Assembly: GCF_000277125.1 (NCBI RefSeq)
Contig: NC_016946.1
Span: 4,154,001-4,218,000 of the forward strand
DNA: 64,000 bases
Origin: Mycobacterium intracellulare ATCC 13950
Lineage (GTDB): Bacteria > Actinomycetota > Actinomycetes > Mycobacteriales > Mycobacteriaceae
Direction of reading: 5' to 3'
Of this stretch, positions 1-64,000 are shown piece after piece. The notes below the pieces were generated by a model that saw only the letters and a list, made by a program, of their open reading frames with translations, did no database searches and was not told the DNA's origin. Positions within the stretch are counted from its first letter, which is position 1. Each line of letters opens with the position of its first letter. Both the position numbers and the translations under genes were made by a program.

Positions 1-5
1 TCAGT

Positions 6-170
6 GGCTCACGCGCGGCGACCCGCCGCGCCCGGCTCCGCCGCGCTTGCGATCGCCACCGGCTCACGCGTGGCGACCCGCCGCGCCCGGCTCCGCCGCG
101 CTTGCGATCGCCACCGGCTCACGCGTGGCGACCCGCCGCGCCCGGCTCCGCCGCGCTTGCGATCGCCACT
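6..170. repeat. Three tandem copies of a 55-bp GC-rich repeat
   Basis: Three consecutive 55-bp units (6-60, 61-115, 116-170) begin ggctcacgcg and end gatcgccacc. The copies differ at only two places: C for T at unit position 11 in copy 1, and a final T instead of C in copy 3. The array lies directly upstream of the aldo/keto reductase gene. Its variant last base is the first T of that gene's predicted -10 hexamer. It has the form of a mycobacterial VNTR/MIRU-type intergenic repeat. The array may extend left of the window, since position 1 is a cut end. Confidence 0.9.
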
Positions 171-175
171 AGGCT
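170..175 (+). promoter_or_regulatory. Predicted -10 element (TAGGCT), leaderless start
   Basis: TAGGCT fits the mycobacterial TANNNT -10 consensus. It is followed by six bases and then the ATG at 182, with no Shine-Dalgarno sequence between, so transcription should begin at or next to the start codon. Confidence 0.5.
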
Positions 176-181
176 GACCGG

Positions 182-1153
182 ATGAAATACGTCGACGTCG
201 ACGGGGTCGGACGGGTCAGCCGGATCGGCTTGGGCACCTGGCAGTTCGGCTCGCGCGAATGGGGTTATGGCGACAGCTACGCCGCCGGCGCCGCGGGCGA
301 CATCGTGCGGCGCGCCCGAGCCCTGGGGGTGACGCTGTTCGACACCGCCGAGGTCTACGGGTTGGGCAAGAGCGAGCGGATCCTGGGCGAGGCGCTCGGC
401 GACGAACGCGCCGAGGTGGCGGTGGCCAGCAAGATCATGCCGGTCGCTCCCTTCCCCGCCGTCGTCAGGCAACGCGCGCGAGCCAGCGCCCGGCGGCTGG
501 GACTGGACCGCATCCCGCTGTACCAGATCCACCAGCCCAACCCGGTGGTGCCGGACTCGGTGATCATGCCGGGGATGCGGGACCTGCTGGACCGCGGGAC
601 GATCGGCGCGGCGGGCGTCTCGAACTATTCGCTGCAGCGATGGCAGAAGGCCGATACCGCGCTGGGCCGGCCGGTGATCAGCAACCAGGTGCATTTCTCG
701 CTCGCCTATCCGAAGGCGCTCAAGAACCTGGTGCCTTTCGCCGAACGGGAGAACCGCATCGTGATCGCCTACAGCCCACTGGAGCAGGGACTGCTGGGCG
801 GCAAGTACGGCGTCGACAACCGCCCCGGCGGCGTTCGCGCGATGAACTCGTTGTTCGGCACCGAGAACCTGCGCCGCGTCGAGCCGCTGCTGCAGTTGTT
901 GCGCGACGTCGCAACGCAACTCGGCGCCAAGCCGGCACAGGTGGCGCTGGCCTGGTTGATCAGCTACCCGGGCGTGGTGGCCATCCCCGGCGCGTCCAGC
1001 GTCGAGCAGCTCGAGTTCAACGTCGCGGCCGCCGACATCGAGCTGCCGACCGAATCCCGTGACGCGCTCACCGAGGCGGCGCTGGCGTTCCGGCCGACGT
1101 CGGCGGCGCGCTTCCTCACCGACCTCGCGCGCGAGAAGCTCGGCCGGCGCTAG
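182..1153 (+). CDS. Aldo/keto reductase
   Basis: A 323-residue NADPH-dependent aldo/keto reductase of the (beta/alpha)8 barrel superfamily, reducing aldehydes or ketones in the cytosol. The full catalytic tetrad is visible: Asp54 and Tyr59 (in FDTAEVYG), Lys84 (ASKIMP) and His117 (YQIHQPN). The C-terminal cofactor segment reads AIPGASSVEQLEFN. Length and motifs fit the family. The start is the ATG at 182, supported by the -10 element spaced for leaderless translation. The gene is convergent with the next SDR gene and shares the four bases CTAG with it at the two stop codons. The substrate cannot be told from sequence. Confidence 0.9.
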   Translation: MKYVDVDGVGRVSRIGLGTWQFGSREWGYGDSYAAGAAGDIVRRARALGVTLFDTAEVYGLGKSERILGEALGDERAEVAVASKIMPVAPFPAVVRQRARASARRLGLDRIPLYQIHQPNPVVPDSVIMPGMRDLLDRGTIGAAGVSNYSLQRWQKADTALGRPVISNQVHFSLAYPKALKNLVPFAERENRIVIAYSPLEQGLLGGKYGVDNRPGGVRAMNSLFGTENLRRVEPLLQLLRDVATQLGAKPAQVALAWLISYPGVVAIPGASSVEQLEFNVAAADIELPTESRDALTEAALAFRPTSAARFLTDLAREKLGRR

Positions 1154-1929
1154 GACTGGTTGGCCTCGGCGAACGCGGCCGGGCTGGCCGGCGCGCCGCG
1201 CGCGACCACGAGCGGCATCGACGTCGAGGCGTTGGTGCGCAGGATGGTGTGCACGACGTCGATCAGGTCGTCAACCGGCATCAATTTGCCGGGCATGCAG
1301 CCGCGCGACGACCACAGCGGAACCGCCTTCATGGCGAGGTCCATATCCCAGTCGGCGTTCATTCCGGTTGCCGCGTCGCCCTCGCCGCCCGCGCACTCCC
1401 CGACGATCAGGTTGGTGAAGCCGACGTCGGAGTGTTCGGCCCGCCACGCCTCCACGAGCCGTTCCAGGGCGGCCTTGCTGACGCCGTACGCGCCCAGGCC
1501 CGGCCACGGCGGTCCGAAGGTGCCCGCATCGGAGGACAGGTACACCGCCTTGCCGGCCGACGCGGTCAAGTGCGGCATCGCCGCGGCCGTCACCAACGAT
1601 GCGCCGATCACATTGGTGTCGAAGATGCGCCGCCACGTGTCGGCGTCGGTGTCCACCATGCGCACGAGCGGCCCGACGGCGGGTGTGTAGACGAGGTTGT
1701 CGATCCCGCCGAGGGCGTCGACGGCCCGACCGATCGCCGCCCGGCAGGACGCCTCGTCGGTGACGTCGCATTCGATGGCGGTCGCGTTCGGGCCGGCCTC
1801 CTTGGCCGCGGCCTCGATGCGCTGCAGACGCCGGGCAAGCAACGCGACCTGATCGCCGCGCTGCGCGAGACCGACCCCGATGCAACGCCCCAGCCCACTC
1901 GAGGCGCCGACCACCACTGTCCTTGACAT
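1150..1929 (-). CDS. SDR family oxidoreductase
   Basis: A 259-residue classical short-chain dehydrogenase/reductase. The NAD(P)-binding motif GASSGLG is at residues 8-14, the catalytic Ser at 132-133, and the YxxxK motif (YGVSK) gives Tyr148 and Lys152. The usual NNAG structural motif is replaced by YTPAVG around residue 81, a divergence that often marks subfamilies of unknown substrate. The start ATG has a good GAGAGGG ribosome binding site. It is convergent with the aldo/keto reductase. It is probably a soluble NADP-linked reductase or dehydrogenase; the substrate is unknown. Confidence 0.88.
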   Translation of the reverse strand: MSRTVVVGASSGLGRCIGVGLAQRGDQVALLARRLQRIEAAAKEAGPNATAIECDVTDEASCRAAIGRAVDALGGIDNLVYTPAVGPLVRMVDTDADTWRRIFDTNVIGASLVTAAAMPHLTASAGKAVYLSSDAGTFGPPWPGLGAYGVSKAALERLVEAWRAEHSDVGFTNLIVGECAGGEGDAATGMNADWDMDLAMKAVPLWSSRGCMPGKLMPVDDLIDVVHTILRTNASTSMPLVVARGAPASPAAFAEANQS

Positions 1930-2009
1930 ATTCGCCCTCTCTTGTAACGCGAGACGCTGTCGCCAGAAACCTACCGGATGCGACTCGTCCGTTGGCGATC
2001 ACTCGCTAC

Positions 2010-3764
2010 TTAAGTCGCCACGACGGCGTTCCGGTCGCCTGACTTGGCCCGGTACATGGCCTCATCCGCGCGCGCGGTGACCGCGTCGACGGACTCGGCG
2101 GGAAGGGCGAGCGTGGCACCGATGCTCAAGGTCGCGCCTATCGTGTTGCCGGAAACGTGGATGGGTTCGGCGACGCGCCGGCGAATCTTCTCGGCGATCT
2201 GGGCGAGCTCGTCGGCGCTGCGGACGCCGGGCAACAGGATCAGCATTTCGTCCCCGCCCGTGCGCCCCACGGTGTCCTCGCGGCGGACGCTCGCCCGGAT
2301 CCGCGCCGCGACGGTCGCCAGCACGACGTCGCCCGTCCCGTGTCCCCACCGGTCGTTGATCGCCTTGAAGTGGTCAACGTCGCAGAACAGCACGCCCACA
2401 TGCGTTTCGGGAGGCCGCGGTTGCCGCAGCGCGGCGTCCAGGCGGGCCAGGGCCTCGGCCCGGTTCACCAGGCCGGTGAGGGTGTCGAACCGTGCCAACC
2501 GTTCCAATTGTTGTTCGGCCTCGACCTGATCGTCGACCACCCGCAACGCCGCGATGAGCCCATCGGTGTTGCCCTGGGCATCGGTGTAAGGCTTCCCATG
2601 ACCGTCGACCCAGTGGTATTCGCCGTCGAGGGAACACACCCGGAAGCGTTGGAGCACCTGTTCGCCCCCCGCGATGCGGCGCAGGGCGGTTTGGAGTTTG
2701 TCGCGGTCCTCGGGGTGGATGCGGCGGGCGAAATCCGTGCCGGTCCACCTCGACAGCGGGCCGCCCAGCGCGGGTTCCACGGACGGGGAGATCCACGCGA
2801 CCCCGCCGCCGCGAAAGTGCACGATGATGTCGACGGCGTTGTCCGCGAGGATGCGATATCGCGTCTCGGCCTCGGCGCGTTGCTTGCTGGCCAGCTCCTT
2901 GGCGATCAGCAGGTGCTGCTCGCGCTGGCTGAAGTAGAAGGTCACTGCGCCGACGACCGCGGTTCCCAGCAGGATCGAGAAGGTCCACTGCGCGTTGGCG
3001 TCCGGGCCGAGCTCCAAAAAGATCGGCCTCACCACGGCCACGACGAGCGGAAAGCCGGCCAGGATCGCGAGCAACCGGACCAGCGAGGACCGGTCGGGCC
3101 GCGCGAGCAGCCACGCGAGCGGAAACCGGTCAACGCGCGCCAGCGACGTGGCCGCGACGAGCAGCAACAGGGCCGCTGCCGTCAGGAACGCCTGGCCCTT
3201 TGACGGCGAGACCCCCACCAGCGCCAGCGCGTCGAACAGGTAGGCCCCGGCCGTGACGAACGGGATGGCAGCGCTCGCCGCCAGGCACAGCGGCCAGACC
3301 GCGCGGGTGCACCGATCCACCCGGATCAGCGCGACGGCGGTCGCCAACGGCAGGGCCGACAACGCGGTCTGAACGCTCGGGCGCCCCGGCCACGACCACT
3401 CGCGCATGCCGACGGCCTCACCGAACCAGATCCTGTCCACGGTGAACGAGCCGAGGCTCGCGTACTCCGCGAGCACGAGGACGGCGAAGGCGGCCGCGGC
3501 CGCGGCCAAACACCGTCCGGCCCATCGGCGCTCGCGCGAGGGACTCCCCCATTGCAGCAGGATCGCCGCGCCCAGCGCGGCCAGCCACAGCGCGGTCCAC
3601 GGCATCATCTGCGGCCAGGTCGGATAGATCCGCGTCAAGCGCTCGATGCCGGCCGTCCAGCCCACCCACGTCAGCGCTGCGACCACGAGCACCAACAGCG
3701 CGGCGGCCCGCCCGGAGGTGTTCATCGCCGATTCCAGTCGCGCGTCAGGACCGGGCCTGTCCAT
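2010..3764 (-). CDS. Membrane-bound PAS-GGDEF diguanylate cyclase
   Basis: A 584-residue protein predicted to make cyclic di-GMP. The N-terminal half (about 20-280) holds around eight hydrophobic helices, an integral-membrane sensor. A PAS/PAC domain follows (about 300-410, ILADNAVDIIVHF through YHWVDGHGK), then a GGDEF domain. The signature reads GGDEM (503-507) instead of GGDEF, and an RxxD inhibitory site (RRED) lies just before it. No EAL or HD-GYP domain is attached. The ATG at 3764 is chosen over an in-frame ATG at 3803 because GAGAGGGA sits six bases before it. It may be an active cyclase with a variant signature or a c-di-GMP-binding sensor. Confidence 0.85.
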   Translation of the reverse strand: MDRPGPDARLESAMNTSGRAAALLVLVVAALTWVGWTAGIERLTRIYPTWPQMMPWTALWLAALGAAILLQWGSPSRERRWAGRCLAAAAAAFAVLVLAEYASLGSFTVDRIWFGEAVGMREWSWPGRPSVQTALSALPLATAVALIRVDRCTRAVWPLCLAASAAIPFVTAGAYLFDALALVGVSPSKGQAFLTAAALLLLVAATSLARVDRFPLAWLLARPDRSSLVRLLAILAGFPLVVAVVRPIFLELGPDANAQWTFSILLGTAVVGAVTFYFSQREQHLLIAKELASKQRAEAETRYRILADNAVDIIVHFRGGGVAWISPSVEPALGGPLSRWTGTDFARRIHPEDRDKLQTALRRIAGGEQVLQRFRVCSLDGEYHWVDGHGKPYTDAQGNTDGLIAALRVVDDQVEAEQQLERLARFDTLTGLVNRAEALARLDAALRQPRPPETHVGVLFCDVDHFKAINDRWGHGTGDVVLATVAARIRASVRREDTVGRTGGDEMLILLPGVRSADELAQIAEKIRRRVAEPIHVSGNTIGATLSIGATLALPAESVDAVTARADEAMYRAKSGDRNAVVAT

Positions 3765-3889
3765 CGGCTGTCCCTCTCGTTCCCGGCGCTCGGCGCGCAG
3801 CATCAATGCCGCCGCCGAAAAAATTAGCCGATGTGGCTTGTCGGCGAGAGCGATTCACCCGATCGGGGGAACGGGGCGGTCGTCGGGGA

Positions 3890-6049
3890 CTAGCTCGACG
3901 GGAGTCCCTGCAGCACCACGGCGGTGTGGGCTTCCACGTTGAGGGTGCCTCCGCCGGGCACCTCGTCGGCGGGGGTGGTCTCGTCGGGCCCGGTGTACAC
4001 CACCACCTGCCAGGCGGCACCGAATTCCTTTGGCGGAAGGGTGAATTCGATCGGTTCGTGGTGGGCGTTGAAGCACAGCAGGAACGAATCGTCCAGCACC
4101 CGTTGGCCCCGCTCGTCGCGGCCGGGGATGCCGTGGCCGTTGAGGAACACCGCGACGGACTTGGCGAAGCCCGCGCCCCAGTCCTCGTCGCTCATCTCCG
4201 TGCCGTCGGGAGTGAACCAGGCGATGTCGGGCAGCCCGCCCTGGCCGCGGCGGCCCACCGGCTTTCCGGAAAAGAACCGGCGCCGCCGGAACACCGGATG
4301 CTCGGCACGCAGCGCCGACACCGTGCGGGTGAACTCCAGCAGGCCCGCGTCGGCGTTGGCCCAGTCGATCCAGGTGAGCTCGTTGTCCTGGCAGTAGCCG
4401 TTGTTGTTGCCGTTCTGGGTGCGGCCGAGTTCGTCGCCGTGGCAGATCATCGGAACGCCCTGCGACAACAGCAGGGTGGTCAGGAAGTTGCGCTGCTGCC
4501 GGGCGCGTAGCGCCTTGACGGCCTCGTCGTCGGTGGGGCCTTCGGCGCCGCAGTTCCAGGACCGGTTGTGGCTTTCGCCGTCGTTGTTGTCCTCGCCGTT
4601 GGCCTCGTTGTGCTTCTCGTTGTAGGACACCAGGTCCCGCAGCGTGAACCCGTCGTGGGCGATGACGAAGTTGATCGACGCCACCGGTCGCCGCGCGGTG
4701 TGCTCGTAGAGGTCTGCGGAACCGGACAGCCGGTAGGCGAATTCGTCGAGGGTGGCGGGCTCGCCGCGCCAGAAGTCGCGGACGGTGTCGCGGTACTTGC
4801 CGTTCCATTCCGTCCACTGCGGCGGGAAGTTGCCCACCTGATAGCCGCCCGGCCCGACGTCCCACGGTTCGGCGATCAGCTTGACCTGGCTGACGGTCGG
4901 ATCCTGTTGCACGAGTTCGAAAAACGTCGACAGCCGGTCGACGTCGTAGAACTCGCGGGCCAACGTCGAGGCCAGGTCGAAGCGGAAGCCGTCGACGTGC
5001 ATCTCGGTCACCCAGTAGCGCAGGGAATCCATGATGAGCTGCAGCGCGTGCGGATGCCCGACGTTGAGGCTGTTACCCGTGCCGGTGTAGTCCATGTAGT
5101 ACTGCTTGTCGTCGTCAACCAGCCGGTAGTAGGCGGCGTTGTCGATGCCGCGCATCGACAATGTCGGCCCCAGGTGGTTTCCCTCGGCCGTGTGGTTGTA
5201 GACCACGTCAAGGATGACCTCGATGCCGGCTTCATGCAGCGAGCGCACCATGGCCTTGAACTCCTGCACCTGGCCGCCCGGTGTGGTCGCGCTGGAGTAC
5301 TTGAAGTCGGGCGCGAAGAAACCGATCGTGTTGTAGCCCCAGTAGTTGGACAGGCCCTTGTCGACCAGCGTGGAGTCGTTGGCGAAGTGGTGCACCGGCA
5401 TCAATTCGATGGCCGTGATGCCGAGATCCTTGAGGTGGTCGATGATCACCGGGTGGGCCACCGCGGCGTAGGTGCCGCGCAGCTGTTCGGGGATGTCCGG
5501 GTGGGTCTGGGTCAGGCCCTTGACGTGTGCCTCGTAGATGACGGTGTCGGCGTAGTGGCGGTCCGGTGGGCGGTCGTTTCCCCAGTCGAAGTAGGGGCTG
5601 ATCACGACCGACTTGGGCATGCTGGCCGCCGAGTCGTCGTCGTTGCGGCTGTCGGGGTCGCCGAAGTTGTAGCTGAAGAGCGATTGATTCCACTCGAACG
5701 AGCCGTCGATGGCCTTGGAGTACGGATCCACCAGCAGCTTGTTCGGGTTGCATCGGTGCCCCGCCTGCGGGTCGTACGGACCGTGCACGCGGTAGCCGTA
5801 GCGCTGGCCGGGTTCGATGTTGGGGATGTAGGCGTGCCAGATGAAGCCGTCGACCTCGGGCAGGGTGATGCGGCTCTCGGTGCCCTCGGCGTCGAACAGG
5901 CACAGCTCCACCCGCTCGGCCACCTCGCTGAACAGCGCGAAATTGGTGCCCGCGCCGTCGTAGGTCGCGCCCAGGGGGTAGGCCCTGCCGGGCCACACCT
6001 CGCCGGTGGGTGTGGGGGCGCCGGCGTCTGCGGCCTCTGCTGGAGTCAT
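3890..6049 (-). CDS. glgX: Glycogen debranching enzyme GlgX (TreX type)
   Basis: A 719-residue GH13 enzyme, essentially the length of mycobacterial TreX/GlgX. It hydrolyses alpha-1,6 branches of phosphorylase-limit glycogen, feeding maltodextrins to the TreY/TreZ trehalose route. An N-terminal CBM48 domain (GATYDGAGTNFALFSEVAERVELCL region, about 25-60) precedes the catalytic barrel. The barrel shows VDGFRFDLA (nucleophile Asp), LIAEPWD (acid/base Glu) and FVIAHDGFT (third Asp). treY and treZ are not next to it here, so it is detached from the usual treXYZ cluster. The start codon has only a weak ribosome binding site (GGAT). Confidence 0.95.
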   Translation of the reverse strand: MTPAEAADAGAPTPTGEVWPGRAYPLGATYDGAGTNFALFSEVAERVELCLFDAEGTESRITLPEVDGFIWHAYIPNIEPGQRYGYRVHGPYDPQAGHRCNPNKLLVDPYSKAIDGSFEWNQSLFSYNFGDPDSRNDDDSAASMPKSVVISPYFDWGNDRPPDRHYADTVIYEAHVKGLTQTHPDIPEQLRGTYAAVAHPVIIDHLKDLGITAIELMPVHHFANDSTLVDKGLSNYWGYNTIGFFAPDFKYSSATTPGGQVQEFKAMVRSLHEAGIEVILDVVYNHTAEGNHLGPTLSMRGIDNAAYYRLVDDDKQYYMDYTGTGNSLNVGHPHALQLIMDSLRYWVTEMHVDGFRFDLASTLAREFYDVDRLSTFFELVQQDPTVSQVKLIAEPWDVGPGGYQVGNFPPQWTEWNGKYRDTVRDFWRGEPATLDEFAYRLSGSADLYEHTARRPVASINFVIAHDGFTLRDLVSYNEKHNEANGEDNNDGESHNRSWNCGAEGPTDDEAVKALRARQQRNFLTTLLLSQGVPMICHGDELGRTQNGNNNGYCQDNELTWIDWANADAGLLEFTRTVSALRAEHPVFRRRRFFSGKPVGRRGQGGLPDIAWFTPDGTEMSDEDWGAGFAKSVAVFLNGHGIPGRDERGQRVLDDSFLLCFNAHHEPIEFTLPPKEFGAAWQVVVYTGPDETTPADEVPGGGTLNVEAHTAVVLQGLPSS

Positions 6050-6142
6050 GGCGCATCCAATACCCGGCGAAAGCGCCGGTCAAACTCCCGGGCCGCTCGC
6101 CGGGGCGGCGTCACTACACGGAAAGCCTTGTGGCATAGCCGA

Positions 6143-7324
6143 TCACGGATTGAGGATGACCTTCACCGCTCCGTCCTGCTTCTTCTGGAAGATCTCGTAC
6201 GCGTGCGGCGCCTCATCGAGCGGAAGCACGTGGGTGGCAAACGTGTCGACGCCGAGCGGGTCGTCGTCGGTCAGCAGCGGCATGATGTCGTCGACCCAGC
6301 GCTTGACGTTGGCCTGCCCCATCCGCAGGGTGACCTGCTTGTCGAACAGGGTGAGCATCGGCAGCGGGTCCGCCATGCCGCCGTACACGCCGATCAGCGA
6401 GATCGTGCCGCCGCGCCGCACGATGTCGATGGCCGAGTACAGGGCGGACAGCCGGTCCACGCCGGCCGTTTGCATGAGCCGCTTGGCCAGCGCGTCCGGC
6501 AACAGCCCGGTGGCCTGCTGCGCCAATTTGGCGGTCGGCGAGCCGTGCGCCTCCATGCCCACCGCTTCGATCACGGAGTCGGATCCACGCCCGTCGGTCA
6601 GGTCACGGATCGCGTCACCGAGCGAGGAGTCGAGCCGGCCCACATCGATGGTGTGAATGCCGCGTTGCGCCGCGCGGCCCAGCCGCTCCGGGACCAGGTC
6701 GACGGCGATGACGCGGTAACCCAGGTGATCGGCGATGCGGGCCGCCATGTCCCCGATGGGGCCCAGTCCGAGCACGGTGACCGTGCCGCCCTCCGGGATG
6801 TCGGCGTAAGCCACCGCCTGCCACGCGGTGGGAAGCACGTCGGACAGATAGACGAACCGCGAATCGGGCGGTCCCACAGGGACTTTGATGTGGGTGAACT
6901 GGGCCTGGGGGACGCGCAGCAGCTCCGCTTGCCCGCCGGGGACTTCGCCGTAGAGCTCCGAATAGCCGAACAGCGCCGCCCCCATGCCCTGGTCGCGCAC
7001 CTGGGTGGTCTCGCACTGGGTGTAGAGCTGCTGGCCGCACATGTAGCAACTGCCGCAAGAGATTTGGAAGGGGATGACGACCCGGTCCCCCACCCGAAGG
7101 TCGCCCGTCTGGGTGCCGACCTCCCGCACGATGCCCATCGGTTCGTGGCCGAGGATGTCCCCCGGCTTCATGAAGGCCCCGAGGATCTCGTAGAGGTGCA
7201 GGTCCGACCCGCAGATGTTGGTCGATGTCACCTCGACGATGGCATCGGTGGGCTGCTCGATCTTCGGGTCGGGCACCGACTCCACCCTGACATCGCGCTT
7301 GCCGTGCCACGTGACAGCCTTCAT
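6143..7324 (-). CDS. Zinc-dependent alcohol dehydrogenase (formaldehyde-dehydrogenase-like)
   Basis: A 393-residue medium-chain dehydrogenase. The catalytic zinc site is seen in CGSDLHLYE and GHEPMG. The structural zinc Cys cluster is in CGSCYMCGQQLYTQC. The nucleotide-binding motif is VLGLGPIGDMAARIADHLG. The long form with an insert resembles glutathione-independent formaldehyde dehydrogenases. It oxidises an alcohol or hydroxymethyl adduct with NAD. It is separated from glgX by 93 bp and not clearly in its operon. The substrate is unproven. Confidence 0.88.
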   Translation of the reverse strand: MKAVTWHGKRDVRVESVPDPKIEQPTDAIVEVTSTNICGSDLHLYEILGAFMKPGDILGHEPMGIVREVGTQTGDLRVGDRVVIPFQISCGSCYMCGQQLYTQCETTQVRDQGMGAALFGYSELYGEVPGGQAELLRVPQAQFTHIKVPVGPPDSRFVYLSDVLPTAWQAVAYADIPEGGTVTVLGLGPIGDMAARIADHLGYRVIAVDLVPERLGRAAQRGIHTIDVGRLDSSLGDAIRDLTDGRGSDSVIEAVGMEAHGSPTAKLAQQATGLLPDALAKRLMQTAGVDRLSALYSAIDIVRRGGTISLIGVYGGMADPLPMLTLFDKQVTLRMGQANVKRWVDDIMPLLTDDDPLGVDTFATHVLPLDEAPHAYEIFQKKQDGAVKVILNP

Positions 7325-7383
7325 GGAAAGGGCGCATACCCGTCTGCCACCCGACGAAACGACGGCGCCGGCGCCCGTCGTGG

Positions 7384-8091
7384 TCAGTGCGCGCGGTGCT
7401 TGAGCGGATGCTCGCTCTCGATCAGCGCCCGCGCGATCTCGATCAGCTTGATGTTGGATTGTTGCGAGACCCGGGTGAGCAACTGGAACGCCTCAACGGC
7501 GTCGATACCGAAGCGCTCCATGATGACCCCCTTCGCCTGCCCGATGATGTCGCGCGAGGCCAGGGCGCTGCGGAACTGATCGTTGCGGCGCATCATCGAC
7601 CACGCGAGGGCAATGTGCGTGGCGAACACCGTGCCGATCTCCACCGACTCCTCGCTGAACGCGTGCGGGTGGTCGGCATAGAAATTCAGCGCCGCCATGC
7701 TGCCGCCGTCGATGAACAACTCGAACGACAGGATGGAGCGGATCGGGGTCTGCTCGAGCGCCATGCGGCGGTAGCGCAACCAGCGCCGTTCGGCGCTCAG
7801 GTCCGTGATCTGCATGATGTGGTGCTCCCAGGCCGCGGCCAGGCAAGGCCCCTCGCCGGAGGTGTCCTGGATGGCGTCCAGCACCATCGGGTAGCGATGC
7901 GTGGCGACCACACTGCTGACCGAAGCGCCCTTCTCGGCCAGGGTGATCCCCGCGTACTGGGCGCCGGTGACGTGCTGGACCCCGTCGTCGAGCAGTTCGT
8001 GCAGGCCGGCCGCGGTGCCGCTATGTTCACGCTCCAGATTGGCCACCAGCTCCACCAAATGATTGGCAATCGTGGCGCTGCCGTCTCGCAT
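7384..8091 (-). CDS. GAF-ANTAR transcription antiterminator
   Basis: A 235-residue regulator. A GAF sensor domain (about 10-160) is followed by a C-terminal ANTAR RNA-binding domain (about 165-230) with the typical stretch ASRDIIGQAKGVIMERF and aromatic/helical residues AFQLLTRVSQQSN. ANTAR proteins bind paired hexaloop hairpins in nascent RNA and prevent termination; mycobacterial members act on lipid and redox genes. The start at 8091 is preferred over an upstream in-frame start at 8199 because GGGGGTGATGTG precedes it and the GAF domain begins just after. A second ANTAR protein lies 3.3 kb away. Confidence 0.85.
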   Translation of the reverse strand: MRDGSATIANHLVELVANLEREHSGTAAGLHELLDDGVQHVTGAQYAGITLAEKGASVSSVVATHRYPMVLDAIQDTSGEGPCLAAAWEHHIMQITDLSAERRWLRYRRMALEQTPIRSILSFELFIDGGSMAALNFYADHPHAFSEESVEIGTVFATHIALAWSMMRRNDQFRSALASRDIIGQAKGVIMERFGIDAVEAFQLLTRVSQQSNIKLIEIARALIESEHPLKHRAH

Positions 8092-8399
8092 CACATCACC
8101 CCCGGAACCGTTCGTGGCCCGCAGAGCCCTTCCTGATAGGCGTCGCGATGGCACGCAAAGCGTGCGCATACCAACGCTCACCAGAAGTCTATGAGCCATT
8201 CAACGAAGCGCAAGGCACGATAACGAAACGCCCGGACGACAGCGTAGGCGGCGGCATCCGAGCGGGAGGACGCCCTGGGCCGTTTTTGCCCGGCCTGTCC
8301 CCTTGGATTCCCTTGTCGAACAGTCGTTTTCAAGCCGTCGTCGGTCCCGGGGCGGCGCGGGACACTCCTCACCACCGAAGTCCGCCTACACTCGGGTCG
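8092..8399. other. Divergent intergenic region between ANTAR and NDH-like genes
   Basis: This 308-bp region separates two divergent genes. It holds a short perfect hairpin, GCACGC-AAA-GCGTGC (8151-8165), and the -10 element of the rightward gene at its end. I see no gene in it. Confidence 0.5.
8387..8392 (+). promoter_or_regulatory. Predicted -10 element (TACACT), leaderless start
   Basis: TACACT is followed by seven bases and a GTG at 8400, with no ribosome binding site. This decides the start of the NDH-like gene over upstream in-frame starts such as the ATG at 8148. Confidence 0.6.
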
Positions 8400-9710
8400 G
8401 TGACCTCCATTGTGATCGTGGGAAGCGGCTTCACCGGATTCACCTGCGCCCGCCGTCTGGCCCGGATTCTGCGCCGGCGGCACGCGCCCGTGGACATCAC
8501 GATCATTTCTCCGGTCGACTACATGCTGTACACACCGTTGCTGCCCGACGTGGCGGGCGGGGTGGTCGACGCCCGGTTTGTCGCTGTCCCACTGGCTAAT
8601 TCGTTGCGGGGCGTGCACGCGGTGCGCGGCCGCGTCGACGGGGTGGACTTCGCGCAACAGACGCTGACGTATTGCGATCCCGAGGAACGCAGCCATTCCA
8701 TGTCCTGGGACCGGCTGGTGCTCACGCCGGGGTCGGTGACGCGGTTGTTCGACGTCCCGGGCCTCGCGAGGCATGCGCGCGGGTTGAAGACCACCGCCGA
8801 GGCGCTCTACCTGCGCGACCACTTCGTCGAGCAGCTGGAGCTGGCCAACATCGAGGACGATCCGCAGGTGGCCGCCGCCCGGCGCACCGTGGTAGTGGTC
8901 GGCGCGTCCTACTCGGGCACCGAGTTGGTGGCGCAGCTGCGGGCGCTGGCCGACGCGGCGGCCAAACAGATGGGCTTCAACCCCGCCGAAGTGCGATTCC
9001 TGCTCCTGGACCTGGCGGAGCAGGTGATGCCCGAGGTGGGCAAGAAGCTCGGCGAGGCCGCGATGAAAGTGTTGCGCAAGCGCGGTATCGACGTCCGGCT
9101 CGGCGTCACGCTCAAGCAAGCGCACGCCGATCACGTTGTGCTGAGCGACGATTCACGCATCGACACGCACACGATCGCCTGGGTGACGGGGGTGACCGGC
9201 GCCCCGCTGATCCAAGACCTGGGGCTGCCGACCGAGAAAGGCCGGATCACGGTGCAGCCCGATCTGCAGGTGCCCGGTCACCCGGAGGTGTTCGCCGCCG
9301 GCGATGCGGCCGCGGTTCCCGACCTCACCCAGCCCGGCCAGATCACGCCGCCGACCGCCCAGCACGCCACCCGGCAGGGCAAGGTGCTGGCCCGCAACGT
9401 CGCCGCCAGCCTCGGTTACGGCAGCCCCAAGCAATACAAGCACCGCAACCTGGGTCTGGTGGTCGATCTCGGGCCCCGCTACGCGGTGGCCAACCCGCTG
9501 AACATCCAGTTGTCCGGGCTGCCGGCCAAACTCGTCACGAGGTCCTACCACCTGTACGCGATTCCGCGCGGCGTCAACCGATGGGCGGTCTCGCTGGCCT
9601 ACCTGACCGACGTGCTGTTCAACCGCTCCGTCGTCTCCATCGGGTTGTCCTCTGAGGACGACGCGCAATTCACGGCCAGCGAGGGCATCCCGATGCCCAA
9701 GACCAGCTGA
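8400..9710 (+). CDS. NAD(P)/FAD-dependent oxidoreductase (type II NADH dehydrogenase-like)
   Basis: A 436-residue pyridine nucleotide-disulfide oxidoreductase family flavoprotein resembling NDH-2. The FAD dinucleotide fold is at the N-terminus (IVIVGSGFTGFTCARRL) and the NADH fold is near residue 165 (VVVVGASYSGTELVAQL). The FAD-contacting VFAAGDAAAVP motif is near 300, followed by the quinone-side segment with TAQHATRQG. NDH-2 enzymes pass electrons from NADH to menaquinone at the membrane. The GTG start is set by the leaderless promoter. It could be a paralogue with another acceptor rather than the respiratory Ndh. Confidence 0.85.
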   Translation: MTSIVIVGSGFTGFTCARRLARILRRRHAPVDITIISPVDYMLYTPLLPDVAGGVVDARFVAVPLANSLRGVHAVRGRVDGVDFAQQTLTYCDPEERSHSMSWDRLVLTPGSVTRLFDVPGLARHARGLKTTAEALYLRDHFVEQLELANIEDDPQVAAARRTVVVVGASYSGTELVAQLRALADAAAKQMGFNPAEVRFLLLDLAEQVMPEVGKKLGEAAMKVLRKRGIDVRLGVTLKQAHADHVVLSDDSRIDTHTIAWVTGVTGAPLIQDLGLPTEKGRITVQPDLQVPGHPEVFAAGDAAAVPDLTQPGQITPPTAQHATRQGKVLARNVAASLGYGSPKQYKHRNLGLVVDLGPRYAVANPLNIQLSGLPAKLVTRSYHLYAIPRGVNRWAVSLAYLTDVLFNRSVVSIGLSSEDDAQFTASEGIPMPKTS

Positions 9711-9713
9711 TCG

Positions 9714-10250
9714 TCAGCCTTCGGCGGACTGCTGGGCCATCGCGTAGGCGAGCTGAAGGAAATCCGCCCCGGCCAACGCGCTGAAGACGCCCGCGATCAG
9801 CCGGGTGAACCGGGGTACGAACACCAGACCGATGGCGAATCCGGTGGCGACCCACATGTCCAGGCAGAACGGGCAGGTCAGCAACTCGCCCAGGCTGTGC
9901 CGAAGCTCGCTGTGCTCGCGGACCTCTTCCTGGACCTCGGCCGGCCCGCCGGTGCCCGCGTAATGCGTGAACGGGGCGCGCAGCGGACTGGTCACCGCGT
10001 CTTTGGTCAACGTTCGCGAGAGCTTGTGGGTGCCCAGCGTGAGGATGATCAGGTCCTGAATCCGCCAGCGCGACGGCAACGTGCGCCCGCTGACCACCGC
10101 GGCGATTACCGCCGCCGTCACGACGAGGCCGTAGACCACCAACACCGCCAGGTAGCCCCCCAGCGGGCGGGGATTGTCGCCGCGGTAGGCGTCCGCCTCC
10201 TTGCGTGCACCGTCCACCACCTGGGCGCCGGTTTCCGTCAACTCACCCAT
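9714..10250 (-). CDS. DUF1360 family membrane protein
   Basis: A 178-residue protein with three or more hydrophobic segments (about 29-52, 117-140 and near 150). The conserved TCPFCLDMWVA motif of DUF1360 proteins is at about 125-135. Homologues resemble a Bacillus sporulation protein, but the mycobacterial role is unknown. The start at 10250 is set by AAGGAG seven bases upstream; the frame stays open further upstream but only reads through the MerR gene. It is convergent with the NDH-like gene, three bases apart. Confidence 0.8.
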   Translation of the reverse strand: MGELTETGAQVVDGARKEADAYRGDNPRPLGGYLAVLVVYGLVVTAAVIAAVVSGRTLPSRWRIQDLIILTLGTHKLSRTLTKDAVTSPLRAPFTHYAGTGGPAEVQEEVREHSELRHSLGELLTCPFCLDMWVATGFAIGLVFVPRFTRLIAGVFSALAGADFLQLAYAMAQQSAEG

Positions 10251-10314
10251 CGCTTCTCCTTGAAGGCATAGGGGGTCGAGTACCCGGCGCCGCCCGGCGC
10301 AATCGGCGATCAGC

Positions 10315-10719
10315 TCACCGCCGCGTGCCCTCCCGGTCCCGGGACTCGGCGGGCTTGGCCGCCTTCGCCGCTTCTCGCAACGTGCGGTTGGTGGACCGCA
10401 GGTCGGTGTTGGCGGCCGCCAACGTCTCGTTGTCGTCTTCGAGTTCGAGGATGCGAGCGATGCCGGCCAGGTTGACGCCGGCCTCGACCAGACCGCTGAT
10501 GCGGCGGAGCCGCGCGAGGTCGTCGGCGCTGTAACGGCGCGTTCCCCCTTGACTTCTCGCGGGCATGAGCAGCCCGTAGCGTTCGTAGAGCCGCAACGAT
10601 TGCACCGGAATCCCGGACAGTTCGGCGGCCACCGAGATTCCGTACACGCCGTGGCCGGACGCCGGAGCCCCGGCCTCGCCGCGATGTTCGACCATCGCAC
10701 ATCCCCTCAGCTGATTCAT
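10315..10719 (-). CDS. MerR family regulator (HspR-like)
   Basis: A 134-residue MerR-type DNA-binding protein. The winged helix covers about residues 24-95 with YGISVAAELSGIPVQSLRLYERYGLL and GTRRYSADDLARLRRI, followed by a coiled-coil (LELEDDNETLAAANTDLRST). The motif set matches HspR-like heat-shock repressors more than metal-sensing MerR proteins, which would carry effector cysteines; these are absent. It is divergent from an Hsp20 gene 110 bp away and is very likely its regulator. The start may instead be the internal ATG eight codons in (MVEHRGE). Confidence 0.85.
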   Translation of the reverse strand: MNQLRGCAMVEHRGEAGAPASGHGVYGISVAAELSGIPVQSLRLYERYGLLMPARSQGGTRRYSADDLARLRRISGLVEAGVNLAGIARILELEDDNETLAAANTDLRSTNRTLREAAKAAKPAESRDREGTRR

Positions 10720-10741
10720 TCAAAAAATCTGTTTAGCACAC

Positions 10742-10770
10742 TTGCATGAATATGTCGACAATGCTATACC
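10742..10770 (+). promoter_or_regulatory. Putative promoter and MerR operator upstream of hsp20
   Basis: TTGCAT (10742-10747) and TATACC (10765-10770) are 17 bp apart and would serve as -35 and -10 for the hsp20 gene. The same stretch contains an imperfect dyad, TTGCAT-N13-ATGCTA, where a MerR-type regulator would be expected to bind. No clear HAIR (CTTGAGT-type) palindrome is present. Confidence 0.35.
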
Positions 10771-10829
10771 GAATCTATGTCGTCAGACACAGGAAATTTG
10801 TCGGACCACAGCGTAGATCGGAGTGAGAG

Positions 10830-11288
10830 GTGACAACCATGCTGATGCGTTCAGATCCCTTCCGTGAGCTCGACCGCTTTGCCCACCAGGTGCTCGGCAC
10901 GGCCGCCCGGCCTGCAGTGATGCCGATGGACGCCTGGCGCCAGGGCGAGGAGTTCGTCGTCGAGTTCGACCTGCCCGGCATCGATGCCGACTCGCTGGAC
11001 ATCGACATCGAGCGCAATGTCGTGACCGTGCGCGCCGAACGCCCGGCCCTCGACCCCAACCGCGAGATGCTGGCCACCGAGCGCCCGCGCGGCGTGTTCA
11101 GCCGCCAGCTGGTGCTCGGCGAAAACCTCGACACCGACAAGATCCAGGCCTCCTATTCCGAAGGTGTCCTGAGTCTGCACATCCCGGTGGCCGAGAAGGC
11201 CAAGCCCCGCAAGATCGCCGTCGGCCGCGGCGACGGGCACCGCGCCGTCGCAGAGGGCGCCACCCAGCGCGAGGTCATCAACGCCTGA
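10830..11288 (+). CDS. Hsp20/alpha-crystallin family small heat-shock protein
   Basis: A 152-residue small heat-shock protein, a holdase chaperone. The alpha-crystallin domain spans about 40-135: [21 protein letters not shown] at its start and the conserved [18 protein letters not shown] at its end. The GTG start has GGAGTGAG upstream. It resembles the 18-kDa antigen/Hsp18 group of M. avium and M. leprae. Control by the divergent MerR/HspR-like repressor is inferred from arrangement. Confidence 0.92.
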
Positions 11289-11381
11289 CCGGGCGACGGA
11301 CCGGGCGGCGGCCGCAGGCGCACGCGCTCGCGTGCCGGCCTCGCGGCCGCCGCCCGCCACGGCAGTGAGCGAGGAGCCACG

Positions 11382-12071
11382 GTGGAATCGACATGGGAAC
11401 TCAACGGCGAAACGGCCAGCGTCGAGCAGGCGTTGTCCGGCGGCAACGCGCAACCCGCGGGCTGGTTTCGGTTCCACTTCACCGATCAGCGGTGGGAATG
11501 GTCGGAACAGGTGCAGCGGATGCACGGCTACGAGCCGGGCACCGTCGTGCCCACCACCGATTTGGTGCTCTCGCACAAACACCCCGATGACCGCGGGCAG
11601 GTCGCGGCCACCATCGATCAGATCGTGAACACCCGCCAGGCGTTCAGCACCCGGCACCGGATCATCGACACCGGCGGAAACGTACGCCACGTCGTCGTGG
11701 TCGGCGATCGGCTCTACAACGACGACGGCGACGTGATCGGGACGCACGGGTTCTACATCGACGTCTCCGCATCGAACGGGCAGGTGCACGAGGACGCGGT
11801 CAGCGCAAAACTCGCTCAGATCAGCGAGAATCGGGCGGGCATCGAACGCGCCAAGGGCATGCTGATGCTGATCTACGGCCTCAGCGACAGCGCGGCCTTC
11901 GAGTTGCTCCGATGGCTCTCGCAGGAGGCGAATGTCAAGCTGCGCACGCTCGCCGAGCAGATCGCCGAGGACTTCCGCGGCGCGGGCTTGCCGCTCAATA
12001 CCCAGTCGGAATTCGACCATTTGCTCCTGACGGCGCACCAGCGCGTCCGTCCCGCCGACGACCGCGGGTAA
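11382..12071 (+). CDS. PAS-ANTAR regulator
   Basis: A 229-residue protein with an N-terminal PAS fold (about 25-130; WFRFHFTDQRWEWSEQVQRM, HPDD, TRHRIIDTGGNVRHV) and a C-terminal ANTAR domain (about 145-205; ISENRAGIERAKGMLMLIYG, AFELLRWLSQEANVKL). It should bind RNA hairpins as an antiterminator in response to a ligand or redox cue sensed by PAS. The GTG start follows GAGCGAGGAG. It is a second ANTAR protein in this neighbourhood with a different sensor domain. Confidence 0.87.
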   Translation: MESTWELNGETASVEQALSGGNAQPAGWFRFHFTDQRWEWSEQVQRMHGYEPGTVVPTTDLVLSHKHPDDRGQVAATIDQIVNTRQAFSTRHRIIDTGGNVRHVVVVGDRLYNDDGDVIGTHGFYIDVSASNGQVHEDAVSAKLAQISENRAGIERAKGMLMLIYGLSDSAAFELLRWLSQEANVKLRTLAEQIAEDFRGAGLPLNTQSEFDHLLLTAHQRVRPADDRG

Positions 12072-12127
12072 GGCACTGCAGCCCACGTCTTTTCGGCGTG
12101 GGCGACCCGCTGGGGACCGTCCGCATT

Positions 12128-12133
12128 TATGCT
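12128..12133 (+). promoter_or_regulatory. Predicted -10 element (TATGCT), leaderless start
   Basis: TATGCT followed by seven bases and the ATG at 12141 marks a leaderless promoter for the two-component operon. It overlaps an in-frame ATG at 12129, which would then lie within the -10 and not be transcribed. Confidence 0.55.
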
Positions 12134-12140
12134 GACCACG

Positions 12141-13286
12141 ATGGCGAATCACGGCCCCGATCCCACGACGCCGCTGTGGCGCGCGGCGCAGGTTTTTCGG
12201 TTGCTGAGTTGCGTGTATGCCGCCGGGTTTCAAATCGCGATCAATCCCGATCTGCGCCGGCCCGCGCTCGGTTGGGTCCTGTTCACTGTGCTGATCGGCT
12301 GGAGCGCGGCGTGCGCCGTCGCCTACCTGCGGGGGTTCGGGCGACGACCGTCCTGGGTGCTGGCCGAGATCGCGATCGCGGTGTTGCTCATGTGGTCGAA
12401 CACCGTCGTCGCGACGCCGCACTGGGCGGCCGAGAACCAGACCTGGCCGACGACGTTGTGGGCGAGCAATCCCACGATTTCCGCCGCGATCCAGTTCGGC
12501 CCCGGTGGCGGGATGCTGACGGGCCTGGCGGTGATGGCCACCAATTTCGCCGTCAAGGACTACCTCGCCCTCAACCTGGGGCACAACGCCACCGTCATCA
12601 TCGAGCTGGCCATCGGCATGGCGATCGGCATGGCCGCGCAGACCGCGCGCCGCGCGCACGCCGAACTGCAACGGGCCGCCCAGTTGAGCGCCGCGGTGCA
12701 GGAACGCGAGCGGCTGTCCCGCGAGGTGCACGACGGCGCCATCCAGGTGCTGGCGCTGGTCGCCAAGAAGGGCCATGAAATCGGCGGCGCCACAGCGGAA
12801 CTCGCCGACCTGGCGAGCGAGCAAGAACGAGCGCTGCGTCGATGGGCGGCATGCACCGATATCGATCCCGATGCCGACGGCGCCACGATGGATCTGCGCA
12901 CGCTGCTGCGATGCCGGGCGTCCGACCGGGTGTCGATCAGCCTGCCGGCGACTCCGGTGTTGTTGGGACGCCGGATAGGGACGGAGCTCGACGCCGCGGT
13001 GGGCAATGCCCTGGACAACGTCGGTGCCCATGCGGGACCGGAGGCACGCGCGTACGTACTCGTGGAGGACCTCGGCGATTCCGTCGTGGTCAGTGTCCGC
13101 GACGACGGCGTGGGCATTGCGGCCGGTCGACTCGAGGAGGCGGCGCGTCAGGGACGCCTGGGCGTCTCCCAATCGATCGTCGGGCGGCTGGCGTCGCTCG
13201 GCGGCACCGCGCAACTGCGCAGCGGCCCCGGCGAGGGCACCGAGTGGGAGTTGTGCGTGCCCCGCGGGGAGGGACGTCGTGGCTGA
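12141..13286 (+). CDS. Sensor histidine kinase (NarL-type, MacS-like)
   Basis: A 381-residue membrane kinase. About five or six hydrophobic helices (20-165) form an integral sensor. They are followed by a HisKA_3 dimerisation box with the phosphoacceptor His197 in RLSREVHDGA and a C-terminal HATPase (GNALDNVGAHAG as N box, DDGVGI as G1). It would phosphorylate the response regulator encoded immediately downstream, whose gene overlaps it by 8 bp. The layout resembles actinobacterial MacRS systems. The start at 12141 rather than 12129 is chosen from the leaderless -10 element. The signal is unknown. Confidence 0.88.
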   Translation: MANHGPDPTTPLWRAAQVFRLLSCVYAAGFQIAINPDLRRPALGWVLFTVLIGWSAACAVAYLRGFGRRPSWVLAEIAIAVLLMWSNTVVATPHWAAENQTWPTTLWASNPTISAAIQFGPGGGMLTGLAVMATNFAVKDYLALNLGHNATVIIELAIGMAIGMAAQTARRAHAELQRAAQLSAAVQERERLSREVHDGAIQVLALVAKKGHEIGGATAELADLASEQERALRRWAACTDIDPDADGATMDLRTLLRCRASDRVSISLPATPVLLGRRIGTELDAAVGNALDNVGAHAGPEARAYVLVEDLGDSVVVSVRDDGVGIAAGRLEEAARQGRLGVSQSIVGRLASLGGTAQLRSGPGEGTEWELCVPRGEGRRG

Positions 13287-13944
13287 GGATGCGGCGCCGG
13301 CGACGGTGATGGTGGTCGACGACCATCCGATCTGGCGTGATGCGGTCGCGCGCGACCTGGCCGAGGGCGGATTCACCGTGGTGGCCACGGCCGACGGGGT
13401 GGCCGCCGCGGGGCGGCGGGCGGCCGTGGTCAAACCCGACGTGGTGGTGATGGATATGCAGCTGCCCGACGGGAACGGCGCACAGGCCACCGCGGCGGTG
13501 CTCGCGGCGTCGCCGTCGACGCGGGTGCTGGTGCTGTCGGCCTCCGACGAACGTGAGGACGTCTTGGAAGCCGTCAAAGCCGGTGCGACGGGATACCTGG
13601 TCAAGAGCGCCTCGAAATCCGAACTGGCACAGGCTGTGACGGCGACGGCCGCGGGCCGGGCCGTGTTCACCCCGGGGCTGGCCGGACTGGTGCTGGGTGA
13701 ATACCGGCGCATCGCGCAGAGCAAGGACGACGGCCCCGCCCGTCCCAGCCTGACCGAACGCGAGACAGAGGTGTTGCGGTACGTCGCAAAAGGGCTGTCC
13801 GCCAAGCAGATCGCCATGAAGCTGTCGTTGAGCCACCGCACGGTCGAAAACCATGTGCAGGCGACATTCCGTAAGCTTCAGGTCGCGAACCGGGTGGAAT
13901 TGGCGCGCTACGCGATCGAGCATGGCCTGGACTCCGAACCGTGA
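13279..13944 (+). CDS. LuxR/NarL family response regulator
   Basis: A 221-residue response regulator. The receiver domain has the acidic pair in VVDDHP (14-15), the phosphoacceptor Asp59 in VVVMDMQLPDG, and Lys in LVKSASK. The C-terminal LuxR-type helix-turn-helix (158-221) reads LTERETEVLRYVAKGLS with SHRTVENHV as recognition helix. The GTG start overlaps the kinase stop by 8 bp with GGGGAGGGA upstream, so the pair is translationally coupled. Confidence 0.92.
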   Translation: MAEDAAPATVMVVDDHPIWRDAVARDLAEGGFTVVATADGVAAAGRRAAVVKPDVVVMDMQLPDGNGAQATAAVLAASPSTRVLVLSASDEREDVLEAVKAGATGYLVKSASKSELAQAVTATAAGRAVFTPGLAGLVLGEYRRIAQSKDDGPARPSLTERETEVLRYVAKGLSAKQIAMKLSLSHRTVENHVQATFRKLQVANRVELARYAIEHGLDSEP

Positions 13945-13951
13945 CCCGCTG

Positions 13952-15256
13952 TTAGCGGGGTGCCCCGCCGGTCTCGTGGGCCACCGCCCGCGCGGCGACG
14001 AGTGCGGCCACGACCACGGCCATGCACACCAGCCCGTCGTCCTTGAGGCCCCACCTGATCGCGGCCAGGATCGCGACACCGGCCACGCACAGCAGCGCGC
14101 CGACGACCGCGCCCCGCCCGCGCGAGGTGACGGTCCCGGCGCCGTCCCAGCCGGCCAGCGGGTTGTTTTCGAGCGGCCGCAACGCGACGAACAGCACGGC
14201 CACGGCGAGGACCACGATGAGCACCTGCGCGACGCTGACGGCGAGGAAATCCGGCTGGCCCGGAAACCGCGGGGAGCCAAGGTAATCGAAGAGCAGGTGC
14301 ACGCCCAGCAGCACCGGCATGTGCCACAGGTAGAGGGTCATTGCTCCGGAGTTGCCGATCGCGGTCCACCACCACACCCGCGGTCGCTGCGCCCAGCGCG
14401 CGATCGCCGGTGCGGCCGCGATGGCCAAGGCGCTCAAGATGATTGCGTGCCCGGCCAAGAGCAACGACGGCGGGCTGGTGTTGGAAAGGTGGTGATCCCC
14501 GGTGCCGACCATGCTGATCTGGTACGGCCCCCAGCGCACCAGTGCGATGTCCACGGCGAAGAAGACGCCGGCCACGGTTAGCGCGGCGCGGCCGTCGAGC
14601 AGCCGGCGGCGGTAGGCGACGCCGAACATGGCCGGAATGAGCCAGACGCACAAGTTGAGGTAGCCCAGCGGCATCATCGCCGGCGAATGCAGCCTTATGA
14701 CGTCGATCAGCGCGATCGCCCCGTAGACCGCTGCCACGCCCGCGGCGAGGCGCCGCGCCGTGGTGATGCGATACAGCATCGGCATGGCGGCCAGCACCAG
14801 GACGTAGGCGCCCAGGAACCACAGCAGCTGCGTGCTGACGCCGGCAATCGGCTCGTAAATGTGTTGGGGCAGAGCCCGATACAGCACGGTCAGCGCGACC
14901 GCCCAGAACGCCAGGTAGTAGAACACCGGCCGGAACAGCCTGGTGCAGCGTTTCATCAGCCAGTCTCCCCAGTTGGTGCCCGGGGACCAGGAGGACAGGC
15001 AGGCCGCGGCGCCGGCGAAGAAGAACAGCGGCATGATCTGAAGCAGCCAGGTCGCCGCCTGGAACAACATCGAGGTGGTGAGCAGGTTGTCCCAGATCAG
15101 GACATGGTTTTCGATGACGCTGATGGCCATCACGGTATGGCCGAGCACCACACCGATCAGGGAGGTGATGCGGATGACGTCCAGGACGCGATCACGGTCG
15201 GCCGGCGTGCGCGCGGCCACCTCGGCGACGTCGGGAAATCTGGCGAGAGTTGACAT
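13952..15256 (-). CDS. Membrane acyltransferase (OafA/YrhL type)
   Basis: A 434-residue integral membrane protein of the acyltransferase-3 family, with about ten to twelve hydrophobic helices. The N-terminal catalytic region shows VLDVIRITSLIGVVLGHT (the R/H pair of the family). Members transfer acetyl, succinyl or other acyl groups to cell-envelope sugars or lipids. GAAGGA precedes the ATG. It is convergent with the two-component genes, with 7 bp between stops. A 20-bp palindrome lies about 113 bp upstream of the start and could be its operator. Confidence 0.85.
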   Translation of the reverse strand: MSTLARFPDVAEVAARTPADRDRVLDVIRITSLIGVVLGHTVMAISVIENHVLIWDNLLTTSMLFQAATWLLQIMPLFFFAGAAACLSSWSPGTNWGDWLMKRCTRLFRPVFYYLAFWAVALTVLYRALPQHIYEPIAGVSTQLLWFLGAYVLVLAAMPMLYRITTARRLAAGVAAVYGAIALIDVIRLHSPAMMPLGYLNLCVWLIPAMFGVAYRRRLLDGRAALTVAGVFFAVDIALVRWGPYQISMVGTGDHHLSNTSPPSLLLAGHAIILSALAIAAAPAIARWAQRPRVWWWTAIGNSGAMTLYLWHMPVLLGVHLLFDYLGSPRFPGQPDFLAVSVAQVLIVVLAVAVLFVALRPLENNPLAGWDGAGTVTSRGRGAVVGALLCVAGVAILAAIRWGLKDDGLVCMAVVVAALVAARAVAHETGGAPR

Positions 15257-15368
15257 GGGTGTCCTTCTGTGAATCGGGATGAAAGCGTTGCGGCGGAGCC
15301 GAAGTCGTGCGATGAAAGAAGCATTGCCGACCGCGCGGCTGTGAGCCTGAGCGGTTCTACGCGTTGGG

Positions 15369-15388
15369 GCTGAGTAGTACTACTCAGC
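15369..15388. promoter_or_regulatory. Perfect 20-bp palindrome
   Basis: GCTGAGTAGTACTACTCAGC reads the same on both strands over 20 bases. It overlaps the stop codon of the YiaA-like gene and lies upstream of the acyltransferase gene. A perfect dyad with no spacer fits a dimeric repressor (TetR-like) site better than a terminator, since no T-run follows and a hairpin would lack a loop. Confidence 0.55.
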
Positions 15389-15674
15389 TCGCGGTGTTGA
15401 GTGGGTCGTAGTCGGCCAGCAGCCTCTCGATGCGGGCTTCGTCGAGTCGGACCCGCACGGTTGCGGCTTCCTGCTGGTCGCGAATGACCTTGGCCAGCGT
15501 GAACGCGCTCGACACCAAAAAGAGGAAGGTGATGCCGAGGAACAGTCGCTGCCACGCGTCAAGGGGAAGAAAGTAAATCCCGGCCAGCGCGGTGAGAAAG
15601 CTGATCGCGAAGGCGACGGCGGCCTGAACGAAGAAGGCGGCGGTGGTTTTTGACATGCTGTTGGGAACGGTCAT
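15384..15674 (-). CDS. YiaA/YiaB family inner membrane protein
   Basis: A 96-residue protein with two membrane helices (about FFVQAAVAFAISFLTALAG and RLFLGITFLFLVSSAFTLA), then a charged tail with KVIRDQQEAA, the layout of YiaA/YiaB-type proteins. Function is unknown. The start is ambiguous: ATG at 15674 is used, an ATG at 15656 and a GTG at 15698 are alternatives, and none has a strong ribosome binding site. It overlaps the end of the preceding small membrane ORF by 4 bp, which suggests coupling. Confidence 0.7.
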   Translation of the reverse strand: MTVPNSMSKTTAAFFVQAAVAFAISFLTALAGIYFLPLDAWQRLFLGITFLFLVSSAFTLAKVIRDQQEAATVRVRLDEARIERLLADYDPLNTAS

Positions 15675-16018
15675 GCCAATAAGCCTGCGACGGCGCACCC
15701 TTGGCGGGGATCCGTAAGACTACTCAGATTTGGCGACGACTCGGGGTGCCCTCGACAGCGACGCCGCAACACTCGCGGCGCACGCCGCCCGGGCATCGTG
15801 GCGATCACCGTCGCCACCTCCACCACGGCGAAGTGGGCATCCACGACCGGTTTGACCACCAACACCACGGCGAGGGCGGGCACGATCAGCAGCACCGACC
15901 ACGCCACGAGGCTGTCACCGGGGATGCGTGAATTTGCCTCTGTGGCAAACACATACAACAAGACGAGCAACAGGGCCGCCGCGCCGAAAACGACCGTGGC
16001 GATCCCGCGTGCTTTCAA
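15671..16018 (-). CDS. Small hypothetical membrane protein
   Basis: A 115-residue ORF with two hydrophobic segments (about 6-26 and 38-58) and an Arg-rich tail. It would start at a TTG that overlaps the TGA of the upstream SDR gene and end overlapping the YiaA-like start, the packing of a coupled operon. The last 35 residues look less protein-like, so the true end or frame may differ. I do not recognise a family. Confidence 0.45.
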   Translation of the reverse strand: MKARGIATVVFGAAALLLVLLYVFATEANSRIPGDSLVAWSVLLIVPALAVVLVVKPVVDAHFAVVEVATVIATMPGRRAPRVLRRRCRGHPESSPNLSSLTDPRQGCAVAGLLA

Positions 16019-16869
16019 AGCCCCATCTTGAGGCCTGCTCCGGCGTCGATGAACAGTTGCTGGCCGGTGACATAGCGGGATTCGTCGGATGCCAGGTAGA
16101 TCACGGCGTGGGAGATGTCGGCGGGGTCGACGTAGGGGACGGGGATGGCTTGCATGAAGGGGAAGGTGACTTCGGCGTCGGAGCGGGTCGGGTTGGCCAG
16201 GTCAGGACGAAACGTTTTGTAGGTGTTGTCGTTGTGCAGCATGTGGGTGTCGACGTTGGTGGGGTGTACGGCGTTGACCCGGATGCGGTGCGGTCCGAGG
16301 GTGAGGGCGAGTGCTTTGGTGTAGTCCCTGATCATGGTCTTGGATAGGGCGTAGGCGGCCCCGCCTGGACCTTTGAGCGTGGCGCCGTGGAGGCCGGTCT
16401 GCGGCACCAGCCCAGCGATGGAGCCGGTGACGATCACCGATGCGCCTGGATGCAGGTGTGGGAAGCCAACGTGGATGGTGTTGACTACGCCGATGAAGTC
16501 GACGTCGAAGGCGTCGATGAATCCTTGCGGGGGGATGTGTTCTCCCAGGGGCATGATGGCGGCGTTGGCCACGACGACGTCGAGGCCGCCGAGTTCAGCC
16601 ACGGCGTCGTCGAAGGCTTTCTTGAGTGCGGCGCGGTCGCGGACGTCGACTTGGGCAGTCACTGCACGGCGGCCGGACTTTTCGACGAGATCTTTGGTCT
16701 CGTCCAGGTCGGCGGGGGTGGCCATCGGGTATTCGGCGGTTTCGATGTCGGCGCAGACGTCAAGGGCGATGACGTCGGCACCTTCGTCGGCCGCGTGAAC
16801 GGCGTGGCTCCGGCCTTGTCCGCGGCCGGCGCCGGTGATGGCGATGACTTTTCCGTTGAGTCGGTTCAC
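16015..16869 (-). CDS. Mycofactocin-coupled SDR family oxidoreductase
   Basis: A 284-residue short-chain dehydrogenase of the mycofactocin-associated subfamily. This is shown by the N-terminal pattern GAGRGQGRSHAV (13-24) followed by GADVIALDVC, and by the insertion near 40-60. The catalytic residues are Ser150, Tyr173 and Lys177 (YALSK). Such SDRs keep NAD bound and are thought to exchange electrons with the peptide cofactor mycofactocin instead of free NAD; no mft genes are in the window. The GTG start follows GAGGAG. The gene lies 130 bp after the P450 gene on the same strand and probably oxidises an alcohol made by that system. Confidence 0.9.
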   Translation of the reverse strand: MNRLNGKVIAITGAGRGQGRSHAVHAADEGADVIALDVCADIETAEYPMATPADLDETKDLVEKSGRRAVTAQVDVRDRAALKKAFDDAVAELGGLDVVVANAAIMPLGEHIPPQGFIDAFDVDFIGVVNTIHVGFPHLHPGASVIVTGSIAGLVPQTGLHGATLKGPGGAAYALSKTMIRDYTKALALTLGPHRIRVNAVHPTNVDTHMLHNDNTYKTFRPDLANPTRSDAEVTFPFMQAIPVPYVDPADISHAVIYLASDESRYVTGQQLFIDAGAGLKMGL

Positions 16870-16962
16870 TGTTGGACTCCTCGCTAATTCACGAAACCGC
16901 GTAGGGCGTCTATGCCGAACATGGGGCTGACCATGAATGAGTAGTCGGGATATGTTTTCTAC

Positions 16963-16971
16963 CACTGAGTG
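16963..16971. promoter_or_regulatory. Short palindrome (CACTGAGTG) upstream of the SDR gene
   Basis: CACTGAGTG is a 9-bp dyad in the 130-bp gap between the P450 and SDR genes. TGAGTAGT nearby (16938-16945) matches half of the 20-bp palindrome at 15369. This gap may hold a separate promoter for the SDR gene. Confidence 0.25.
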
Positions 16972-16999
16972 ATTCAGGTTCCTACCGGCGTCACACGCC

Positions 17000-18280
17000 T
17001 CATCTCACAACCCGTATCGGCACCGATGTGGGTCCGGACAGCGACGGGGTGGTAGTCCACGTGACGGGTCCGGCCAGTTCCATCCGCTCGATTTCGTCGA
17101 GGATCTGATTCAGTACCACACGCACTTCCAGGCGGGCCAGGTGCGCGCCCATACAGAAGTGCGCGCCGTGGCCAAAGGTCACGTGGCCAACACCGCCACG
17201 ATCGATGTCGAAGTCCTCGGGTTGGTCGAAACGGTCGGGGTCATGGTTGGCGCCGGCATAGAACAGCACCACGCGCGAGCGTTCGGGGATGGTGATATCG
17301 CCGACCGTGTAGGGCGCCAGGGTGGTTCTCCCGACCCACTGCACCGGGCAGCCCCACCGCAGCGCTTCCTCGGTCGCCGCACCAATAAGGTCCCGGTTCT
17401 CGCGTAACCGGTCGTAGAGATCTGGGTCGCGGGCCAAGCGCATCAGCAAGATCCCGAGCAGGTTGGTAGTGGTCTCGCTGCCGGCCACCAACAGGATTAA
17501 TGCCGTGCTCAACGCTTCCAGCATCGACATGTCACCCTCGTCGAGGGCGATGCGTACCCGCCCGAATACATCCTCGGTGCGCATCCGGGTGCGCCGGTCG
17601 AGTTCGTCGTGAATCAGCGCACGCATCGCCAGCATCCCCGGTAGTGCCCGGCCGACCGAGGTAGTCACCTCGGACAACGAGCTCACTGCGAACACAGACC
17701 GGAAATCCTCGGAATACCTTTGGAATTCACTGCGCCGGGTCTCATCGACACCTAAGATCAGCGCGATCGCGGCCACTGGCAGCGGCACCGCCAACGCAGG
17801 AACCACATCGACTGTCTCGCGGCCCAACAGCGCCTCGACTCCGGGCTGAGTAATCTCCCCCAAGGTGTCCTCGAGTTGGCGCACTGCGCCCGGGGTGAAT
17901 GACGGTGCGGTGATCCTCCGCAACCGGCTGTGATCGGGTTCGTCGGTGCTCACCACACCGGGCATGGGCATCGACCGCAACAAGATGCCCGAGGCCGACG
18001 ACAGCGTGTCGTGGGCGCGCGCAGCAGCGACAATGTCGTCATAGCGTGAAAGCATCCACACGTTCAACCGTTCGTTTACCGCCACCCGCTGCGCGCGCAG
18101 CCGGCCCAGCTGAGCCCACGGGTCGGCAATGGCGTCGGGGTGGGTGGGATCGAAGTCGGTCCGTGGCACCTGCGCACCGGCGTGACGCACCTTGGCGCGC
18201 CGCAGATCTCGCAGCACGCCGCGTCCGATCATGGACCCCGAATCACGCACCGTGCCCGCGACAGCACGCAATGAACTCAT
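17000..18280 (-). CDS. Cytochrome P450
   Basis: A 426-residue soluble bacterial P450. Visible motifs: the I-helix oxygen-activation AGSETTTN, the K-helix ExxR in EEALRW, and the heme loop FGHGAHFCMG with Cys376 as thiolate ligand. It would hydroxylate a hydrophobic substrate, using ferredoxin and ferredoxin reductase partners that are not adjacent. Its ATG overlaps the stop codon of the flavin monooxygenase (ATGA), so the two are translated together. The CYP family cannot be assigned without a search. Confidence 0.95.
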   Translation of the reverse strand: MSSLRAVAGTVRDSGSMIGRGVLRDLRRAKVRHAGAQVPRTDFDPTHPDAIADPWAQLGRLRAQRVAVNERLNVWMLSRYDDIVAAARAHDTLSSASGILLRSMPMPGVVSTDEPDHSRLRRITAPSFTPGAVRQLEDTLGEITQPGVEALLGRETVDVVPALAVPLPVAAIALILGVDETRRSEFQRYSEDFRSVFAVSSLSEVTTSVGRALPGMLAMRALIHDELDRRTRMRTEDVFGRVRIALDEGDMSMLEALSTALILLVAGSETTTNLLGILLMRLARDPDLYDRLRENRDLIGAATEEALRWGCPVQWVGRTTLAPYTVGDITIPERSRVVLFYAGANHDPDRFDQPEDFDIDRGGVGHVTFGHGAHFCMGAHLARLEVRVVLNQILDEIERMELAGPVTWTTTPSLSGPTSVPIRVVR

Positions 18281-19860
18281 GAGGACCGCGCCCGCATCAT
18301 TGCGACGTCGCGCTGAGCCCCGGAGGGGCGGGAAGTGAATCGGTAGTCACCATGCGGGGATCGGCGGGCCAGCCGCCGTGCCCCGACGATCGTTTGGGGC
18401 CGGTGATAAACCGTATCGCCTTGGGAATTGACGAAATAGGTGTTAATGCCTTCGTTGCAGCGAGTGAAATAAAGGTGCGCAGTCCTTCCGGTGGTTTGCA
18501 TCCGCGAGTGGTAGGCCTCGAACGCCTCCGGTGTCACCGCGACCACGACATCGGCGCCCGCGCGGCGGGTCTCGTCAATGACACGCACCGCGTGCTCGGC
18601 CATCATCTCCACGAAGTCGGTCCAGCCGACACCGACGAATCCCAACGGCCCGACGATCTCCCACCGATTGGGCAGTCGGGGGTGCGCGGTGCCGGCGTAA
18701 CTGCGCAATCCGCGCACTCGGTAGTCCTCGGCCAGGTCGAAACCGTCAGTGCCCAGGATCGTGTCCGGCCGGTACGTTTCGGGATCGGTCCACAGCTCGT
18801 AGCCGGTGGCCGTGACGATCAGATCAGTCTGATGCTCGACGCCGTCGACGGTTCGGACTCCGTTGCGGGTGACCCGATCTATAGGGGTGGTGATCAGGTG
18901 GGTTGTGGGCTCGTTGAACGCCGGCAGGTAGCTGCTGGAGATGATGGGCCGCTTGGCTAGAATGCCGTGGCGGGGAAGCAGTTTGCGCCGGGTTGACTTG
19001 TCGTGGACGACCGCGCGCAACAGGGCGCGAAACCACAGCCGCGACCACGCGTCGTAGCTGCGCATCAGCACAACCAGCGCGGTGTCGGGCAGCCGCGACA
19101 TCACATGCACGACCGGCACGAGCATGAACAGGTCGAACGCCAGCCGCCCGGCATGGTGGATCACCGCCATGAGACCGGGCAATCCCAACACTGCGCGCAG
19201 GCGCGGGGTGATCTCGACGTCGGGTTTGGGCAGGATCCAGTTCGGGGTGCGCTGGTATACATCGAGCTGGGTGACCTTGCCCGACAGCGCCGAGACGATC
19301 TGGGCGCCGCTGGATCCGGTGCCGATCACGGCGACCTTCTTGTCGGTGATGTCGTAGTCGTCGTCCCACGCGTTGGGCCGCAGCACGGTCCCACCGAACT
19401 CGGCGATGCCATCGATGCCGGTGCTGGCCTTGGCGTTGACGTAGCCTCCCACCGAACTGATCACGAACCGTGCCGTGACCTCCGTGCCGTCGCGGATCGC
19501 CAGCCGCCACCGCCCGGCGTCGTCGTCCCACAGCTGACGCATGACCTCGCTGTCCGGCCGAAGAAACGGGTAGAGGCCACAGCCGCGGGCGGTGTCGGTC
19601 AGATACCGGTAAATCTCGGGGCCCGGCGCGAACAGGCGACTCCAACGGCGGTTACGCGCAAAGGACAACTCATACCAAAAGATCGGAATATCGACGGCCA
19701 GGCCGGGATAGTGGTTGTCGCGCCAGGTACCGCCGAAATCGCCGCCGCGTTCCAGAATCACCAAATCGTTGATGCCGCGCCGGCGCAGCTGGTGGGCCGC
19801 CGCGATTCCCCCGGGACCCGCGCCGATGATCGCGACCTCGACGTCTAAACGTTGACTCAT
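18277..19860 (-). CDS. Flavin-containing monooxygenase with degenerate BVMO fingerprint
   Basis: A 527-residue class B flavoprotein monooxygenase. The FAD fold is GAGPGG (13-18), followed by GGTWRDNHYPG, and the NADPH fold is VIGTGSSGAQ (178-187). The Baeyer-Villiger fingerprint FxGxxxHxxxW is present as F155, G157 and W165, but Arg161 replaces the His. This change may alter NADPH handling or reaction type. GAAGGA lies seven bases before the ATG; a longer open frame upstream only shadows the membrane-protein gene. It is coupled by ATGA overlaps to both neighbours. It oxygenates a ketone or other lipophilic compound. Confidence 0.9.
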   Translation of the reverse strand: MSQRLDVEVAIIGAGPGGIAAAHQLRRRGINDLVILERGGDFGGTWRDNHYPGLAVDIPIFWYELSFARNRRWSRLFAPGPEIYRYLTDTARGCGLYPFLRPDSEVMRQLWDDDAGRWRLAIRDGTEVTARFVISSVGGYVNAKASTGIDGIAEFGGTVLRPNAWDDDYDITDKKVAVIGTGSSGAQIVSALSGKVTQLDVYQRTPNWILPKPDVEITPRLRAVLGLPGLMAVIHHAGRLAFDLFMLVPVVHVMSRLPDTALVVLMRSYDAWSRLWFRALLRAVVHDKSTRRKLLPRHGILAKRPIISSSYLPAFNEPTTHLITTPIDRVTRNGVRTVDGVEHQTDLIVTATGYELWTDPETYRPDTILGTDGFDLAEDYRVRGLRSYAGTAHPRLPNRWEIVGPLGFVGVGWTDFVEMMAEHAVRVIDETRRAGADVVVAVTPEAFEAYHSRMQTTGRTAHLYFTRCNEGINTYFVNSQGDTVYHRPQTIVGARRLARRSPHGDYRFTSRPSGAQRDVAMMRARSS

Positions 19861-21002
19861 GGCACTGTCCTTCTGTTGAGCACCTCGCCGCGCTGATCCG
19901 CAGGGGGGGTGGCCCTCGGTCGCAGCCTGAACATGGCGGTCACCAGCAGCGCGGCCATCACGAAACACACTGCGGCATAAGGAAGAACGCCGGTCGCGGT
20001 ACCCGAGGCGGTGACGCGCCCCACCGCAGCGAAGTAGTCGCGCAGTCCACTGACCCAGCTGATCGCCATGACAGCCAGAAACGCCGCGCCGAACACCATG
20101 GCATAGGTGGTGTCGCAGGTGGTCCCCTCGCGGCGCGCCCACGGCCACGCGCGGACGACGGTGAACCCGCCGACGACCCCCACCGCCGCGGTCGCCAGCA
20201 AGTAGACCACCGCTTCGGCCAGGGGAGCATTCCCAAGCAGCCAGGCGGGAATACCGAGCACACCGAGTGCCACAGTCGTCAGCACGCCGACCGCGACGGC
20301 GCGGGCCGCCAGCGTCCCGACTCCGAGTTGCTTGCCTTCGGCGACCGGCTCGACTACCCACCGCTGGACGAGGAACGCGACCACGATCGGGGCCAGCGCA
20401 GAGAACAATGCGATGCTGGTCAGCGGCACCACGCCCAATGACGGTGCGGTGGAGCGGTTTTCGGAATTCCATACCCACCACTTGAGTTGCGGGCCGATGT
20501 GGTCGAACACCTCATAGAAACAGCTGTGCACGAAGCCGACGCACACCGCGCCGATCAATGCACCGTGGCGAGCGAAGATGCCGAGGCTCCGCACGATGTC
20601 GTAGGCGAGGGTGAGCAGGGCCGGGTAAAGAGCGATGATGTAGAGCGGCAGCCGGTCGAACATCAAATCGACGGTGAAAACGTTGTGCACGAACACGATT
20701 CCCAGTTGGTTCTCCAAGCCGAACACGCGCGGGAAATAGATCGGCGGTTCGATCACCAGCAGGTAGATGATGCCGCTGAACCAGAGCACCAGCCGGGTTG
20801 GATCCCCCTGCGTGCGTTGCACTTTGATGGCGACGATCAACGATGCGATGGCGCCGGCGGTGATGGTGCATTCCAGCAGCGGCAGCGTCCAGTTCGCCAG
20901 TTCGACAGGATTGCGAAGATGGATCATTGGCGGTGAGTTGGCGCAGGAAAAGCCAAGTTTGCCGGCCAGCCGTGCTACCTCGGGAATACAGATCTCAGAC
21001 AT
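19857..21002 (-). CDS. Polytopic membrane protein of unknown function
   Basis: A 381-residue protein with about nine hydrophobic helices, evenly spaced from residue 40 to 360. The loops carry many His, Trp and Tyr residues (FVHSCFYEVFDHIGP, WWVWNSENRS). I do not recognise a named family; homologues seem to travel with P450 and monooxygenase genes in mycobacteria. It overlaps the monooxygenase gene by ATGA and follows the PF10118 gene by 46 bp. It may be a transporter for the pathway's substrate or a membrane-bound enzyme component. Confidence 0.8.
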   Translation of the reverse strand: MSEICIPEVARLAGKLGFSCANSPPMIHLRNPVELANWTLPLLECTITAGAIASLIVAIKVQRTQGDPTRLVLWFSGIIYLLVIEPPIYFPRVFGLENQLGIVFVHNVFTVDLMFDRLPLYIIALYPALLTLAYDIVRSLGIFARHGALIGAVCVGFVHSCFYEVFDHIGPQLKWWVWNSENRSTAPSLGVVPLTSIALFSALAPIVVAFLVQRWVVEPVAEGKQLGVGTLAARAVAVGVLTTVALGVLGIPAWLLGNAPLAEAVVYLLATAAVGVVGGFTVVRAWPWARREGTTCDTTYAMVFGAAFLAVMAISWVSGLRDYFAAVGRVTASGTATGVLPYAAVCFVMAALLVTAMFRLRPRATPPADQRGEVLNRRTVP

Positions 21003-21048
21003 TGTGATCGGGCCCTAATCGGGCGGGCAAGCGAGGCGGAACCGGCAT

Positions 21049-21963
21049 CTACTGCGCTCCGGCCGTTGCGGTGTACCAGTGTGCGATGTCGGCGCCGACC
21101 TCGTAGCGGTGAAACCAGCGGTCGGCGAACAGTGGGAGCGGTTGATGTGTCGGGTTGTGCCACGGGGATTGCGACTCGAGGATGCGTAGCAGGGCGACGC
21201 CCTTCTGCCGAGTCGACAGGTGTCCGAGCGCAGGTGGTGCGGGGCGGGGCCGGCGCCGGGCGGACAATGACATGGCGGGCAGCGCCCGGCGCGCGTCGAT
21301 GATGCGGTCGGCCTCAGGCACGTGGGTGTTGAATCCGTCCACGACGATCATGAAGGCCTCATTCATGTGCCTGAGGATGGCGGGCAAGGCCCGTACCCTC
21401 CGTGTACGGCTGCGGATGAGCGAGTCGTAGACCACCAGCGCGGAGCTGCGGTGTTCGACTTCTTCGACGAAGTGCCACAGAAACAGTGATGCCACCCGCT
21501 CGTCACCGGGCGCGAACAGGGTGGCCTCATTGTCCAGCAGGAGTTTGAAATACGGGGTGAACGTCGCTTCCAGGTTGGCGGTGTAGGCGAGCCGGAAATC
21601 CAGCGGCGCGCTATCGGTGAGCCGATCGAAGCACCGGACCGTGTCAGCCAGGGTTTGTTCCAGGCCTGGATGGCGGCGGGCCAGCGCGTGCACGTGTTGA
21701 CGGTGTGCGTTGGCGTGCTGGGCTTCTTGGCGTAGGAACGCCTCGGCCTCCGATTTCGCCTCAGCATCGGTGATCAGGGGGATTGCTTCGCGCGTCGCAG
21801 TCACGATGAGTTTCTCGAAGGCGATCGCGATGATTGAGACCGCGTTGGTGAACACCGAGAACGTTGGATTGCGTGGATTCCAGATGAAGGGGATCTCGCC
21901 ATCGAAATCAAAGCGCACCTTGCGGATTTCGAGTGAGGTGATGTCGCGCCTCCTGTCAGCCAT
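21049..21963 (-). CDS. PF10118 metal-dependent hydrolase-like (ferritin-like diiron) protein
   Basis: A 304-residue protein of the Metal_hydrol (PF10118) family. Two helix motifs give a likely diiron site: E80-A-Q-H83 (RQEAQHANAH) and E168-V-E-H171 (VEEVEHRSSA). The ExxH pairs resemble ferritin-like oxygenases more than a hydrolase active site, and the family's reaction is not well known. The start at 21963 is chosen by homology of the N-terminus; a GTG at 22002 is possible. It is the first gene of the leftward operon and lies next to the paired 26-bp operators. A paralogue is at 26167-27084. Confidence 0.82.
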   Translation of the reverse strand: MADRRRDITSLEIRKVRFDFDGEIPFIWNPRNPTFSVFTNAVSIIAIAFEKLIVTATREAIPLITDAEAKSEAEAFLRQEAQHANAHRQHVHALARRHPGLEQTLADTVRCFDRLTDSAPLDFRLAYTANLEATFTPYFKLLLDNEATLFAPGDERVASLFLWHFVEEVEHRSSALVVYDSLIRSRTRRVRALPAILRHMNEAFMIVVDGFNTHVPEADRIIDARRALPAMSLSARRRPRPAPPALGHLSTRQKGVALLRILESQSPWHNPTHQPLPLFADRWFHRYEVGADIAHWYTATAGAQ

Positions 21964-22068
21964 TGGTCGACGTGGCGGTGCCTCGAATTTGCGCCACGCC
22001 ACAGGGCGCGGGCATCACGGGCGATTCCGGTCTGCCGGCCTCAGTACGAGAACGAGCCTAACGATCGG

Positions 22069-22094
22069 CTGGACACAAAGTCAATACTGTCCAG
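22069..22094. promoter_or_regulatory. Operator copy 1: CTGGACA-N12-TGTCCAG
   Basis: A perfect inverted repeat with 7-bp arms, CTGGACA (22069-22075) and TGTCCAG (22088-22094). It sits in the 254-bp gap between the divergent PF10118 gene and the zinc alcohol dehydrogenase gene. Size and symmetry suit a TetR-family dimer; a TetR gene follows the dehydrogenase. Confidence 0.65.
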
Positions 22095-22127
22095 TCAATG
22101 CCGATGCGAATAACTCGGCATACCTGG

Positions 22128-22153
22128 CTGGACACTTTATTAATTGCGTCTAG
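22128..22153. promoter_or_regulatory. Operator copy 2: CTGGACA-N12-CGTCTAG
   Basis: A second element with the same 26-bp architecture. The left arm CTGGACA is identical to copy 1; the right arm CGTCTAG matches TGTCCAG at five of seven bases. The two copies start 59 bp apart, so each could serve one of the divergent promoters. Confidence 0.55.
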
Positions 22154-22217
22154 TCTCTCAAGTAGTATTTGGCCGAGCCGGGAACTTAGTGCGAACGACG
22201 TGAACCAGGAGGTTGGT

Positions 22218-23249
22218 GTGCGTGCGGTGATCATGGACAGCAAGGGGACGGTGCACGTTGCCGACCGCCCCAATCCGACATTGCCTGGCCCGCAAGGTGT
22301 GATCGTCGCCGTGGAGACCACCGGGATCTGCGGATCGGACCTGCACTTCTACGATGGTGATCTGCCATCGATCGACGGCTTGAGCATCGGGCATGAAGCC
22401 GTCGGCGTCGTCGTGGAGGTTGGTGACGCGGTCCGCCGCGTCAGCGTGGGCGATCGGGTAGTGGTCTCCTGCATCACCGGTTGCGGGCACTGCCACGGCT
22501 GCGCCGTGGGCGACCCCGCCACCTGCGATACGGGCGCGTCGCTGTTCGGCTTCGGCGGTGAACTCGCCGGTGCCCAGGCCGAGCTGCTCGCGGTGCCCGT
22601 CGCTGATGCCACGCTGCTGCCCGTCCCTGCAAGCATCAGCGACGAGGCGGCGGTGTTGCTGGCCGATAATCTGGCCACCGCGTGGACGGCGGCGCGACGG
22701 GGTGACGTCGGCGCGGGGGCTACGGTATTAGTGCTGGGATTAGGCGCGGTCGGTCAATGCGCGGTGCGGTGCGCGCTGCAGTTAGGTGCCGCAACAGTAT
22801 TGGCCTACGACCCGGTTGAGGGCAGGCGAGCCAGGGCGGCATCGTGCGGGGCGACGGCGATCGGCGGTCCCGACGTCGCGGCCGCTGTTGCGGAGGCAAC
22901 CCGGGGCCGCGGTGTCGATGCGGTGATCGACGCCGTCGCCACCGACGCGTCCCTGGACTCTGCCGTCGGTGCGGTGCGAGCCGGTGGCACCATCTCGGTC
23001 GTCGGCATCCACGACGCACAGCCCTACCCGTTCCCGATGTTGCAGGCGGTCTACAAGTCGATCACTTTGCGGACGTCGATGGCGGCGGTGCAAAGCGCGT
23101 GGCGCGAATTGCTGCCGTTGATCATGGCTGGGCGTCTAGACACCTCGGGCATCATCACCCAACGCCATCACCTTGAGGACGCACCGCAGGCCTACGAGCT
23201 GGTCGCCGCGCGCAGCCCCGAATGCACCAAAGTGCTGCTTATCCCGTGA
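22218..23249 (+). CDS. Zinc-binding alcohol dehydrogenase
   Basis: A 343-residue medium-chain zinc dehydrogenase. The catalytic zinc residues are in GICGSDLHFYDG and GHEAVG, the structural zinc Cys cluster in CITGCGHCHGC followed by C, and the NAD fold is VLGLGAVGQCAVRCA. The GTG start has a perfect AGGAGG five bases upstream; the frame is open further upstream but passes through the operators. It is divergent from the P450/monooxygenase operon and shares its control region, so it likely oxidises an alcohol in the same pathway. Confidence 0.92.
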   Translation: MRAVIMDSKGTVHVADRPNPTLPGPQGVIVAVETTGICGSDLHFYDGDLPSIDGLSIGHEAVGVVVEVGDAVRRVSVGDRVVVSCITGCGHCHGCAVGDPATCDTGASLFGFGGELAGAQAELLAVPVADATLLPVPASISDEAAVLLADNLATAWTAARRGDVGAGATVLVLGLGAVGQCAVRCALQLGAATVLAYDPVEGRRARAASCGATAIGGPDVAAAVAEATRGRGVDAVIDAVATDASLDSAVGAVRAGGTISVVGIHDAQPYPFPMLQAVYKSITLRTSMAAVQSAWRELLPLIMAGRLDTSGIITQRHHLEDAPQAYELVAARSPECTKVLLIP

Positions 23250-23368
23250 GCCACGTTTGACACCAGCGAACGAGCACCGAGAAAATTATCCGATGACTGC
23301 GCACTCATCCCTACATTCCCGTCCGTCGGCGATGCTGACGCCAATGAGTCCGGGGTAGGAGGGGCCCG

Positions 23369-23977
23369 GTGCGGACTCATGGGTGGGGCGGCGCCACGCC
23401 GGCCAGCGACGAAGAAGCCATCGACCGCATCCTCGATGCCGCCGACGATGCCATCGAGGCGCGCGGCGCCGATATGCGTATCGCCGACGTCGCCCGGGCG
23501 CTGGGGGTGTCGCGCCAAACCGTCTACAACTACTTCCCCGGTTCGGGCGCGCTGCGCGAAGCGGCGGCGACCCGCTCGGGCTTGCGGTTCCTCGAGCCCT
23601 TGGCCGAGCACCTGGCTGGCATCACCGATCCCATTGAGGCCCTGGTGGAAAGCCTGGCCTACACCCTGGAATGGCTACCCGAGGATCGCTCCATCCAGGT
23701 GATGCTCGCAACCGACTTCACCAAAGCCTCCACCCGGATCACGTCGGACGCATGTGTCCAGTTCGGCCACGCCATCCTCGCTGGCCTCGACGTCGACTGG
23801 GCAGACCTGGGACTGCGGGACGCAGACCTCGACGACCTAGTCGAATACATGCTCCGTATCCTGCAGTCCTTCACGATCGACCCAGGCCGCCCGCCCCGCC
23901 GCGGCGCAGCACTGCGCGACTACCTGCGCCGATGGGTGGCACCGGTCCTGTACGCCGAGATCACCGCACACCAGTAG
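23369..23977 (+). CDS. TetR family regulator
   Basis: A 202-residue repressor-like protein. The N-terminal TetR helix-turn-helix spans about 15-62 (IDRILDAADDAIEARGADMRIADVARALGVSRQTVYNYFPG), with an all-helical ligand-binding C-terminal domain. The GTG start follows AGGAGGGG. It lies 119 bp after the alcohol dehydrogenase in the same orientation. It is the obvious candidate to bind the paired 26-bp operators and control the divergent oxidative cluster; this is inference from position. Confidence 0.92.
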   Translation: MRTHGWGGATPASDEEAIDRILDAADDAIEARGADMRIADVARALGVSRQTVYNYFPGSGALREAAATRSGLRFLEPLAEHLAGITDPIEALVESLAYTLEWLPEDRSIQVMLATDFTKASTRITSDACVQFGHAILAGLDVDWADLGLRDADLDDLVEYMLRILQSFTIDPGRPPRRGAALRDYLRRWVAPVLYAEITAHQ

Positions 23978-23984
23978 CCCACGC

Positions 23985-23999
23985 GATCGGTTACCGATC
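23985..23999. other. 15-bp palindrome after the TetR gene
   Basis: GATCGGTTACCGATC is a perfect inverted repeat around a central T, 8 bp beyond the TetR stop and between convergent genes. It could form a short hairpin but has no T-run. It may be a weak terminator or a binding site. The rest of 23978-24140 shows nothing recognisable. Confidence 0.35.
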
Positions 24000-24140
24000 C
24001 CGTCAAGGGGCCGCGGGATGCATCGTCAGGAACCTGAGGGTCGAATGACAATGTATGCGTGTTGGTTTTGATGAGCGCGGCCCCGATTGCGCGGCGCCGA
24101 CTGGCGAAAACCGTTGCGACACCGATGCATTAGGAAGAGC

Positions 24141-25223
24141 TCAGGCGTCGATGACCACGCGCCCGTTTTTGGCCCGGGACACGCAGACCAGCATCTCGTC
24201 GTCGCCCTCGGCGGCGCTCCCCCGTCGATCAACCTGTCCGGCAAGGACTTTCACCTTGCAGGTGCCGCAGAAGCCCTGCTGGCAGGAGTAGGCCGTCGTC
24301 GAGTCGCGGTCGAGCATCACGTCCAGCGCCGACCGGTTGGACGGCACGGTGAGCACCCGCTGCGAACGCGCGAGTTCCAGTTCGAACGGGACGCCGTCGA
24401 TCACCGGCGGCGGTCCGAAACGTTCGTAGTGCAACGGCGCGTTCGCGTGTTCGTCGCGCGCGATGCGCACCGATTCGAGCAGCGCGGTCGGGCCACACAC
24501 GTAGACGGCGGTGGTTGGGCCGGCGTCGGCGAGCAGGTCCGCCGCGGTGGGGATCCGGCCGCGCTCGTCGTCGGCCCAGACTGTGACGCGGTCCGGCGCG
24601 ACCGCAACCACTTCGTCGAGCAGCGGCATGTAATCGCGGCTGCGCCCGGCATACACGGCGCGCCAATCGATTCCGTGCTGCTGCGCGGTCTGGATCATGG
24701 GCAGAATGGGCGTGACCCCGATGCCGCCGATCACGAACAACACCTCGTGCTCGTCGGTGACGAGATAAAACGCGTTGCGGGGGCCTTCGAACTCGATCGA
24801 GTCCCCTACGTGCAAGGTGTCGTGCATTTCGATCGAACCACCGCCGCCGTCGGGAATGCGGCGCACGGCGATGCGATAGTCGGTGCGCCGCCCGGGCGCA
24901 CCACACAGCGAGTACTGCCGGCGGCGTCCCGACGGGAGCCGGACGTCGATGTGCGCGCCGGGCGTCCAGGATGGCAGCAATCCGCCGTCCGGGTCGGCCA
25001 GCGTCAACGCAACCACATCGGGCGCCGGCTCCTCACGTTTGGTGATCACCGCGGTCGTGGTCCGCCGCACGGGCTGGACCCGTGAAGGCGTCCACCGCGA
25101 CGCCGACGCCATGCCGCCGAACAGCGTGCCGACGCCGTACAACGCGGTGTACATCCGGTCGCGTTTGCGTCGGCCGTAGAGGTCGGCCGGAATGCTGTCC
25201 CAAATAGCCCGTGTCACAGCCAT
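24141..25223 (-). CDS. Ferredoxin reductase with C-terminal 2Fe-2S domain
   Basis: A 360-residue oxidoreductase of the phthalate-dioxygenase-reductase layout. An FAD-binding barrel carries RQYSLCG (about 100-106), an NAD-binding domain has VIGGIGVTPILPM and YVCGPTALLESV, and a plant-type 2Fe-2S ferredoxin domain has Cys314, Cys319, Cys322 and Cys347. It passes electrons from NAD(P)H to an oxygenase; the co-transcribed PF10118 diiron-like protein is the natural candidate. The ATG follows the hydrolase stop by two bases (TGAGG before ATG), so the start and operon link are clear. It is the last gene of the FAAL operon. Confidence 0.9.
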   Translation of the reverse strand: MAVTRAIWDSIPADLYGRRKRDRMYTALYGVGTLFGGMASASRWTPSRVQPVRRTTTAVITKREEPAPDVVALTLADPDGGLLPSWTPGAHIDVRLPSGRRRQYSLCGAPGRRTDYRIAVRRIPDGGGGSIEMHDTLHVGDSIEFEGPRNAFYLVTDEHEVLFVIGGIGVTPILPMIQTAQQHGIDWRAVYAGRSRDYMPLLDEVVAVAPDRVTVWADDERGRIPTAADLLADAGPTTAVYVCGPTALLESVRIARDEHANAPLHYERFGPPPVIDGVPFELELARSQRVLTVPSNRSALDVMLDRDSTTAYSCQQGFCGTCKVKVLAGQVDRRGSAAEGDDEMLVCVSRAKNGRVVIDA

Positions 25224-25225
25224 CC

Positions 25226-26149
25226 TCACGCCTGCCCCATGCCGTGACGGCCCGCGGGCTCCGATGTCAGGTTGACCCACTCGCCGGTGAATCCGGCGAT
25301 GACGTCGGGATGCGAGGTGACCACCCAATGGCCACCCTCGATCGGGACGATCCTGCCGCCGTCCGGAATGGAGCCGGTAAACCGTTGCAGGGCGGGCGAT
25401 ACGAAATAATCCCGCCGGGCGACGAGCACCTGCACCGGCACCCGTGTCTGCGGCAACTGCTTCATGGGCACGAAGAACGGCGCCGGCATGTTCGCCCGGT
25501 ACAGGTTGAGGCCGTTGAGGTAGTCGTCGATCGACCGGGTCGCCGCCGCCCGCTGCCGGTCGCTGCCGCGGCTGCGGCCGATACGTTCCACCGCGGCAAA
25601 GACTTTCCCCGTGGCGCGCGAGCGGATTGCCAGCTCCGGCACAACCGGGCACAGGAAGAACCAGATGTACGACGACGCGAGGGCCTGCTTGACGACGTCG
25701 AAGACGGCGCGCGGTGTGCGCGGGGACCGTAGGAACCTGCCGGCATAGTTCAGGTGCGGCCCGGAGATCGACGTGAACGAGGCGACCTTGGCCATCACCG
25801 TATCGTCGGTGACCGCCGCCCAGCCCTGGATCGAACCCCAGTCGTGGGCCAACAGGTGGACCTGGCCAACCCCGAGGCTGTCGATCACCGCGCCGACATC
25901 GGAAACCAGCTGCGGCAGAACATAATCTGTTCGCCGTGCCGGTTTGGAGGAGTCGCCAGACCCGCGCACGTCATACGCCACGACGTTGAACCGGCCGGCG
26001 AGTTCGCCTGCGACACCGTCCCACACGTGGTGGTTGTCCGGATAGCCGTGGATCGCCAGAACGGTGGGCCGCCGTGGGTCGATCTCCGTGTAGGCGTGGA
26101 CGGCCAGCGAAACCCCGTCTGAGGCGATCACTGTGCTGGACTGAGTCAT
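25226..26149 (-). CDS. Alpha/beta hydrolase, epoxide-hydrolase-like
   Basis: A 307-residue alpha/beta hydrolase. HGYP (34-37) forms the oxyanion hole, Asp103 in HDWGS is the nucleophile, and His274 in EGGHWVV completes the site. An Asp nucleophile is the mark of epoxide hydrolases and haloalkane dehalogenases, not of esterases. The N-terminal half resembles the hydrolase part of mycobacterial EphD, but no SDR domain is fused. It is 17 bp after the PF10118 gene and 2 bp before the ferredoxin reductase, within one operon. An epoxide made by the oxygenase pair is a plausible substrate. Confidence 0.88.
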   Translation of the reverse strand: MTQSSTVIASDGVSLAVHAYTEIDPRRPTVLAIHGYPDNHHVWDGVAGELAGRFNVVAYDVRGSGDSSKPARRTDYVLPQLVSDVGAVIDSLGVGQVHLLAHDWGSIQGWAAVTDDTVMAKVASFTSISGPHLNYAGRFLRSPRTPRAVFDVVKQALASSYIWFFLCPVVPELAIRSRATGKVFAAVERIGRSRGSDRQRAAATRSIDDYLNGLNLYRANMPAPFFVPMKQLPQTRVPVQVLVARRDYFVSPALQRFTGSIPDGGRIVPIEGGHWVVTSHPDVIAGFTGEWVNLTSEPAGRHGMGQA

Positions 26150-26166
26150 CCCGAACGCTCCCGTGT

Positions 26167-27084
26167 TCAGTGCGACGCGCGGGCGGCGGGTGAGCGGGCC
26201 AAATAGTCGACCGCGCGACCGACCCCGCCCAGCTGGGACGGATGGAAACTCGGCGTGTAGTAGGCGCCGATGACCCGCAGGAACTGGAATGGCCCGGGCA
26301 CCAAGCCCCTTCGGGCCGCGCGGAAGTAGTCGCGCCAGCGCGGTTTGGTCCCCGGCGGCAGGTACGGGTCGACCGAATACATGAACCGCACGCCGCGGAT
26401 GAACAGCCACAGCAACGCGGGCGTCACGAGCAGCTGGGTGCGCACCTGCCGCCAATACCCGGCGCGCAGGTGCTTCATGGTGTCGAACGCGACGGCCTTG
26501 TGCTCGACCTCCTCGGCGCCGTGCCAGCGCAGCAAGTCCAGCATCACCGGATCGGTGCCCAGGGCATCGTGCTGAGGGGTGTCCAGAATCCATTCGCCCA
26601 GGATCGCGGTGTAGTGCTCGAGCGCCGCCACCATCGAGACCCGTTCGAGCAACCAGCTCTGCCGGCGACGCCGGCTCCAGTGCGGCCGGTCACCGATGAG
26701 TTGGGTGAACAGCCAGCGCATCTGGTCGGTGAACGGCGTGACGTCGATGTCGTTGGCCGCGAAGTGCCCGAGCACCCCCGCGTGCGCCTGGGAGTGCATG
26801 GCCTCCTGGCTGACGAATCCCTGCACATCGCGCCGCAATTGATCGTCTTTGATCAGCGGCAGGGTGTCCTTGAACGCGTCGACGATGAACTCCTCACCCG
26901 CCGGCAACAGCAGATGCAGCACGTTGCAGAAGTGGGTGGTGAAGGGCTCGTTCGGCACGTAGTAGAACGGCAGCGTCGACCAGTCGAAGTCGACGTCACG
27001 CGCCTGCAGGACGATGCGCTCGTGATCGAGCGAGGCGTCATGCGGGCCCGCTGCCATGTCATCGACGGTGAACATCGTCGCCAT
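26167..27084 (-). CDS. PF10118 metal-dependent hydrolase-like (ferritin-like diiron) protein
   Basis: A 305-residue PF10118 protein and paralogue of the one at 21049-21963. The metal motifs are E94-A-M-H97 (SQEAMHSQAH) and E192-V-E-H195 (AEEVEHKAVAF), again consistent with a helical diiron site. The family is called hydrolase by annotation only. Here it sits between a FAAL-ACP-reductase gene (12 bp upstream) and a hydrolase/ferredoxin reductase pair. This suggests an oxygenase acting on the acyl chain with electrons from that reductase. GGAAAGGGG precedes the ATG. Confidence 0.85.
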   Translation of the reverse strand: MATMFTVDDMAAGPHDASLDHERIVLQARDVDFDWSTLPFYYVPNEPFTTHFCNVLHLLLPAGEEFIVDAFKDTLPLIKDDQLRRDVQGFVSQEAMHSQAHAGVLGHFAANDIDVTPFTDQMRWLFTQLIGDRPHWSRRRRQSWLLERVSMVAALEHYTAILGEWILDTPQHDALGTDPVMLDLLRWHGAEEVEHKAVAFDTMKHLRAGYWRQVRTQLLVTPALLWLFIRGVRFMYSVDPYLPPGTKPRWRDYFRAARRGLVPGPFQFLRVIGAYYTPSFHPSQLGGVGRAVDYLARSPAARASH

Positions 27085-27096
27085 CCCCTTTCCGTG

Positions 27097-30000
27097 CTAG
27101 GCGCTGCGCTGGGCCTCGTCCTCTACTTCAGTGATCAGACGCTCGCTGCGCAAGAACCGGACGAGGTGATCGACCGTCTCGGTGAGCGCCGGCTCGCGCA
27201 GGCGGACCGTGGCCAGCCCCCGCCGGTGACGGTACTGGGTGTTGTCGTAGCGCTTGTCGCGCATCGCCGCGATCTTGCCCGCCGACCGGGTGAGGAAGTC
27301 GACCAGCGGATACATCTGGTCGTTCGGCGTGCACCGACGGTCCAGCTGCTCGGCGAACGATTCGATGTCGTGGTACTCAAAGCGGTACCCGTAGCGCTCG
27401 GTCAAGATCCGGGTGATGTCGGTCAGGTTGTAGTAGTCGTCGGCCGTTAAGTTGAAGACACTGCCCGACTCGGCTGGGAGGTCCATCAGCGCGACGATGT
27501 GATCCGCGATGAGGTCCGCCGGCAGCAGGCTGATCTGGTTGAGCGCGTTGACGGCCAGACCGTGCTCGATCATGAATGCCGTGAGGCGCACCAGGATGTC
27601 GTCCTGGCTGCCGAAGCCCGCCCGGGTCGGAGAGATCAGCGACGGCCGGTAGATGCGGACGTCGAGGCCCTTCCGCTGCGCGGCCAGCGCCAGCTGCTCG
27701 CCGACCCACTTGGTTTGCGAGTAGCCGAAGTCCAGCCCGGCCATCTTCTCGTTCGCGTCCCACTCCCCGACCACCGGTTCGGTGCTCCAGCCGTAGATGA
27801 ACGTGCTCGAGACCAGGTGGAAAGTCTTGCGGTGGGCGGTCATCGCCAGTCGCAACAGCTCGCGGGTGCCCTCCACGTTCGCGGGCCGCAGGGCGTCGTA
27901 GGTCCGCACGTAGTTGACCAGCGCGCCGTTGTGCACGACGGCGTCGACGTCCTCGGCGAGTTGCTGGAAGGCCGCCTCCCCGATGCCCAGCGCGGGCTCG
28001 GCGAGATCGCCACAGATCACCCGCACCCGCGCCCGGACCTCCGCCTCGAGCGCCGGCGTCCAGAGCTGGGCGCGGCGCAGCGACGCGACGATACGGTCCA
28101 AACCGTGCGCGGCGTCGGTGGCCCGCACCAGCGCGTGCACGTTGTACGACGTCCGGCTGAGCAGGCTGCCCACCAGGAACGGCCCCAAAAACCCGGTCGC
28201 GCCGGTCAGCAGGATGTCGGTGGGCGCACCCGCTCGCGCGGGCGCGAGCTCGGGCAGCGGCAGGGCGGCGTCGGCACGCATCTGCGCGGTCTCGTAGGCC
28301 TCGTAGTCGGCCGAGATCTGATCCAGCGCCCGGCGCAGGGCGTCCAGCGGCTGGCCGGATCCCTCGCCGAATTGGCGCATCAGCCCGAAGAATTCGGCCA
28401 CCGTCAGCCGCTGCAGCAGGCGCGTGTTGACCTCGTCGGCGAGCTCGCCCGCGCCGTGCTCCTCGAGCACGGCCTGCAGGTCGGTGCGGAGTTCGGCCAG
28501 CGCCAGCGAATCGATGCCGAGGTCGGCGAACGAGCAGTCCTCGTCGCCGGTGAGGTCGTAGCTCTCGATGAGATTGCGGAAGCGCTCCAGCGGGCCCGCA
28601 CCGACCTCCACGGCGTCGCGGGTCCGGGTGGCCGCCGGGTTGACCCAACTCGTGAACGCGGGCAGCGTGCCGTCCAGCCACAGCTGGCGGGTCCGCGCGC
28701 GCCGGATCTTGCCCGAGGTCGTCTTGGGGATGCTGCGTGGCGGCGCGAACACGATGGTGTGCGGATCGATGTGGCAGTGCCGCCGGATCGCGCGGGCCAG
28801 GGCCTTCGCGTCGGGCAGGTTGTGCTCGTCTCGCACCTCGGCGACCACGACCAGCGCCTCCTGCTCGTCGCGCTCGACCGACAGCGCGGCGACGCACCCG
28901 CTGCGGACCTGGCCGGCGGAGCGTTCGACGACGGCTTCGACGTCGGAGGGGTAGCAGTTGACGCCGCGCACGATGATCAGGTCCTTGCTGCGGCCGCAGA
29001 CGAACAGCTCACCCTCGTAGAGGAAGCCGAGATCGCCGGTCCGCAGATAGGTGTGGTGGTCATCGCCGGCGATGCGGGCCCCGAACATCTCCGCGGTGAG
29101 CTCCGGGCGGTTCCAGTAGCCGCCGCCCTTGGAGGGCCCGTCCAGCCAGACTTCGCCGACCCGGCCCTCGCCCAGCGCCGTTCGCGATTCGGGATCGACG
29201 ATGCGAACCAGGGTTTCGTCGATGGGCTTGCCGCAACTGACCAACGGGACCTGGTTGCTGTTCTCCGGCAACGCCTTTTCGACCCGCGCGACATTCTTTT
29301 CCAGCCCGCGCTTGTTCACCGTGATGGTCTGGCGCCCCCGGATCGAGACGATCAGGGTGGACTCGGCCATGCCGTAGGCGCCGGTCAGCGCCTCGGGCCG
29401 CAGGCCGTAGTCGGCGAACCGCTTCCGGAATTGGTCGAAGGTGTTGGCCCGCAACGGTTCTGCCCCCACGACGATGCACTCGAGGCTGCTCAGGTCGACA
29501 CCGGCCAGCTCGGACGCGGGCAGCTTGTCTTCACGCAGGCAGTATTCGAGCGCGAAGTTCGGTCCCGGCGTGTGCGTGGCGCGCACGTCGCTGATCAGTC
29601 GAAGCCAGGACGAGGGCCGCGCGAGGAAGTCCAGCGGCGACATCGCATGGGTGGACCCGCCCAGCAGCAGGATGAACATGTAGGCCGAGATCAGGCCCAT
29701 GTCGTGATGCTGCGGAAGCCACGAGGCCAGGACCACGTCGCCGGTGAAGGCGGACCCGTTGGCAATCACGTTGGCGTGGCTGACGATGACGCCCTTGGGG
29801 TCGTTCGTCGAGCCCGAGGTGTATTGCAGGAAGAGCACGTCCCCCGGCGTGTCCGCCACCGGGGCGCCGCCGAATTCCTGGGCGCCGTCGGTGGCGAACC
29901 AGGGCAGCTCCGGCAGTGCGGCGTCGGACCACGCCTGCCCACCGTGGCGCTGGCCGAGCAGCAGCCGGAAGTCGTACTCGAACTGCTTCGTCGACAGCAC

Positions 30001-30345
30001 GGCCTTGGCGCCGCAATCCCGCGCGATGAAACTGAGCTTGGCCAGCCCGGACTCGAACGACATGGGCAGCGGTGGGCTGACGGGGACGGCGATCACCCCG
30101 ATTCGGGCGCAGGCATACAGCGCCGCGATCATCTCCAGGCCGGGGGGGTAGACGAGCAACGCGCGCTCGCCCGCTTTGAGGCCGGCCTCTTTGGACAGGT
30201 AGGCGGCCAGTTCGCGGGTGCGGTCGGCGAAGCTCTGATAGGTGTAGTGCTCGAGTTCGCGCCCGTCGACGTCGACGAAGCGGAAGAGAGTCTGGTCCGG
30301 CTTCAGCGCTTCCCACTTGTGCAGGTAATCGATCAGCGTCTCCAT
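27097..30345 (-). CDS. FAAL-like adenylation / ACP / thioester reductase fusion
   Basis: A 1082-residue three-domain protein. The adenylation domain (1-560) has YTSGST (175-180), WLPQHHDMGL (209-218, typical of fatty acyl-AMP ligases), TGAYGMAEST, YLRTGDLG and the catalytic Lys546. An acyl carrier domain (about 585-660) has the phosphopantetheine Ser613 in LGIDSLAL. A C-terminal NAD(P)-dependent thioester reductase (about 708-1082) has GATGFLG (715-721) and YSQTK (875-879). It should activate a fatty or aryl acid, load it on its own carrier and release it as aldehyde or alcohol. It heads a four-gene operon and no PKS or NRPS is near. Confidence 0.92.
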   Translation of the reverse strand: METLIDYLHKWEALKPDQTLFRFVDVDGRELEHYTYQSFADRTRELAAYLSKEAGLKAGERALLVYPPGLEMIAALYACARIGVIAVPVSPPLPMSFESGLAKLSFIARDCGAKAVLSTKQFEYDFRLLLGQRHGGQAWSDAALPELPWFATDGAQEFGGAPVADTPGDVLFLQYTSGSTNDPKGVIVSHANVIANGSAFTGDVVLASWLPQHHDMGLISAYMFILLLGGSTHAMSPLDFLARPSSWLRLISDVRATHTPGPNFALEYCLREDKLPASELAGVDLSSLECIVVGAEPLRANTFDQFRKRFADYGLRPEALTGAYGMAESTLIVSIRGRQTITVNKRGLEKNVARVEKALPENSNQVPLVSCGKPIDETLVRIVDPESRTALGEGRVGEVWLDGPSKGGGYWNRPELTAEMFGARIAGDDHHTYLRTGDLGFLYEGELFVCGRSKDLIIVRGVNCYPSDVEAVVERSAGQVRSGCVAALSVERDEQEALVVVAEVRDEHNLPDAKALARAIRRHCHIDPHTIVFAPPRSIPKTTSGKIRRARTRQLWLDGTLPAFTSWVNPAATRTRDAVEVGAGPLERFRNLIESYDLTGDEDCSFADLGIDSLALAELRTDLQAVLEEHGAGELADEVNTRLLQRLTVAEFFGLMRQFGEGSGQPLDALRRALDQISADYEAYETAQMRADAALPLPELAPARAGAPTDILLTGATGFLGPFLVGSLLSRTSYNVHALVRATDAAHGLDRIVASLRRAQLWTPALEAEVRARVRVICGDLAEPALGIGEAAFQQLAEDVDAVVHNGALVNYVRTYDALRPANVEGTRELLRLAMTAHRKTFHLVSSTFIYGWSTEPVVGEWDANEKMAGLDFGYSQTKWVGEQLALAAQRKGLDVRIYRPSLISPTRAGFGSQDDILVRLTAFMIEHGLAVNALNQISLLPADLIADHIVALMDLPAESGSVFNLTADDYYNLTDITRILTERYGYRFEYHDIESFAEQLDRRCTPNDQMYPLVDFLTRSAGKIAAMRDKRYDNTQYRHRRGLATVRLREPALTETVDHLVRFLRSERLITEVEDEAQRSA

Positions 30346-30782
30346 CTTTGGAGCGACCCCCCTTCCAGGTTTGGGCTGAGCCCGGGAACGACTTCCGTCA
30401 TGAATATAAAACCAATGTAACCCTGACGCCCGGTGAAGAGCAAAACATCCAGCAGCATTAATGGGCTATGCACAACACATTCACAGCTTCGACTTAAGCG
30501 GCGAATTCAATTGCATAAATCCTGATCTGTGTCGATACGGACTTCAGTATCTCAGTGGCTGTTGAGCAGGGATTATGCTCGATGTTGCTCCTCAAATACT
30601 GACGTACGGATGTACTAATCCACGCAATTCATATGTCCCTCGCCGCCCGCAATAATAACCCTGCCACCCGCGTCGCCTTATGGTCAAACCGCTGAGCCAG
30701 AAAAGATTTCTAGATTCCGATTTTGCCGGCGTTTTGTGCCCAGGCGCCGGAAGTGGATTGCGGAACTAGAAAGTGACAGGCG
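30346..30782. promoter_or_regulatory. AT-rich 437-bp leader upstream of the FAAL operon
   Basis: No gene is visible. The stretch is clearly richer in A and T than its surroundings (for example the run from 30480 to 30740). It contains an inverted repeat, GAGCA-N7-TGCTC (30564-30580), followed by TTGCTCCTCAA. It separates the stops/starts of the FAAL operon and the leftward lipid-kinase gene. Such stretches in mycobacteria are often bound by Lsr2 and hold distal promoters, which is an inference here. Confidence 0.5.
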
Positions 30783-31814
30783 TCACGGCGCGGGCGCGCT
30801 GTGCGCCCGGGCGATGGTGGACGGTGCGACCTGCGCGATGCGGATCCGCGGTCCCGCCCGGGCCACGAGCTTCACGATGCCCAGGAAGCGCTCCCCGTCG
30901 ATGATGGGTGACAGCGGCTCGTCCTCGGCCTCGATGATCATCTCGTGGCCGTTGACATCACGCAGCCCCTTGCCGCGGAGCATGCCGTTGGTCAGCGCCG
31001 TGGGAAGCTGCGCCACGATCCGCGACGGCCGCAGGTATCCGGCCTGAAAGTGCAGCGCACCCGGCTCGGAAGCTTTGGGGAACAACCGCAGCGGGCCGCC
31101 GATGCGCAGATCGATCGCGCCGGCGTGCAGCAGGCTGTGCGTGCGCGACGGGACCTCCTCGCCGTCGATGACCACGTGAGCACTCGTGGGGGTGAACAGG
31201 ATCGAGGCGTAGTTCGGCGTCTTGACCCGACTCGGGGCGATTTTGGACGTGATGTAGTCGCCGAAGCTGCGGGCGATCACCCGCGCGACGGCGAGCCGAC
31301 CGTGATCGGGGGCGTCGTAATACCGGTCGTAGAAGCGGTTCCCGACCCCGCCCGCGGCCAGCCCGAAGCAGAGGCGATGAAACGCCGCGCCGTCGGCGGT
31401 TTCGCCGTCGAGCACCAGCGTGTCGAGCCACATCTCGGGCGGAGGCTGATCGGCCTCGGCGGCGGCGACCAATGCGCGGATGATCGTCTCCGGCCGGCCG
31501 CGGACCCGGGCCTTGCGGGCCACCGCGTTCACGCTGCCCCCGTTGGACGGGACGAACGCCGGCCAACTTTCCGGGTCGCCGATGCATCGCTCGGTTTCGT
31601 TGATCAACCAGTGCAGCGCGCCGTCGCCACCGTCGCCGACCAGGTGGGTGACCCGGGGACCGATCTGCGCGATGGTGTCGCGGAGATCGTCGATTGATGC
31701 GGTCTCATGCACCTCGCCCCAGGGACCGACGAGGCGACGCAGTTCGTCGATGCGCTCGCGGGGCGCGGCACGATTCTTCCGCGCTTTCGGATTGACGATG
31801 ACGCCTAGAAACAT
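30783..31814 (-). CDS. Diacylglycerol kinase / YegS-like lipid kinase family protein
   Basis: A 343-residue protein of the diacylglycerol/sphingosine kinase catalytic fold. The N-terminus VIVNPKARKNR (5-15) is the nucleotide loop, LVGDGGDGALHWLIN matches the GGDGT-type motif (with GGDGA), and FVPSNGGSVNAVARKA corresponds to the PxGTxND loop in altered form. Both signature loops deviate from the consensus, so activity is likely but not certain. The ATG has GGGGGACC upstream. It is divergent from an SDR gene. Confidence 0.75.
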   Translation of the reverse strand: MFLGVIVNPKARKNRAAPRERIDELRRLVGPWGEVHETASIDDLRDTIAQIGPRVTHLVGDGGDGALHWLINETERCIGDPESWPAFVPSNGGSVNAVARKARVRGRPETIIRALVAAAEADQPPPEMWLDTLVLDGETADGAAFHRLCFGLAAGGVGNRFYDRYYDAPDHGRLAVARVIARSFGDYITSKIAPSRVKTPNYASILFTPTSAHVVIDGEEVPSRTHSLLHAGAIDLRIGGPLRLFPKASEPGALHFQAGYLRPSRIVAQLPTALTNGMLRGKGLRDVNGHEMIIEAEDEPLSPIIDGERFLGIVKLVARAGPRIRIAQVAPSTIARAHSAPAP

Positions 31815-31987
31815 CCGGCGGTCCCCCACGCGTACCTGACAAAACACCGCTGTCGTGCTACCCGCGCCGGTGGGATGTCGCTGGTCATCCCAGGCACGAT
31901 ACCTGCGAGCGCCGCCGGACGAGCAATGCGTCCTCACCGCCACCGCGCGGCCGCTCGGCCCAGCGGCGCGCTCGGCAGGCGCGTCGT

Positions 31988-31993
31988 TAGGGT
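31988..31993 (+). promoter_or_regulatory. Predicted -10 element (TAGGGT), leaderless start
   Basis: TAGGGT followed by seven bases and the ATG at 32001 fits a leaderless transcript. It supports that start against an in-frame ATG at 31875. Confidence 0.55.
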
Positions 31994-32000
31994 GTCTGCC

Positions 32001-32876
32001 ATGGCCGATTGGACCGCAGCCCGGCTGCCCTCGTTCGCCGGACGGACCATCATCATCACCGGCGCCAACGCCGGGCTGGGTGAGATCACCGCCCGCGAGT
32101 TGGTCCGGGTCGGTGGCCACGTCATCCTGGCCGTCCGCAACACCGACAAGGGGCACGCCGCCGCCGCCCGCATGGCCGGCCCCGGTCGGGCCGAGGTGCG
32201 CCAGCTCGATCTGCAGGACCTGTCGTCGGTGCGGCGCTTCGCCGAGGGCATCGACACCGTCGACGTCCTGGTCAACAACGCCGGCATCATGGCCACCAAA
32301 CACGCGGTGACCGTCGACGGCTTCGAGGGTCAGATCGGCACCAACCACCTCGGCCACTTCGCCCTGACCAACCTGCTGCTGCCCAAGCTGACCGACCGCG
32401 TGGTGACGGTGTCCTCGCTGATGCACCACTTCGGCTATATCAGCCTCAAGGACTTGAACTTTCAGTCGCGGCCCTATTCGGCCTGGCTGTCCTACAGCCA
32501 GTCGAAGCTGGCCAATCTGCTGTTCACCAGCGAGCTGCAGCGGCGTTTGGACGGCGTCGGCGCGTCGCTGCGCGCCCTGGCCGCCCACCCGGGCTGGTCG
32601 CACACGAACCTGCAGGGCAACTCCGGCCGCAAACTGGGCGACGCGGCGGTCCTGGCGGTCGACCGCATCGTGTCGACCGACGCGGATTTCGGCGCCCGCC
32701 AGACGTTGTACGCGGTGTCGCAGGATTTGCCGGGCAACACTTTCGTCGGCCCGCGGTTCGGGCTGTACGGTCGCACCCAACCGACGTGGCGCAACTGGCC
32801 GGCCAAGCGCGCGGGCACCGCCGCCGCGCTCTGGGAACTGTCCGAGCGGCTCACCGGAACCGCATTCCCGCTCTGA
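32001..32876 (+). CDS. SDR family oxidoreductase (retinol-dehydrogenase-like)
   Basis: A 291-residue SDR with GANAGLG (21-27), NNAG (92-95), a Ser in VSSL (138-139) and Tyr165-x3-Lys169 (YSQSK). The overall pattern (NHLGHFALTNLLLPKL, HPGWSHTNLQ) is that of the retinol dehydrogenase/protochlorophyllide-reductase-like group common in mycobacteria. It probably reduces or oxidises a lipophilic carbonyl with NADP. The start is set by the leaderless promoter. Confidence 0.9.
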   Translation: MADWTAARLPSFAGRTIIITGANAGLGEITARELVRVGGHVILAVRNTDKGHAAAARMAGPGRAEVRQLDLQDLSSVRRFAEGIDTVDVLVNNAGIMATKHAVTVDGFEGQIGTNHLGHFALTNLLLPKLTDRVVTVSSLMHHFGYISLKDLNFQSRPYSAWLSYSQSKLANLLFTSELQRRLDGVGASLRALAAHPGWSHTNLQGNSGRKLGDAAVLAVDRIVSTDADFGARQTLYAVSQDLPGNTFVGPRFGLYGRTQPTWRNWPAKRAGTAAALWELSERLTGTAFPL

Positions 32877-32979
32877 GCGGGCCGCGTCTGTGCGGCCCGG
32901 CAACCGCGAGGCGCGCCGGTCGGGGCCGCGATTAAATTAGTAGTTCGAGCACAAGCCAGCTGGGTGAGGAGGTTATGCC

Positions 32980-33897
32980 ATGTCCGACGTGCATCTGGCG
33001 GCCATTCTCGCCCTGTGTGCCGCGCTGGCATCCGCGATCGGCAACGTCGTGCGTCAGCGGTCCGCGCAGGAGGTCACCGACAGGCGGGTGGGCCACCTGA
33101 CGTTGTTCGGCATGTTGCTGCGCGACACCCGGTGGTGGCTGGGCGGTTTGGGCGACATCGGCAGTTACGTGCTGCTGGCCGCCGCCCTCGACAAGGGCTC
33201 GGTGTTGCTGGTGATGTCGCTGCAGGTGACGGCGCTGCTGTTCGCGCTGCCGATTTACGCGCGGATGAGCCATCACCCGATCACGCGCCGGGAGTGGACC
33301 TGGGCGCTGCTGCTGGCGGTCGCGCTGGCGGTGCTCATCGCGATCGGAGACCCGACCGGCGGTCAGCAGCGGGCGCCGCTGCAGACGTGGCTCGTGGTGG
33401 CCGCGGTGATCGGCCCGCTGTTGCTGCTGGGCTTGTTGGGCGCCCGCATCTGGGTGGATCGTCCCGTCGCGGCGCTGCTGCTTGCGGCGGTGGCCGGCTC
33501 GCTGCTGGCGGTGTTCGCGGTCCTGATGAAGGGCGTCGTCGACATCCTCGAGCGCCATCCGGGCCAGGTGTGGCAATCCTTCGAGCTCTATGCCCTGGTG
33601 GGCTGCGGGGTGGCCGGGATGATCTATCACCAATCGGCGTATCGGGCCGGCGCGCTCACCGCGTCGCTGCCGACGATCATCGTGGCGAAGCCCGTGGTGG
33701 GCGGGATCCTCGGAATCGTCGTGCTCGGCGAGACGCTTGCGGCCGGCGGCTGGGAGTGGTTTGTCCTGGCGGTGACGGCGGTGGTGGTGATCGTCGCGAC
33801 GGTGGGCCTGGCGCGCGGTGAGGCGGCCACGGTGTCGGCCGGCGCGGGGCGCGACGTGAAATCCAATGAGCGGCCGACCGCCGCCACCCAAGCGTGA
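32980..33897 (+). CDS. DMT superfamily permease
   Basis: A 305-residue integral membrane protein with about nine or ten hydrophobic helices in two internally similar halves, the EamA/DMT transporter layout. Conserved spots include a GSVLLVMSLQV stretch in the first half and TASLPTIIVAKPVVGGILGI in the second. It likely exports or exchanges a small metabolite across the plasma membrane; the substrate is unknown. GAGGAGG precedes the ATG. It is convergent with the first MceA-type gene. Confidence 0.85.
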   Translation: MSDVHLAAILALCAALASAIGNVVRQRSAQEVTDRRVGHLTLFGMLLRDTRWWLGGLGDIGSYVLLAAALDKGSVLLVMSLQVTALLFALPIYARMSHHPITRREWTWALLLAVALAVLIAIGDPTGGQQRAPLQTWLVVAAVIGPLLLLGLLGARIWVDRPVAALLLAAVAGSLLAVFAVLMKGVVDILERHPGQVWQSFELYALVGCGVAGMIYHQSAYRAGALTASLPTIIVAKPVVGGILGIVVLGETLAAGGWEWFVLAVTAVVVIVATVGLARGEAATVSAGAGRDVKSNERPTAATQA

Positions 33898-33947
33898 GCG
33901 GGCCGGAGCGGGACGCGAATCACCGCCTCTAGCAAGCTTTTCGGCTG

Positions 33948-35255
33948 CTACGGGTTGATGGTGTTGTCGCCGACCTGGCGGCCCCAGACGTACTCGATCG
34001 CGTACGGCGATCCGGTGTCCAGGTGGTTGTAGGGCGCGATGCTGTTGCCGGTGTCCATGACCAACTCGGGTGCGGGCCACAGGTCGCGGCTGATCTTCTG
34101 CCAGCAACCCGGGGCGCCGCCGGGGCCGCCGCGGGCGTTCACGCGTGGCAGGTTCTCGGGCCAGATGTAGGGGTTGGGCGCCCCGCCGACCACCCCGGCG
34201 ATGCCGCCCACCAGCGACGCGATGACGGGCACCGCGGACACCGGGTTCGCGATCAGTCCGAGCCCGGAGAGCACCTCGGTGTCCATGTTCAGCGAGTAAC
34301 CGTTGAAGCCGCCTTCGGCCGCGCCCGTGGGGCCCAGCGCATCGACTTCGCTGCGCATCAGGCAATAGATCTCGGGGCTGTAGGTGTCGAGCAGTTGGGC
34401 CGTGGGCACCAGATCGGCCGCGCCGCGGGCCAGGTACGGGCCGCCCTTGGTGAACAGGTCCGCGCCGGTGTTGCCGAACCCGGCCGCCGACAACAACGCC
34501 TGATCCAAATCCTTTTGCTGCGCGTTGATCGTGCGCGAGGTGACCACCGCGTTGTTCAAAAAGTCGAACAGATCCGGCGAGGCGTCCGCATACGTGTCCC
34601 CCAGCGCCGCCAACCGCTGAATGTCCTTGCGCGCCTGCGGCATCCGCGGATTCACCTCATCCAAAACCGCGTTCGCATTCACCACCGACTGCCCGAACTT
34701 CTCCCCCAACCCGGCCAACGACTGCGCCGCCGCGCTCAACGTCAGATTCAACTTGACCGGATCGACCTTCTGCGCGATCGAGGTGATCGTCTGAAACAGC
34801 GTGTTGATCTCGGTGGTCACCGAACGCGCATCCAACACGGTGTGCGCCGAGATCTTCTGCGGCGACGGGTGCGCCGGCGTCGTCAACGACACATACTTGC
34901 CACCGAACACCGTCGTCGCCTTGATATCGGCATTCACATTCGACGGGATCAACGCCAAATACCGCGGATAGACCTCCAGCGTGAACTTCGCCGCCGGCTT
35001 GCCATCACGCACCGTCTCCGTGATCTTGCCGACCCGCCCGATCTCCACCCCGTTATAGGTCACCTTCGACCCCGGATCCATCACCAACCCAGCCCGCGAC
35101 GCCAGCATCGTCAACTCGGTCTTCGGCGTGAAGCCGCCCCGGAACTGGATGTACACCAAGGTGAAGATCACCGCGAGCACCACCACAACGACAAAGGTGT
35201 AGACCTTGTAGGGCGGAACCCGGGGGTCGTTGATCTGAACGGGTGAACCTTCCAT
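33948..35255 (-). CDS. MCE family protein, MceA type (copy 1)
   Basis: A 435-residue Mce protein. An N-terminal membrane anchor (about 20-38) is followed by an MlaD/MCE domain (about 40-120; GLVMDPGSKVTYNGVEIGRVGKI), a long helical tube-forming segment and a C-terminal region typical of MceA proteins. Mce complexes carry lipids through the cell envelope. No YrbE permease or other mce genes are adjacent, so this is an orphan subunit pair with copy 2. The central part is almost identical to copy 2. The ATG at 35255 is chosen by alignment with copy 2. Confidence 0.92.
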   Translation of the reverse strand: MEGSPVQINDPRVPPYKVYTFVVVVVLAVIFTLVYIQFRGGFTPKTELTMLASRAGLVMDPGSKVTYNGVEIGRVGKITETVRDGKPAAKFTLEVYPRYLALIPSNVNADIKATTVFGGKYVSLTTPAHPSPQKISAHTVLDARSVTTEINTLFQTITSIAQKVDPVKLNLTLSAAAQSLAGLGEKFGQSVVNANAVLDEVNPRMPQARKDIQRLAALGDTYADASPDLFDFLNNAVVTSRTINAQQKDLDQALLSAAGFGNTGADLFTKGGPYLARGAADLVPTAQLLDTYSPEIYCLMRSEVDALGPTGAAEGGFNGYSLNMDTEVLSGLGLIANPVSAVPVIASLVGGIAGVVGGAPNPYIWPENLPRVNARGGPGGAPGCWQKISRDLWPAPELVMDTGNSIAPYNHLDTGSPYAIEYVWGRQVGDNTINP

Positions 35256-35570
35256 GGCGCTACACCGCGAATCCGAAGGTCGATTCCGCGCTGGGCGGCA
35301 AGGCATGCGGTTGGTTATTCAGATAACCCACCGTCGCCACAGCTGGCCCCTCACGTCGGTGCCGCGGCCTGGCGGCGCTGCGGCAAATCACTCCCCCGAC
35401 TCACTGCCCGTTACCAGGGGCTCTGTACACAGATGCAATAACGAAGACCAGTGCAATGTACCGCGACGCGGTGGCACGAACAACGCAACGCCGAACTATC
35501 GCGCCGCGCGCGGCGGGGCCGTCGACCGTGGCGGCACGCGAATGATGGTTCCCGGCAACTCTTTCGCGTG
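35256..35570. other. Spacer between the two MceA-type genes
   Basis: A 315-bp non-coding stretch. It holds TACCAGGGGC (35412-35421), which recurs upstream of copy 2 at 36936-36945, so a promoter element may be shared. Nothing else is recognised. Confidence 0.4.
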
Positions 35571-36896
35571 CTACGGGTTGATGGTGTTGTCGCCGACTTG
35601 ACGGCCCCAGACGTACTCGATCGCGTACGGCGATCCGGTGTCCAGGTGGTTGTAGGGCGCGAGGCTGTTGCCGGTGTCCATCACGAGTTCGGGCGCGGGC
35701 CACAGGTCTCGGGTGACCCGCTGCCAGCAACCCGGGGCGCCGCCGGGGCCGCCGCGGGCGTTCACGCGTGGCAGGTTCTCGGGCCAGATGTAGGGGTTGG
35801 GCGCCCCGCCGACCACCCCGGCGATGCCGCCCAGGAGCGACGCGATGACCGGGACGGTGGCGACCGGGTTGAGCAACAGACCTAGGCCCGAGGTGACCTC
35901 GGTGTTCATGTTCAGCGAGTAGCCGTTGAAGCCACCTTCGGAGGCGCCGGTGATGGGCACAATGTCGTGGTAGTTGTGCAGGGTGCAATAAAGTTCGGGG
36001 CTGTAGGTGTCGAGCAGCTGGGCCGTGGGCACCAGATCGGCCGCGCCGCGGGCCAGGTACGGGCCGCCCTTGGTGAACAAGTCGGCCCCGGTGTTGCCGA
36101 ACCCGGCCGCCGACAACAACGCCTGATCCAGATCCTTTTGCTGCGCGTTGATCGTGCGCGAGGTGACCACCGCGTTGTTCAAGAAGTCGAACAGATCCGG
36201 CGAGGCGTCCGCATAGGTGTCGCCCAACGCCGCCAACTGCTGAATGTCCTTGCGCGCCTGCGGCATCCGCGGATTCACCTCATCCAAAACCGCGTTCGCA
36301 TTCACCACCGACTGCCCGAACTTCTCCCCCAACCCGGCCAACGACTGCGCCGCCGCGCTCAACGTCAGATTCAACTTGACCGGATCGACCTTCTGCGCGA
36401 TCGAGGTGATCGTCTGAAACAGCGTGTTGATCTCGGTGGTCACCGAACGCGCATCCAGCACGGTGTGCGCCGAGATCTTCTGCGGCGACGGGTGCGCCGG
36501 CGTCGTCAACGACACATACTTGCCACCGAACACCGTCGTCGCCTTGATATCGGCATTCACATTCGACGGGATCAACGCCAAATACCGCGGATAGACCTCC
36601 AGCGTGAACTTCGCCGCCGGCTTGCCATCACGCACCGTCTCCGTGATCTTGCCGACCCGCCCGATCTCCACCCCGTTATAGGTCACCTTCGACCCCGGAT
36701 CCATCACCAACCCAGCCCGCGACGCCAGCATCGTCAACTCGGTCTTCGGCGTGAAGCCGCCCCGGAACTGGATGTACACCAGGGCCAAGATCACCGCGAG
36801 CACGAGCAGCGTGGCGACCGCGATCCACTTATAGGGCGGGGTCCGCTGCGAGTTGATCTGCACAGGTGAACCGGGACTCTGCTGTCTCGATACCAC
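35571..36896 (-). CDS. MCE family protein, MceA type (copy 2)
   Basis: A 441-residue tandem paralogue of copy 1. The first 25 residues and membrane anchor differ (WIAVATLLVLAVILALVYI). From about residue 45 to 320 the two proteins are essentially identical apart from isolated changes such as Gln for Arg before LAALGDT. The C-terminal part differs in patches but shares PNPYIWPENLPRVNA. It is predicted to be a surface or periplasmic lipid-transfer subunit. The GTG start has AAGGGG upstream; the internal GTG at VQIN is an alternative. The near-identity points to recent duplication or gene conversion. Confidence 0.92.
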   Translation of the reverse strand: MVSRQQSPGSPVQINSQRTPPYKWIAVATLLVLAVILALVYIQFRGGFTPKTELTMLASRAGLVMDPGSKVTYNGVEIGRVGKITETVRDGKPAAKFTLEVYPRYLALIPSNVNADIKATTVFGGKYVSLTTPAHPSPQKISAHTVLDARSVTTEINTLFQTITSIAQKVDPVKLNLTLSAAAQSLAGLGEKFGQSVVNANAVLDEVNPRMPQARKDIQQLAALGDTYADASPDLFDFLNNAVVTSRTINAQQKDLDQALLSAAGFGNTGADLFTKGGPYLARGAADLVPTAQLLDTYSPELYCTLHNYHDIVPITGASEGGFNGYSLNMNTEVTSGLGLLLNPVATVPVIASLLGGIAGVVGGAPNPYIWPENLPRVNARGGPGGAPGCWQRVTRDLWPAPELVMDTGNSLAPYNHLDTGSPYAIEYVWGRQVGDNTINP

Positions 36897-37134
36897 CGTC
36901 GCCGCCCCTTACGTTCTCCCCCGGGTCAGAGCCGATACCAGGGGCCCTTGATAGAAAGATCATTAAAATCTACCGCGGCGCCCGCACTTATGCGAACCGC
37001 CATTAACAAAATTCGTGTTGGCGCCTGTTCCAGCGCTCAACTTTACGAGACGCGCTGGCGCGTCCCCTCTTCGGTGGCGGCGCACCCGTCCGCGTGCGGG
37101 TCTACGCTCGGGTAGCGGTAAGGAGAGGTGCGCA

Positions 37135-37671
37135 ATGCTCGCAGCGTTCGGATTCGAATCCCTGGGTGTGGTCGTCGGCGACATGTATTTCGTCGACCCG
37201 TCCCCGCTCGAAGGTCAGGAAACCCCGGAGCGGGGAGTCAGACTGGAACTGCGCCTCGTCGACCGGGCCGAGCCCCAGGGCTCGATCTATGCCGGTGTCC
37301 CGATCGCCTTCACCCGCCCCGTGTGGCGGGTGGACCTTTTCGGATCGACGGAAAGCCCACCGGGGATGCTGGACCGGGCCCATCACCACCCGCGTTTCGA
37401 CGGCTGGGAACCCGGACGCCGGCACTTCGTCCCGGAGCTCTCAGCGGACCCGGTGTCGTGGCTGGCCGAGCAGTTGGCCGACCCGTCCGCCGTGCTGACC
37501 CGGGCCGGCGTCGACGCCGACGCGGTCAGCGAGGCCGACAAGAAGGGGCTCGCCGCCGCGGCGCCGGAGATCGTCGCCGCGGTGAAGCGGTTGCTCGACG
37601 GCGTGCGGGACGGGGAGCTGGCCCCCGAACCCGCCGAGCCGGTTGCCGCCGCCCGTACCGGTTGGCTCTGA
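37135..37671 (+). CDS. Conserved hypothetical protein
   Basis: A 178-residue soluble protein. It has a beta-rich N-terminal part (residues 1-100; VVGDMYFVDPSPLEGQE, VRLELRLVDR, WRVDLFGS, HHHPRFDGWEPGRRHF) and a helical, Ala/Glu-rich tail. The conserved His-rich HHHP patch could bind metal. I do not recognise a named family. The start at 37135 is fixed by AGGAGAGG nearby; the frame is open for 40 codons upstream without a start signal. It is followed by the glutathione peroxidase gene 20 bp later. Confidence 0.8.
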   Translation: MLAAFGFESLGVVVGDMYFVDPSPLEGQETPERGVRLELRLVDRAEPQGSIYAGVPIAFTRPVWRVDLFGSTESPPGMLDRAHHHPRFDGWEPGRRHFVPELSADPVSWLAEQLADPSAVLTRAGVDADAVSEADKKGLAAAAPEIVAAVKRLLDGVRDGELAPEPAEPVAAARTGWL

Positions 37672-37678
37672 TCTGCGT

Positions 37679-37684
37679 TAGCGT
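37679..37684 (+). promoter_or_regulatory. Predicted -10 element (TAGCGT), leaderless start
   Basis: TAGCGT is followed by seven bases and the GTG at 37692, with no ribosome binding site. It would give the peroxidase gene its own leaderless transcript although it is close behind the hypothetical gene. Confidence 0.5.
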
Positions 37685-37691
37685 CGTCGGC

Positions 37692-38180
37692 GTGACCCTC
37701 AAAGACATCGCCCTGAACACCCTCGACGGCCGGCCCACCACGCTGGCCGAATTGTCCGACGGCGCAACGCTCGTCGTCAACGTGGCCTCCAAATGCGGGC
37801 TCACTCCGCAGTACACGGCGCTCGAGAAGCTGGCCAAGGACTACCGCGACCGCGGCCTGACCGTCGTCGGCGTCCCCTGTAACCAGTTCATGGGACAGGA
37901 ACCCGGCACGGCCGACGAGATCCAGGAGTTCTGCTCGACCACCTACGGGGTGACGTTCCCGTTGTTGGCGAAGACCGACGTCAACGGCGACGGCCGCCAC
38001 CCGCTGTACGCCGAGTTGACCAAAGCCGCCGACGCCGACGGCCAGGCGGGAGACATCCAGTGGAACTTCGAGAAGTTCCTCCTCGCACCCGACGGTGCGG
38101 TGGTGCAGCGCTTCCGGCCCCGCACCGAGCCCGACGCCCCCGAGGTCATCAGCGCCATCGAGGCCGTGCTGCCGCGGTAG
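37692..38180 (+). CDS. Glutathione peroxidase family (thioredoxin-dependent peroxidase)
   Basis: A 162-residue peroxidase with the full tetrad: Cys35 (NVASKCGLTPQY), Gln69 (CNQFMGQEPG), Trp124 and Asn125 (WNFEKFL). Cys rather than selenocysteine is used, and Cys81 (EFCSTTYG) is a likely resolving residue. Mycobacteria lack glutathione, so it should reduce hydroperoxides with thioredoxin or a similar thiol. The length is normal. It is convergent with the MPT64-like gene, with 11 bp between stops. Confidence 0.93.
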   Translation: MTLKDIALNTLDGRPTTLAELSDGATLVVNVASKCGLTPQYTALEKLAKDYRDRGLTVVGVPCNQFMGQEPGTADEIQEFCSTTYGVTFPLLAKTDVNGDGRHPLYAELTKAADADGQAGDIQWNFEKFLLAPDGAVVQRFRPRTEPDAPEVISAIEAVLPR

Positions 38181-38191
38181 GTCGGCGCTCG

Positions 38192-38971
38192 CTAGGCGAG
38201 CATCGGGTCGATCGCGGAGCGCGGCACCAACACCTGAGTGGCGTCGGGCACCATGCGACCTTGGTCGAAAAAGAAGATCACTCCGTCGTTGGTGACCGCG
38301 AAATTCTGGTAGTTGGCGGGGTCGTAGGCGGCGGCCGGCGCGATGGCCACCGGCGGGGGCGTCGGCGTCTGGTTCGCGGGAGGTGTGGTCTGCGGCTGGT
38401 TCCCCGGCGGGGTCTGCGCCGGGTTCGCGGGCGGCGCGGCCTGCTTCTGCAGCTCGCTCTGCACGATCGGCGCGACGGTCTGCAGCGGGTCGTCGACGCG
38501 CCACAAGGGCGTGTTGTTCTTGTCGTCTGAGGCGGCGGTCCACACGATCGCCTTGCGATAGGTCTGGTCCCAGTTGAACGACTTGAACGTCGTCTTGGGG
38601 GCGCCGGTGTTCTCGACGACCTTGAACACCACGGCCTCGGTGCCGCGCGGTGGTATCGCCGACCCGTAATTCGTCGACGAAATGGTCAGTTGGTAGGGCT
38701 GGTCGCGGGGTGCGGACGATTTGGCGGCGTTGAGGAAATCGTCGCGCTCCTTGGTGATGAAGTCCGCCACCGACTTCTCGTCGGGGTAGTTGACCGGGAA
38801 GCTGATGTCGACGTTGTAGCCGGGGTCGGCCATCTGGATCTTGCATGCCTGGCCGGTGTTGGCACCCTTGAGTTCGGCGCAGTAGTCCTTCGGCGGCGCG
38901 GCGGCGGCGACGCCGGCCGAGCCGAAGAGAACGAGGGCCGTGGCGGACGCTGCCACCTGGATGCTGCGCAT
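38192..38971 (-). CDS. MPT64-like secreted protein with proline-rich insertion
   Basis: A 259-residue exported protein. A signal peptide (1-25, ending VAAAAP) precedes a mature domain that matches M. tuberculosis MPT64: YCAELKGANTGQACKIQ with Cys31/Cys43, SAIPPRGTEAV, NWDQTYRK, NYQNFAVTNDG, FFFDQG and VPRSAID. The DUF3298-like C-terminal half is intact. It is longer than the classical protein because a Pro/Gln/Thr-rich stretch (about 178-208) is inserted before the YDPANYQNF strand. GGAGGAG lies before the ATG. MPT64 is an abundant secreted antigen with unclear enzymatic role. Confidence 0.9.
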   Translation of the reverse strand: MRSIQVAASATALVLFGSAGVAAAAPPKDYCAELKGANTGQACKIQMADPGYNVDISFPVNYPDEKSVADFITKERDDFLNAAKSSAPRDQPYQLTISSTNYGSAIPPRGTEAVVFKVVENTGAPKTTFKSFNWDQTYRKAIVWTAASDDKNNTPLWRVDDPLQTVAPIVQSELQKQAAPPANPAQTPPGNQPQTTPPANQTPTPPPVAIAPAAAYDPANYQNFAVTNDGVIFFFDQGRMVPDATQVLVPRSAIDPMLA

Positions 38972-39107
38972 GTGGGATCTCCTCCGACAACTCGCGGTAC
39001 CGATGCGACGGACGGAGGTAAAGATATGCCATCGCGTGCTTGGCGAACACGTTCCCGACTGATCATTCGCTTTGCGAACGTTCGCGCCAACGCCCCCGCC
39101 GGGCGTG

Positions 39108-39143
39108 AAAACGGCCCCCGGAGCAATCTCCGGGGGCCGTTTT
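39108..39143. terminator. Strong bidirectional intrinsic terminator
   Basis: A perfect 16-bp inverted repeat (39108-39123 and 39128-39143) with a CAAT loop, flanked by AAAA on one side and TTTT on the other. Read leftward it lies 3 bp after the encoded CCA of the initiator tRNA. It would also stop any rightward transcription from the MPT64 side. Confidence 0.93.
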
Positions 39144-39146
39144 ACC

Positions 39147-39223
39147 TGGTAGCGGGGACAGGATTCGAACCTGCGACCTCTGGGTTATGAGCCCAGCGAG
39201 CTACCGAGCTGCTCCACCCCGCG
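39147..39223 (-). tRNA. Initiator tRNA-fMet (CAT)
   Basis: A 77-nt tRNA including an encoded CCA. The anticodon loop CTCATAA is flanked by GGG and CCC, the three G:C pairs that mark initiator tRNA. The first base C faces T at position 72, the unpaired end typical of bacterial initiators. The T-loop reads TTCGAAT. The stem-loops fold fully. Confidence 0.97.
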
Positions 39224-39324
39224 TTGGTGAATGCCAGGTTACCGAACCGGTGTCACGGCGACCAAATCGCGCGCTCAGCGGGGTGAGCGGCCCGGCGTTC
39301 GCTGACAGGACTGCGCCGGGCGCG

Positions 39325-39753
39325 TCAGAGCGCCATCCCCATTTGCGTCAATCTGACCCGGTTCTCGTCGAACCACTCCTGTTCGCGACCAGGCTCAGGC
39401 AAAACCAATCCAGCCTCCATCCCATTTGCCGGGTCGACTTCGGTCAACGCGACGAGAAATTCGGCTTCAGACTGGCCGGTGGCACGACTCCACATCCGCG
39501 AGAATTCGCGCAGCATCGTTTGGCGGGTCGCGGCATCGCGCCCGTGGCGGATGGCGCCGAACAGGTAGGAGTGGCTCGCCTGTTTGCGGCCAACGAAGCA
39601 GTCACCCACCGGGATCTCGTGGAAAAGAACGTTGACGAATAATTCCGGTGCTCCGGTGGCGCTGGTGTGAATGGTGGTGATCTCGTCGGCGATTCGAGCC
39701 TTCGCCGACTCGCTCAGCAGTCCTGGCGGACTGTAACACTGGTAGACGGGCAT
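39325..39753 (-). CDS. Tautomerase superfamily protein, cis-CaaD-like
   Basis: A 142-residue single-chain tautomerase. After Met removal Pro1 is N-terminal (PVYQCY). His28 and the Arg pair in IRHGR match cis-3-chloroacrylic acid dehalogenase His28, Arg70 and Arg73, and the Glu in GMEAGLVLPEPG fits Glu114. The Tyr103 equivalent appears to be Leu, so it may not be a true dehalogenase. It may hydrate or isomerise an unsaturated acid. AAAGGA precedes the ATG. It follows the LLM oxidoreductase gene by 102 bp on the same strand and likely belongs to the UbiD pathway. Confidence 0.85.
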   Translation of the reverse strand: MPVYQCYSPPGLLSESAKARIADEITTIHTSATGAPELFVNVLFHEIPVGDCFVGRKQASHSYLFGAIRHGRDAATRQTMLREFSRMWSRATGQSEAEFLVALTEVDPANGMEAGLVLPEPGREQEWFDENRVRLTQMGMAL

Positions 39754-39855
39754 TTCGTGGGAGTCCTTTCGAACGAGTAGGGATTTGGCCGGCGCTATGC
39801 CGCCAAGGAAGGCGAGCAGATCAGCGACCCCATCGGGGCGACCGAACCGGCCGTG

Positions 39856-40857
39856 CTAACCACGCACGGCCGCCACGAATCTTTCGAGTTCGCATGGGAT
39901 GTCGGGTCCCGAGGGCTCGATCATGACCTCGGTGGCACCGGCCTCCGCCATCGCCGCGACGGCCCTCCCGACCGCGTCGGCCGATCCGCTCAGGGTGACC
40001 GACGGAACCGAGGCGTAGCCTCCGGCATGCCAGGCCGCCATGTCGGCCGTGTTCATCTCGACCATGGTCCCCTGGTGAATGTGTAAGTGGCGCAGGCGTT
40101 GCGGGATCCGCTCGATCACGTCCAACCACGCTGCGCCACCCGGCATCTCGCGCAACGCGTCGGCACCCTGCGTGGTGTAGACGAAATGATATGCCGCCGC
40201 CCAGGGGGCACCCACCGCCGAGCGGACCCGTTCGTCTGCCAGGCTCTCCCCTTCGTCGAGTACGGTGCCCATTGTCGCTACCACTGTGCGCGCAAAATCA
40301 CGCTGTCCGGGCACGACATTGAACATCGAGATGATCCCGTCGGCGCCGACCCGCTTGGCGACGCCTGCACCCTTGGGACCGGTTGCCGCCAGCAGCAACG
40401 GGATTCGCAGGGGCAGCACCTCCGATTGCGATGAGCTGAGCATCAATTTTATGGCCGCACCTTCCCAGTCGACCACCTCGCCGGCCAACAGCGCCTGGTA
40501 GGCACGGATATAGGCCTCCATGTACGACCATGCGATCGGGGGCTGGCCGATGGCCGCGCGGCTGGAGAATCCTGTGCCGAACGACGTCAGAATGCGTCCG
40601 GGTGCCACTCGGTGCAGTGAGACGGTCTCTGCGGCGTTGACCAACGGATGACGCTGTGTCGGAATCAGTACCGCGGGACCCAGCTCAATCGTCGTCGTCC
40701 GCTCGGCGGCGCGGTGCAAGGCCAGCCAGACGTCATCACCACCGAACGGACTGTCGTAACAGTAGGCGCGCCGATAGCCAAGTTTCTCCGCTGAGGCAAT
40801 GTGCTGAGCCGACTCGATCGACGGTGGTAACGCGATGCTTACCGCAACATCCGTCAT
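39856..40857 (-). CDS. LLM class flavin-dependent oxidoreductase
   Basis: A 333-residue luciferase-like (beta/alpha)8 protein that would use FMNH2 or F420H2. Recognisable features are the early SAEKLGYRRAYCYDSPF segment, a RHPLVNAAETVSLHRVAPGR segment, GTGFSSR, and LLLAATGPKGAGVAKRVGADGII, which binds the cofactor phosphate. F420 dependence is common in mycobacteria but not provable here. It lies 7 bp after ubiD in the same operon, so it may act on the decarboxylated product or its precursor. Confidence 0.9.
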   Translation of the reverse strand: MTDVAVSIALPPSIESAQHIASAEKLGYRRAYCYDSPFGGDDVWLALHRAAERTTTIELGPAVLIPTQRHPLVNAAETVSLHRVAPGRILTSFGTGFSSRAAIGQPPIAWSYMEAYIRAYQALLAGEVVDWEGAAIKLMLSSSQSEVLPLRIPLLLAATGPKGAGVAKRVGADGIISMFNVVPGQRDFARTVVATMGTVLDEGESLADERVRSAVGAPWAAAYHFVYTTQGADALREMPGGAAWLDVIERIPQRLRHLHIHQGTMVEMNTADMAAWHAGGYASVPSVTLSGSADAVGRAVAAMAEAGATEVMIEPSGPDIPCELERFVAAVRG

Positions 40858-40864
40858 CGCCTCT

Positions 40865-42463
40865 CTACACCTCCGGCATTCGCTTGCTGAGTTTTTGCAG
40901 CGTCAGCATTTCGCGTCCTTCGTCGTCGAGGTACGGGATGCCGATCCCGTACTCTTCCCACCGGCCGGCAATTTTGGATTCCAGCTCGGGCGATAACCGA
41001 TCGGTCGGCGGGAAGCGGCGCCCGCCCCATTCCGCGCGAGGCTCGATCTCCCAGCTACGGGTGGCGTCGATGAGCACCCGCGTCCACTGGCCGGCCCCGT
41101 ACTTGTTGGTGTCGTTCTTCTCCGGCGGGGTCGACGGATCGAGCGAGGAGCCCAAACCCGGTCCAAAGAAAGCGATGTCGCCGAGCCCCGCGTTGACCCG
41201 ATAGGACATGGCCCAATCCAGCGCGACCGGATCGTGGATGTCGATGTCCTCCTCGACGACCATCACGTTTTTGTGGAACCACACCGATCCCCCGGTGCCC
41301 CAGAGCGCCGCGGCGATCTGTTGCGCGTGGCCGCGGTACCGCTTCTGGATCTGCACCAGTGTGTTCTGGCCGTTGGTCACCTCGGTCATCCAGAGGTCGG
41401 TGATGCCGCCGATGCCAAGATCGTCGAGCACGTTCCAGGTGATCGCCGACCGTGCGAAGTTGGTGATGCTGTCCTCGTTGAACATCCCCGGCCGGATGCC
41501 CTCGAGGGTGCCGCGAAGCACCGGGTCGTTGCGGTGGGTGATGCGGGTGACCCGCAGGACCGGCGCCGGTGCCGCGCCGCCGATGAAGCCCGGATACTCG
41601 GCGAACGGACCCTCTACGACGAACGTCGAGGGGTCGGGATCGATGAAGCCCTCGACGACGATCTCCGCGGTCGCCGGCACGTGCAACGGCACAGATTCGC
41701 AGGGCACCAGGTCAACGGGTCGGCCGAGCAGCGCCCCCATCATGTCCCACTCACAGACGTTCTTGGGAAAGGGGCTGCCGGCGCAGAACGGCAGCACGTC
41801 GTGCCACCCATAGACAACCGCAACCGGCATCGGCTCTGGCTTGTATTCCTCCATATGGCCGCCCCAGCCCTGGCTGGGCACCAACAATTTGGCGATCTTG
41901 TCGCGGTCGACGATCTGGCCGCGGTAGAGACCAATGTTGTCGCGTCCGGTTACCTTGTCTTCGGTGACGACGCCGCAGAAGGTGTCGATGTAGCGGCCGC
42001 CGTCCTCACCGTGCCACTTCGGGACGGGGAGCTCCCACAAATTGATGTCGTCGCCTTCGACGATGTTCTCTTTGACCGGGCCCGAGTCGACAACGCGTGG
42101 TGGGATGGGCTTTTTGAACGCCTCTCGCAAGTGACGAACGATGGCCGAATCGCTGGTGCCTTCTGGCAGCCCGAGCATCAGTTGGACCTGGCGCCGGCTG
42201 CCCAGTGCCGACGTCAACAGCTTTGTGCACCTGGTGTTCTCATGGCCGACAATGTTTTCGAACAGCAGAGCCGGGCCGCCCAGAGACAGGTTGGCGCGGG
42301 TGATCGCACCGATTTCCTGGTCCCAGTCGACAGCGGCTCTGACCCGACGCAACTGGTCCGCCGCTTCCAGTGTTGCCAGCCAGCTACGCAGGTCGGGTCC
42401 CGCACCGGCCCCGTCCGGTTGGGTGATACTCGTCGTTTCCGGCAGGCTTGTGCCCGTGGTCAT
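40865..42463 (-). CDS. UbiD family decarboxylase
   Basis: A 532-residue prenylated-FMN-dependent (de)carboxylase. The family core is clear: IGLYRGQIVDRDKIAKLLVP region, an EIVVEGFID segment, and VEGPFAEYPGFIGG carrying the conserved Glu of the E-R-D/E catalytic set, with LRVTRITHR following. UbiD enzymes decarboxylate aromatic, heteroaromatic or alpha,beta-unsaturated acids. Adjacent ubiX would supply the cofactor. GAGGAG precedes the ATG, and 10 bp separate it from ubiX. The substrate is not known; menaquinone synthesis is unlikely because of the catabolic-looking neighbours. Confidence 0.93.
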   Translation of the reverse strand: MTTGTSLPETTSITQPDGAGAGPDLRSWLATLEAADQLRRVRAAVDWDQEIGAITRANLSLGGPALLFENIVGHENTRCTKLLTSALGSRRQVQLMLGLPEGTSDSAIVRHLREAFKKPIPPRVVDSGPVKENIVEGDDINLWELPVPKWHGEDGGRYIDTFCGVVTEDKVTGRDNIGLYRGQIVDRDKIAKLLVPSQGWGGHMEEYKPEPMPVAVVYGWHDVLPFCAGSPFPKNVCEWDMMGALLGRPVDLVPCESVPLHVPATAEIVVEGFIDPDPSTFVVEGPFAEYPGFIGGAAPAPVLRVTRITHRNDPVLRGTLEGIRPGMFNEDSITNFARSAITWNVLDDLGIGGITDLWMTEVTNGQNTLVQIQKRYRGHAQQIAAALWGTGGSVWFHKNVMVVEEDIDIHDPVALDWAMSYRVNAGLGDIAFFGPGLGSSLDPSTPPEKNDTNKYGAGQWTRVLIDATRSWEIEPRAEWGGRRFPPTDRLSPELESKIAGRWEEYGIGIPYLDDEGREMLTLQKLSKRMPEV

Positions 42464-42473
42464 TTCGGTCTCC

Positions 42474-43130
42474 TCACTCGATCGGGGCGCACAGCGGCTG
42501 GCGCAACTCCTGCTCGATCCGGGTGGCCCACCGGTCGGCCTCCGTTAGAGCTGAGTCGCCGTTTGGGTGTTGCTGATCGTCCTTCCAGCGCTTGATCAGA
42601 CTGTGTTCGATGCCGAGCTGATCAAGGACCCGGCCGACCACATAATCGGTCACTTCGTCGACCGAGGTGGGCCGCGCGTAGTACGCCACCGTCGGTGGGA
42701 AGATCACGGCTCCGGCTCGCGCCAGGTAGTGCATGTTCTCCAAGTGGATCTCACTCAACGGGGCCTCGCGCGCGACCAGGACCAGCCTGCGTCGTTCCTT
42801 GAGCGTCACGTCGGCGGCGCGCGTGATCAGGTTGTCGCTGAAGCCGATTCGGATGGCGCTCAACGTCTTCATGCTGCACGGGCAGACCACCATGCCGTCG
42901 GTGCGGAACGATCCACTGGAGATGCCGGCGGCGAGGTCGCGTGCGCTGTACGCGTGTGAGGCCAACGCCCGAACCGCCTCGACGCTGGTATCGGTCTCGA
43001 GCTTGATCGTCGCCCGCGCCCAGTCACTCAACACCAGGTGCGTCTCGACACCCAAGTGCCCGAGGGTTTCCAGTAGGCGGATGCCCAGAGCGGCACCGGT
43101 CGCTCCGGTCATGGCAATCACCAATCTCAT
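42474..43130 (-). CDS. ubiX: UbiX family flavin prenyltransferase
   Basis: A 218-residue flavin prenyltransferase that joins dimethylallyl phosphate to FMN to form prFMN for UbiD. The N-terminal MTGATGAALGIRLLETL binds the flavin phosphate, CPCSMKTLSAIRIGFSDNLITRAADV is the family core, and VLVAREAPLSEIHLENM matches the phosphate-binding loop. A perfect GGAGGAGG lies before the ATG. It lies 36 bp after the Dps gene and 10 bp before ubiD. Confidence 0.94.
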   Translation of the reverse strand: MRLVIAMTGATGAALGIRLLETLGHLGVETHLVLSDWARATIKLETDTSVEAVRALASHAYSARDLAAGISSGSFRTDGMVVCPCSMKTLSAIRIGFSDNLITRAADVTLKERRRLVLVAREAPLSEIHLENMHYLARAGAVIFPPTVAYYARPTSVDEVTDYVVGRVLDQLGIEHSLIKRWKDDQQHPNGDSALTEADRWATRIEQELRQPLCAPIE

Positions 43131-43166
43131 GACCTCCTCCTTTCACGGATCGCCGCTCGAGAACAG

Positions 43167-43670
43167 CTACGGCGTAACGTTTTCCGACTTCAGCAGCCAC
43201 GCCTCTTTCTCGAGGTCATCGATGATGGCGTGCAATAGGTCGGCGGTCGCGGGGTCAGCAGCGTCGACGTCGTCGTGCACGGCGCGGATGGTGCCGACGA
43301 CGGCGTAGATGCGGGTGGTGATCAGGTCAACGGCTTCGGCGGCGCCGATCAGACCCGGGGGGATAGCCGGAACCGTCGTCGTCGCCACCACCGTGTCCGA
43401 GCGGCCGTCCGGGACCGCGTCCAACGCGCGCAGTCGTTCGGCGATTGTGTCGCTGGCCTCGCGGGCGGTGTCCACGATGGCGTCAAGTTGCAGGTGCAGG
43501 TCGCGGAAGTTCGTGCCGACGAGGTTCCAGTGCGCCTGTTTGCCTTGCAGGTGCAGTTCGATCAGGTCGACCAGGACCCTCTGCAGGTCTTCGAACAGGC
43601 TCGCCGCGGCCCGAAAGGGCCGTACGTCGGCGGCGTTACGCCGGTTGGCGGACAGTGAGATCGTCATCAT
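43167..43670 (-). CDS. Dps family ferritin-like protein
   Basis: A 167-residue four-helix miniferritin. The conserved ferroxidase segment reads LHLQGKQAHWNLVGTNFRDLHLQLDAIVDTAREASDTIAERL (about 41-82), with the His and Asp/Glu ligands of the interfacial iron site. Dps proteins oxidise and store iron and can coat DNA, protecting from peroxide. It is the first gene of the ubiX-ubiD unit, an unusual association; protection of oxygen-sensitive prFMN chemistry or handling of peroxide from flavoenzymes is possible. GAAGGGA precedes the ATG pair. Confidence 0.92.
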   Translation of the reverse strand: MMTISLSANRRNAADVRPFRAAASLFEDLQRVLVDLIELHLQGKQAHWNLVGTNFRDLHLQLDAIVDTAREASDTIAERLRALDAVPDGRSDTVVATTTVPAIPPGLIGAAEAVDLITTRIYAVVGTIRAVHDDVDAADPATADLLHAIIDDLEKEAWLLKSENVTP

Positions 43671-44065
43671 GCTTCCCTTCAGATGGGGGCCGGGTGGCGG
43701 TACCCACGGCAATCCTTCCGTCGTGGATCCAAGTCTGCGGCGAACCGAACGGCCGTCGCATCCGCTGGTGGCTAGTCATGCGGGGTCGTCGATCTTCACG
43801 CCATAAGGGGTCCGACGGCCCATGCTCCGGAACCCTTCGGTTCACTATGCGTTGCCGAAAGGTTGTGCCCACTTATCAGACGGGACATCTTTCCCACAAT
43901 TAGCGCCATGGCCGTACAAACGCCTGGGCGCTCTGCTGCGCCGCCTTGTTCAGCCGAAGCGAGAAAGTCCCGTGCAAATCGCTGCCGTTGTGCACACGCC
44001 GCGCGCGGTGATTGCGCTCGACGCACGCACTGTCGCCAGCCTCCGGCATGTCGAAATCCCACGCG
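43671..44065. other. Intergenic region with AraC-box A
   Basis: A 395-bp stretch between the end of araC and the start of dps. It contains box A (43882-43905). I see no convincing gene here; short open frames lack start signals. Confidence 0.5.
43882..43905 (-). promoter_or_regulatory. Shared box A upstream of dps-ubiX-ubiD
   Basis: A 24-bp element, on the plus strand GGGACATCTTTCCCACA then ATTAGCG. It matches box B at 45103-45126 at 20 of 24 bases, with GGGACA, TTTCCCACA and TAGCG all identical, in the same orientation. It lies about 212 bp upstream of the dps ATG. Confidence 0.65.
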
Positions 44066-44989
44066 TCACGCGAGCAAGTCCCGGCGGTAGGCGGTCGGCG
44101 TCGTCGCGAGCCTCCTGCGCATCACCGCCGCCAAATGCTGAGAACTCGCGAACCCGCATTGGTGGGCGATATCGGTGATGCTCAGTGACGGGTTGCCCAG
44201 CAGCTCACAGGCGTGCATGAACCGACGATTCATCAGCCACCGGTGCGGCGGCTCTCCGGTGCCCTCCAGGAACAGTCCTGAAAGGCGTGTCGTCGACAAG
44301 CCCACCACCGCCGCCAGTTCGTTCAGGCCGACATCATCCGAGAGGTGCGCCTCTAGGTAGTCGATTGCGCGCCGCAGGCGCCAATCCCGATAGCCTGGAC
44401 CGCTTTTCTTCGCTAAGGACGGGGATCCCGACACACTCGAGTGCTGGCGTATAAGTCGAACAACGAGTTGTTGACCGAGAGAGTCAATCATCATCCGGGA
44501 ACACCCGTCCCGGTGAGTCATTTCGCGAACGATCTGCCGGCATATGCTCTCTGCCAAAGGGTCCCGGGAACACATTGGATCGATCAACGTGACCGACCGA
44601 GCCACGTTGGCGGCGCCGCTTTCCACCGCGAGCCTTTCCACCATCGCGTGCGGCACATACACGTGCAGATAACTAAATGGCCGCTCAGCGCTGAATACTC
44701 CTCTTGGCTGTTCGCCGGCGACCACAACGTTCATGTGGAAAGCCGGATGTTCGCGGCCCCATTTGCGGCGCCCGTCACCAAAGTACGTGTGGTGGTGATG
44801 TCCGCTCAGGGGCATGGCGATAAGGTCCGTGGTGTCGACGGCCGGACCCACCAATTCGTATGCCGATTTGTTTTCGAACCGCCAGATCGCTGCGGTAAGA
44901 ACACCGCCGGAGCCTGTGATGCGTTGTCCGGGCTTGAAGCCCAGGCACTCAGAAACATCTTCGGGCGTGACGAATGCGGGCCCAGTCAT
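44066..44989 (-). CDS. AraC family regulator
   Basis: A 307-residue activator-type regulator. The N-terminal half (about 45-150) is a cupin-like effector domain with a His-rich stretch (SGHHHHTYFGDG). The C-terminal pair of helix-turn-helix motifs (about 205-305) reads LNELAAVVGLSTTRLSGLF and ITDIAHQCGFASSQHLAAVMRR. It sits between two divergent flavoenzyme operons, each preceded by the same 24-bp box, and is the likely regulator of both. It has its own promoter region containing box B. Confidence 0.92.
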   Translation of the reverse strand: MTGPAFVTPEDVSECLGFKPGQRITGSGGVLTAAIWRFENKSAYELVGPAVDTTDLIAMPLSGHHHHTYFGDGRRKWGREHPAFHMNVVVAGEQPRGVFSAERPFSYLHVYVPHAMVERLAVESGAANVARSVTLIDPMCSRDPLAESICRQIVREMTHRDGCSRMMIDSLGQQLVVRLIRQHSSVSGSPSLAKKSGPGYRDWRLRRAIDYLEAHLSDDVGLNELAAVVGLSTTRLSGLFLEGTGEPPHRWLMNRRFMHACELLGNPSLSITDIAHQCGFASSQHLAAVMRRRLATTPTAYRRDLLA

Positions 44990-45102
44990 GCTTGGACGCC
45001 CTGCCCAGGCGCCGTGTGGACGCCGCGCGCGGACCGGTCGCGGTCATCCGAGATCACACAGACAAGTCTCGACTCGGTGTCGGGCCTTCAGCCACCGATG
45101 AT

Positions 45103-45126
45103 GGGACACGTTTCCCACAGATAGCG
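45103..45126. promoter_or_regulatory. Shared box B between araC and the rightward operon
   Basis: A 24-bp element, GGGACACGTTTCCCACA then GATAGCG, in the 273-bp gap between araC (start 44989) and the first rightward gene (45263). The first 14 bases, GGGACACGTTTCCC, form a near-perfect palindrome. It matches box A at 20 of 24 positions. Confidence 0.65.
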
Positions 45127-45225
45127 ACATCGTCCGGCTACGCACGACATTCCCGAAATCGGTGCGTGTCTCGTGCACAAGGTACGCGCCGCAGACACGC
45201 CAGTGACCCACCTGTCGCGGTAGAC

Positions 45226-45237
45226 ACGTCCGGACGT
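45226..45237. promoter_or_regulatory. 12-bp palindrome ACGTCCGGACGT
   Basis: A perfect palindrome 25 bp upstream of the first rightward start codon and 14 bp before its ribosome binding site. It could be a repressor site or part of the promoter. Confidence 0.3.
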
Positions 45238-45262
45238 TTCGTTTTACACGCGGAGGAACACG

Positions 45263-45562
45263 ATGGATGTCAATCGGTTGGACGCCCAAGCGGCATCCAC
45301 GGTCACGGCGGAGAAATCGGCCAAGTCTCAAGCGAGACCGAACGCTCGATTTCCGGAGCACCGCCCCCTGCCCCTGCCGTCCGTGACGAGCATTGCAGGG
45401 CAAGCATGCTTTCACAGCTTCGTCGCGCTATCGCTGGTGTTCGCAAGCGCCATGTTGTGGGCGGCAACATTCGGCGAGCTTCCCATGTTCGTCAAGCCTC
45501 CCACACATTGCGTTCAATACGACTTCGGCCCGGCGGGCTCGGCTGACCGCCTCAGTCGATGA
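45263..45562 (+). CDS. Small hypothetical membrane protein, first gene of flavoenzyme operon
   Basis: A 99-residue protein with a polar N-terminus and one hydrophobic segment (about 52-71, FHSFVALSLVFASAMLWAAT). CGGAGGAA stands seven bases before the ATG, a strong ribosome binding site. Its stop overlaps the next start as ATGA. These two signals make a real gene likely although I know no homologue. It might anchor or escort a redox enzyme at the membrane. Confidence 0.6.
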   Translation: MDVNRLDAQAASTVTAEKSAKSQARPNARFPEHRPLPLPSVTSIAGQACFHSFVALSLVFASAMLWAATFGELPMFVKPPTHCVQYDFGPAGSADRLSR

Positions 45563-45756
45563 AGATGGGCATGAACACACACCGAAGCACGAGAACGAGA
45601 TTCGGCTCAGAGCGCTATCGCTTTGTGATCCCGGATTATTCGCGGTCGACCGAATTGGACGACTCGCTTGGCCGGGATGTCGTTTTGCGACAACTTGTCC
45701 TGCACGGCCTCGCCACGGTCTTGCTGATGATGGCCGCCTTCGCAATCAGCTGTTAG
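45559..45756 (+). CDS. Small hypothetical tail-anchored protein
   Basis: A 65-residue ORF coupled by ATGA to the preceding gene. It has a charged N-terminal part with an Arg/Tyr-rich patch and a C-terminal hydrophobic helix (about 46-64, LVLHGLATVLLMMAAFAIS), the shape of a tail-anchored membrane peptide. It ends 48 bp before the FAD monooxygenase gene. No family is recognised. Confidence 0.55.
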   Translation: MKMGMNTHRSTRTRFGSERYRFVIPDYSRSTELDDSLGRDVVLRQLVLHGLATVLLMMAAFAISC

Positions 45757-45804
45757 TCCTCGCGCGTCGTCCGCCGACAAAAACGGATCAGAAGGAGACT
45801 CAGT

Positions 45805-47211
45805 GTGCCTGAATTCGGCGAAACCGCAGTCGTTCTGGGGGGAAGCATCGCCGGCCTGATGGCCGCCCGTGTTCTGGCTGACTACTACACCACGGTGACC
45901 GTGGTGGAACGAGACGTTCTGCCCGAACGCCCAGTGGCCCGCCGCGGAGTGCCCCATGGCCCCAGTCCGCACATTCCCCAAGTTCGCGCCACGCAGACCA
46001 TGGAGGAGCTGTTCCCCGGGCTCCTCGATGAGTTGGTGGCGATGGGAGCGCGAGTGTGGAAGGACGGTGACCTATCGCGAATCTGGATGTCGTTCGCTGG
46101 GCACAAATTTCTGCAATCCGGCACCATCCCGGATCCCGAGACGGTGATCAAGTACTACGTCAATAGGCCCCTACTCGAGTGGTGCATCGGACGCAGAGCA
46201 CGCCACATTCCCAATATCGAGTTCCTCGTTGGCCACGATGCGGTGAGACTGACTTCGACTCCGGCCCGTAACCGGATTACGGGTGTCGTGACCGCACAGC
46301 GTGACTCAGGTGCGGAAAGAATCTTGGCCGCCGATCTGGTGGTCGACGCCACAGGACGCGGTTCGCGGACCCCGGTATTCCTCGACGATCTCGGCTACCG
46401 TCGCCCCCACGAAGATGAGCTGATGGTGCATGCCGCCTACGCGAGCACGTTGTTGCACGTGCCACCTGGAACGTTGCGCGAATACATGGCTGTCAGTGGC
46501 GCATTGCCCGGCCGGCCAACGGGATTCGCAATGTTCGCCGGCGAAAACGACACCTACATGGTTGGAATGCAGATGATGGCGGGAGGCCAGCCGCCCTCCG
46601 ACCACGACTCGCTGCTGGCCCGCTTGGCAGAAGTCGCGCCCGCGCATGTCGTTGAAGCCGTGCGTCGCGCCGAACCACTCGGACCGCTGCGTCAGCATCG
46701 CTTTCCAGCGAATCGGTGGCGCCGATACGACAAGTTGACGGCAATGCCTCAGGGTTTGATCGTCATCGGCGACGCCATGTGCAGCTTCAATCCAGTTTAC
46801 GGGCAAGGAATGTCGATCGCCGCTGTCGAGGCGCTCATCCTGCGCACGTGCCTTGAGCGCGGCGACCGCGACCTTCAGCGGCGGTATTTCCGAGCGGCCG
46901 CCAGGGAGATCCGGACCGCTTGGCAGGCCGCCGTCGGGGCAGACCTAACGCTTCCTCAAATCCAGGGGCCGCGGCCTTTGTCCATGCGAATAACAAACGC
47001 GTACCTCCGTCGGGTTATGGCAGCCGCGGAAACCGACCCCGTCGTCGTCCAGCAATTCATGCGGCTGATTGGCATGGTCGACCGTCCGTCGCGCCTGCTG
47101 CGCCCCTCGATGGTGTTGCGTGTCATGACGAAGTCGAGGCGGGCGACCAAGGACAAAACGCACGTCAGCGCCCAGCCCTGCAAGGAGGAACAGGTCAATG
47201 GACATCTATGA
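45805..47211 (+). CDS. FAD-dependent monooxygenase (PHBH fold)
   Basis: A 468-residue group A flavoprotein hydroxylase. The FAD-binding VLGGSIAGLMAARVLADYY (9-27), the DATGRGSRTP motif in the middle, and the VIGDAMCSFNPVYGQGMS GD motif (about 325-342) are intact. Such enzymes hydroxylate activated aromatic rings or related carbonyl compounds with NAD(P)H and O2. The GTG start follows AGAAGGAG. It overlaps the nitroreductase gene by 14 bp. The substrate is unknown, but an aromatic compound would fit the nearby UbiD decarboxylase. Confidence 0.9.
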   Translation: MPEFGETAVVLGGSIAGLMAARVLADYYTTVTVVERDVLPERPVARRGVPHGPSPHIPQVRATQTMEELFPGLLDELVAMGARVWKDGDLSRIWMSFAGHKFLQSGTIPDPETVIKYYVNRPLLEWCIGRRARHIPNIEFLVGHDAVRLTSTPARNRITGVVTAQRDSGAERILAADLVVDATGRGSRTPVFLDDLGYRRPHEDELMVHAAYASTLLHVPPGTLREYMAVSGALPGRPTGFAMFAGENDTYMVGMQMMAGGQPPSDHDSLLARLAEVAPAHVVEAVRRAEPLGPLRQHRFPANRWRRYDKLTAMPQGLIVIGDAMCSFNPVYGQGMSIAAVEALILRTCLERGDRDLQRRYFRAAAREIRTAWQAAVGADLTLPQIQGPRPLSMRITNAYLRRVMAAAETDPVVVQQFMRLIGMVDRPSRLLRPSMVLRVMTKSRRATKDKTHVSAQPCKEEQVNGHL

Positions 47212-47917
47212 AGCGCTCTACACGACCAGAACGATGCGCCGCATGCGGCCGGACCCGATACCTCTGGGCACGCAGGCCCGCATACTTGATGCGGCGATCC
47301 GTGCGCCCAACGGCGGCAACACCCAGCGCTGGCATTTCCTCGCGGTCGACGATCCCGCGCTCAAGCGCTCGCTGGGTGAGTTGTACCGCCGCGGCCGCGA
47401 GAAAGAGCACGAAGAATTCAGGACAGGGACAATGGCCGCGCCCGCGCCCGGCCTGGATCCCACCGCGCACGCCGACACGTTGCGTCGCGTCATCCGCTCG
47501 GGCGACTACCTGGCCGATCATTTCGACGAGACACCGCTATTGCTCTTTGTTTTCGCGATCGACGACCACGGCGGTGCCAACATCTTTCCCGCCATCTGGA
47601 GCGCGCTGCTGGCCGCCCGCGCCGAAGGCGTCGGCGGTGCCATGACAACTTTGCTGCGCTATTTCCCAGATGCGGTGAATGAGCTCTTGGGGGTGCCGAT
47701 CGAGCAGGGGTGGACGATGTCGGCCATGGTGGCGTTCGGGTATCCACTCGGCAGGTGGGACATTGCCGCCAATCGCCGCCCGGTGCACGAAGTCTCATCT
47801 CGTAACCGTTGGGGCGCTTCTTTCGGCACCGACGTGCCGCGACCACTGTGGCCCGGTAGCGACGAACCAATCCTGGGCAATCGGTTGCGGCAGGTGAATC
47901 CCGACTGCCGATGTTGA
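47198..47917 (+). CDS. Nitroreductase family protein (copy 1)
   Basis: A 239-residue FMN-dependent nitroreductase-fold protein. N-terminal ALYTTRTMRRMRPDPI and IRAPNGGNTQRWHFLAV bind the FMN phosphate and ring, and SAMVAFGYPLGRW is the C-terminal family motif. Reactions in this family include reduction of enones, nitro groups and dehalogenation. The start overlaps the monooxygenase end by 14 bp, with CAAGGAGGAA upstream, so coupling is firm. It is closely related to the protein at 54748-55446. Confidence 0.92.
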   Translation: MDIYEALYTTRTMRRMRPDPIPLGTQARILDAAIRAPNGGNTQRWHFLAVDDPALKRSLGELYRRGREKEHEEFRTGTMAAPAPGLDPTAHADTLRRVIRSGDYLADHFDETPLLLFVFAIDDHGGANIFPAIWSALLAARAEGVGGAMTTLLRYFPDAVNELLGVPIEQGWTMSAMVAFGYPLGRWDIAANRRPVHEVSSRNRWGASFGTDVPRPLWPGSDEPILGNRLRQVNPDCRC

Positions 47918-47961
47918 GAGCCAAGGATTCCATTCCACATCGATCAAATCGGGGAGATTGC

Positions 47962-48123
47962 GTGAGCACTTCAAACAAGGGCATTTTCGCTCGACGCCAC
48001 GACGACGCGCGTGGACGCCCTGTGAACGGGCATCAGCGGCTGCTCGGCCAAACCGGGTTCCGGATGGTCCGGAAAGCCGACACTCCAACGGATTTCAGCG
48101 TCGTCGAAGCGCGCGTCAGATGA
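47962..48123 (+). CDS. 53-residue hypothetical ORF coupled to the GMC oxidoreductase
   Basis: A small ORF with a GTG start preceded by GGGGAG at good spacing. Its TGA overlaps the ATG of the GMC oxidoreductase (ATGA). The peptide is basic and without a membrane helix (GIFARRHDDARGRPV, GFRMVRKADTPTDF). It could be a small partner subunit or only a translational coupler. Confidence 0.5.
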   Translation: MSTSNKGIFARRHDDARGRPVNGHQRLLGQTGFRMVRKADTPTDFSVVEARVR

Positions 48124-49688
48124 CTTCGACACCAATGCCGGCACCCGAGGTTGCCGCGCGCTACGACTTCGTGATCTGTGGGTCAGGGTCTTCTGGATCG
48201 GTCGTCGCCGGTCGGCTTTCGGAGAATCCGGACGTTACGGTGCTTTTGCTCGAGGCCGGTGAAACCGATGATGTTTCGGCAGTCCACGATCCCACGCAGT
48301 GGCCGCTGAACTTGGGTAGCGAGCGTGACTGGTGTTTCGTTTCGCAGCCGAGCGCCCATCTCAAGGGCAGATCGGTGCTGCTGTCGATGGGGAAGGTGCT
48401 CGGCGGGGGGTCGAGCATCAACGTGATGGTGTGGGCTCGGGGACATCGAAGCGACTGGGACTACTTCGCAACCCAGGCGGGTGACGAAGCCTGGGGCTAT
48501 GAATCGGTGCTTGACATCTACCGTCGCATTGAGGATTGGCACGGGCCGGCAGTCTCCGCCCGCGGCACCGGAGGCCCCATGTCCGTGACGTCCCCGCCCG
48601 ACCCCAATCCGATCGCTCCGGCCATCGTCGAGGCTGCTCGCTCGCTGGGGATCCCGAGCTATCCGAGCAACAACGGCGCCATGATGGACCGCGGCGGCGG
48701 CGCAGCGCTCTTGGACGTGACATTGCGAAACGGGCTGCGGCAGTCCGTGTATCGCTCCTACGTTCATCCGCACCTGCACCGCCCGAACATGACAGTCCTC
48801 ACCGGTGCGACGGTGACTCGGTTGGTCGTCGGCCGAAACCGGGCTACGGCGGTCGAGTTCTCGCACAACGATCGGACGCACCAGGTCGTCGCAGCACACG
48901 AGGTAGTTGTCTCGCTTGGGGCGATCAACACGCCAAAAGTCCTCATGCACTCCGGTATCGGCGACGCTGACGAGCTGCGCCGCTTCGGAATTCCCGTCGT
49001 GGCGCATCTTCCGGGCGTTGGCAGAAACTATCAGAGCCATCCACGGATCGACTGCGTGTGGGAATTCCGCGAGCCACTCGAGCCACGGAACAACGCCGGG
49101 GGCGCCGGGGTGTTCTGGAAGAGCGACCAGAACCTGGAGGCACCCGACCTGCAGATCTGCTTCGGCGAAGTTCCGTTGTCCAGCAGCGCGAACGCCGCCG
49201 CTTATGGCCTGCCGGAGCACGGGTGGACGGCGTGCGCCGGGGTGCTGCGCCCGAAAAGCTCTGGCCGAGTCCGGCTTACCGGAGCAAGGCCGTGCGACCC
49301 AGTGTCGGTCGAAGACAACATGCTGGCACACCACGACGACCTCGCGGCCGCCATCGCCTGCGTGGATCTCGCCCGTGAGATCGGAAACTCGACAGTACTT
49401 CGGCGTTTCAACAAGCGCGAGGTCATGCCGGGCGATCTCACACGTGCCGAGCTCGAACAGTTCATCCGCTATGGGGCCGAATGCTATTTCCACCAAAGCT
49501 GCACGGCGAAGATGGGACGCGACAGCATGTCTGTGGTCGACTCGAACCTCAAAGTTCATGGCATAGAAGGGCTTCGGATTGCAGATGCCTCGATCATGCC
49601 TCGGATCACCACCGGCAACACCATGGCGCCCTGTGTCGTCATCGGTGAGCGCGCCAGCGACATCCTCAAAACGGCGCACGGACTCTGA
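48120..49688 (+). CDS. GMC family oxidoreductase
   Basis: A 522-residue FAD-dependent choline-dehydrogenase-like enzyme. The FAD fold GSGSSGSVVAGRLSEN (21-36), VLGGGSSINVMVWARG signature 1, and the C-terminal catalytic pair His458 (YFHQSCTAKMG) and Asn500 (TTGNTMAPC) are visible. GMC enzymes oxidise alcohols to aldehydes; mycobacterial members include a mycofactocin-linked dehydrogenase, but no mft genes are near. The ATG at 48120 is supported by overlap with the 53-residue ORF; 24 bp separate it from the convergent LuxR gene. Confidence 0.93.
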   Translation: MTSTPMPAPEVAARYDFVICGSGSSGSVVAGRLSENPDVTVLLLEAGETDDVSAVHDPTQWPLNLGSERDWCFVSQPSAHLKGRSVLLSMGKVLGGGSSINVMVWARGHRSDWDYFATQAGDEAWGYESVLDIYRRIEDWHGPAVSARGTGGPMSVTSPPDPNPIAPAIVEAARSLGIPSYPSNNGAMMDRGGGAALLDVTLRNGLRQSVYRSYVHPHLHRPNMTVLTGATVTRLVVGRNRATAVEFSHNDRTHQVVAAHEVVVSLGAINTPKVLMHSGIGDADELRRFGIPVVAHLPGVGRNYQSHPRIDCVWEFREPLEPRNNAGGAGVFWKSDQNLEAPDLQICFGEVPLSSSANAAAYGLPEHGWTACAGVLRPKSSGRVRLTGARPCDPVSVEDNMLAHHDDLAAAIACVDLAREIGNSTVLRRFNKREVMPGDLTRAELEQFIRYGAECYFHQSCTAKMGRDSMSVVDSNLKVHGIEGLRIADASIMPRITTGNTMAPCVVIGERASDILKTAHGL

Positions 49689-49712
49689 CGCCGGCGCTTG
49701 GACATCGGTTTG

Positions 49713-52532
49713 TCACCCTGAACCTGGACGATCTGTCGGCAAGACCCGGTCAAGTTGACTGCGCGAGCTGATATCGAGCTTGGTGAACACCTTGCGAAGG
49801 TGGTACTGGACGGTTCTGGGGCTGATGAACAACCGGGCGCCGATCTCCGGATTCGACAAGCCGTCCCGAGCCAGCCGCGCGACCTGAGTTTCCTGCGCCG
49901 TCAGCTTTTCACCGTCGACGCCGGCAGTGCGCTTTCGTGCGGTCTCACCGGTGGCCTGCAGCTCACGTCGGGCCCGTTCAGCGAATGCCTCCATCCCCAT
50001 CGCGTCGAGCATTTCGTGCGCGATACGCAGCTGCGTCCGAGCCTCCGTGCGCCGGCGCCCCCGCCGCAGCCATTCACCGTAGAGCAGATGCGTGCGGGCG
50101 AGCTCGGCGCGGACACGACTGTGCCCATAGTGTGCGATCGACTCTCGGTACAGCAGCTCGGCCGCCTCACCGTCGGCCAGCAGCGCACGGCAGCGCGTCT
50201 CCACACCGAGCGCCCATCCGGTGCGGGAAGCGCTGGTCATCTCGGTGATCCACTCCATCGCTTGGGTTGCCTCTTCGCGCATTCCGCTTCGCACGGCGGC
50301 CTCGACGAACTCTGCCGCGGCCCAGTTGGCCACCCCCGGGTAACGAAGGCTGGGATACTCCTGTTGCTCGAGCCCGCGGCGGGCGGCCGCCAGTGCTTCC
50401 GCGTAGTTGCCGAGGCCGTTATGAAGCAGGGCTTTCGTCCACTCGGCCACGGCGGTCGAGATGCCTTCTCCCCGTTGAGGGGCTTCTGCAACGGTCCGCG
50501 AGATGAGCGCCTCCGCGTCTGCTTGATGGCCGCGGATCGAGGCCAGGGTCATGGCGGCGTACGGCGCGAGGTTGCTTCCCGTGGCCTCGGTCACCGTGTG
50601 CTGCTCTTCGACCAGCACGCTCACAGCCGTCAGATCGCCAACGAACGTCAGCAACATCGCCCGTGTGCTCAGGGCGAGCGGAAGCGCGTTCATCGCGCCC
50701 GTCTTGCGTGCCAACGTGAGGTAACGTTGCGAGAGCCTGTCCCAGTGTGCGTCATCCCAAAGGTGCAGTGCCGCTTGGCTAGTCAGCCACATCCAGCGAA
50801 GCTCGTCATCAGCCGACATACCGGTTCCCGTGGCGTCCAGCGCCGCACGCAGGTATGGCACCGCGGCCGAATACCCCTCGATGAAATTCGCCGCCAGCCC
50901 GTTAAGCACGAGATCGGGAGCGCGTGGCAGCTCCGTCGATCGGGGGGCCGCGGTCGCAGCCCTTGCTACCTCGAGTACGTGGCCCCCCGGACTGGCGAGA
51001 CGGCCTGCGAACTCAGCGGCGGAAATCGCGTCCAGGTACGTCTCCCGGGCCAGTCTGGCGTCAATCGGCTCGAGCCGCCGCGCGGCCCGAAGCAGCAGGA
51101 GCGGAGCATCGCCGCCCCGGTTCGTGGCGTATGCCAACTGGGCACGAATGAGGTCCGCCCGAGCATGCTGCAGTTCGCTGAGCGGTCCGCGCTCGGCCAT
51201 GGCAAGCAGATCCAGCGTCGAGTCGAACGCGCCGGCGTCGGCTTTCGATGCCGCGGCAACCAGAGCGCGCTCGACGCGAAGGGCCGGATCGAGGGTCAAC
51301 ATCGTCGCCCGCTCGTGAAACGCGGCCGCGGCCGCCATGCCGCCACGGGCCCGCGCCCGCCCTGCCGAACGCTCCAACTCGGCGGCGACGTCCTCGTCCG
51401 GACCTGGCGCAGCATGTGCGCGATGCCATGCGCGCCGGTCAGGATCGGAGTCCGGGTCGGTCACCTCGGCCAGCGCGGCGTGTACCTGCTGTCTGATGTG
51501 CAACGGGGCCGCCCGGTAGGCGGCTGAGCGTGCCAGCGGATGGCGGAAACGCACCCGCGCACCGAATTCCGCCAAGCCCGCCTCGATCGCCGGGGTGGCG
51601 GCCTGCGCACCGATCTCCAAACGTGCGGCGGCGCGCCACAGCAGCCCCGGGTCGCCGAGCGGCTCCGCCGCCGCCAACACCAACAATCGACGGCTCTGGT
51701 CGGGCAAGGCCTCCACCCCGCGGCGGAAACTTTGCTCCATCGCCGCTGACAGCCGCGGCGCCCCTGGTAACCCGAACCCCCCGGCCAGTTCTCGCCCCGC
51801 GAGACTACGGGGCAATTCGAGCAGCGCCAGTGGATTGCCGCGAGTCTCGGCGATGATCTGGTCGCGCACCCGCGCATCCAGCGGCGTGGCCAAAACCGTC
51901 TCCAATAAAGCTCGCGCGTCCGTTTCCGTGAGCCCGTTGACCTCCAGCGTCGGGAGCTTTTTCAGCTCGGGGTTCACAACCCGCGTCGTGAGGACCAAAC
52001 CCACAGATTCAGCGGCCAACCGCCGGGCGACAAATACGAGCGTCTGCGACGAGGCCTGGTCGAGCCACTGCAGATCGTCGACCAAACAAACGAGCGGCTC
52101 GACCTCAGCCATGCTGGAGAACATGTTCAACACCGCCAACCCTACGAGAAGGCGGTCCGGTGCGGGACCTGTCGTTTGACCCAATGCCGTGCTCAAAGCG
52201 TCGCGTTGCGGCACCGGCAGAAAGTCGAGACGATCGAGCATCGCCGCGCACAACTGGTGCACCGCGGCGTAGGCCAGCTCCATCTCCGACTCGACCCCGC
52301 TGGCACGGATGACGCGACAGCCGGCGGCCCGTTCACCGACGTAGTCCAGCAAGGCCGTCTTGCCGACACCCGGCTCTCCATGAAGTACCAGAACACGACT
52401 CTCACCGGCGCGCACGCGGGTGAGAAGCTGTTCCAGCGCAACACATTCCGCGTGCCGGCCTATCAGGGCACCACCATTCCGTGGCGGCGACACCGGGTCC
52501 ACGGTGTCGAGAATAGTCGCGTGGTCAGCCAC
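49713..52532 (-). CDS. LAL-type LuxR family ATPase regulator
   Basis: A 939-residue large ATP-binding regulator. Walker A is GEPGVGKT (52-59), Walker B LVCLVDDLQW (about 145-154), then a long helical, TPR-like middle region, and a C-terminal LuxR helix-turn-helix (about 870-930; LTAQETQVARLARDGLSNPEIGARLFISPRTVQYHL). LAL proteins integrate a ligand bound by the helical region with ATP hydrolysis to activate transcription. The GTG start is weakly supported. It is convergent with the GMC gene and divergent from the first GlxA-type gene. Confidence 0.93.
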   Translation of the reverse strand: MADHATILDTVDPVSPPRNGGALIGRHAECVALEQLLTRVRAGESRVLVLHGEPGVGKTALLDYVGERAAGCRVIRASGVESEMELAYAAVHQLCAAMLDRLDFLPVPQRDALSTALGQTTGPAPDRLLVGLAVLNMFSSMAEVEPLVCLVDDLQWLDQASSQTLVFVARRLAAESVGLVLTTRVVNPELKKLPTLEVNGLTETDARALLETVLATPLDARVRDQIIAETRGNPLALLELPRSLAGRELAGGFGLPGAPRLSAAMEQSFRRGVEALPDQSRRLLVLAAAEPLGDPGLLWRAAARLEIGAQAATPAIEAGLAEFGARVRFRHPLARSAAYRAAPLHIRQQVHAALAEVTDPDSDPDRRAWHRAHAAPGPDEDVAAELERSAGRARARGGMAAAAAFHERATMLTLDPALRVERALVAAASKADAGAFDSTLDLLAMAERGPLSELQHARADLIRAQLAYATNRGGDAPLLLLRAARRLEPIDARLARETYLDAISAAEFAGRLASPGGHVLEVARAATAAPRSTELPRAPDLVLNGLAANFIEGYSAAVPYLRAALDATGTGMSADDELRWMWLTSQAALHLWDDAHWDRLSQRYLTLARKTGAMNALPLALSTRAMLLTFVGDLTAVSVLVEEQHTVTEATGSNLAPYAAMTLASIRGHQADAEALISRTVAEAPQRGEGISTAVAEWTKALLHNGLGNYAEALAAARRGLEQQEYPSLRYPGVANWAAAEFVEAAVRSGMREEATQAMEWITEMTSASRTGWALGVETRCRALLADGEAAELLYRESIAHYGHSRVRAELARTHLLYGEWLRRGRRRTEARTQLRIAHEMLDAMGMEAFAERARRELQATGETARKRTAGVDGEKLTAQETQVARLARDGLSNPEIGARLFISPRTVQYHLRKVFTKLDISSRSQLDRVLPTDRPGSG

Positions 52533-52777
52533 CCGCTGGCCAAAGGATGCTGTTCGGGCGCCAGGCGTCGTTCACGATGATGTCACGCGCTGACAAGAGC
52601 TTGAGCCCCCAGGTTCCGCCCCCGGTGAATTTCTTTGTCGCAGTGTGAGTCCAACGTCGCGCGCGCCGCCACTTATCCGGCAGAGTTCCTCAGGTGATCG
52701 CCGTTCGTGTCGCCGATCCACACGTTGTGACACCCTCCGGCTTGTACTCGTCGTCGCCGGCGCGACACGATGGCGGT

Positions 52778-53749
52778 ATGGCGGAGGCCAACGCAACAAC
52801 TCGTGTGGTGGTGATCGTCGTCTTCGACGGCGTGAAACTGTTGGACGTTGCGGGTCCCGCCGAGGTGTTCGCCGAAGCCAATCGGTTCGGCGCACGCTAT
52901 TCGCTCGAAATCGCATCGGTAGACGGACGCGATGTGACCACGTCGATCGGCACCCGATTCGCTGTGACGTGTCCCCTCTCGGCCCTCGAATCCGTCGACA
53001 CCGTCATGGTCGCGGGCGGTGACACACTGATCGGGCGGCCGATCGATCCCGCTCTCATCGAAGCACTCAAGGCCGTCCCGGGCCGGACCCGGCGCTTGGC
53101 ATCCGTTTGCACGGGTTCGTTCATCCTGGCGCAGGCGGGCCTGCTCAACGGCAAGCGGGCGACCACGCACTGGCGGCATACCGGGCGGTTGGCCCGCATC
53201 TTCCCCGCGGTGCGCGTCGAACCGGATGCGATCTTTGTCCGCGACGGAGATGTATTCACCTCGGCGGGAGTGTCGTCGGGCATTGATCTCGCGTTGACGT
53301 TGGTGGAGGCGGATTATGGAGCCGAGTTGGTCCGTAAGGTCGCCCGGTCGTTGGTGGTATATCTCAAACGCGCTGGCGGACAATCGCAATTCTCCGTCAT
53401 GGTGGAGGCCGACCCTCCGCCGGATTCTCCACTCAGGGCGGTTACCGATGCCGTCAACGCGGATCCAGGTGCCGACCACAGCGTGAAAAAGCTTGCGGCT
53501 CAGGCATCTTTGAGTACGCGCCAATTGTCCAGACTGTTTCAGTCCGAGTTGGGTTTGACGCCGGCACGTTATGTCGAGTTGGTTCGCGTCGATTTCGCTC
53601 GTGCCGCACTCGAAGCCGGCCGGACCGTTGCCGAGACCGCACGGGTAGCGGGCTTTGGGAGCACAGAAACACTCAGACGGGTTTTTCTCAGCCGCCTGGG
53701 CATCACCCCCAGCGCCTATCGGGATCGTTTCCGCACCTCCTACGACTGA
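52778..53749 (+). CDS. GlxA family regulator (DJ-1/PfpI + AraC HTH), copy 1
   Basis: A 323-residue regulator. The DJ-1/PfpI-like sensor domain (8-200) has the nucleophile-elbow Cys111 in VCTGSFILAQAG, and a C-terminal AraC double helix-turn-helix (about 225-320; SVKKLAAQASLSTRQLSRLFQSE, VAETARVAGFGSTETLRRVF). The start at 52778 is chosen by alignment with the paralogue at 56218; the frame is open 28 codons further upstream. Protein sequence is closely similar to copy 2 but third codon positions are less GC-rich. Confidence 0.9.
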   Translation: MAEANATTRVVVIVVFDGVKLLDVAGPAEVFAEANRFGARYSLEIASVDGRDVTTSIGTRFAVTCPLSALESVDTVMVAGGDTLIGRPIDPALIEALKAVPGRTRRLASVCTGSFILAQAGLLNGKRATTHWRHTGRLARIFPAVRVEPDAIFVRDGDVFTSAGVSSGIDLALTLVEADYGAELVRKVARSLVVYLKRAGGQSQFSVMVEADPPPDSPLRAVTDAVNADPGADHSVKKLAAQASLSTRQLSRLFQSELGLTPARYVELVRVDFARAALEAGRTVAETARVAGFGSTETLRRVFLSRLGITPSAYRDRFRTSYD

Positions 53750-54648
53750 AACAACCGGGCCGGCTGCAACAGGTCGTGCATCCCGATGCGGTGGAGCATC
53801 TCGGCCCTGAGCCTGTCGAGCACGGCGAAGCCGACCTCCGCGCCATCATCGGCGGGGTCGATATGGACCCGAAAAGGACGCTGCCCAAAGGGTTCTTGCA
53901 CCACGTTGACGACGGCTTCGGCCACTGTGGATGCATCGGCATCCGGAGGCACGATCGCTGCAAAGGCCTCACGAATGCGGGCGGCGAACCCCGCGTACGG
54001 TCCGCCCTCATACTCGTCGACCACCGCCTCATCAGCGGGTGAGCCGGCACGTGCGAAGTGGTTGGTGCCGCTGGTGAACGCGCCGGGAACGATGATGGTC
54101 GTCTCGATGCCCCACCGCGCGAGCTCCCGGGCGTAAGCCACGGCCAACGCATCCATCGCGGCCTTCGCCGCAAAGTAGGGGGCGAGATAGGGTGGCGTGC
54201 CGCCGGCCGCACTGCTGCTCGATACCCACACCAGGAGGCCTTGCCGTTGCCGTCGCATGTGCGGCAGGATCACGCGGTTGACGCGCTGCGTGCTCAGCAC
54301 GTTCACGTCATACAGCTCTGCCAACTGTTGCGGTTGAAACGCCTCGGCCGGGCCGAACACCATCTGCCCCGCGTTGTGAACCACCACATCGATCCGCCCG
54401 TTGGCCTCGAAGATCCTTTCAATCGCGGCATCCACCGAAGTCTGCGACTGCACGTCCATTTCCACAGCCCGCAGCTCGACGCCATTGTCCTTCGCGAAGT
54501 AGCCGATCGCCTCAACCTGAGACGCGTTGCGGCCGTCCGTGTCCCGCATCGACGCATAAACCCTGTGGCCGGCTAACGCCAGCGCTTCCGCGCTGAGGCG
54601 GCCGAACCCGCTTGATGCACCGGTGACCACGATGACGTCGCGACCCAT
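53740..54648 (-). CDS. SDR family oxidoreductase
   Basis: A 302-residue SDR with GASSGFG (10-16), HNAGQMVFG in place of NNAG, Ser residues in VWVSSSSAAGG, and YFAAK as the catalytic Tyr-x3-Lys. The C-terminal extension (IDPADDGAEV, LHRIGMHDLLQPARLF) is typical of the larger SDRs related to retinol-type enzymes. It overlaps the GlxA copy 1 gene by 10 bp at the stops and lies 99 bp downstream of the nitroreductase gene on the same strand, so it could be co-transcribed with it. Confidence 0.9.
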   Translation of the reverse strand: MGRDVIVVTGASSGFGRLSAEALALAGHRVYASMRDTDGRNASQVEAIGYFAKDNGVELRAVEMDVQSQTSVDAAIERIFEANGRIDVVVHNAGQMVFGPAEAFQPQQLAELYDVNVLSTQRVNRVILPHMRRQRQGLLVWVSSSSAAGGTPPYLAPYFAAKAAMDALAVAYARELARWGIETTIIVPGAFTSGTNHFARAGSPADEAVVDEYEGGPYAGFAARIREAFAAIVPPDADASTVAEAVVNVVQEPFGQRPFRVHIDPADDGAEVGFAVLDRLRAEMLHRIGMHDLLQPARLFQS

Positions 54649-54747
54649 GTGGAAAGCTTGACTCGCCCATCGGGTGATCGCATCCGCCGATGGCTAGTTC
54701 TCGTCCCTCTGGACTTCCCGGACGCCGCGTTGGCCCGCACGGCCGAT

Positions 54748-55446
54748 TCATCCTGCCGCGGGCAGGCTCGCCGTGTCCTGCGGCGGCCAAAGCGGTTGCG
54801 GCACTTCGACACCGAACGGCGTGTTCCAGCCGTTTCGGGATGAAACCTCGTGCACGGGATGCCGATTGGCCGCGACACCCCATTTGCCCCGCGGGTAGCC
54901 GAGGGCCAGCATGGCCGACATCGTCCAGCCCTCCTCGACGGGGACGCCCAGTAACTCGTTGACCCTGTCCTCGAAGTTGCGGAGCACCATCGTCATGACG
55001 CCGCCGACGCCCTCGGCGCGGGCGGCCAGCAGCACGCTCCAGATCGCCGGGAAGATGTTGGCTCCACCGAGGTCGTCGATCGCGAAGACGAAGAGCAGCA
55101 AGGGAATCTCTTCGAAATGGTCGGCCAGGTAATCCCCCGACCCCTTGATTCGGCGCATCGTCTCGGCGTGGGCGGCCGCGTCGGCACCGGGCGCGGGCGC
55201 CACCATCGGTCCCGTCCCCGCCCCGAACTTCTCATATTCGAGGGCGCGGGCCCGCCGGAACAGTTGGGCGAACTCACCGATGAGCGCCGGATCGTCGACG
55301 GCGACAAAGTGCCAGCGTTGGGTGTTGGCCCCGTTGGGGGCGCGAATGGCCGCGTCGAGGATGCGGGCCTGCGTGTCCAGCGGAACCGGATCCGGCCGCA
55401 GCCGCCGCATCATCCTGGTGGTGTACAGCGCCTCGTGGATGTCCAT
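54748..55446 (-). CDS. Nitroreductase family protein (copy 2)
   Basis: A 232-residue FMN nitroreductase-fold protein, strongly similar to the one at 47198-47917: ALYTTRMMRRLRPDPV, IRAPNGANTQRWHFVAV, SGDYLADHFEEIPLLLFVFAI and SAMLALGYPRGKW correspond block for block. Its codons are more GC-rich than those of copy 1. It follows the HD-domain gene by 19 bp and so shares that operon, which is divergent from GlxA copy 2. Confidence 0.92.
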   Translation of the reverse strand: MDIHEALYTTRMMRRLRPDPVPLDTQARILDAAIRAPNGANTQRWHFVAVDDPALIGEFAQLFRRARALEYEKFGAGTGPMVAPAPGADAAAHAETMRRIKGSGDYLADHFEEIPLLLFVFAIDDLGGANIFPAIWSVLLAARAEGVGGVMTMVLRNFEDRVNELLGVPVEEGWTMSAMLALGYPRGKWGVAANRHPVHEVSSRNGWNTPFGVEVPQPLWPPQDTASLPAAG

Positions 55447-55465
55447 CTGTCTACTCCCTTCCGGG

Positions 55466-56116
55466 CTATTCCGGCCAGCTGTTGTGCAGGATCTTGTCGA
55501 CGAAGTCGACGCGCTCGAACTTGGGATCGAAGTGCGCCAGGACGTCGGCGTTCATGGTGCCGGCCGTGGAGTGCGGGCGGTGCTTCATGCCGTCGTTGAA
55601 CGCCGCCAGGATGCGGTTCTTGAAATCGGGGCGCGGGTGGGCGGCGGTCACCGCGGCGAGCGCCTCGGGAGCCAGCTGCTCGCGCCCGACGCCGACCACG
55701 TCGACCTCCACACCGGCCTGCAGCAGCGCGACTTCGGGCGCCAGGAACTCGGGCACGCCGGGCGTCGTGTGCAGGGCGATGCCGAGCCACACGATGTCGG
55801 CGTCGGCCTTGTCGGCGCCGGCGTCCATCAGGAAGTCCCGCGCCGCGTTGGCGCCGTCGACCTCGAAGCGGACGGTCGAGTTGCGGTAGTGGTCGGTCAG
55901 ACCGACGTCGTGAAACATCGCGGCGGCGTAGAGCAGTTCCAGGTTGGGGTGGATCCCGCGGCGCAGGCCCTGCAGGGCGCCGAAGAAGAACACCCGCCGG
56001 GAATGGTTGAACAGCAACTCGTCTTCGGTGTCGCGAATGAAGTCGGTGACCTCGCGCGCCAGCGCGGTGTCGGGCACGTGGATGCCGGCGATGGCGTCGA
56101 TCGAGCTGGTGGTCAT
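55466..56116 (-). CDS. HD domain protein (cyanamide-hydratase-like)
   Basis: A 216-residue HD hydrolase. The metal site is visible as His38 (LLFNHSRRVFFFG), His69-Asp70 (AAMFHDVGLTDHY) and a later IALHTTPG motif with His. This NHS..HD arrangement is that of cyanamide-hydratase-like HD proteins rather than nucleotide phosphohydrolases with a tandem HD. GAAGGAGA lies before the ATG. It is the first gene of the nitroreductase operon and divergent from GlxA copy 2 by 101 bp, its likely regulator. The substrate, perhaps a nitrile- or isonitrile-like compound, is speculation. Confidence 0.87.
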   Translation of the reverse strand: MTTSSIDAIAGIHVPDTALAREVTDFIRDTEDELLFNHSRRVFFFGALQGLRRGIHPNLELLYAAAMFHDVGLTDHYRNSTVRFEVDGANAARDFLMDAGADKADADIVWLGIALHTTPGVPEFLAPEVALLQAGVEVDVVGVGREQLAPEALAAVTAAHPRPDFKNRILAAFNDGMKHRPHSTAGTMNADVLAHFDPKFERVDFVDKILHNSWPE

Positions 56117-56217
56117 GGTCTTGTCTCCTTCTGCGGTGACGGTTGTGCCCAGTGTGCGACGGTCCGGTCGATCCGACGCCGCTCGTTTGAGCCGTCAACT
56201 CCTCAAAAAGCGACACA

Positions 56218-57198
56218 ATGGCTGACGTGGCGCACGAGGGAAAGCATTCGCGGGTGGTGGTCATCGTCGTCTTCGACGGGGTGACGCTGCTCGACGTCGC
56301 GGGGGCGGGTGAGGTCTTCGTCGAGGCCAACCGCTTCGGCGCCGACTACCGGCTCAAGATCGCGTCGGTGGACGGCCGCGACGTGACGAGCTCGATCGGG
56401 ACCCGGTTGGGGGTCACCGATCGCCTGTCGGCCATCGACTCCGCCGATATCGTCCTGGTGGCCGGCAGCGACCACCTGCCCGGGCGACCGATCGATCCGG
56501 CGCTGGTCGAGGCCGTCAGGTCGGTCGCCGCGCGGACCGGGCGGATGGCGTCCATCTGCACGGGATCGTTCATCCTCGCGCAGGCCGGCCTGCTCGACGG
56601 CCGGCGCGCCACCACGCACTGGCACGACGCCCGGTTGTTGGCCCGCGCCTTCCGGGACGTCACCGTCGAGCCCGACGCGATCTTCGTGCGCGACGGCGAC
56701 GTGTTCACCTCGGCGGGGATTTCCTCGGGTATCGACCTGGCGCTGGCACTGGTCGAAATGGATCACGGGACCGAACTGGTGCGCGACGTCGCCCGGTGGC
56801 TGGTCGTCTATCTGAAACGGGCCGGCGGCCAATCACAGTTCTCGGTGCTGGTCGAGGCCGATCCCCCGCCGCAGTCGCCGCTGCGCGCGGTCACCGAGGC
56901 GGTCGCGGCGGACCCCGGCGCCGACTACAGCGTGAAAAAGCTTGCGGCCCTGGCATCGTTGAGCACCCGCCAGCTGACCCGGCTCTTTCAATCCGAGCTG
57001 GGGATGACGCCGGCGCGCTACGTCGAACTGGTTCGCGTCGACTTCGCCCGTAACGCGCTCGAGGCCGGCCGATCGGTCACCGAGACCGCGGGCATGGCCG
57101 GCTTCGGCAGCATCGAGACGCTGCGACGCGCGTTCGTCAATCACCTGGGCATCAGCCCGAAGGCCTATCGGGACAGGTTCCGAACCGCCTACGCCTGA
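56218..57198 (+). CDS. GlxA family regulator (DJ-1/PfpI + AraC HTH), copy 2
   Basis: A 326-residue paralogue of the regulator at 52778. The DJ-1/PfpI domain has Cys114 in ICTGSFILAQAG, and the AraC domain reads SVKKLAALASLSTRQLTRLFQSE and VTETAGMAGFGSIETLRRAF. The recognition-helix region is nearly the same as in copy 1, so both may bind the same operators. No ribosome binding site is seen before the ATG. It is divergent from the HD/nitroreductase operon, and its stop is 3 bp from the convergent UPF0182 gene. Confidence 0.92.
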   Translation: MADVAHEGKHSRVVVIVVFDGVTLLDVAGAGEVFVEANRFGADYRLKIASVDGRDVTSSIGTRLGVTDRLSAIDSADIVLVAGSDHLPGRPIDPALVEAVRSVAARTGRMASICTGSFILAQAGLLDGRRATTHWHDARLLARAFRDVTVEPDAIFVRDGDVFTSAGISSGIDLALALVEMDHGTELVRDVARWLVVYLKRAGGQSQFSVLVEADPPPQSPLRAVTEAVAADPGADYSVKKLAALASLSTRQLTRLFQSELGMTPARYVELVRVDFARNALEAGRSVTETAGMAGFGSIETLRRAFVNHLGISPKAYRDRFRTAYA

Positions 57199-57201
57199 AC
57201 G

Positions 57202-60180
57202 CTATTTGGTGTTGTTGTACTTGGTGATCGCGTCGTCCAATCGCTGCAGCGCCGCGCCGTAACCGGCGAAATCGCCCTTCTTCTGCGCGTCCTTGGCCGC
57301 GCCGATCGCAGCCTGGATCTCTTGCAGCACAGCCGCTTTGGCCGGTGACAGCGCCACCGACCCGTCCGGCGCCGGCGGGACGGCCGCGGGCGGCGGCGAT
57401 CCCGGCGTCGCGGCGGGCGCCGGCGCGCTGGGCGGCGGATTCGCCGGGGTCCCCGCCTCGGTGGGCTGAATGCCCGTCGCCGCCGCCCCCGCGCCGGGGC
57501 CGAACAGCCCGGTGAGCGCGTCGCGCACGGTCGGGCCGTACCCGATCTTGTCGTTGTACATCATCGCCACCCGGATCAGCCGCGGGTAGGACGACGCGGC
57601 GTCGCTGGCCCCCGGGGAGGCGTACACGGGTTCGACGTAGAGCAGCCCGCCCTGCCCCACGGGCAACGTGAGCAGGTTGCCCCACCGGATCCGGTTCTGG
57701 TTGTCGCGCCCGATCACCCCGAGGTCCTGGGACACCGCCGGGTCGGTGGTGATCGCGTTGTTGGCCAGCTTGGGCCCGTTGACCTGGCCCGGGATGGTCA
57801 GCACGGTGATCCGCCCGTACGTCGCCGGGTCGGAGCTGGCGCTGATGTAGGCGGCGAGATAGTCGCGCTTGAACCTGTTCATCGCGCTGGTCAACTGATA
57901 CGACGACGAATTGTCGTTCTTCGCAATGTTTTTCGCGACGATGTAATACGGCGGCTGATAGCTGCTGGCGGTCGGGTTCGGGTCCAGCGGCACGTCCCAG
58001 AAGTCCGACGTGGAGAAGAACGTCACCGGGTCGTTGACGTGATACTTCGCCAGCAGCATCCGCTGCACCTTGAACAGGTCCTCGGGATAGCGCAGGTGCT
58101 CGGCCAGCTCGGGGGTGATGTCGCTCTTGGGCTTGACGGTTCCGGGGAACACCCGCATCCACGCCTTGAGCACCGGATCCTGCTCGTCTTGCTGATACAG
58201 GCTGACGGTGCCGTCGTAGGCGTCGACGGTCGCCTTCACCGAGTTGCGGATGTAGGAGACCCGCTTGTCGGGTGCGAGCCTGTTGAACGCCACCTCGTTG
58301 GAGTCCGCGGTCGCCGACTCCAGCGACGTGAGTTCGGAATACGGGTAGTTGTCCAGTGTGGTGTAGCCGTCGATGATCCACACCAGTCGCTTGTTGACGA
58401 TCGCCGGGTAGACGGCGCTGTCGGTGGTCAGCCACGGCGCCACCGCCTCCACCCGACGCGCCGGGTCACGGTTGAACAGGATCTTGCTGTTCGAGCCGAT
58501 CACGTTGGAGAACAAGAAGTTCCGCTCGGCGAACTTGGCGGCGAACACGCTGCGCGACAGCCAGTCGCCGAGGGGTACGCCGCCGAGTCCGGTGTAGGTG
58601 TAGTTCTTAGTTTCGTTGCTGGTCTCGTAGTCGTATTCGCGGTCGGCGCCGTTGCGCCCGACGATCGCGTAGTCCGCGGCCGTGTTGGAGATGACCGGCC
58701 CGTAGTAGACGCGCGGCTGGTCGAGCGGCGCGGGCCCGTCGGAGACGACGTTGCCGTTGGCGCCGACGACGTTGACCAGGAATTCGGGGTAGCCGCCGTT
58801 TTGGTTGGGGTCGTTGGCGATTCCGCGCACGGTGTTGGCCGGCGACGCGATGAACCCGTTGCCGTGGGTGTAGACCGAGTGCCGGTTGATCCAGTCGCGC
58901 TGGTTGTCGATGAGGCGGTCGGGGTTGAGTTCGCGAGCCGCCACGACGTAGTCGCGCAGCGACCCGTTGCGGTCCAGGTAGCGGTCGATGGAGAGCTGGT
59001 CGGGGAAGTAGTAGAAGTTCTTGCCCTGCTGGAACTGGGTGAACGCCGGGCTGACGATCGTCGGGTCGAGCAGCCGGATGTTGGAGGTGGTGGCGCGGTC
59101 GTCGGCGACCTGCTGGGCGGTGGCCTGCGCGTCGCCGGTGTAGTTGCGGTAGGTGACCACGTCGGCGGTCAGGCCGTAGGCTTGCCGTGTCGCGGCGATG
59201 CTGCGGCTGATGTATTCGCTTTCCTTTTGCGCGGCATTGGGTTTGACGCTGATCTGCTCGACGATCAACGGCCAGCCGGCGCCCACGATCAACGACGACA
59301 GCAGCAACAGGACCAGGCCGATCGCGGGAATCCTCAAGTCCCGCAGGACGACCGCGGAGAACACCGCGCCCGCGCAGATGAGCGCGATCGCCATGAGGAT
59401 CAGCTTCGCCGGCAGCACGGCGTTGATGTCGGTGTAGCCGGCGCCGGTGAAGGGCTTGCCGCCGCGGGTGTGCGACAGCAGCTCGTAGCGGTCCAGCCAG
59501 TAGGCGACCGCCTTGAGCAACACCAACAGACCGACCAGGGTGACCAGCTGGATCCGCGCCGACCGGCTCAGCGCGCCGGTGCGTCCGGAAAGCCGAATGC
59601 CGCCAAAGATGTAGTGGGCCAACAGGTTGGCCACGAACGCCAGGAACACCGCCACGAACAGGTAGCTGAGCAGCAGCCGGTAGAACGGCAACTCGAACGC
59701 GTAGAAGCCGAGGTCCTTGCCGAACTGCGGGTCTTTGATGCCGAAGTCGCCGCCGTGCAGGAACAACTGGATCCGCACCCAATAGCTTTGGGCGATGATG
59801 CCGGCCAGCAGGCCGATCGCCACCGGGACGCCGGCGCTTACCAGCCGCAGCCGGGAAAGGACCAGGGCGCGGTAGCGCGCCACGGGATCGTTGTCGTTGC
59901 TCGGCACGAACACCGGCCGGGTGCGGTAGGCCACCGCGAGCCCGGCGAACACGATGCCGCCCACCAGCAGGCCCGCGATCAGAAAGACCACGAATCGGGT
60001 GACGAGCACGGTGGAAAACACCGAGCGGTAGCCGAGCTCGCCGAACCACAGCCAGTCGACGTAGGCGTCGATCAGCCGCGGGCCCGCGAGCAGCAGAGCG
60101 ATCACACCCAGTGCGATCAGGATCAGAATCCGGCTACGCCGAGTCAGCTTCGGCATTCTTGCGGTGGGCCGCATCCCCAC
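57202..60180 (-). CDS. UPF0182 family membrane protein
   Basis: A 992-residue integral membrane protein, orthologous to M. tuberculosis Rv3193c. It has seven or so helices in the first 320 residues ([38 protein letters not shown] and others), a large extracytoplasmic domain (about 330-890), then a Pro/Ala-rich linker and a short helical C-terminal segment ([20 protein letters not shown]). Function is unknown, though it is conserved throughout actinobacteria. The start is the GTG at 60180 ([11 protein letters not shown]), with GGGAG upstream. Confidence 0.93.
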
Positions 60181-60253
60181 TGGCTACGCTCCCTGATCGA
60201 TTGCTAGACGGTGACAACTCTACGCACTGCACAACCGGCGATCCCGCGCTCGC

Positions 60254-61276
60254 CTAGCAACTCGGCGGCTGCCCACCGGACGTGATCGCGTGCAGCGCAT
60301 CTACCGCCTGGCTGAGCGTCTCGACCTTGACCAGCCGCAGGCCGGACGGATTGTCCGAACTGGCCTCGTAGCAGTTCTTCGCCGGCACCAGGAACACCGT
60401 CGCCCCGGCCGCGTGCGCGGCGACCATCTTGTGGGTGATGCCGCCGATCTGGCCGACCTTGCCGTCGGCGGTGATGGTCCCGGTTCCCGCGATGAAATTC
60501 GACCCCGCCAGGCCACCGGTGGTCAGCTTGTCGACCACGGCCAGGCTGAACATCAGTCCGGCGGACGGGCCGCCGATGTTGGCGAGATTGAAGTCCACGA
60601 CGAACGGCGCCCACGGCGCGTCGAGCACCGCGACGCCCAGGTAGCCGTAGTCGCGGTCCTTGTTGGAGCCCAGCGTGATCTGCGCCACACCGGCGGGTTC
60701 GTTCTTGCGGCGGTAGTCGATCGTCACGGTCTGACCGGGTTTGGTGTTCTTCAGCAGCCCGGTGAAGGCGTCGACGGTCGCGACCGGGGTGCCGTTGACC
60801 GCGTCGATGGCGTCGCCGGCCTTCAGCTTGCCCGCCGAGGGACCGGGTTCGGGGACCTTCGCCACCGTGACCGCCGACGGGTACTTCAGATAGCCCAATG
60901 CCGCGTATTCGGCGCTGTCCTCGGATTGCTTGAAGTCGGCGCTGTTGGCCTTGTCCACTTCCTCCCGCGACTTGCCGGGCGGATAGATGATGTCGCGCGG
61001 CACCAGCTGTTCGGTGTCCGAAAGCCAGAGCGTCAGCGCCTCGCCCAGCGTCAGATCGTCGCGCTGCGAGACGGTCGTCATGTTCAGGTGACCGGTGGTC
61101 GGATGCGTCAGGGTGCCCTGGATCGCCACCACCTGCTTGCCGTCGACCTCGCCGAGCGTGTCGAAGGTGGGGCCGGGACCCAGCGACACGAACGGCACCG
61201 TCACCACCGCCAGCAACACACCGAACACCACGATCGGCACCAGCGCGACCATCAGGGTCAGGATGCGCCTGTTCAC
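60254..61276 (-). CDS. PDZ domain Lon-like (S16) protease
   Basis: A 340-residue membrane-anchored protease, orthologue of M. tuberculosis Rv3194c. An N-terminal helix (4-30) anchors it, a PDZ domain spans about 125-195 (EPGPSAGKLKAGDAIDAVNG), and a Lon-type proteolytic domain has the Ser238 nucleophile in NIGGPSAGLMFS with Lys283 in GGITHKMVAA as the dyad partner. The GTG at 61276 is chosen because a leaderless -10 lies seven bases upstream; 15 further in-frame codons upstream are unlikely to be translated. It is divergent from the zincin-like gene. Confidence 0.93.
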   Translation of the reverse strand: MNRRILTLMVALVPIVVFGVLLAVVTVPFVSLGPGPTFDTLGEVDGKQVVAIQGTLTHPTTGHLNMTTVSQRDDLTLGEALTLWLSDTEQLVPRDIIYPPGKSREEVDKANSADFKQSEDSAEYAALGYLKYPSAVTVAKVPEPGPSAGKLKAGDAIDAVNGTPVATVDAFTGLLKNTKPGQTVTIDYRRKNEPAGVAQITLGSNKDRDYGYLGVAVLDAPWAPFVVDFNLANIGGPSAGLMFSLAVVDKLTTGGLAGSNFIAGTGTITADGKVGQIGGITHKMVAAHAAGATVFLVPAKNCYEASSDNPSGLRLVKVETLSQAVDALHAITSGGQPPSC

Positions 61277-61283
61277 GCCGAAT

Positions 61284-61289
61284 ACACTA
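61284..61289 (-). promoter_or_regulatory. Predicted -10 element (TAGTGT), leaderless start
   Basis: On the minus strand TAGTGT is followed by seven bases and the GTG at 61276. There is no ribosome binding site. This fixes the start of the PDZ protease. Confidence 0.6.
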
Positions 61290-61387
61290 GACGGAGCGCG
61301 TCGCCGGTCATTCGGCTGCAAGGCCCCCCGTACGAGGTTCAGCTACAAGCTGACCCGCCGTCGCGCGCCTTCCGATCCCACGGTGAG

Positions 61388-61393
61388 TACCGT
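61388..61393 (+). promoter_or_regulatory. Predicted -10 element (TACCGT), leaderless start
   Basis: TACCGT is followed by seven bases and the ATG at 61401. It excludes a much longer in-frame extension back to 61095, which would run through the divergent gene. Confidence 0.6.
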
Positions 61394-61400
61394 TGGGGTC

Positions 61401-62759
61401 ATGGCTGACCTGCCGTTCGGCTTCTCCCCCGGGGAGGACCCCGACAAACACGGGAAGAAAGATCCCGATTCGGGGTCGAACCCCTCCGACCCGTTCGCCG
61501 CGTTCGGAATGAGCGGTGATTTCGGCATGGGTGACCTGGGCCAGATCTTCACCCAGCTGGGTCAGATGTTCAGCAGCGCCGGCACCGTCGGACCCGGCGG
61601 AACGGCTTCGGGGCCGGTCAATTACGAATTGGCGCGGCGCGTCGCCTCGAACTCGATCGGCTTCGTGGCGCCGGTGCCGGATACGACGAATTCGGCGATC
61701 GCCGACGCGGTGCACCTCGCCGAAACCTGGCTGGACGGGGCGACGGCGCTGCCCGCGGGCACCGCCAAGGCGGTGGGTTGGACTCCCGCCGACTGGGTCG
61801 ACAACACGTTGGCGACGTGGAAGCGGCTGTGTGACCCGATGGCCCAACAGATCTCGACGGTGTGGGCGGCGTCGCTCCCCGAGGAAGCCAAGAGCATGGC
61901 CGGCCCGCTACTGCAGATGATGTCGCAGATGGGCGGCATGGCGTTCGGCTCGCAGCTCGGGCAGGCGCTGGGCCGGTTGTCCCGGGAGGTGCTGACGTCG
62001 ACCGATATCGGTTTACCGTTGGGGCCCAAGGGAATTGCGGCGATCATGCCCGACGCCGTCGAGTCGTTCACCACCGGGCTCGAGCGTCCGCGCAGCGAGA
62101 TCCTGACCTTTTTGGCCGCGCGCGAGGCCGCCCACCACCGGCTGTTCAGCCACGTCCCGTGGCTGTCGAGCCAATTGCTGGGAGCGGTCGAGGCCTACGC
62201 GATGGGCATGCAGATCGACATGTCGGGAATCGAGGAGCTGGCCCGCGACTTCAATCCGGCGTCGCTGTCGGATCCGGCGGCGATCGAAAACCTGTTGGGG
62301 CAAGGCGTATTCGAGCCCAAGGCCACGCCCGCGCAGACGCAGGCGCTCGAGCGCCTCGAGACGTTGCTCGCCCTGATCGAAGGGTGGGTGCAGGTGGTGG
62401 TGGCCGCCGCGCTGGGCGACCGGATTCCCGGCGCGGGCGCGCTCGGCGAGACGCTGCGCCGGCGCCGGGCCAGCGGCGGCCCGGCCGAGCAGACCTTCGC
62501 GACGCTGGTCGGGCTGGAGCTGCGGCCGCGGAAGATGCGTGAAGCGGCCGCGTTCTGGGAGCGCCTGACGCAGGCCGCCGGGGTCGACACGCGCGACGGC
62601 ATCTGGCAGCACCCCGACCTACTGCCCAACGCCGAGGACCTCGATGAGCCCGCCGGTTTCATCGACCGTGTCATCGGTGGTGACACCAGCGGCATCGACG
62701 AGGCGATCGCCAAACTCGAACGCGAGGACCCCGACTCCGACGGCCCTGTGGACAACTGA
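61401..62759 (+). CDS. Zincin-like putative zinc-dependent metalloprotease (PF10103)
   Basis: A 452-residue protein of the Zincin_2/DUF2342 family, orthologue of Rv3195. An acidic, Gly-rich N-terminus (1-70) precedes a helical domain. The expected HExxH motif is replaced by R241-E-A-A-H245-H246 (AAREAAHHRLF) with FSHVPWLSSQLLGAVEAYA after it, as in other family members. Protease activity is thus suggested by fold only. It begins a rightward run conserved in mycobacteria. Confidence 0.9.
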   Translation: MADLPFGFSPGEDPDKHGKKDPDSGSNPSDPFAAFGMSGDFGMGDLGQIFTQLGQMFSSAGTVGPGGTASGPVNYELARRVASNSIGFVAPVPDTTNSAIADAVHLAETWLDGATALPAGTAKAVGWTPADWVDNTLATWKRLCDPMAQQISTVWAASLPEEAKSMAGPLLQMMSQMGGMAFGSQLGQALGRLSREVLTSTDIGLPLGPKGIAAIMPDAVESFTTGLERPRSEILTFLAAREAAHHRLFSHVPWLSSQLLGAVEAYAMGMQIDMSGIEELARDFNPASLSDPAAIENLLGQGVFEPKATPAQTQALERLETLLALIEGWVQVVVAAALGDRIPGAGALGETLRRRRASGGPAEQTFATLVGLELRPRKMREAAAFWERLTQAAGVDTRDGIWQHPDLLPNAEDLDEPAGFIDRVIGGDTSGIDEAIAKLEREDPDSDGPVDN

Positions 62760-62794
62760 ACGGGCCGTCGCCCCCGCCGTGACACAGTGGCGCG

Positions 62795-63661
62795 GTGACT
62801 CAGCAGTGCCAGGCCGCGCTGTCCACCTACGCGCTGGACCCGGCGATGCCGGTGCTGCTGCGCCCCGACGGCGCGGTGCAGGTCGGCTGGGATCCCCGTC
62901 GCGCGGTGCTGGTACGTCCTCCGGGCGGTTTGGCCGCCGCCGAGCTGGCCACGCTGTTGCGGACCATGTCGTCGCCGACCCCGCTGCCGGAGTTGCAGCG
63001 ACGGGCGCTTGACCGTGGCCTGACCGACACCGAGGGCCTGAGAAGCCTGGTGGCGCAACTGGTTCGGGCCGGGGTGGCGACCGAATGCGGGCGACCGCGC
63101 GGCCGGGCGCCGTCGGTGCGGGTGCACGGCCGCGGGCCGCTCTCGGAGTTGCTCGTGGAATCGTTGCGCTGCTCGGGCGCCCGGATCGCGCACAGCAGCC
63201 AACCGCACGCGGCGGTGTCGGCCGGCGACGTCGACCTGGTGGTGTTGTCGGACTACCTCGTCGCCGACCCGCGCATGGTGCGCGATCTGCACGACCAGGG
63301 CGTCGCGCATCTGTTGGTGCGGGTGCGCGACGGCATCGGGCTGGTGGGTCCGCTGGTGATCCCCGGGGTGACGAGCTGCCTGGGCTGCGCGGACCTGCAC
63401 CGCAGCGACCGCGACGCGGCGTGGCCGGCGATCTGTGCGCAGCTGCGGGAAACCGTCGGCGTCGCCGACCGGGCCACCGTGCTGGCGACCGCGGCGCTGG
63501 CGCTGTCTCAGGTGAACCGGGTGATCGCGGCCGTGCGCGGCCAGGGCGCGGCGTCCGAGCCCGAACCGCCCCAGACGCTGAACGCGACGCTGGAATTCGA
63601 TCTGCACGCCGGCGCGATCGTCGCGCGGCAGTGGGTCAAGCACCCGTTGTGCGCCTGCTGA
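62795..63661 (+). CDS. TOMM leader-peptide-binding-like / cyclodehydratase-type protein
   Basis: A 288-residue protein, orthologue of Rv3196. The N-terminal part (about 15-95) resembles the RiPP-recognition winged helix of YcaO partner proteins, followed by an E1/ThiF-like Rossmann part. The structural zinc ligands are Cys195 and Cys198 (TSCLGCADLHR) and the C-terminal Cys286 and Cys288 (HPLCAC). No YcaO, precursor peptide or other RiPP gene is present in the window, so it may have a free-standing role. The GTG start follows the zincin-like gene by 35 bp. Confidence 0.85.
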   Translation: MTQQCQAALSTYALDPAMPVLLRPDGAVQVGWDPRRAVLVRPPGGLAAAELATLLRTMSSPTPLPELQRRALDRGLTDTEGLRSLVAQLVRAGVATECGRPRGRAPSVRVHGRGPLSELLVESLRCSGARIAHSSQPHAAVSAGDVDLVVLSDYLVADPRMVRDLHDQGVAHLLVRVRDGIGLVGPLVIPGVTSCLGCADLHRSDRDAAWPAICAQLRETVGVADRATVLATAALALSQVNRVIAAVRGQGAASEPEPPQTLNATLEFDLHAGAIVARQWVKHPLCAC

Positions 63662-63757
63662 GGGCGGTCCCGTGCGCTGACCTGCGGCGACGCGAGTTGA
63701 CAACAAGCGTTGTCGGCTTCTCTCCACATCGCGTGGGCCATCATGGATGATGGTTAC

Positions 63758-64000
63758 GTGGCAGACATCAAACGGGGCCGGGCTGCGCGTAACGCCAAGC
63801 TGGCCAGCATTCCGGTCGGATTCGCCGGTCGGGCAGCGCTCGGATTCGGTAAGCGGCTGACCGGCAAGTCCAGGGACGAGGTCCAGGCCGAGCTTCTGGA
63901 AAAGGCCGCCCACCAGTTGTTCACCGTCCTGGGTGAGCTCAAGGGCGGCGCGATGAAGGTGGGCCAGGCCCTGTCGGTGCTCGAGGCCGCGATTCCCGAG
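63758..64000 (+). CDS. ABC1/UbiB family atypical kinase, N-terminal part (cut by window end)
   Basis: The first 81 codons of an orthologue of Rv3197. The visible KGGAMKVGQALSVLEAAIPE carries the KxGQ motif that defines the UbiB/ABC1 (AarF) family. These are protein-kinase-like ATPases linked to isoprenoid-quinone and lipid biology. The GTG at 63758 is chosen as start; an in-frame ATG at 63743 is possible. The gene continues beyond 64000. Confidence 0.9.
   Translation, partial: MADIKRGRAARNAKLASIPVGFAGRAALGFGKRLTGKSRDEVQAELLEKAAHQLFTVLGELKGGAMKVGQALSVLEAAIPE

What the first reader, a model, noticed from the sequence alone, without database searches (positions are those of the whole stretch)
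39325..49688. AraC-centred, flavoenzyme-rich locus with UbiX/UbiD
Two divergent units flank an AraC gene. Leftward: Dps, UbiX, UbiD, LLM oxidoreductase, cis-CaaD-like tautomerase. Rightward: two tiny membrane ORFs, a PHBH-fold monooxygenase, a nitroreductase, a 53-residue ORF, and a GMC oxidoreductase. Five different flavin enzyme classes, one using prenylated FMN, would act on one substrate. I know of no described mycobacterial pathway with this set. Decarboxylation, ring hydroxylation, alcohol oxidation and tautomerisation suggest breakdown or tailoring of an aromatic or unsaturated acid.
Basis: partly seen in the sequence, partly recalled or inferred. Interest (0 to 1): 0.85.

Follow-up and report, generated by a model that had tools for sequence, protein, structure and literature searches.

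The report
Mobile mycobacterial UbiD gene island
A roughly 15 kb block of foreign-looking DNA beside a tRNA gene in a mycobacterium carries a decarboxylase and several other flavin enzymes; the same gene kinds recur, reshuffled, in related species, often with the same likely control switch, which suggests one still unknown pathway for breaking down or altering an acidic compound.

Summary
The genes exist and the set is not chance, but the finding is re-drawn. (1) The unit is a ~15.4 kb island (about 39.29-54.75 kb), lower in GC3 than its flanks, between tRNA-Met and a resident NTR2-HD-DJ-1/AraC module; in seven UbiD-less relatives that interval is 582-607 bp. (2) Near UbiX-UbiD in 36 other mycobacterial loci the same families recur in shuffled order (LLM 9, FMO 10, nitroreductase 13, GMC 6, AraC 9, tautomerase 8, DJ-1/AraC 26, HD 25). 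(3) New: an operator-like motif, two GACATC half-sites 21 bp apart, flanks araC, has no third match in the 5.4 Mb genome at the stringency used, and recurs upstream of ubiX, araC, HD/DJ-1-araC and other modules: probably one regulon. (4) Corrections: the 53-residue ORF is a methyltransferase remnant; the two tiny ORFs have no homologue in 36 loci; Dps is not core. (5) In 11 of 36 loci a (hydroxyamino)benzene-mutase-family protein sits by UbiX, never together with LLM; its predicted fold best matches styrene oxide isomerase, with the haem His and two Asn conserved. Substrate unknown; an aromatic acid, possibly N-substituted, is the best guess.

The parts
39147..39223 (-). tRNA-Met (CAT), left border of the island
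   Evidence: ARAGORN; this tRNA region aligns in 8 relatives (L092, L105, L108-L112, L114); a tRNA-Met was found in 14 of 20 related loci scanned
39292..54770 (.). inserted island, about 15.4 kb; the interval is 582-607 bp in 7 UbiD-less relatives (L105, L108-L112, L114)
   Evidence: blastn of the window against the same site; GC3 0.69-0.85 inside, 0.85-0.94 outside
39325..39753 (-). Tautomerase_3 (cis-CaaD-like) protein; homologue in 8 of 36 other UbiD loci
39754..39855 (-). possible 16-residue remnant of an SDR gene that follows LLM in L003/L004 (weak)
   Evidence: E 9e-6 in a small search
39856..40857 (-). LLM-class oxidoreductase, best PDB match 5,10-methylene-H4MPT reductase (F420 type); 9 of 36 loci
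40865..42463 (-). UbiD-family decarboxylase (prFMN-dependent by family), the only one in the genome
42474..43130 (-). UbiX flavin prenyltransferase; 35 of 36 loci beside UbiD
43167..43670 (-). Dps/ferritin-like protein; accessory (3 of 36 loci)
43879..43909 (+). operator-like site 1, upstream of the Dps-UbiX-UbiD-LLM-tautomerase unit (226 bp from the Dps start)
44066..44989 (-). AraC-family regulator (C-terminal HTH_18); 9 of 36 loci
45100..45130 (+). operator-like site 2, 81% identical to site 1, about 110 bp upstream of the araC start and 688 bp upstream of the FMO start
45805..47211 (+). FAD monooxygenase, nearest PDB relatives MonCI and Lsd18/LasC epoxidases; 10 of 36 loci
47198..47917 (+). 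nitroreductase-fold protein NTR1 (73% to resident NTR2)
47962..48123 (+). C-terminal remnant of an O-methyltransferase gene (family f39, intact in L003, L004, L017)
48120..49688 (+). GMC oxidoreductase (choline dehydrogenase/alcohol oxidase type); 6 of 36 loci; start chosen by eye
49713..52532 (-). 939-residue LuxR-type HTH protein with a P-loop-like stretch (by eye); 10 of 36 loci
52694..53749 (+). DJ-1/PfpI-AraC regulator 1 (FtrA-like)
53740..54648 (-). SDR; 5 of 36 loci
54748..55446 (-). resident nitroreductase-fold protein NTR2, outside the island; match at E 1e-70 in 67 of 297 genomes
55466..56116 (-). resident HD-domain protein
   Evidence: family f1; HD domain in its homologue L064:1044-1694
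56183..56222 (+). weaker operator-like site (18.1 bits) in the HD / DJ-1-AraC2 gap
56218..57198 (+). resident DJ-1/PfpI-AraC regulator 2
   Evidence: family membership by BLAST

Best explanation
This is a horizontally acquired, modular metabolic island at a tRNA-Met hotspot, held together by a shared AraC-type operator. Shown by computation: the insertion relative to UbiD-less relatives, the co-occurring gene families, and operator-like sites beside the UbiX-UbiD, HabM, AraC/ALDH and HD/DJ-1-AraC modules. Inferred: AraC and/or the DJ-1/AraC proteins bind these sites and switch the modules on with an aromatic (or otherwise conjugated) acid or a metabolite of it; UbiX makes prenyl-FMN; UbiD decarboxylates the acid without oxidation; the LLM enzyme and the MonCI-like FAD monooxygenase oxidise the product; NTR1, GMC, SDR and the tautomerase do reductive, alcohol-oxidising and isomerising steps; Dps protects against oxidants. 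In a second lineage a (hydroxyamino)benzene-mutase-family membrane protein takes the place of LLM, which hints at an N-substituted aromatic acid. Likelihoods: one regulon on an acquired island 0.8; acid decarboxylation as its core step 0.7; aromatic acid 0.55; nitro- or hydroxylamino-aromatic acid 0.25.
For: Insertion: window 39292 and 54770 lie 588 bp apart in L108 (its GPx and f25 proteins are 98% identical to the window's) and the interval is 582-607 bp in L105, L109-L112 and L114, all from genomes without a UbiD match; GC3 drop. Co-occurrence: (36 loci), counts with the query genome included: FMO 10/27 against 3/270, HabM 10/27 against 2/270, NTR2 20/27 against 47/270, each p below 1e-8. 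Operator: 31-nt repeat; a pattern made from it has 2 matches in the window, 0 in 100 shuffles; a broader pattern has only these 2 in 5.4 Mb at up to 3 mismatches, reversed-pattern control 0; 58 sites of 18 bits or more in 37 loci, 55 intergenic where 14.8% of the sequence is intergenic, 19 in loci that gave no training site (several of these loci are near-duplicates of each other), against 1 in 3.8 Mb shuffled; 21 of 26 UbiD-positive and 16 of 52 UbiD-negative genomes of a chosen 78 have a site, reversed-pattern control 0 in all 78. Half-site repeat best at offset 21, the spacing known for AraC half-sites (recalled). UbiD: all three domains; TIGR00148 above cut-off; scores higher with 7pda, 6h6x (HmfF, label recalled) and phenolic acid decarboxylase 7ae4 than with Fdc1.
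Against: No substrate or expression data. Apart from UbiX and UbiD no enzyme is constant. Six of 37 loci (L016, L017, L055-L057, L067) show no site at 12 bits and L018 none at 18. Of 47 sites in UbiD-positive genomes 31 lie within 20 kb of UbiD, so 16 do not (6 of these lie within 5 kb of NTR2), and 18 sites lie in UbiD-negative genomes. Control loci (232 kb) gave one site of 25 bits, in L094. Site 2 is far (688 bp) from FMO. The resident NTR2 is common without UbiD (47 of 270 genomes), so its nearness to UbiD partly reflects the shared hotspot. No integrase turned up among the island genes classified; none was searched for specially.
Confidence: 0.65

Rival explanations
1. Partial reductive (Bamberger-type) route for a nitro- or hydroxylamino-aromatic acid (a special case of the best explanation): NTR makes an aryl hydroxylamine, the HabM mutase rearranges it to an ortho-aminophenol, UbiD removes the carboxylate, oxygenases act on the product. 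The window carries a derivative in which LLM stands in place of HabM.
For: HabM's homologues are named hydrogenase or (hydroxyamino)benzene mutase by their sources, and it is 40% identical over 132 residues, without gaps, to a pCNB protein close to a nitroreductase; it sits directly upstream of UbiX in 10 of the 12 genomes (of 297) with a close copy. The known Onb route pairs a nitroreductase with such a mutase on 2-nitrobenzoate (PMC5817917, passages). In 3 genomes with two NTR copies the second copy lies by UbiD, all three LLM-type.
Against: NTR is not of the CnbA type (32% over 47 residues); NTR2 is a resident of the hotspot, so NTR-HabM nearness is not independent; no ring-cleavage dioxygenase among the families annotated (single-locus genes were not annotated); HabM is absent from the window island.
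Confidence: 0.25
2. Side-chain route: UbiD turns a cinnamic-type acid into a terminal alkene, the MonCI-like monooxygenase epoxidises it, an isomerase of the styrene oxide isomerase fold (HabM) makes an aldehyde, ALDH oxidises it.
For: FMO nearest to the epoxidases MonCI and Lsd18; HabM model best matches styrene oxide isomerase; the ALDH of L064 scores 432 and 422 bits with the two StyD models.
Against: UbiD scores lower with Fdc1 than with arylic-acid enzymes; ALDH scores higher with betaine-aldehyde dehydrogenase (437 bits) and all these are below cut-off; the offset of catalytic Tyr103 holds Thr in HabM; ALDH in only 4 of 36 loci and not among the island genes of the window.
Confidence: 0.15
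3. The genes are unrelated passengers collected at a tRNA hotspot and do not act together.
For: Gene order and content vary greatly; the hotspot also carries other genes in UbiD-less genomes; remnants show decay.
Against: The shared operator and the association of the same subfamilies with UbiD, also with other flanking genes in Mycolicibacter loci.
Confidence: 0.15
4. A biosynthetic or tailoring cluster (UbiD, epoxidase-like FMO, GMC, methyltransferases) for a small secondary metabolite.
For: Methyltransferase families (TIGR00027 type; O-methyltransferase f39) occur among the neighbours; no ring-cleavage enzyme among the families annotated.
Against: No scaffold-forming gene (polyketide, peptide or terpene synthase) among the families annotated; AraC-type control is common in substrate-induced catabolism (recalled).
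Confidence: 0.15

Closest known systems
Vdc / Bag-Fev hydroxyarylic acid decarboxylase operons (VdcBCD, BagMN/FevKL)
   Same: UbiX and UbiD homologues; strong profile matches (VdcC 248 bits, VdcB 271 bits)
   Different: Both below the NCBIfam cut-offs (650 and 290); VdcD was not searched for; extra oxidoreductases and operator
cnb / onb nitroarene clusters (Comamonas pCNB; Cupriavidus ST-14, PMC5817917 passages)
   Same: A nitroreductase and a PF26512-family mutase close together, as in 8 of the 11 HabM loci
   Different: Nitroreductase of another subfamily; UbiXD and MonCI-like FMO present; no ring-cleavage dioxygenase among families annotated; mutase absent from the window island
Styrene side-chain pathway (StyAB, SOI/StyC, StyD)
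   Same: Epoxidase-like flavoenzyme, isomerase-fold membrane protein and aldehyde dehydrogenase in some relatives
   Different: Sequence families differ; Tyr103 not kept; no isomerase or ALDH gene identified in the window island
MonCI / Lsd18 polyether epoxidases
   Same: Closest solved relatives of the FMO (E 1e-52 and 4e-50)
   Different: No polyketide genes among those annotated here; related proteins (E 1e-60 or better) in 243 of 297 genomes
AraC-type regulation by paired direct half-sites about 21 bp apart (recalled for AraC)
   Same: GACATC repeated at offset 21, beside AraC and DJ-1/AraC genes
   Different: Binding not tested; sequence not traced to a described regulon

Membership tests
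UbiD/UbiX prFMN-dependent decarboxylase system | UbiD with N-terminal, Rift-related and C-terminal domains | tested here: met
   PF20695, PF01977, PF20696 all above cut-off
UbiD/UbiX prFMN-dependent decarboxylase system | UbiX flavin prenyltransferase present and linked | tested here: met
   TIGR00421 269 bits over cut-off 109; found beside UbiD in 35 of 36 other loci
UbiD/UbiX prFMN-dependent decarboxylase system | catalytic Arg and Glu pair (E-R-E, positions recalled from Fdc1) | tested here: inconclusive
   the YR and EGPFxEYPG stretches align with solved relatives, but equivalence was judged by eye from recall
UbiD/UbiX prFMN-dependent decarboxylase system | decarboxylase activity | not testable with these tools
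   none
Vdc hydroxyarylic acid decarboxylase | NCBIfam cut-offs of VdcB and VdcC | tested here: not met
   270.8 of 290 and 248.4 of 650 bits
Nitroarene partial reductive pathway (cnb/onb type), window locus | hydroxylaminoarene mutase in the cluster | tested here: not met
   no HabM hit in the window stretch searched; the genome's one match at E 1e-8 is 36% identical at G000:C1:4460340, about 250 kb from the island
Nitroarene partial reductive pathway (cnb/onb type), window locus | nitroreductase of the CnbA type | tested here: not met
   32% over 47 residues to the pCNB nitroreductase
Styrene oxide isomerase family, for HabM of the relatives | overall fold | tested here: inconclusive
Styrene oxide isomerase family, for HabM of the relatives | haem-ligating His (H58) and network residues N64, N99 | tested here: met
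   same spacing (+6, +41); in the 240 proteins listed by two searches His 238/238 non-gap, Asn 239/240, Asn 237/240; residue roles from PMC11374702 passages; spatial equivalence not checked
Styrene oxide isomerase family, for HabM of the relatives | D95 and catalytic Y103 | tested here: not met
   Gly or Ala and (238 of 240) Thr at these offsets
Integrative element at a tRNA gene | insertion next to a tRNA against short sites in relatives | tested here: met
   but on the 5' side of the tRNA, unusual for classical elements (recalled)
Integrative element at a tRNA gene | integrase gene | tested here: inconclusive
   none among the island genes classified by family searches; no dedicated integrase search

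The most novel reading that the evidence does not exclude
A mobile, operator-tagged modular pathway of mycobacteria in which prFMN decarboxylation is coupled either to an F420- or flavin-type LLM enzyme or to a (hydroxyamino)benzene mutase, and in which these mutases are haem-b Lewis-acid enzymes of the styrene oxide isomerase fold: the Bamberger-type and Meinwald rearrangements would then be run by one membrane fold with one haem site.
Probability: 0.25. Interest if true: 0.82.

Novelty: new variant of a known kind. Interest (0 to 1): 0.62.

Why it matters
It turns a list of flavoenzymes into a testable regulon: a 31-bp site, candidate regulators and a defined set of operons shared by a group of mycobacteria. 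It offers a route to the substrate of an uncharacterised UbiD subfamily that also has members of 60-69% identity in other bacterial groups (source names such as Streptomyces, Alphaproteobacteria, Chloroflexi), and it gives a concrete haem-site hypothesis for (hydroxyamino)benzene mutases; the one search of held papers that paired mutase, styrene oxide isomerase and hydroxylamin- gave no paper.

Tried and rejected

Broken FMO in the HabM lineage: suspected from stop counts (8 loci) shows stops only at aligned residues 444 (L063) and 455 (L105), at the C-terminus, so rejected.

LLM and HabM as functional alternatives: never in one locus (0 of 36), but each follows UbiD lineages (HabM one change with weak support 71/26, LLM four changes on the tree), so the exclusion is confounded by descent.

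Promoter and terminator scan: no sigma-70-like site (0 against 1.9 in shuffles) and terminators at chance (7 against 10.1).

UbiD relatives on plasmids at E 1e-60: only two distant hits (33-34%), no help for substrate. LLM relatives on Rhodococcus and Pseudonocardia plasmids (37-46%) were not followed.

Alignment A1: its last four rows came from the wrong strand; A2 and A3 replaced it. In VIA-align, cytochrome oxidase subunits stand level with or above the isomerase, so the fold match rests on Foldseek rank, similar length and residue spacing together.

Hand-made gene caller: starts are rough and some genes were merged or truncated (tautomerase/UbiX joined into one family, AraC shortened); counts in the report come from tblastn with identity cut-offs that I chose. 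The intergenic shares depend on this caller; three sites 'inside' genes look like miscalled starts. L068 (split UbiD) was also left out of the tree. The weight matrix was trained on sites found by similarity to the window's two, so training loci (20) are circular; 19 of 58 sites are in other loci, among them near-duplicate pairs such as L003/L004 and L019/L054.

Papers: PMC11374702, PMC12502698, PMC5817917 and PMC6600141 were seen as passages only; others as search listings. The library holds open-licence papers only, so 'not described' rests; one search listed 20 of 97 papers.


Full report
What is in the sequence. The window is 64 kb of a 5.40 Mb one-contig genome; the UbiD scan of named genomes returned mycobacteria and one acidobacterial bin. 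UbiD has all three UbiD domains and gives the only PF01977 match in the genome. The monooxygenase is nearest to MonCI and Lsd18/LasC, the LLM protein to F420-type methylene-tetrahydromethanopterin reductase, the nitroreductase-fold protein to NADH oxidase and, weakly, BluB and iodotyrosine deiodinase, and the GMC protein to choline dehydrogenase, choline oxidase and other alcohol oxidases.

Corrections. The two tiny ORFs before the monooxygenase have no homologue in 36 other UbiD loci. The 53-residue ORF matches the C-terminal 38 or so residues of an O-methyltransferase whose intact homologues stand next to NTR in L003 and L004 and between FMO and UbiX in L017; it is a remnant. A 16-residue match to the SDR that follows LLM in L003 and L004 lies right after LLM here; this is weak. 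Dps is accessory (3 of 36 loci).

It is an inserted island. Genes from the tautomerase to the SDR have GC3 of 0.69-0.85; the flanking genes have 0.90-0.94, NTR2 0.85. A tRNA-Met gene stands at 39147-39223. In L108, whose GPx and f25 proteins are 98% identical to the window's and whose genome has no UbiD match, window positions 39292 and 54770 are 588 bp apart; in L105, L109-L112 and L114 the same interval is 582-607 bp. L092 aligns at the tRNA but lacks the NTR2 part, so it was not counted. So about 15.4 kb was gained, or lost in those relatives; the GC3 drop favours gain. A tRNA-Met was found in 14 of 20 related loci scanned, and the site holds other genes in UbiD-less genomes.

The gene set recurs, reshuffled. 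A scan of genome contigs gave 21 loci. A search of 297 genomes of the genus gave 32 with a match: 27, the window included, with this UbiD (70% identity or more) and 5 with a 34% one. A draw of 251 genomes across the family gave 3, the window included, all of one genus. Over 36 loci other than the window: UbiX 35, DJ-1/AraC 26, HD 25, NTR 13, HabM 11, FMO 10, LuxR 10, LLM 9, AraC 9, LCM methyltransferase 9, tautomerase 8, alpha/beta hydrolase 8, lipase-like hydrolase 7, GMC 6, SDR 5, ALDH 4, Dps 3. Order and strand differ. Close LLM copies (79% or more) occur in 6 of 297 genomes, all UbiD-positive; close FMO copies in 10 of 27 UbiD-positive and 3 of 270 other genomes; close HabM in 10 of 27 and 2 of 270; NTR2 in 20 of 27 and 47 of 270 (each count includes the genome the query came from). 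FMO relatives in the wide sense are in 243 of 297 genomes, and NTR2 is common without UbiD.

A shared operator. A 31-nt direct repeat, 81% identical, lies on either side of araC: 43879-43909 upstream of Dps and 45100-45130 upstream of araC. A pattern made from the two copies matched only these places in the window at up to 3 mismatches, none in 100 shuffles. A broader pattern matched only these two places in the whole genome at up to 3 mismatches, with a reversed-pattern control of 0. A weight matrix from 25 sites in 20 loci found 58 sites of 18 bits or more in the 37 loci with the window; 55 are intergenic although 14.8% of the 36 other loci is intergenic; 19 lie in loci that supplied no training site, some of them near-duplicates; 3.8 Mb of shuffled sequence gave 1, and 232 kb of control loci gave 1, in an FMO locus without UbiD. 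Sites precede ubiX (L002, L007, L008, L010-L012, L014, L021, L053), HabM (L059, L062-L064), the HD / DJ-1-AraC gap (L019, L054, L058, L059, L062-L066, L068 and, weakly, the window), araC with ALDH or hydrolase (L058, L060, L062-L064) and others. Six loci have none at 12 bits, and L018 none at 18. Over 78 genomes that I chose, 21 of 26 UbiD-positive and 16 of 52 negative ones have at least one site; of 47 sites in positive genomes 31 lie within 20 kb of UbiD and 6 more within 5 kb of NTR2; of 18 in negative genomes 5 lie by NTR2; the reversed control was 0 throughout. The motif contains GACATC twice, 21 columns apart, the best of offsets 8 to 27, as expected for an AraC-family dimer (recalled). 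The most economical reading is a regulon of AraC and DJ-1/AraC proteins whose modules recombine but keep the operator. Caveat: site 2 is about 110 bp from araC but 688 bp from FMO, so control of the right arm is an inference.

Chemistry. UbiX and UbiD imply prenyl-FMN-dependent decarboxylation, by family. UbiD scores higher with 7pda, 6h6x (HmfF, label recalled) and a phenolic acid decarboxylase than with Fdc1, and it passes the general TIGR00148 model but not VdcC. The rest of the route is inferred from fold classes.

The alternative lineage. In 11 of 36 loci a membrane protein of about 142-178 residues (HabM) lies upstream of UbiX; LLM is never in the same locus, though both follow UbiD lineages. 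Its homologues are called hydrogenase or (hydroxyamino)benzene mutase, and it is 40% identical over 132 residues to a protein close to a nitroreductase on plasmid pCNB. Two AlphaFold models (mean pLDDT 81.9 and 91.2) both have styrene oxide isomerase as Foldseek's first hit with probability 1.00 (TM 0.72 and 0.67 by query); E-values are only about 0.01, and VIA-align ties it with or places it below cytochrome oxidase subunits. The isomerase binds haem b through H58 and uses N64, D95, N99 and Y103 (PMC11374702, passages). In the 240 proteins listed by two searches (of 1036 and 263 hits) a His, an Asn six residues on and an Asn 41 residues on are nearly invariant, with Thr at the Y103 offset and mostly Gly at the D95 offset. 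I therefore propose, as a hypothesis, that these mutases use the same haem site.

Verdict. A real, recurrent, horizontally moved and probably co-regulated metabolic island of a known general kind, with an uncharacterised enzyme combination and operator. Substrate unknown. Searches of the held papers found no description of such a mycobacterial cluster among the listings seen.

Noticed in passing
G000:C1:4460340-4460729 (L102), outside the window: The window's genome has one distant HabM homologue (36%) about 250 kb from the island; 59 of 297 genomes, this one included, have only such distant copies.
   Followed up: partly
L068 (G356:C32:27189-28707): UbiD appears as two overlapping pieces, so the frame seems broken in this genome; only described.
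   Followed up: no
L020 (Acidobacteriaceae MAG contig): A contig filed under an Acidobacteriaceae bin encodes a UbiD 90% identical to the window's; probably a mis-binned contig.
   Followed up: no
window 38192-39147 and the same interval in L108-L113: The other side of the tRNA-Met gene, towards GPx, also varies in length between relatives, from none to several kb, so the hotspot is two-sided.
   Followed up: partly
L009, L014, L021, L069: A roughly 600-residue repetitive protein (f30, no Pfam match) stands divergent from araC and shares the operator gap in L009, L014 and L021.
   Followed up: no
G355, G450, G461, G469, G482 (L050-L052): Five genomes carry another, distant UbiD type (34% identity), two of them with an in-frame TGA in the match.
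   Followed up: no
window 47198-47917 and 54748-55446: Two nitroreductase-fold paralogues 73% identical; the 3 of 297 genomes with both copies at the threshold used are LLM-type UbiD carriers.
   Followed up: yes
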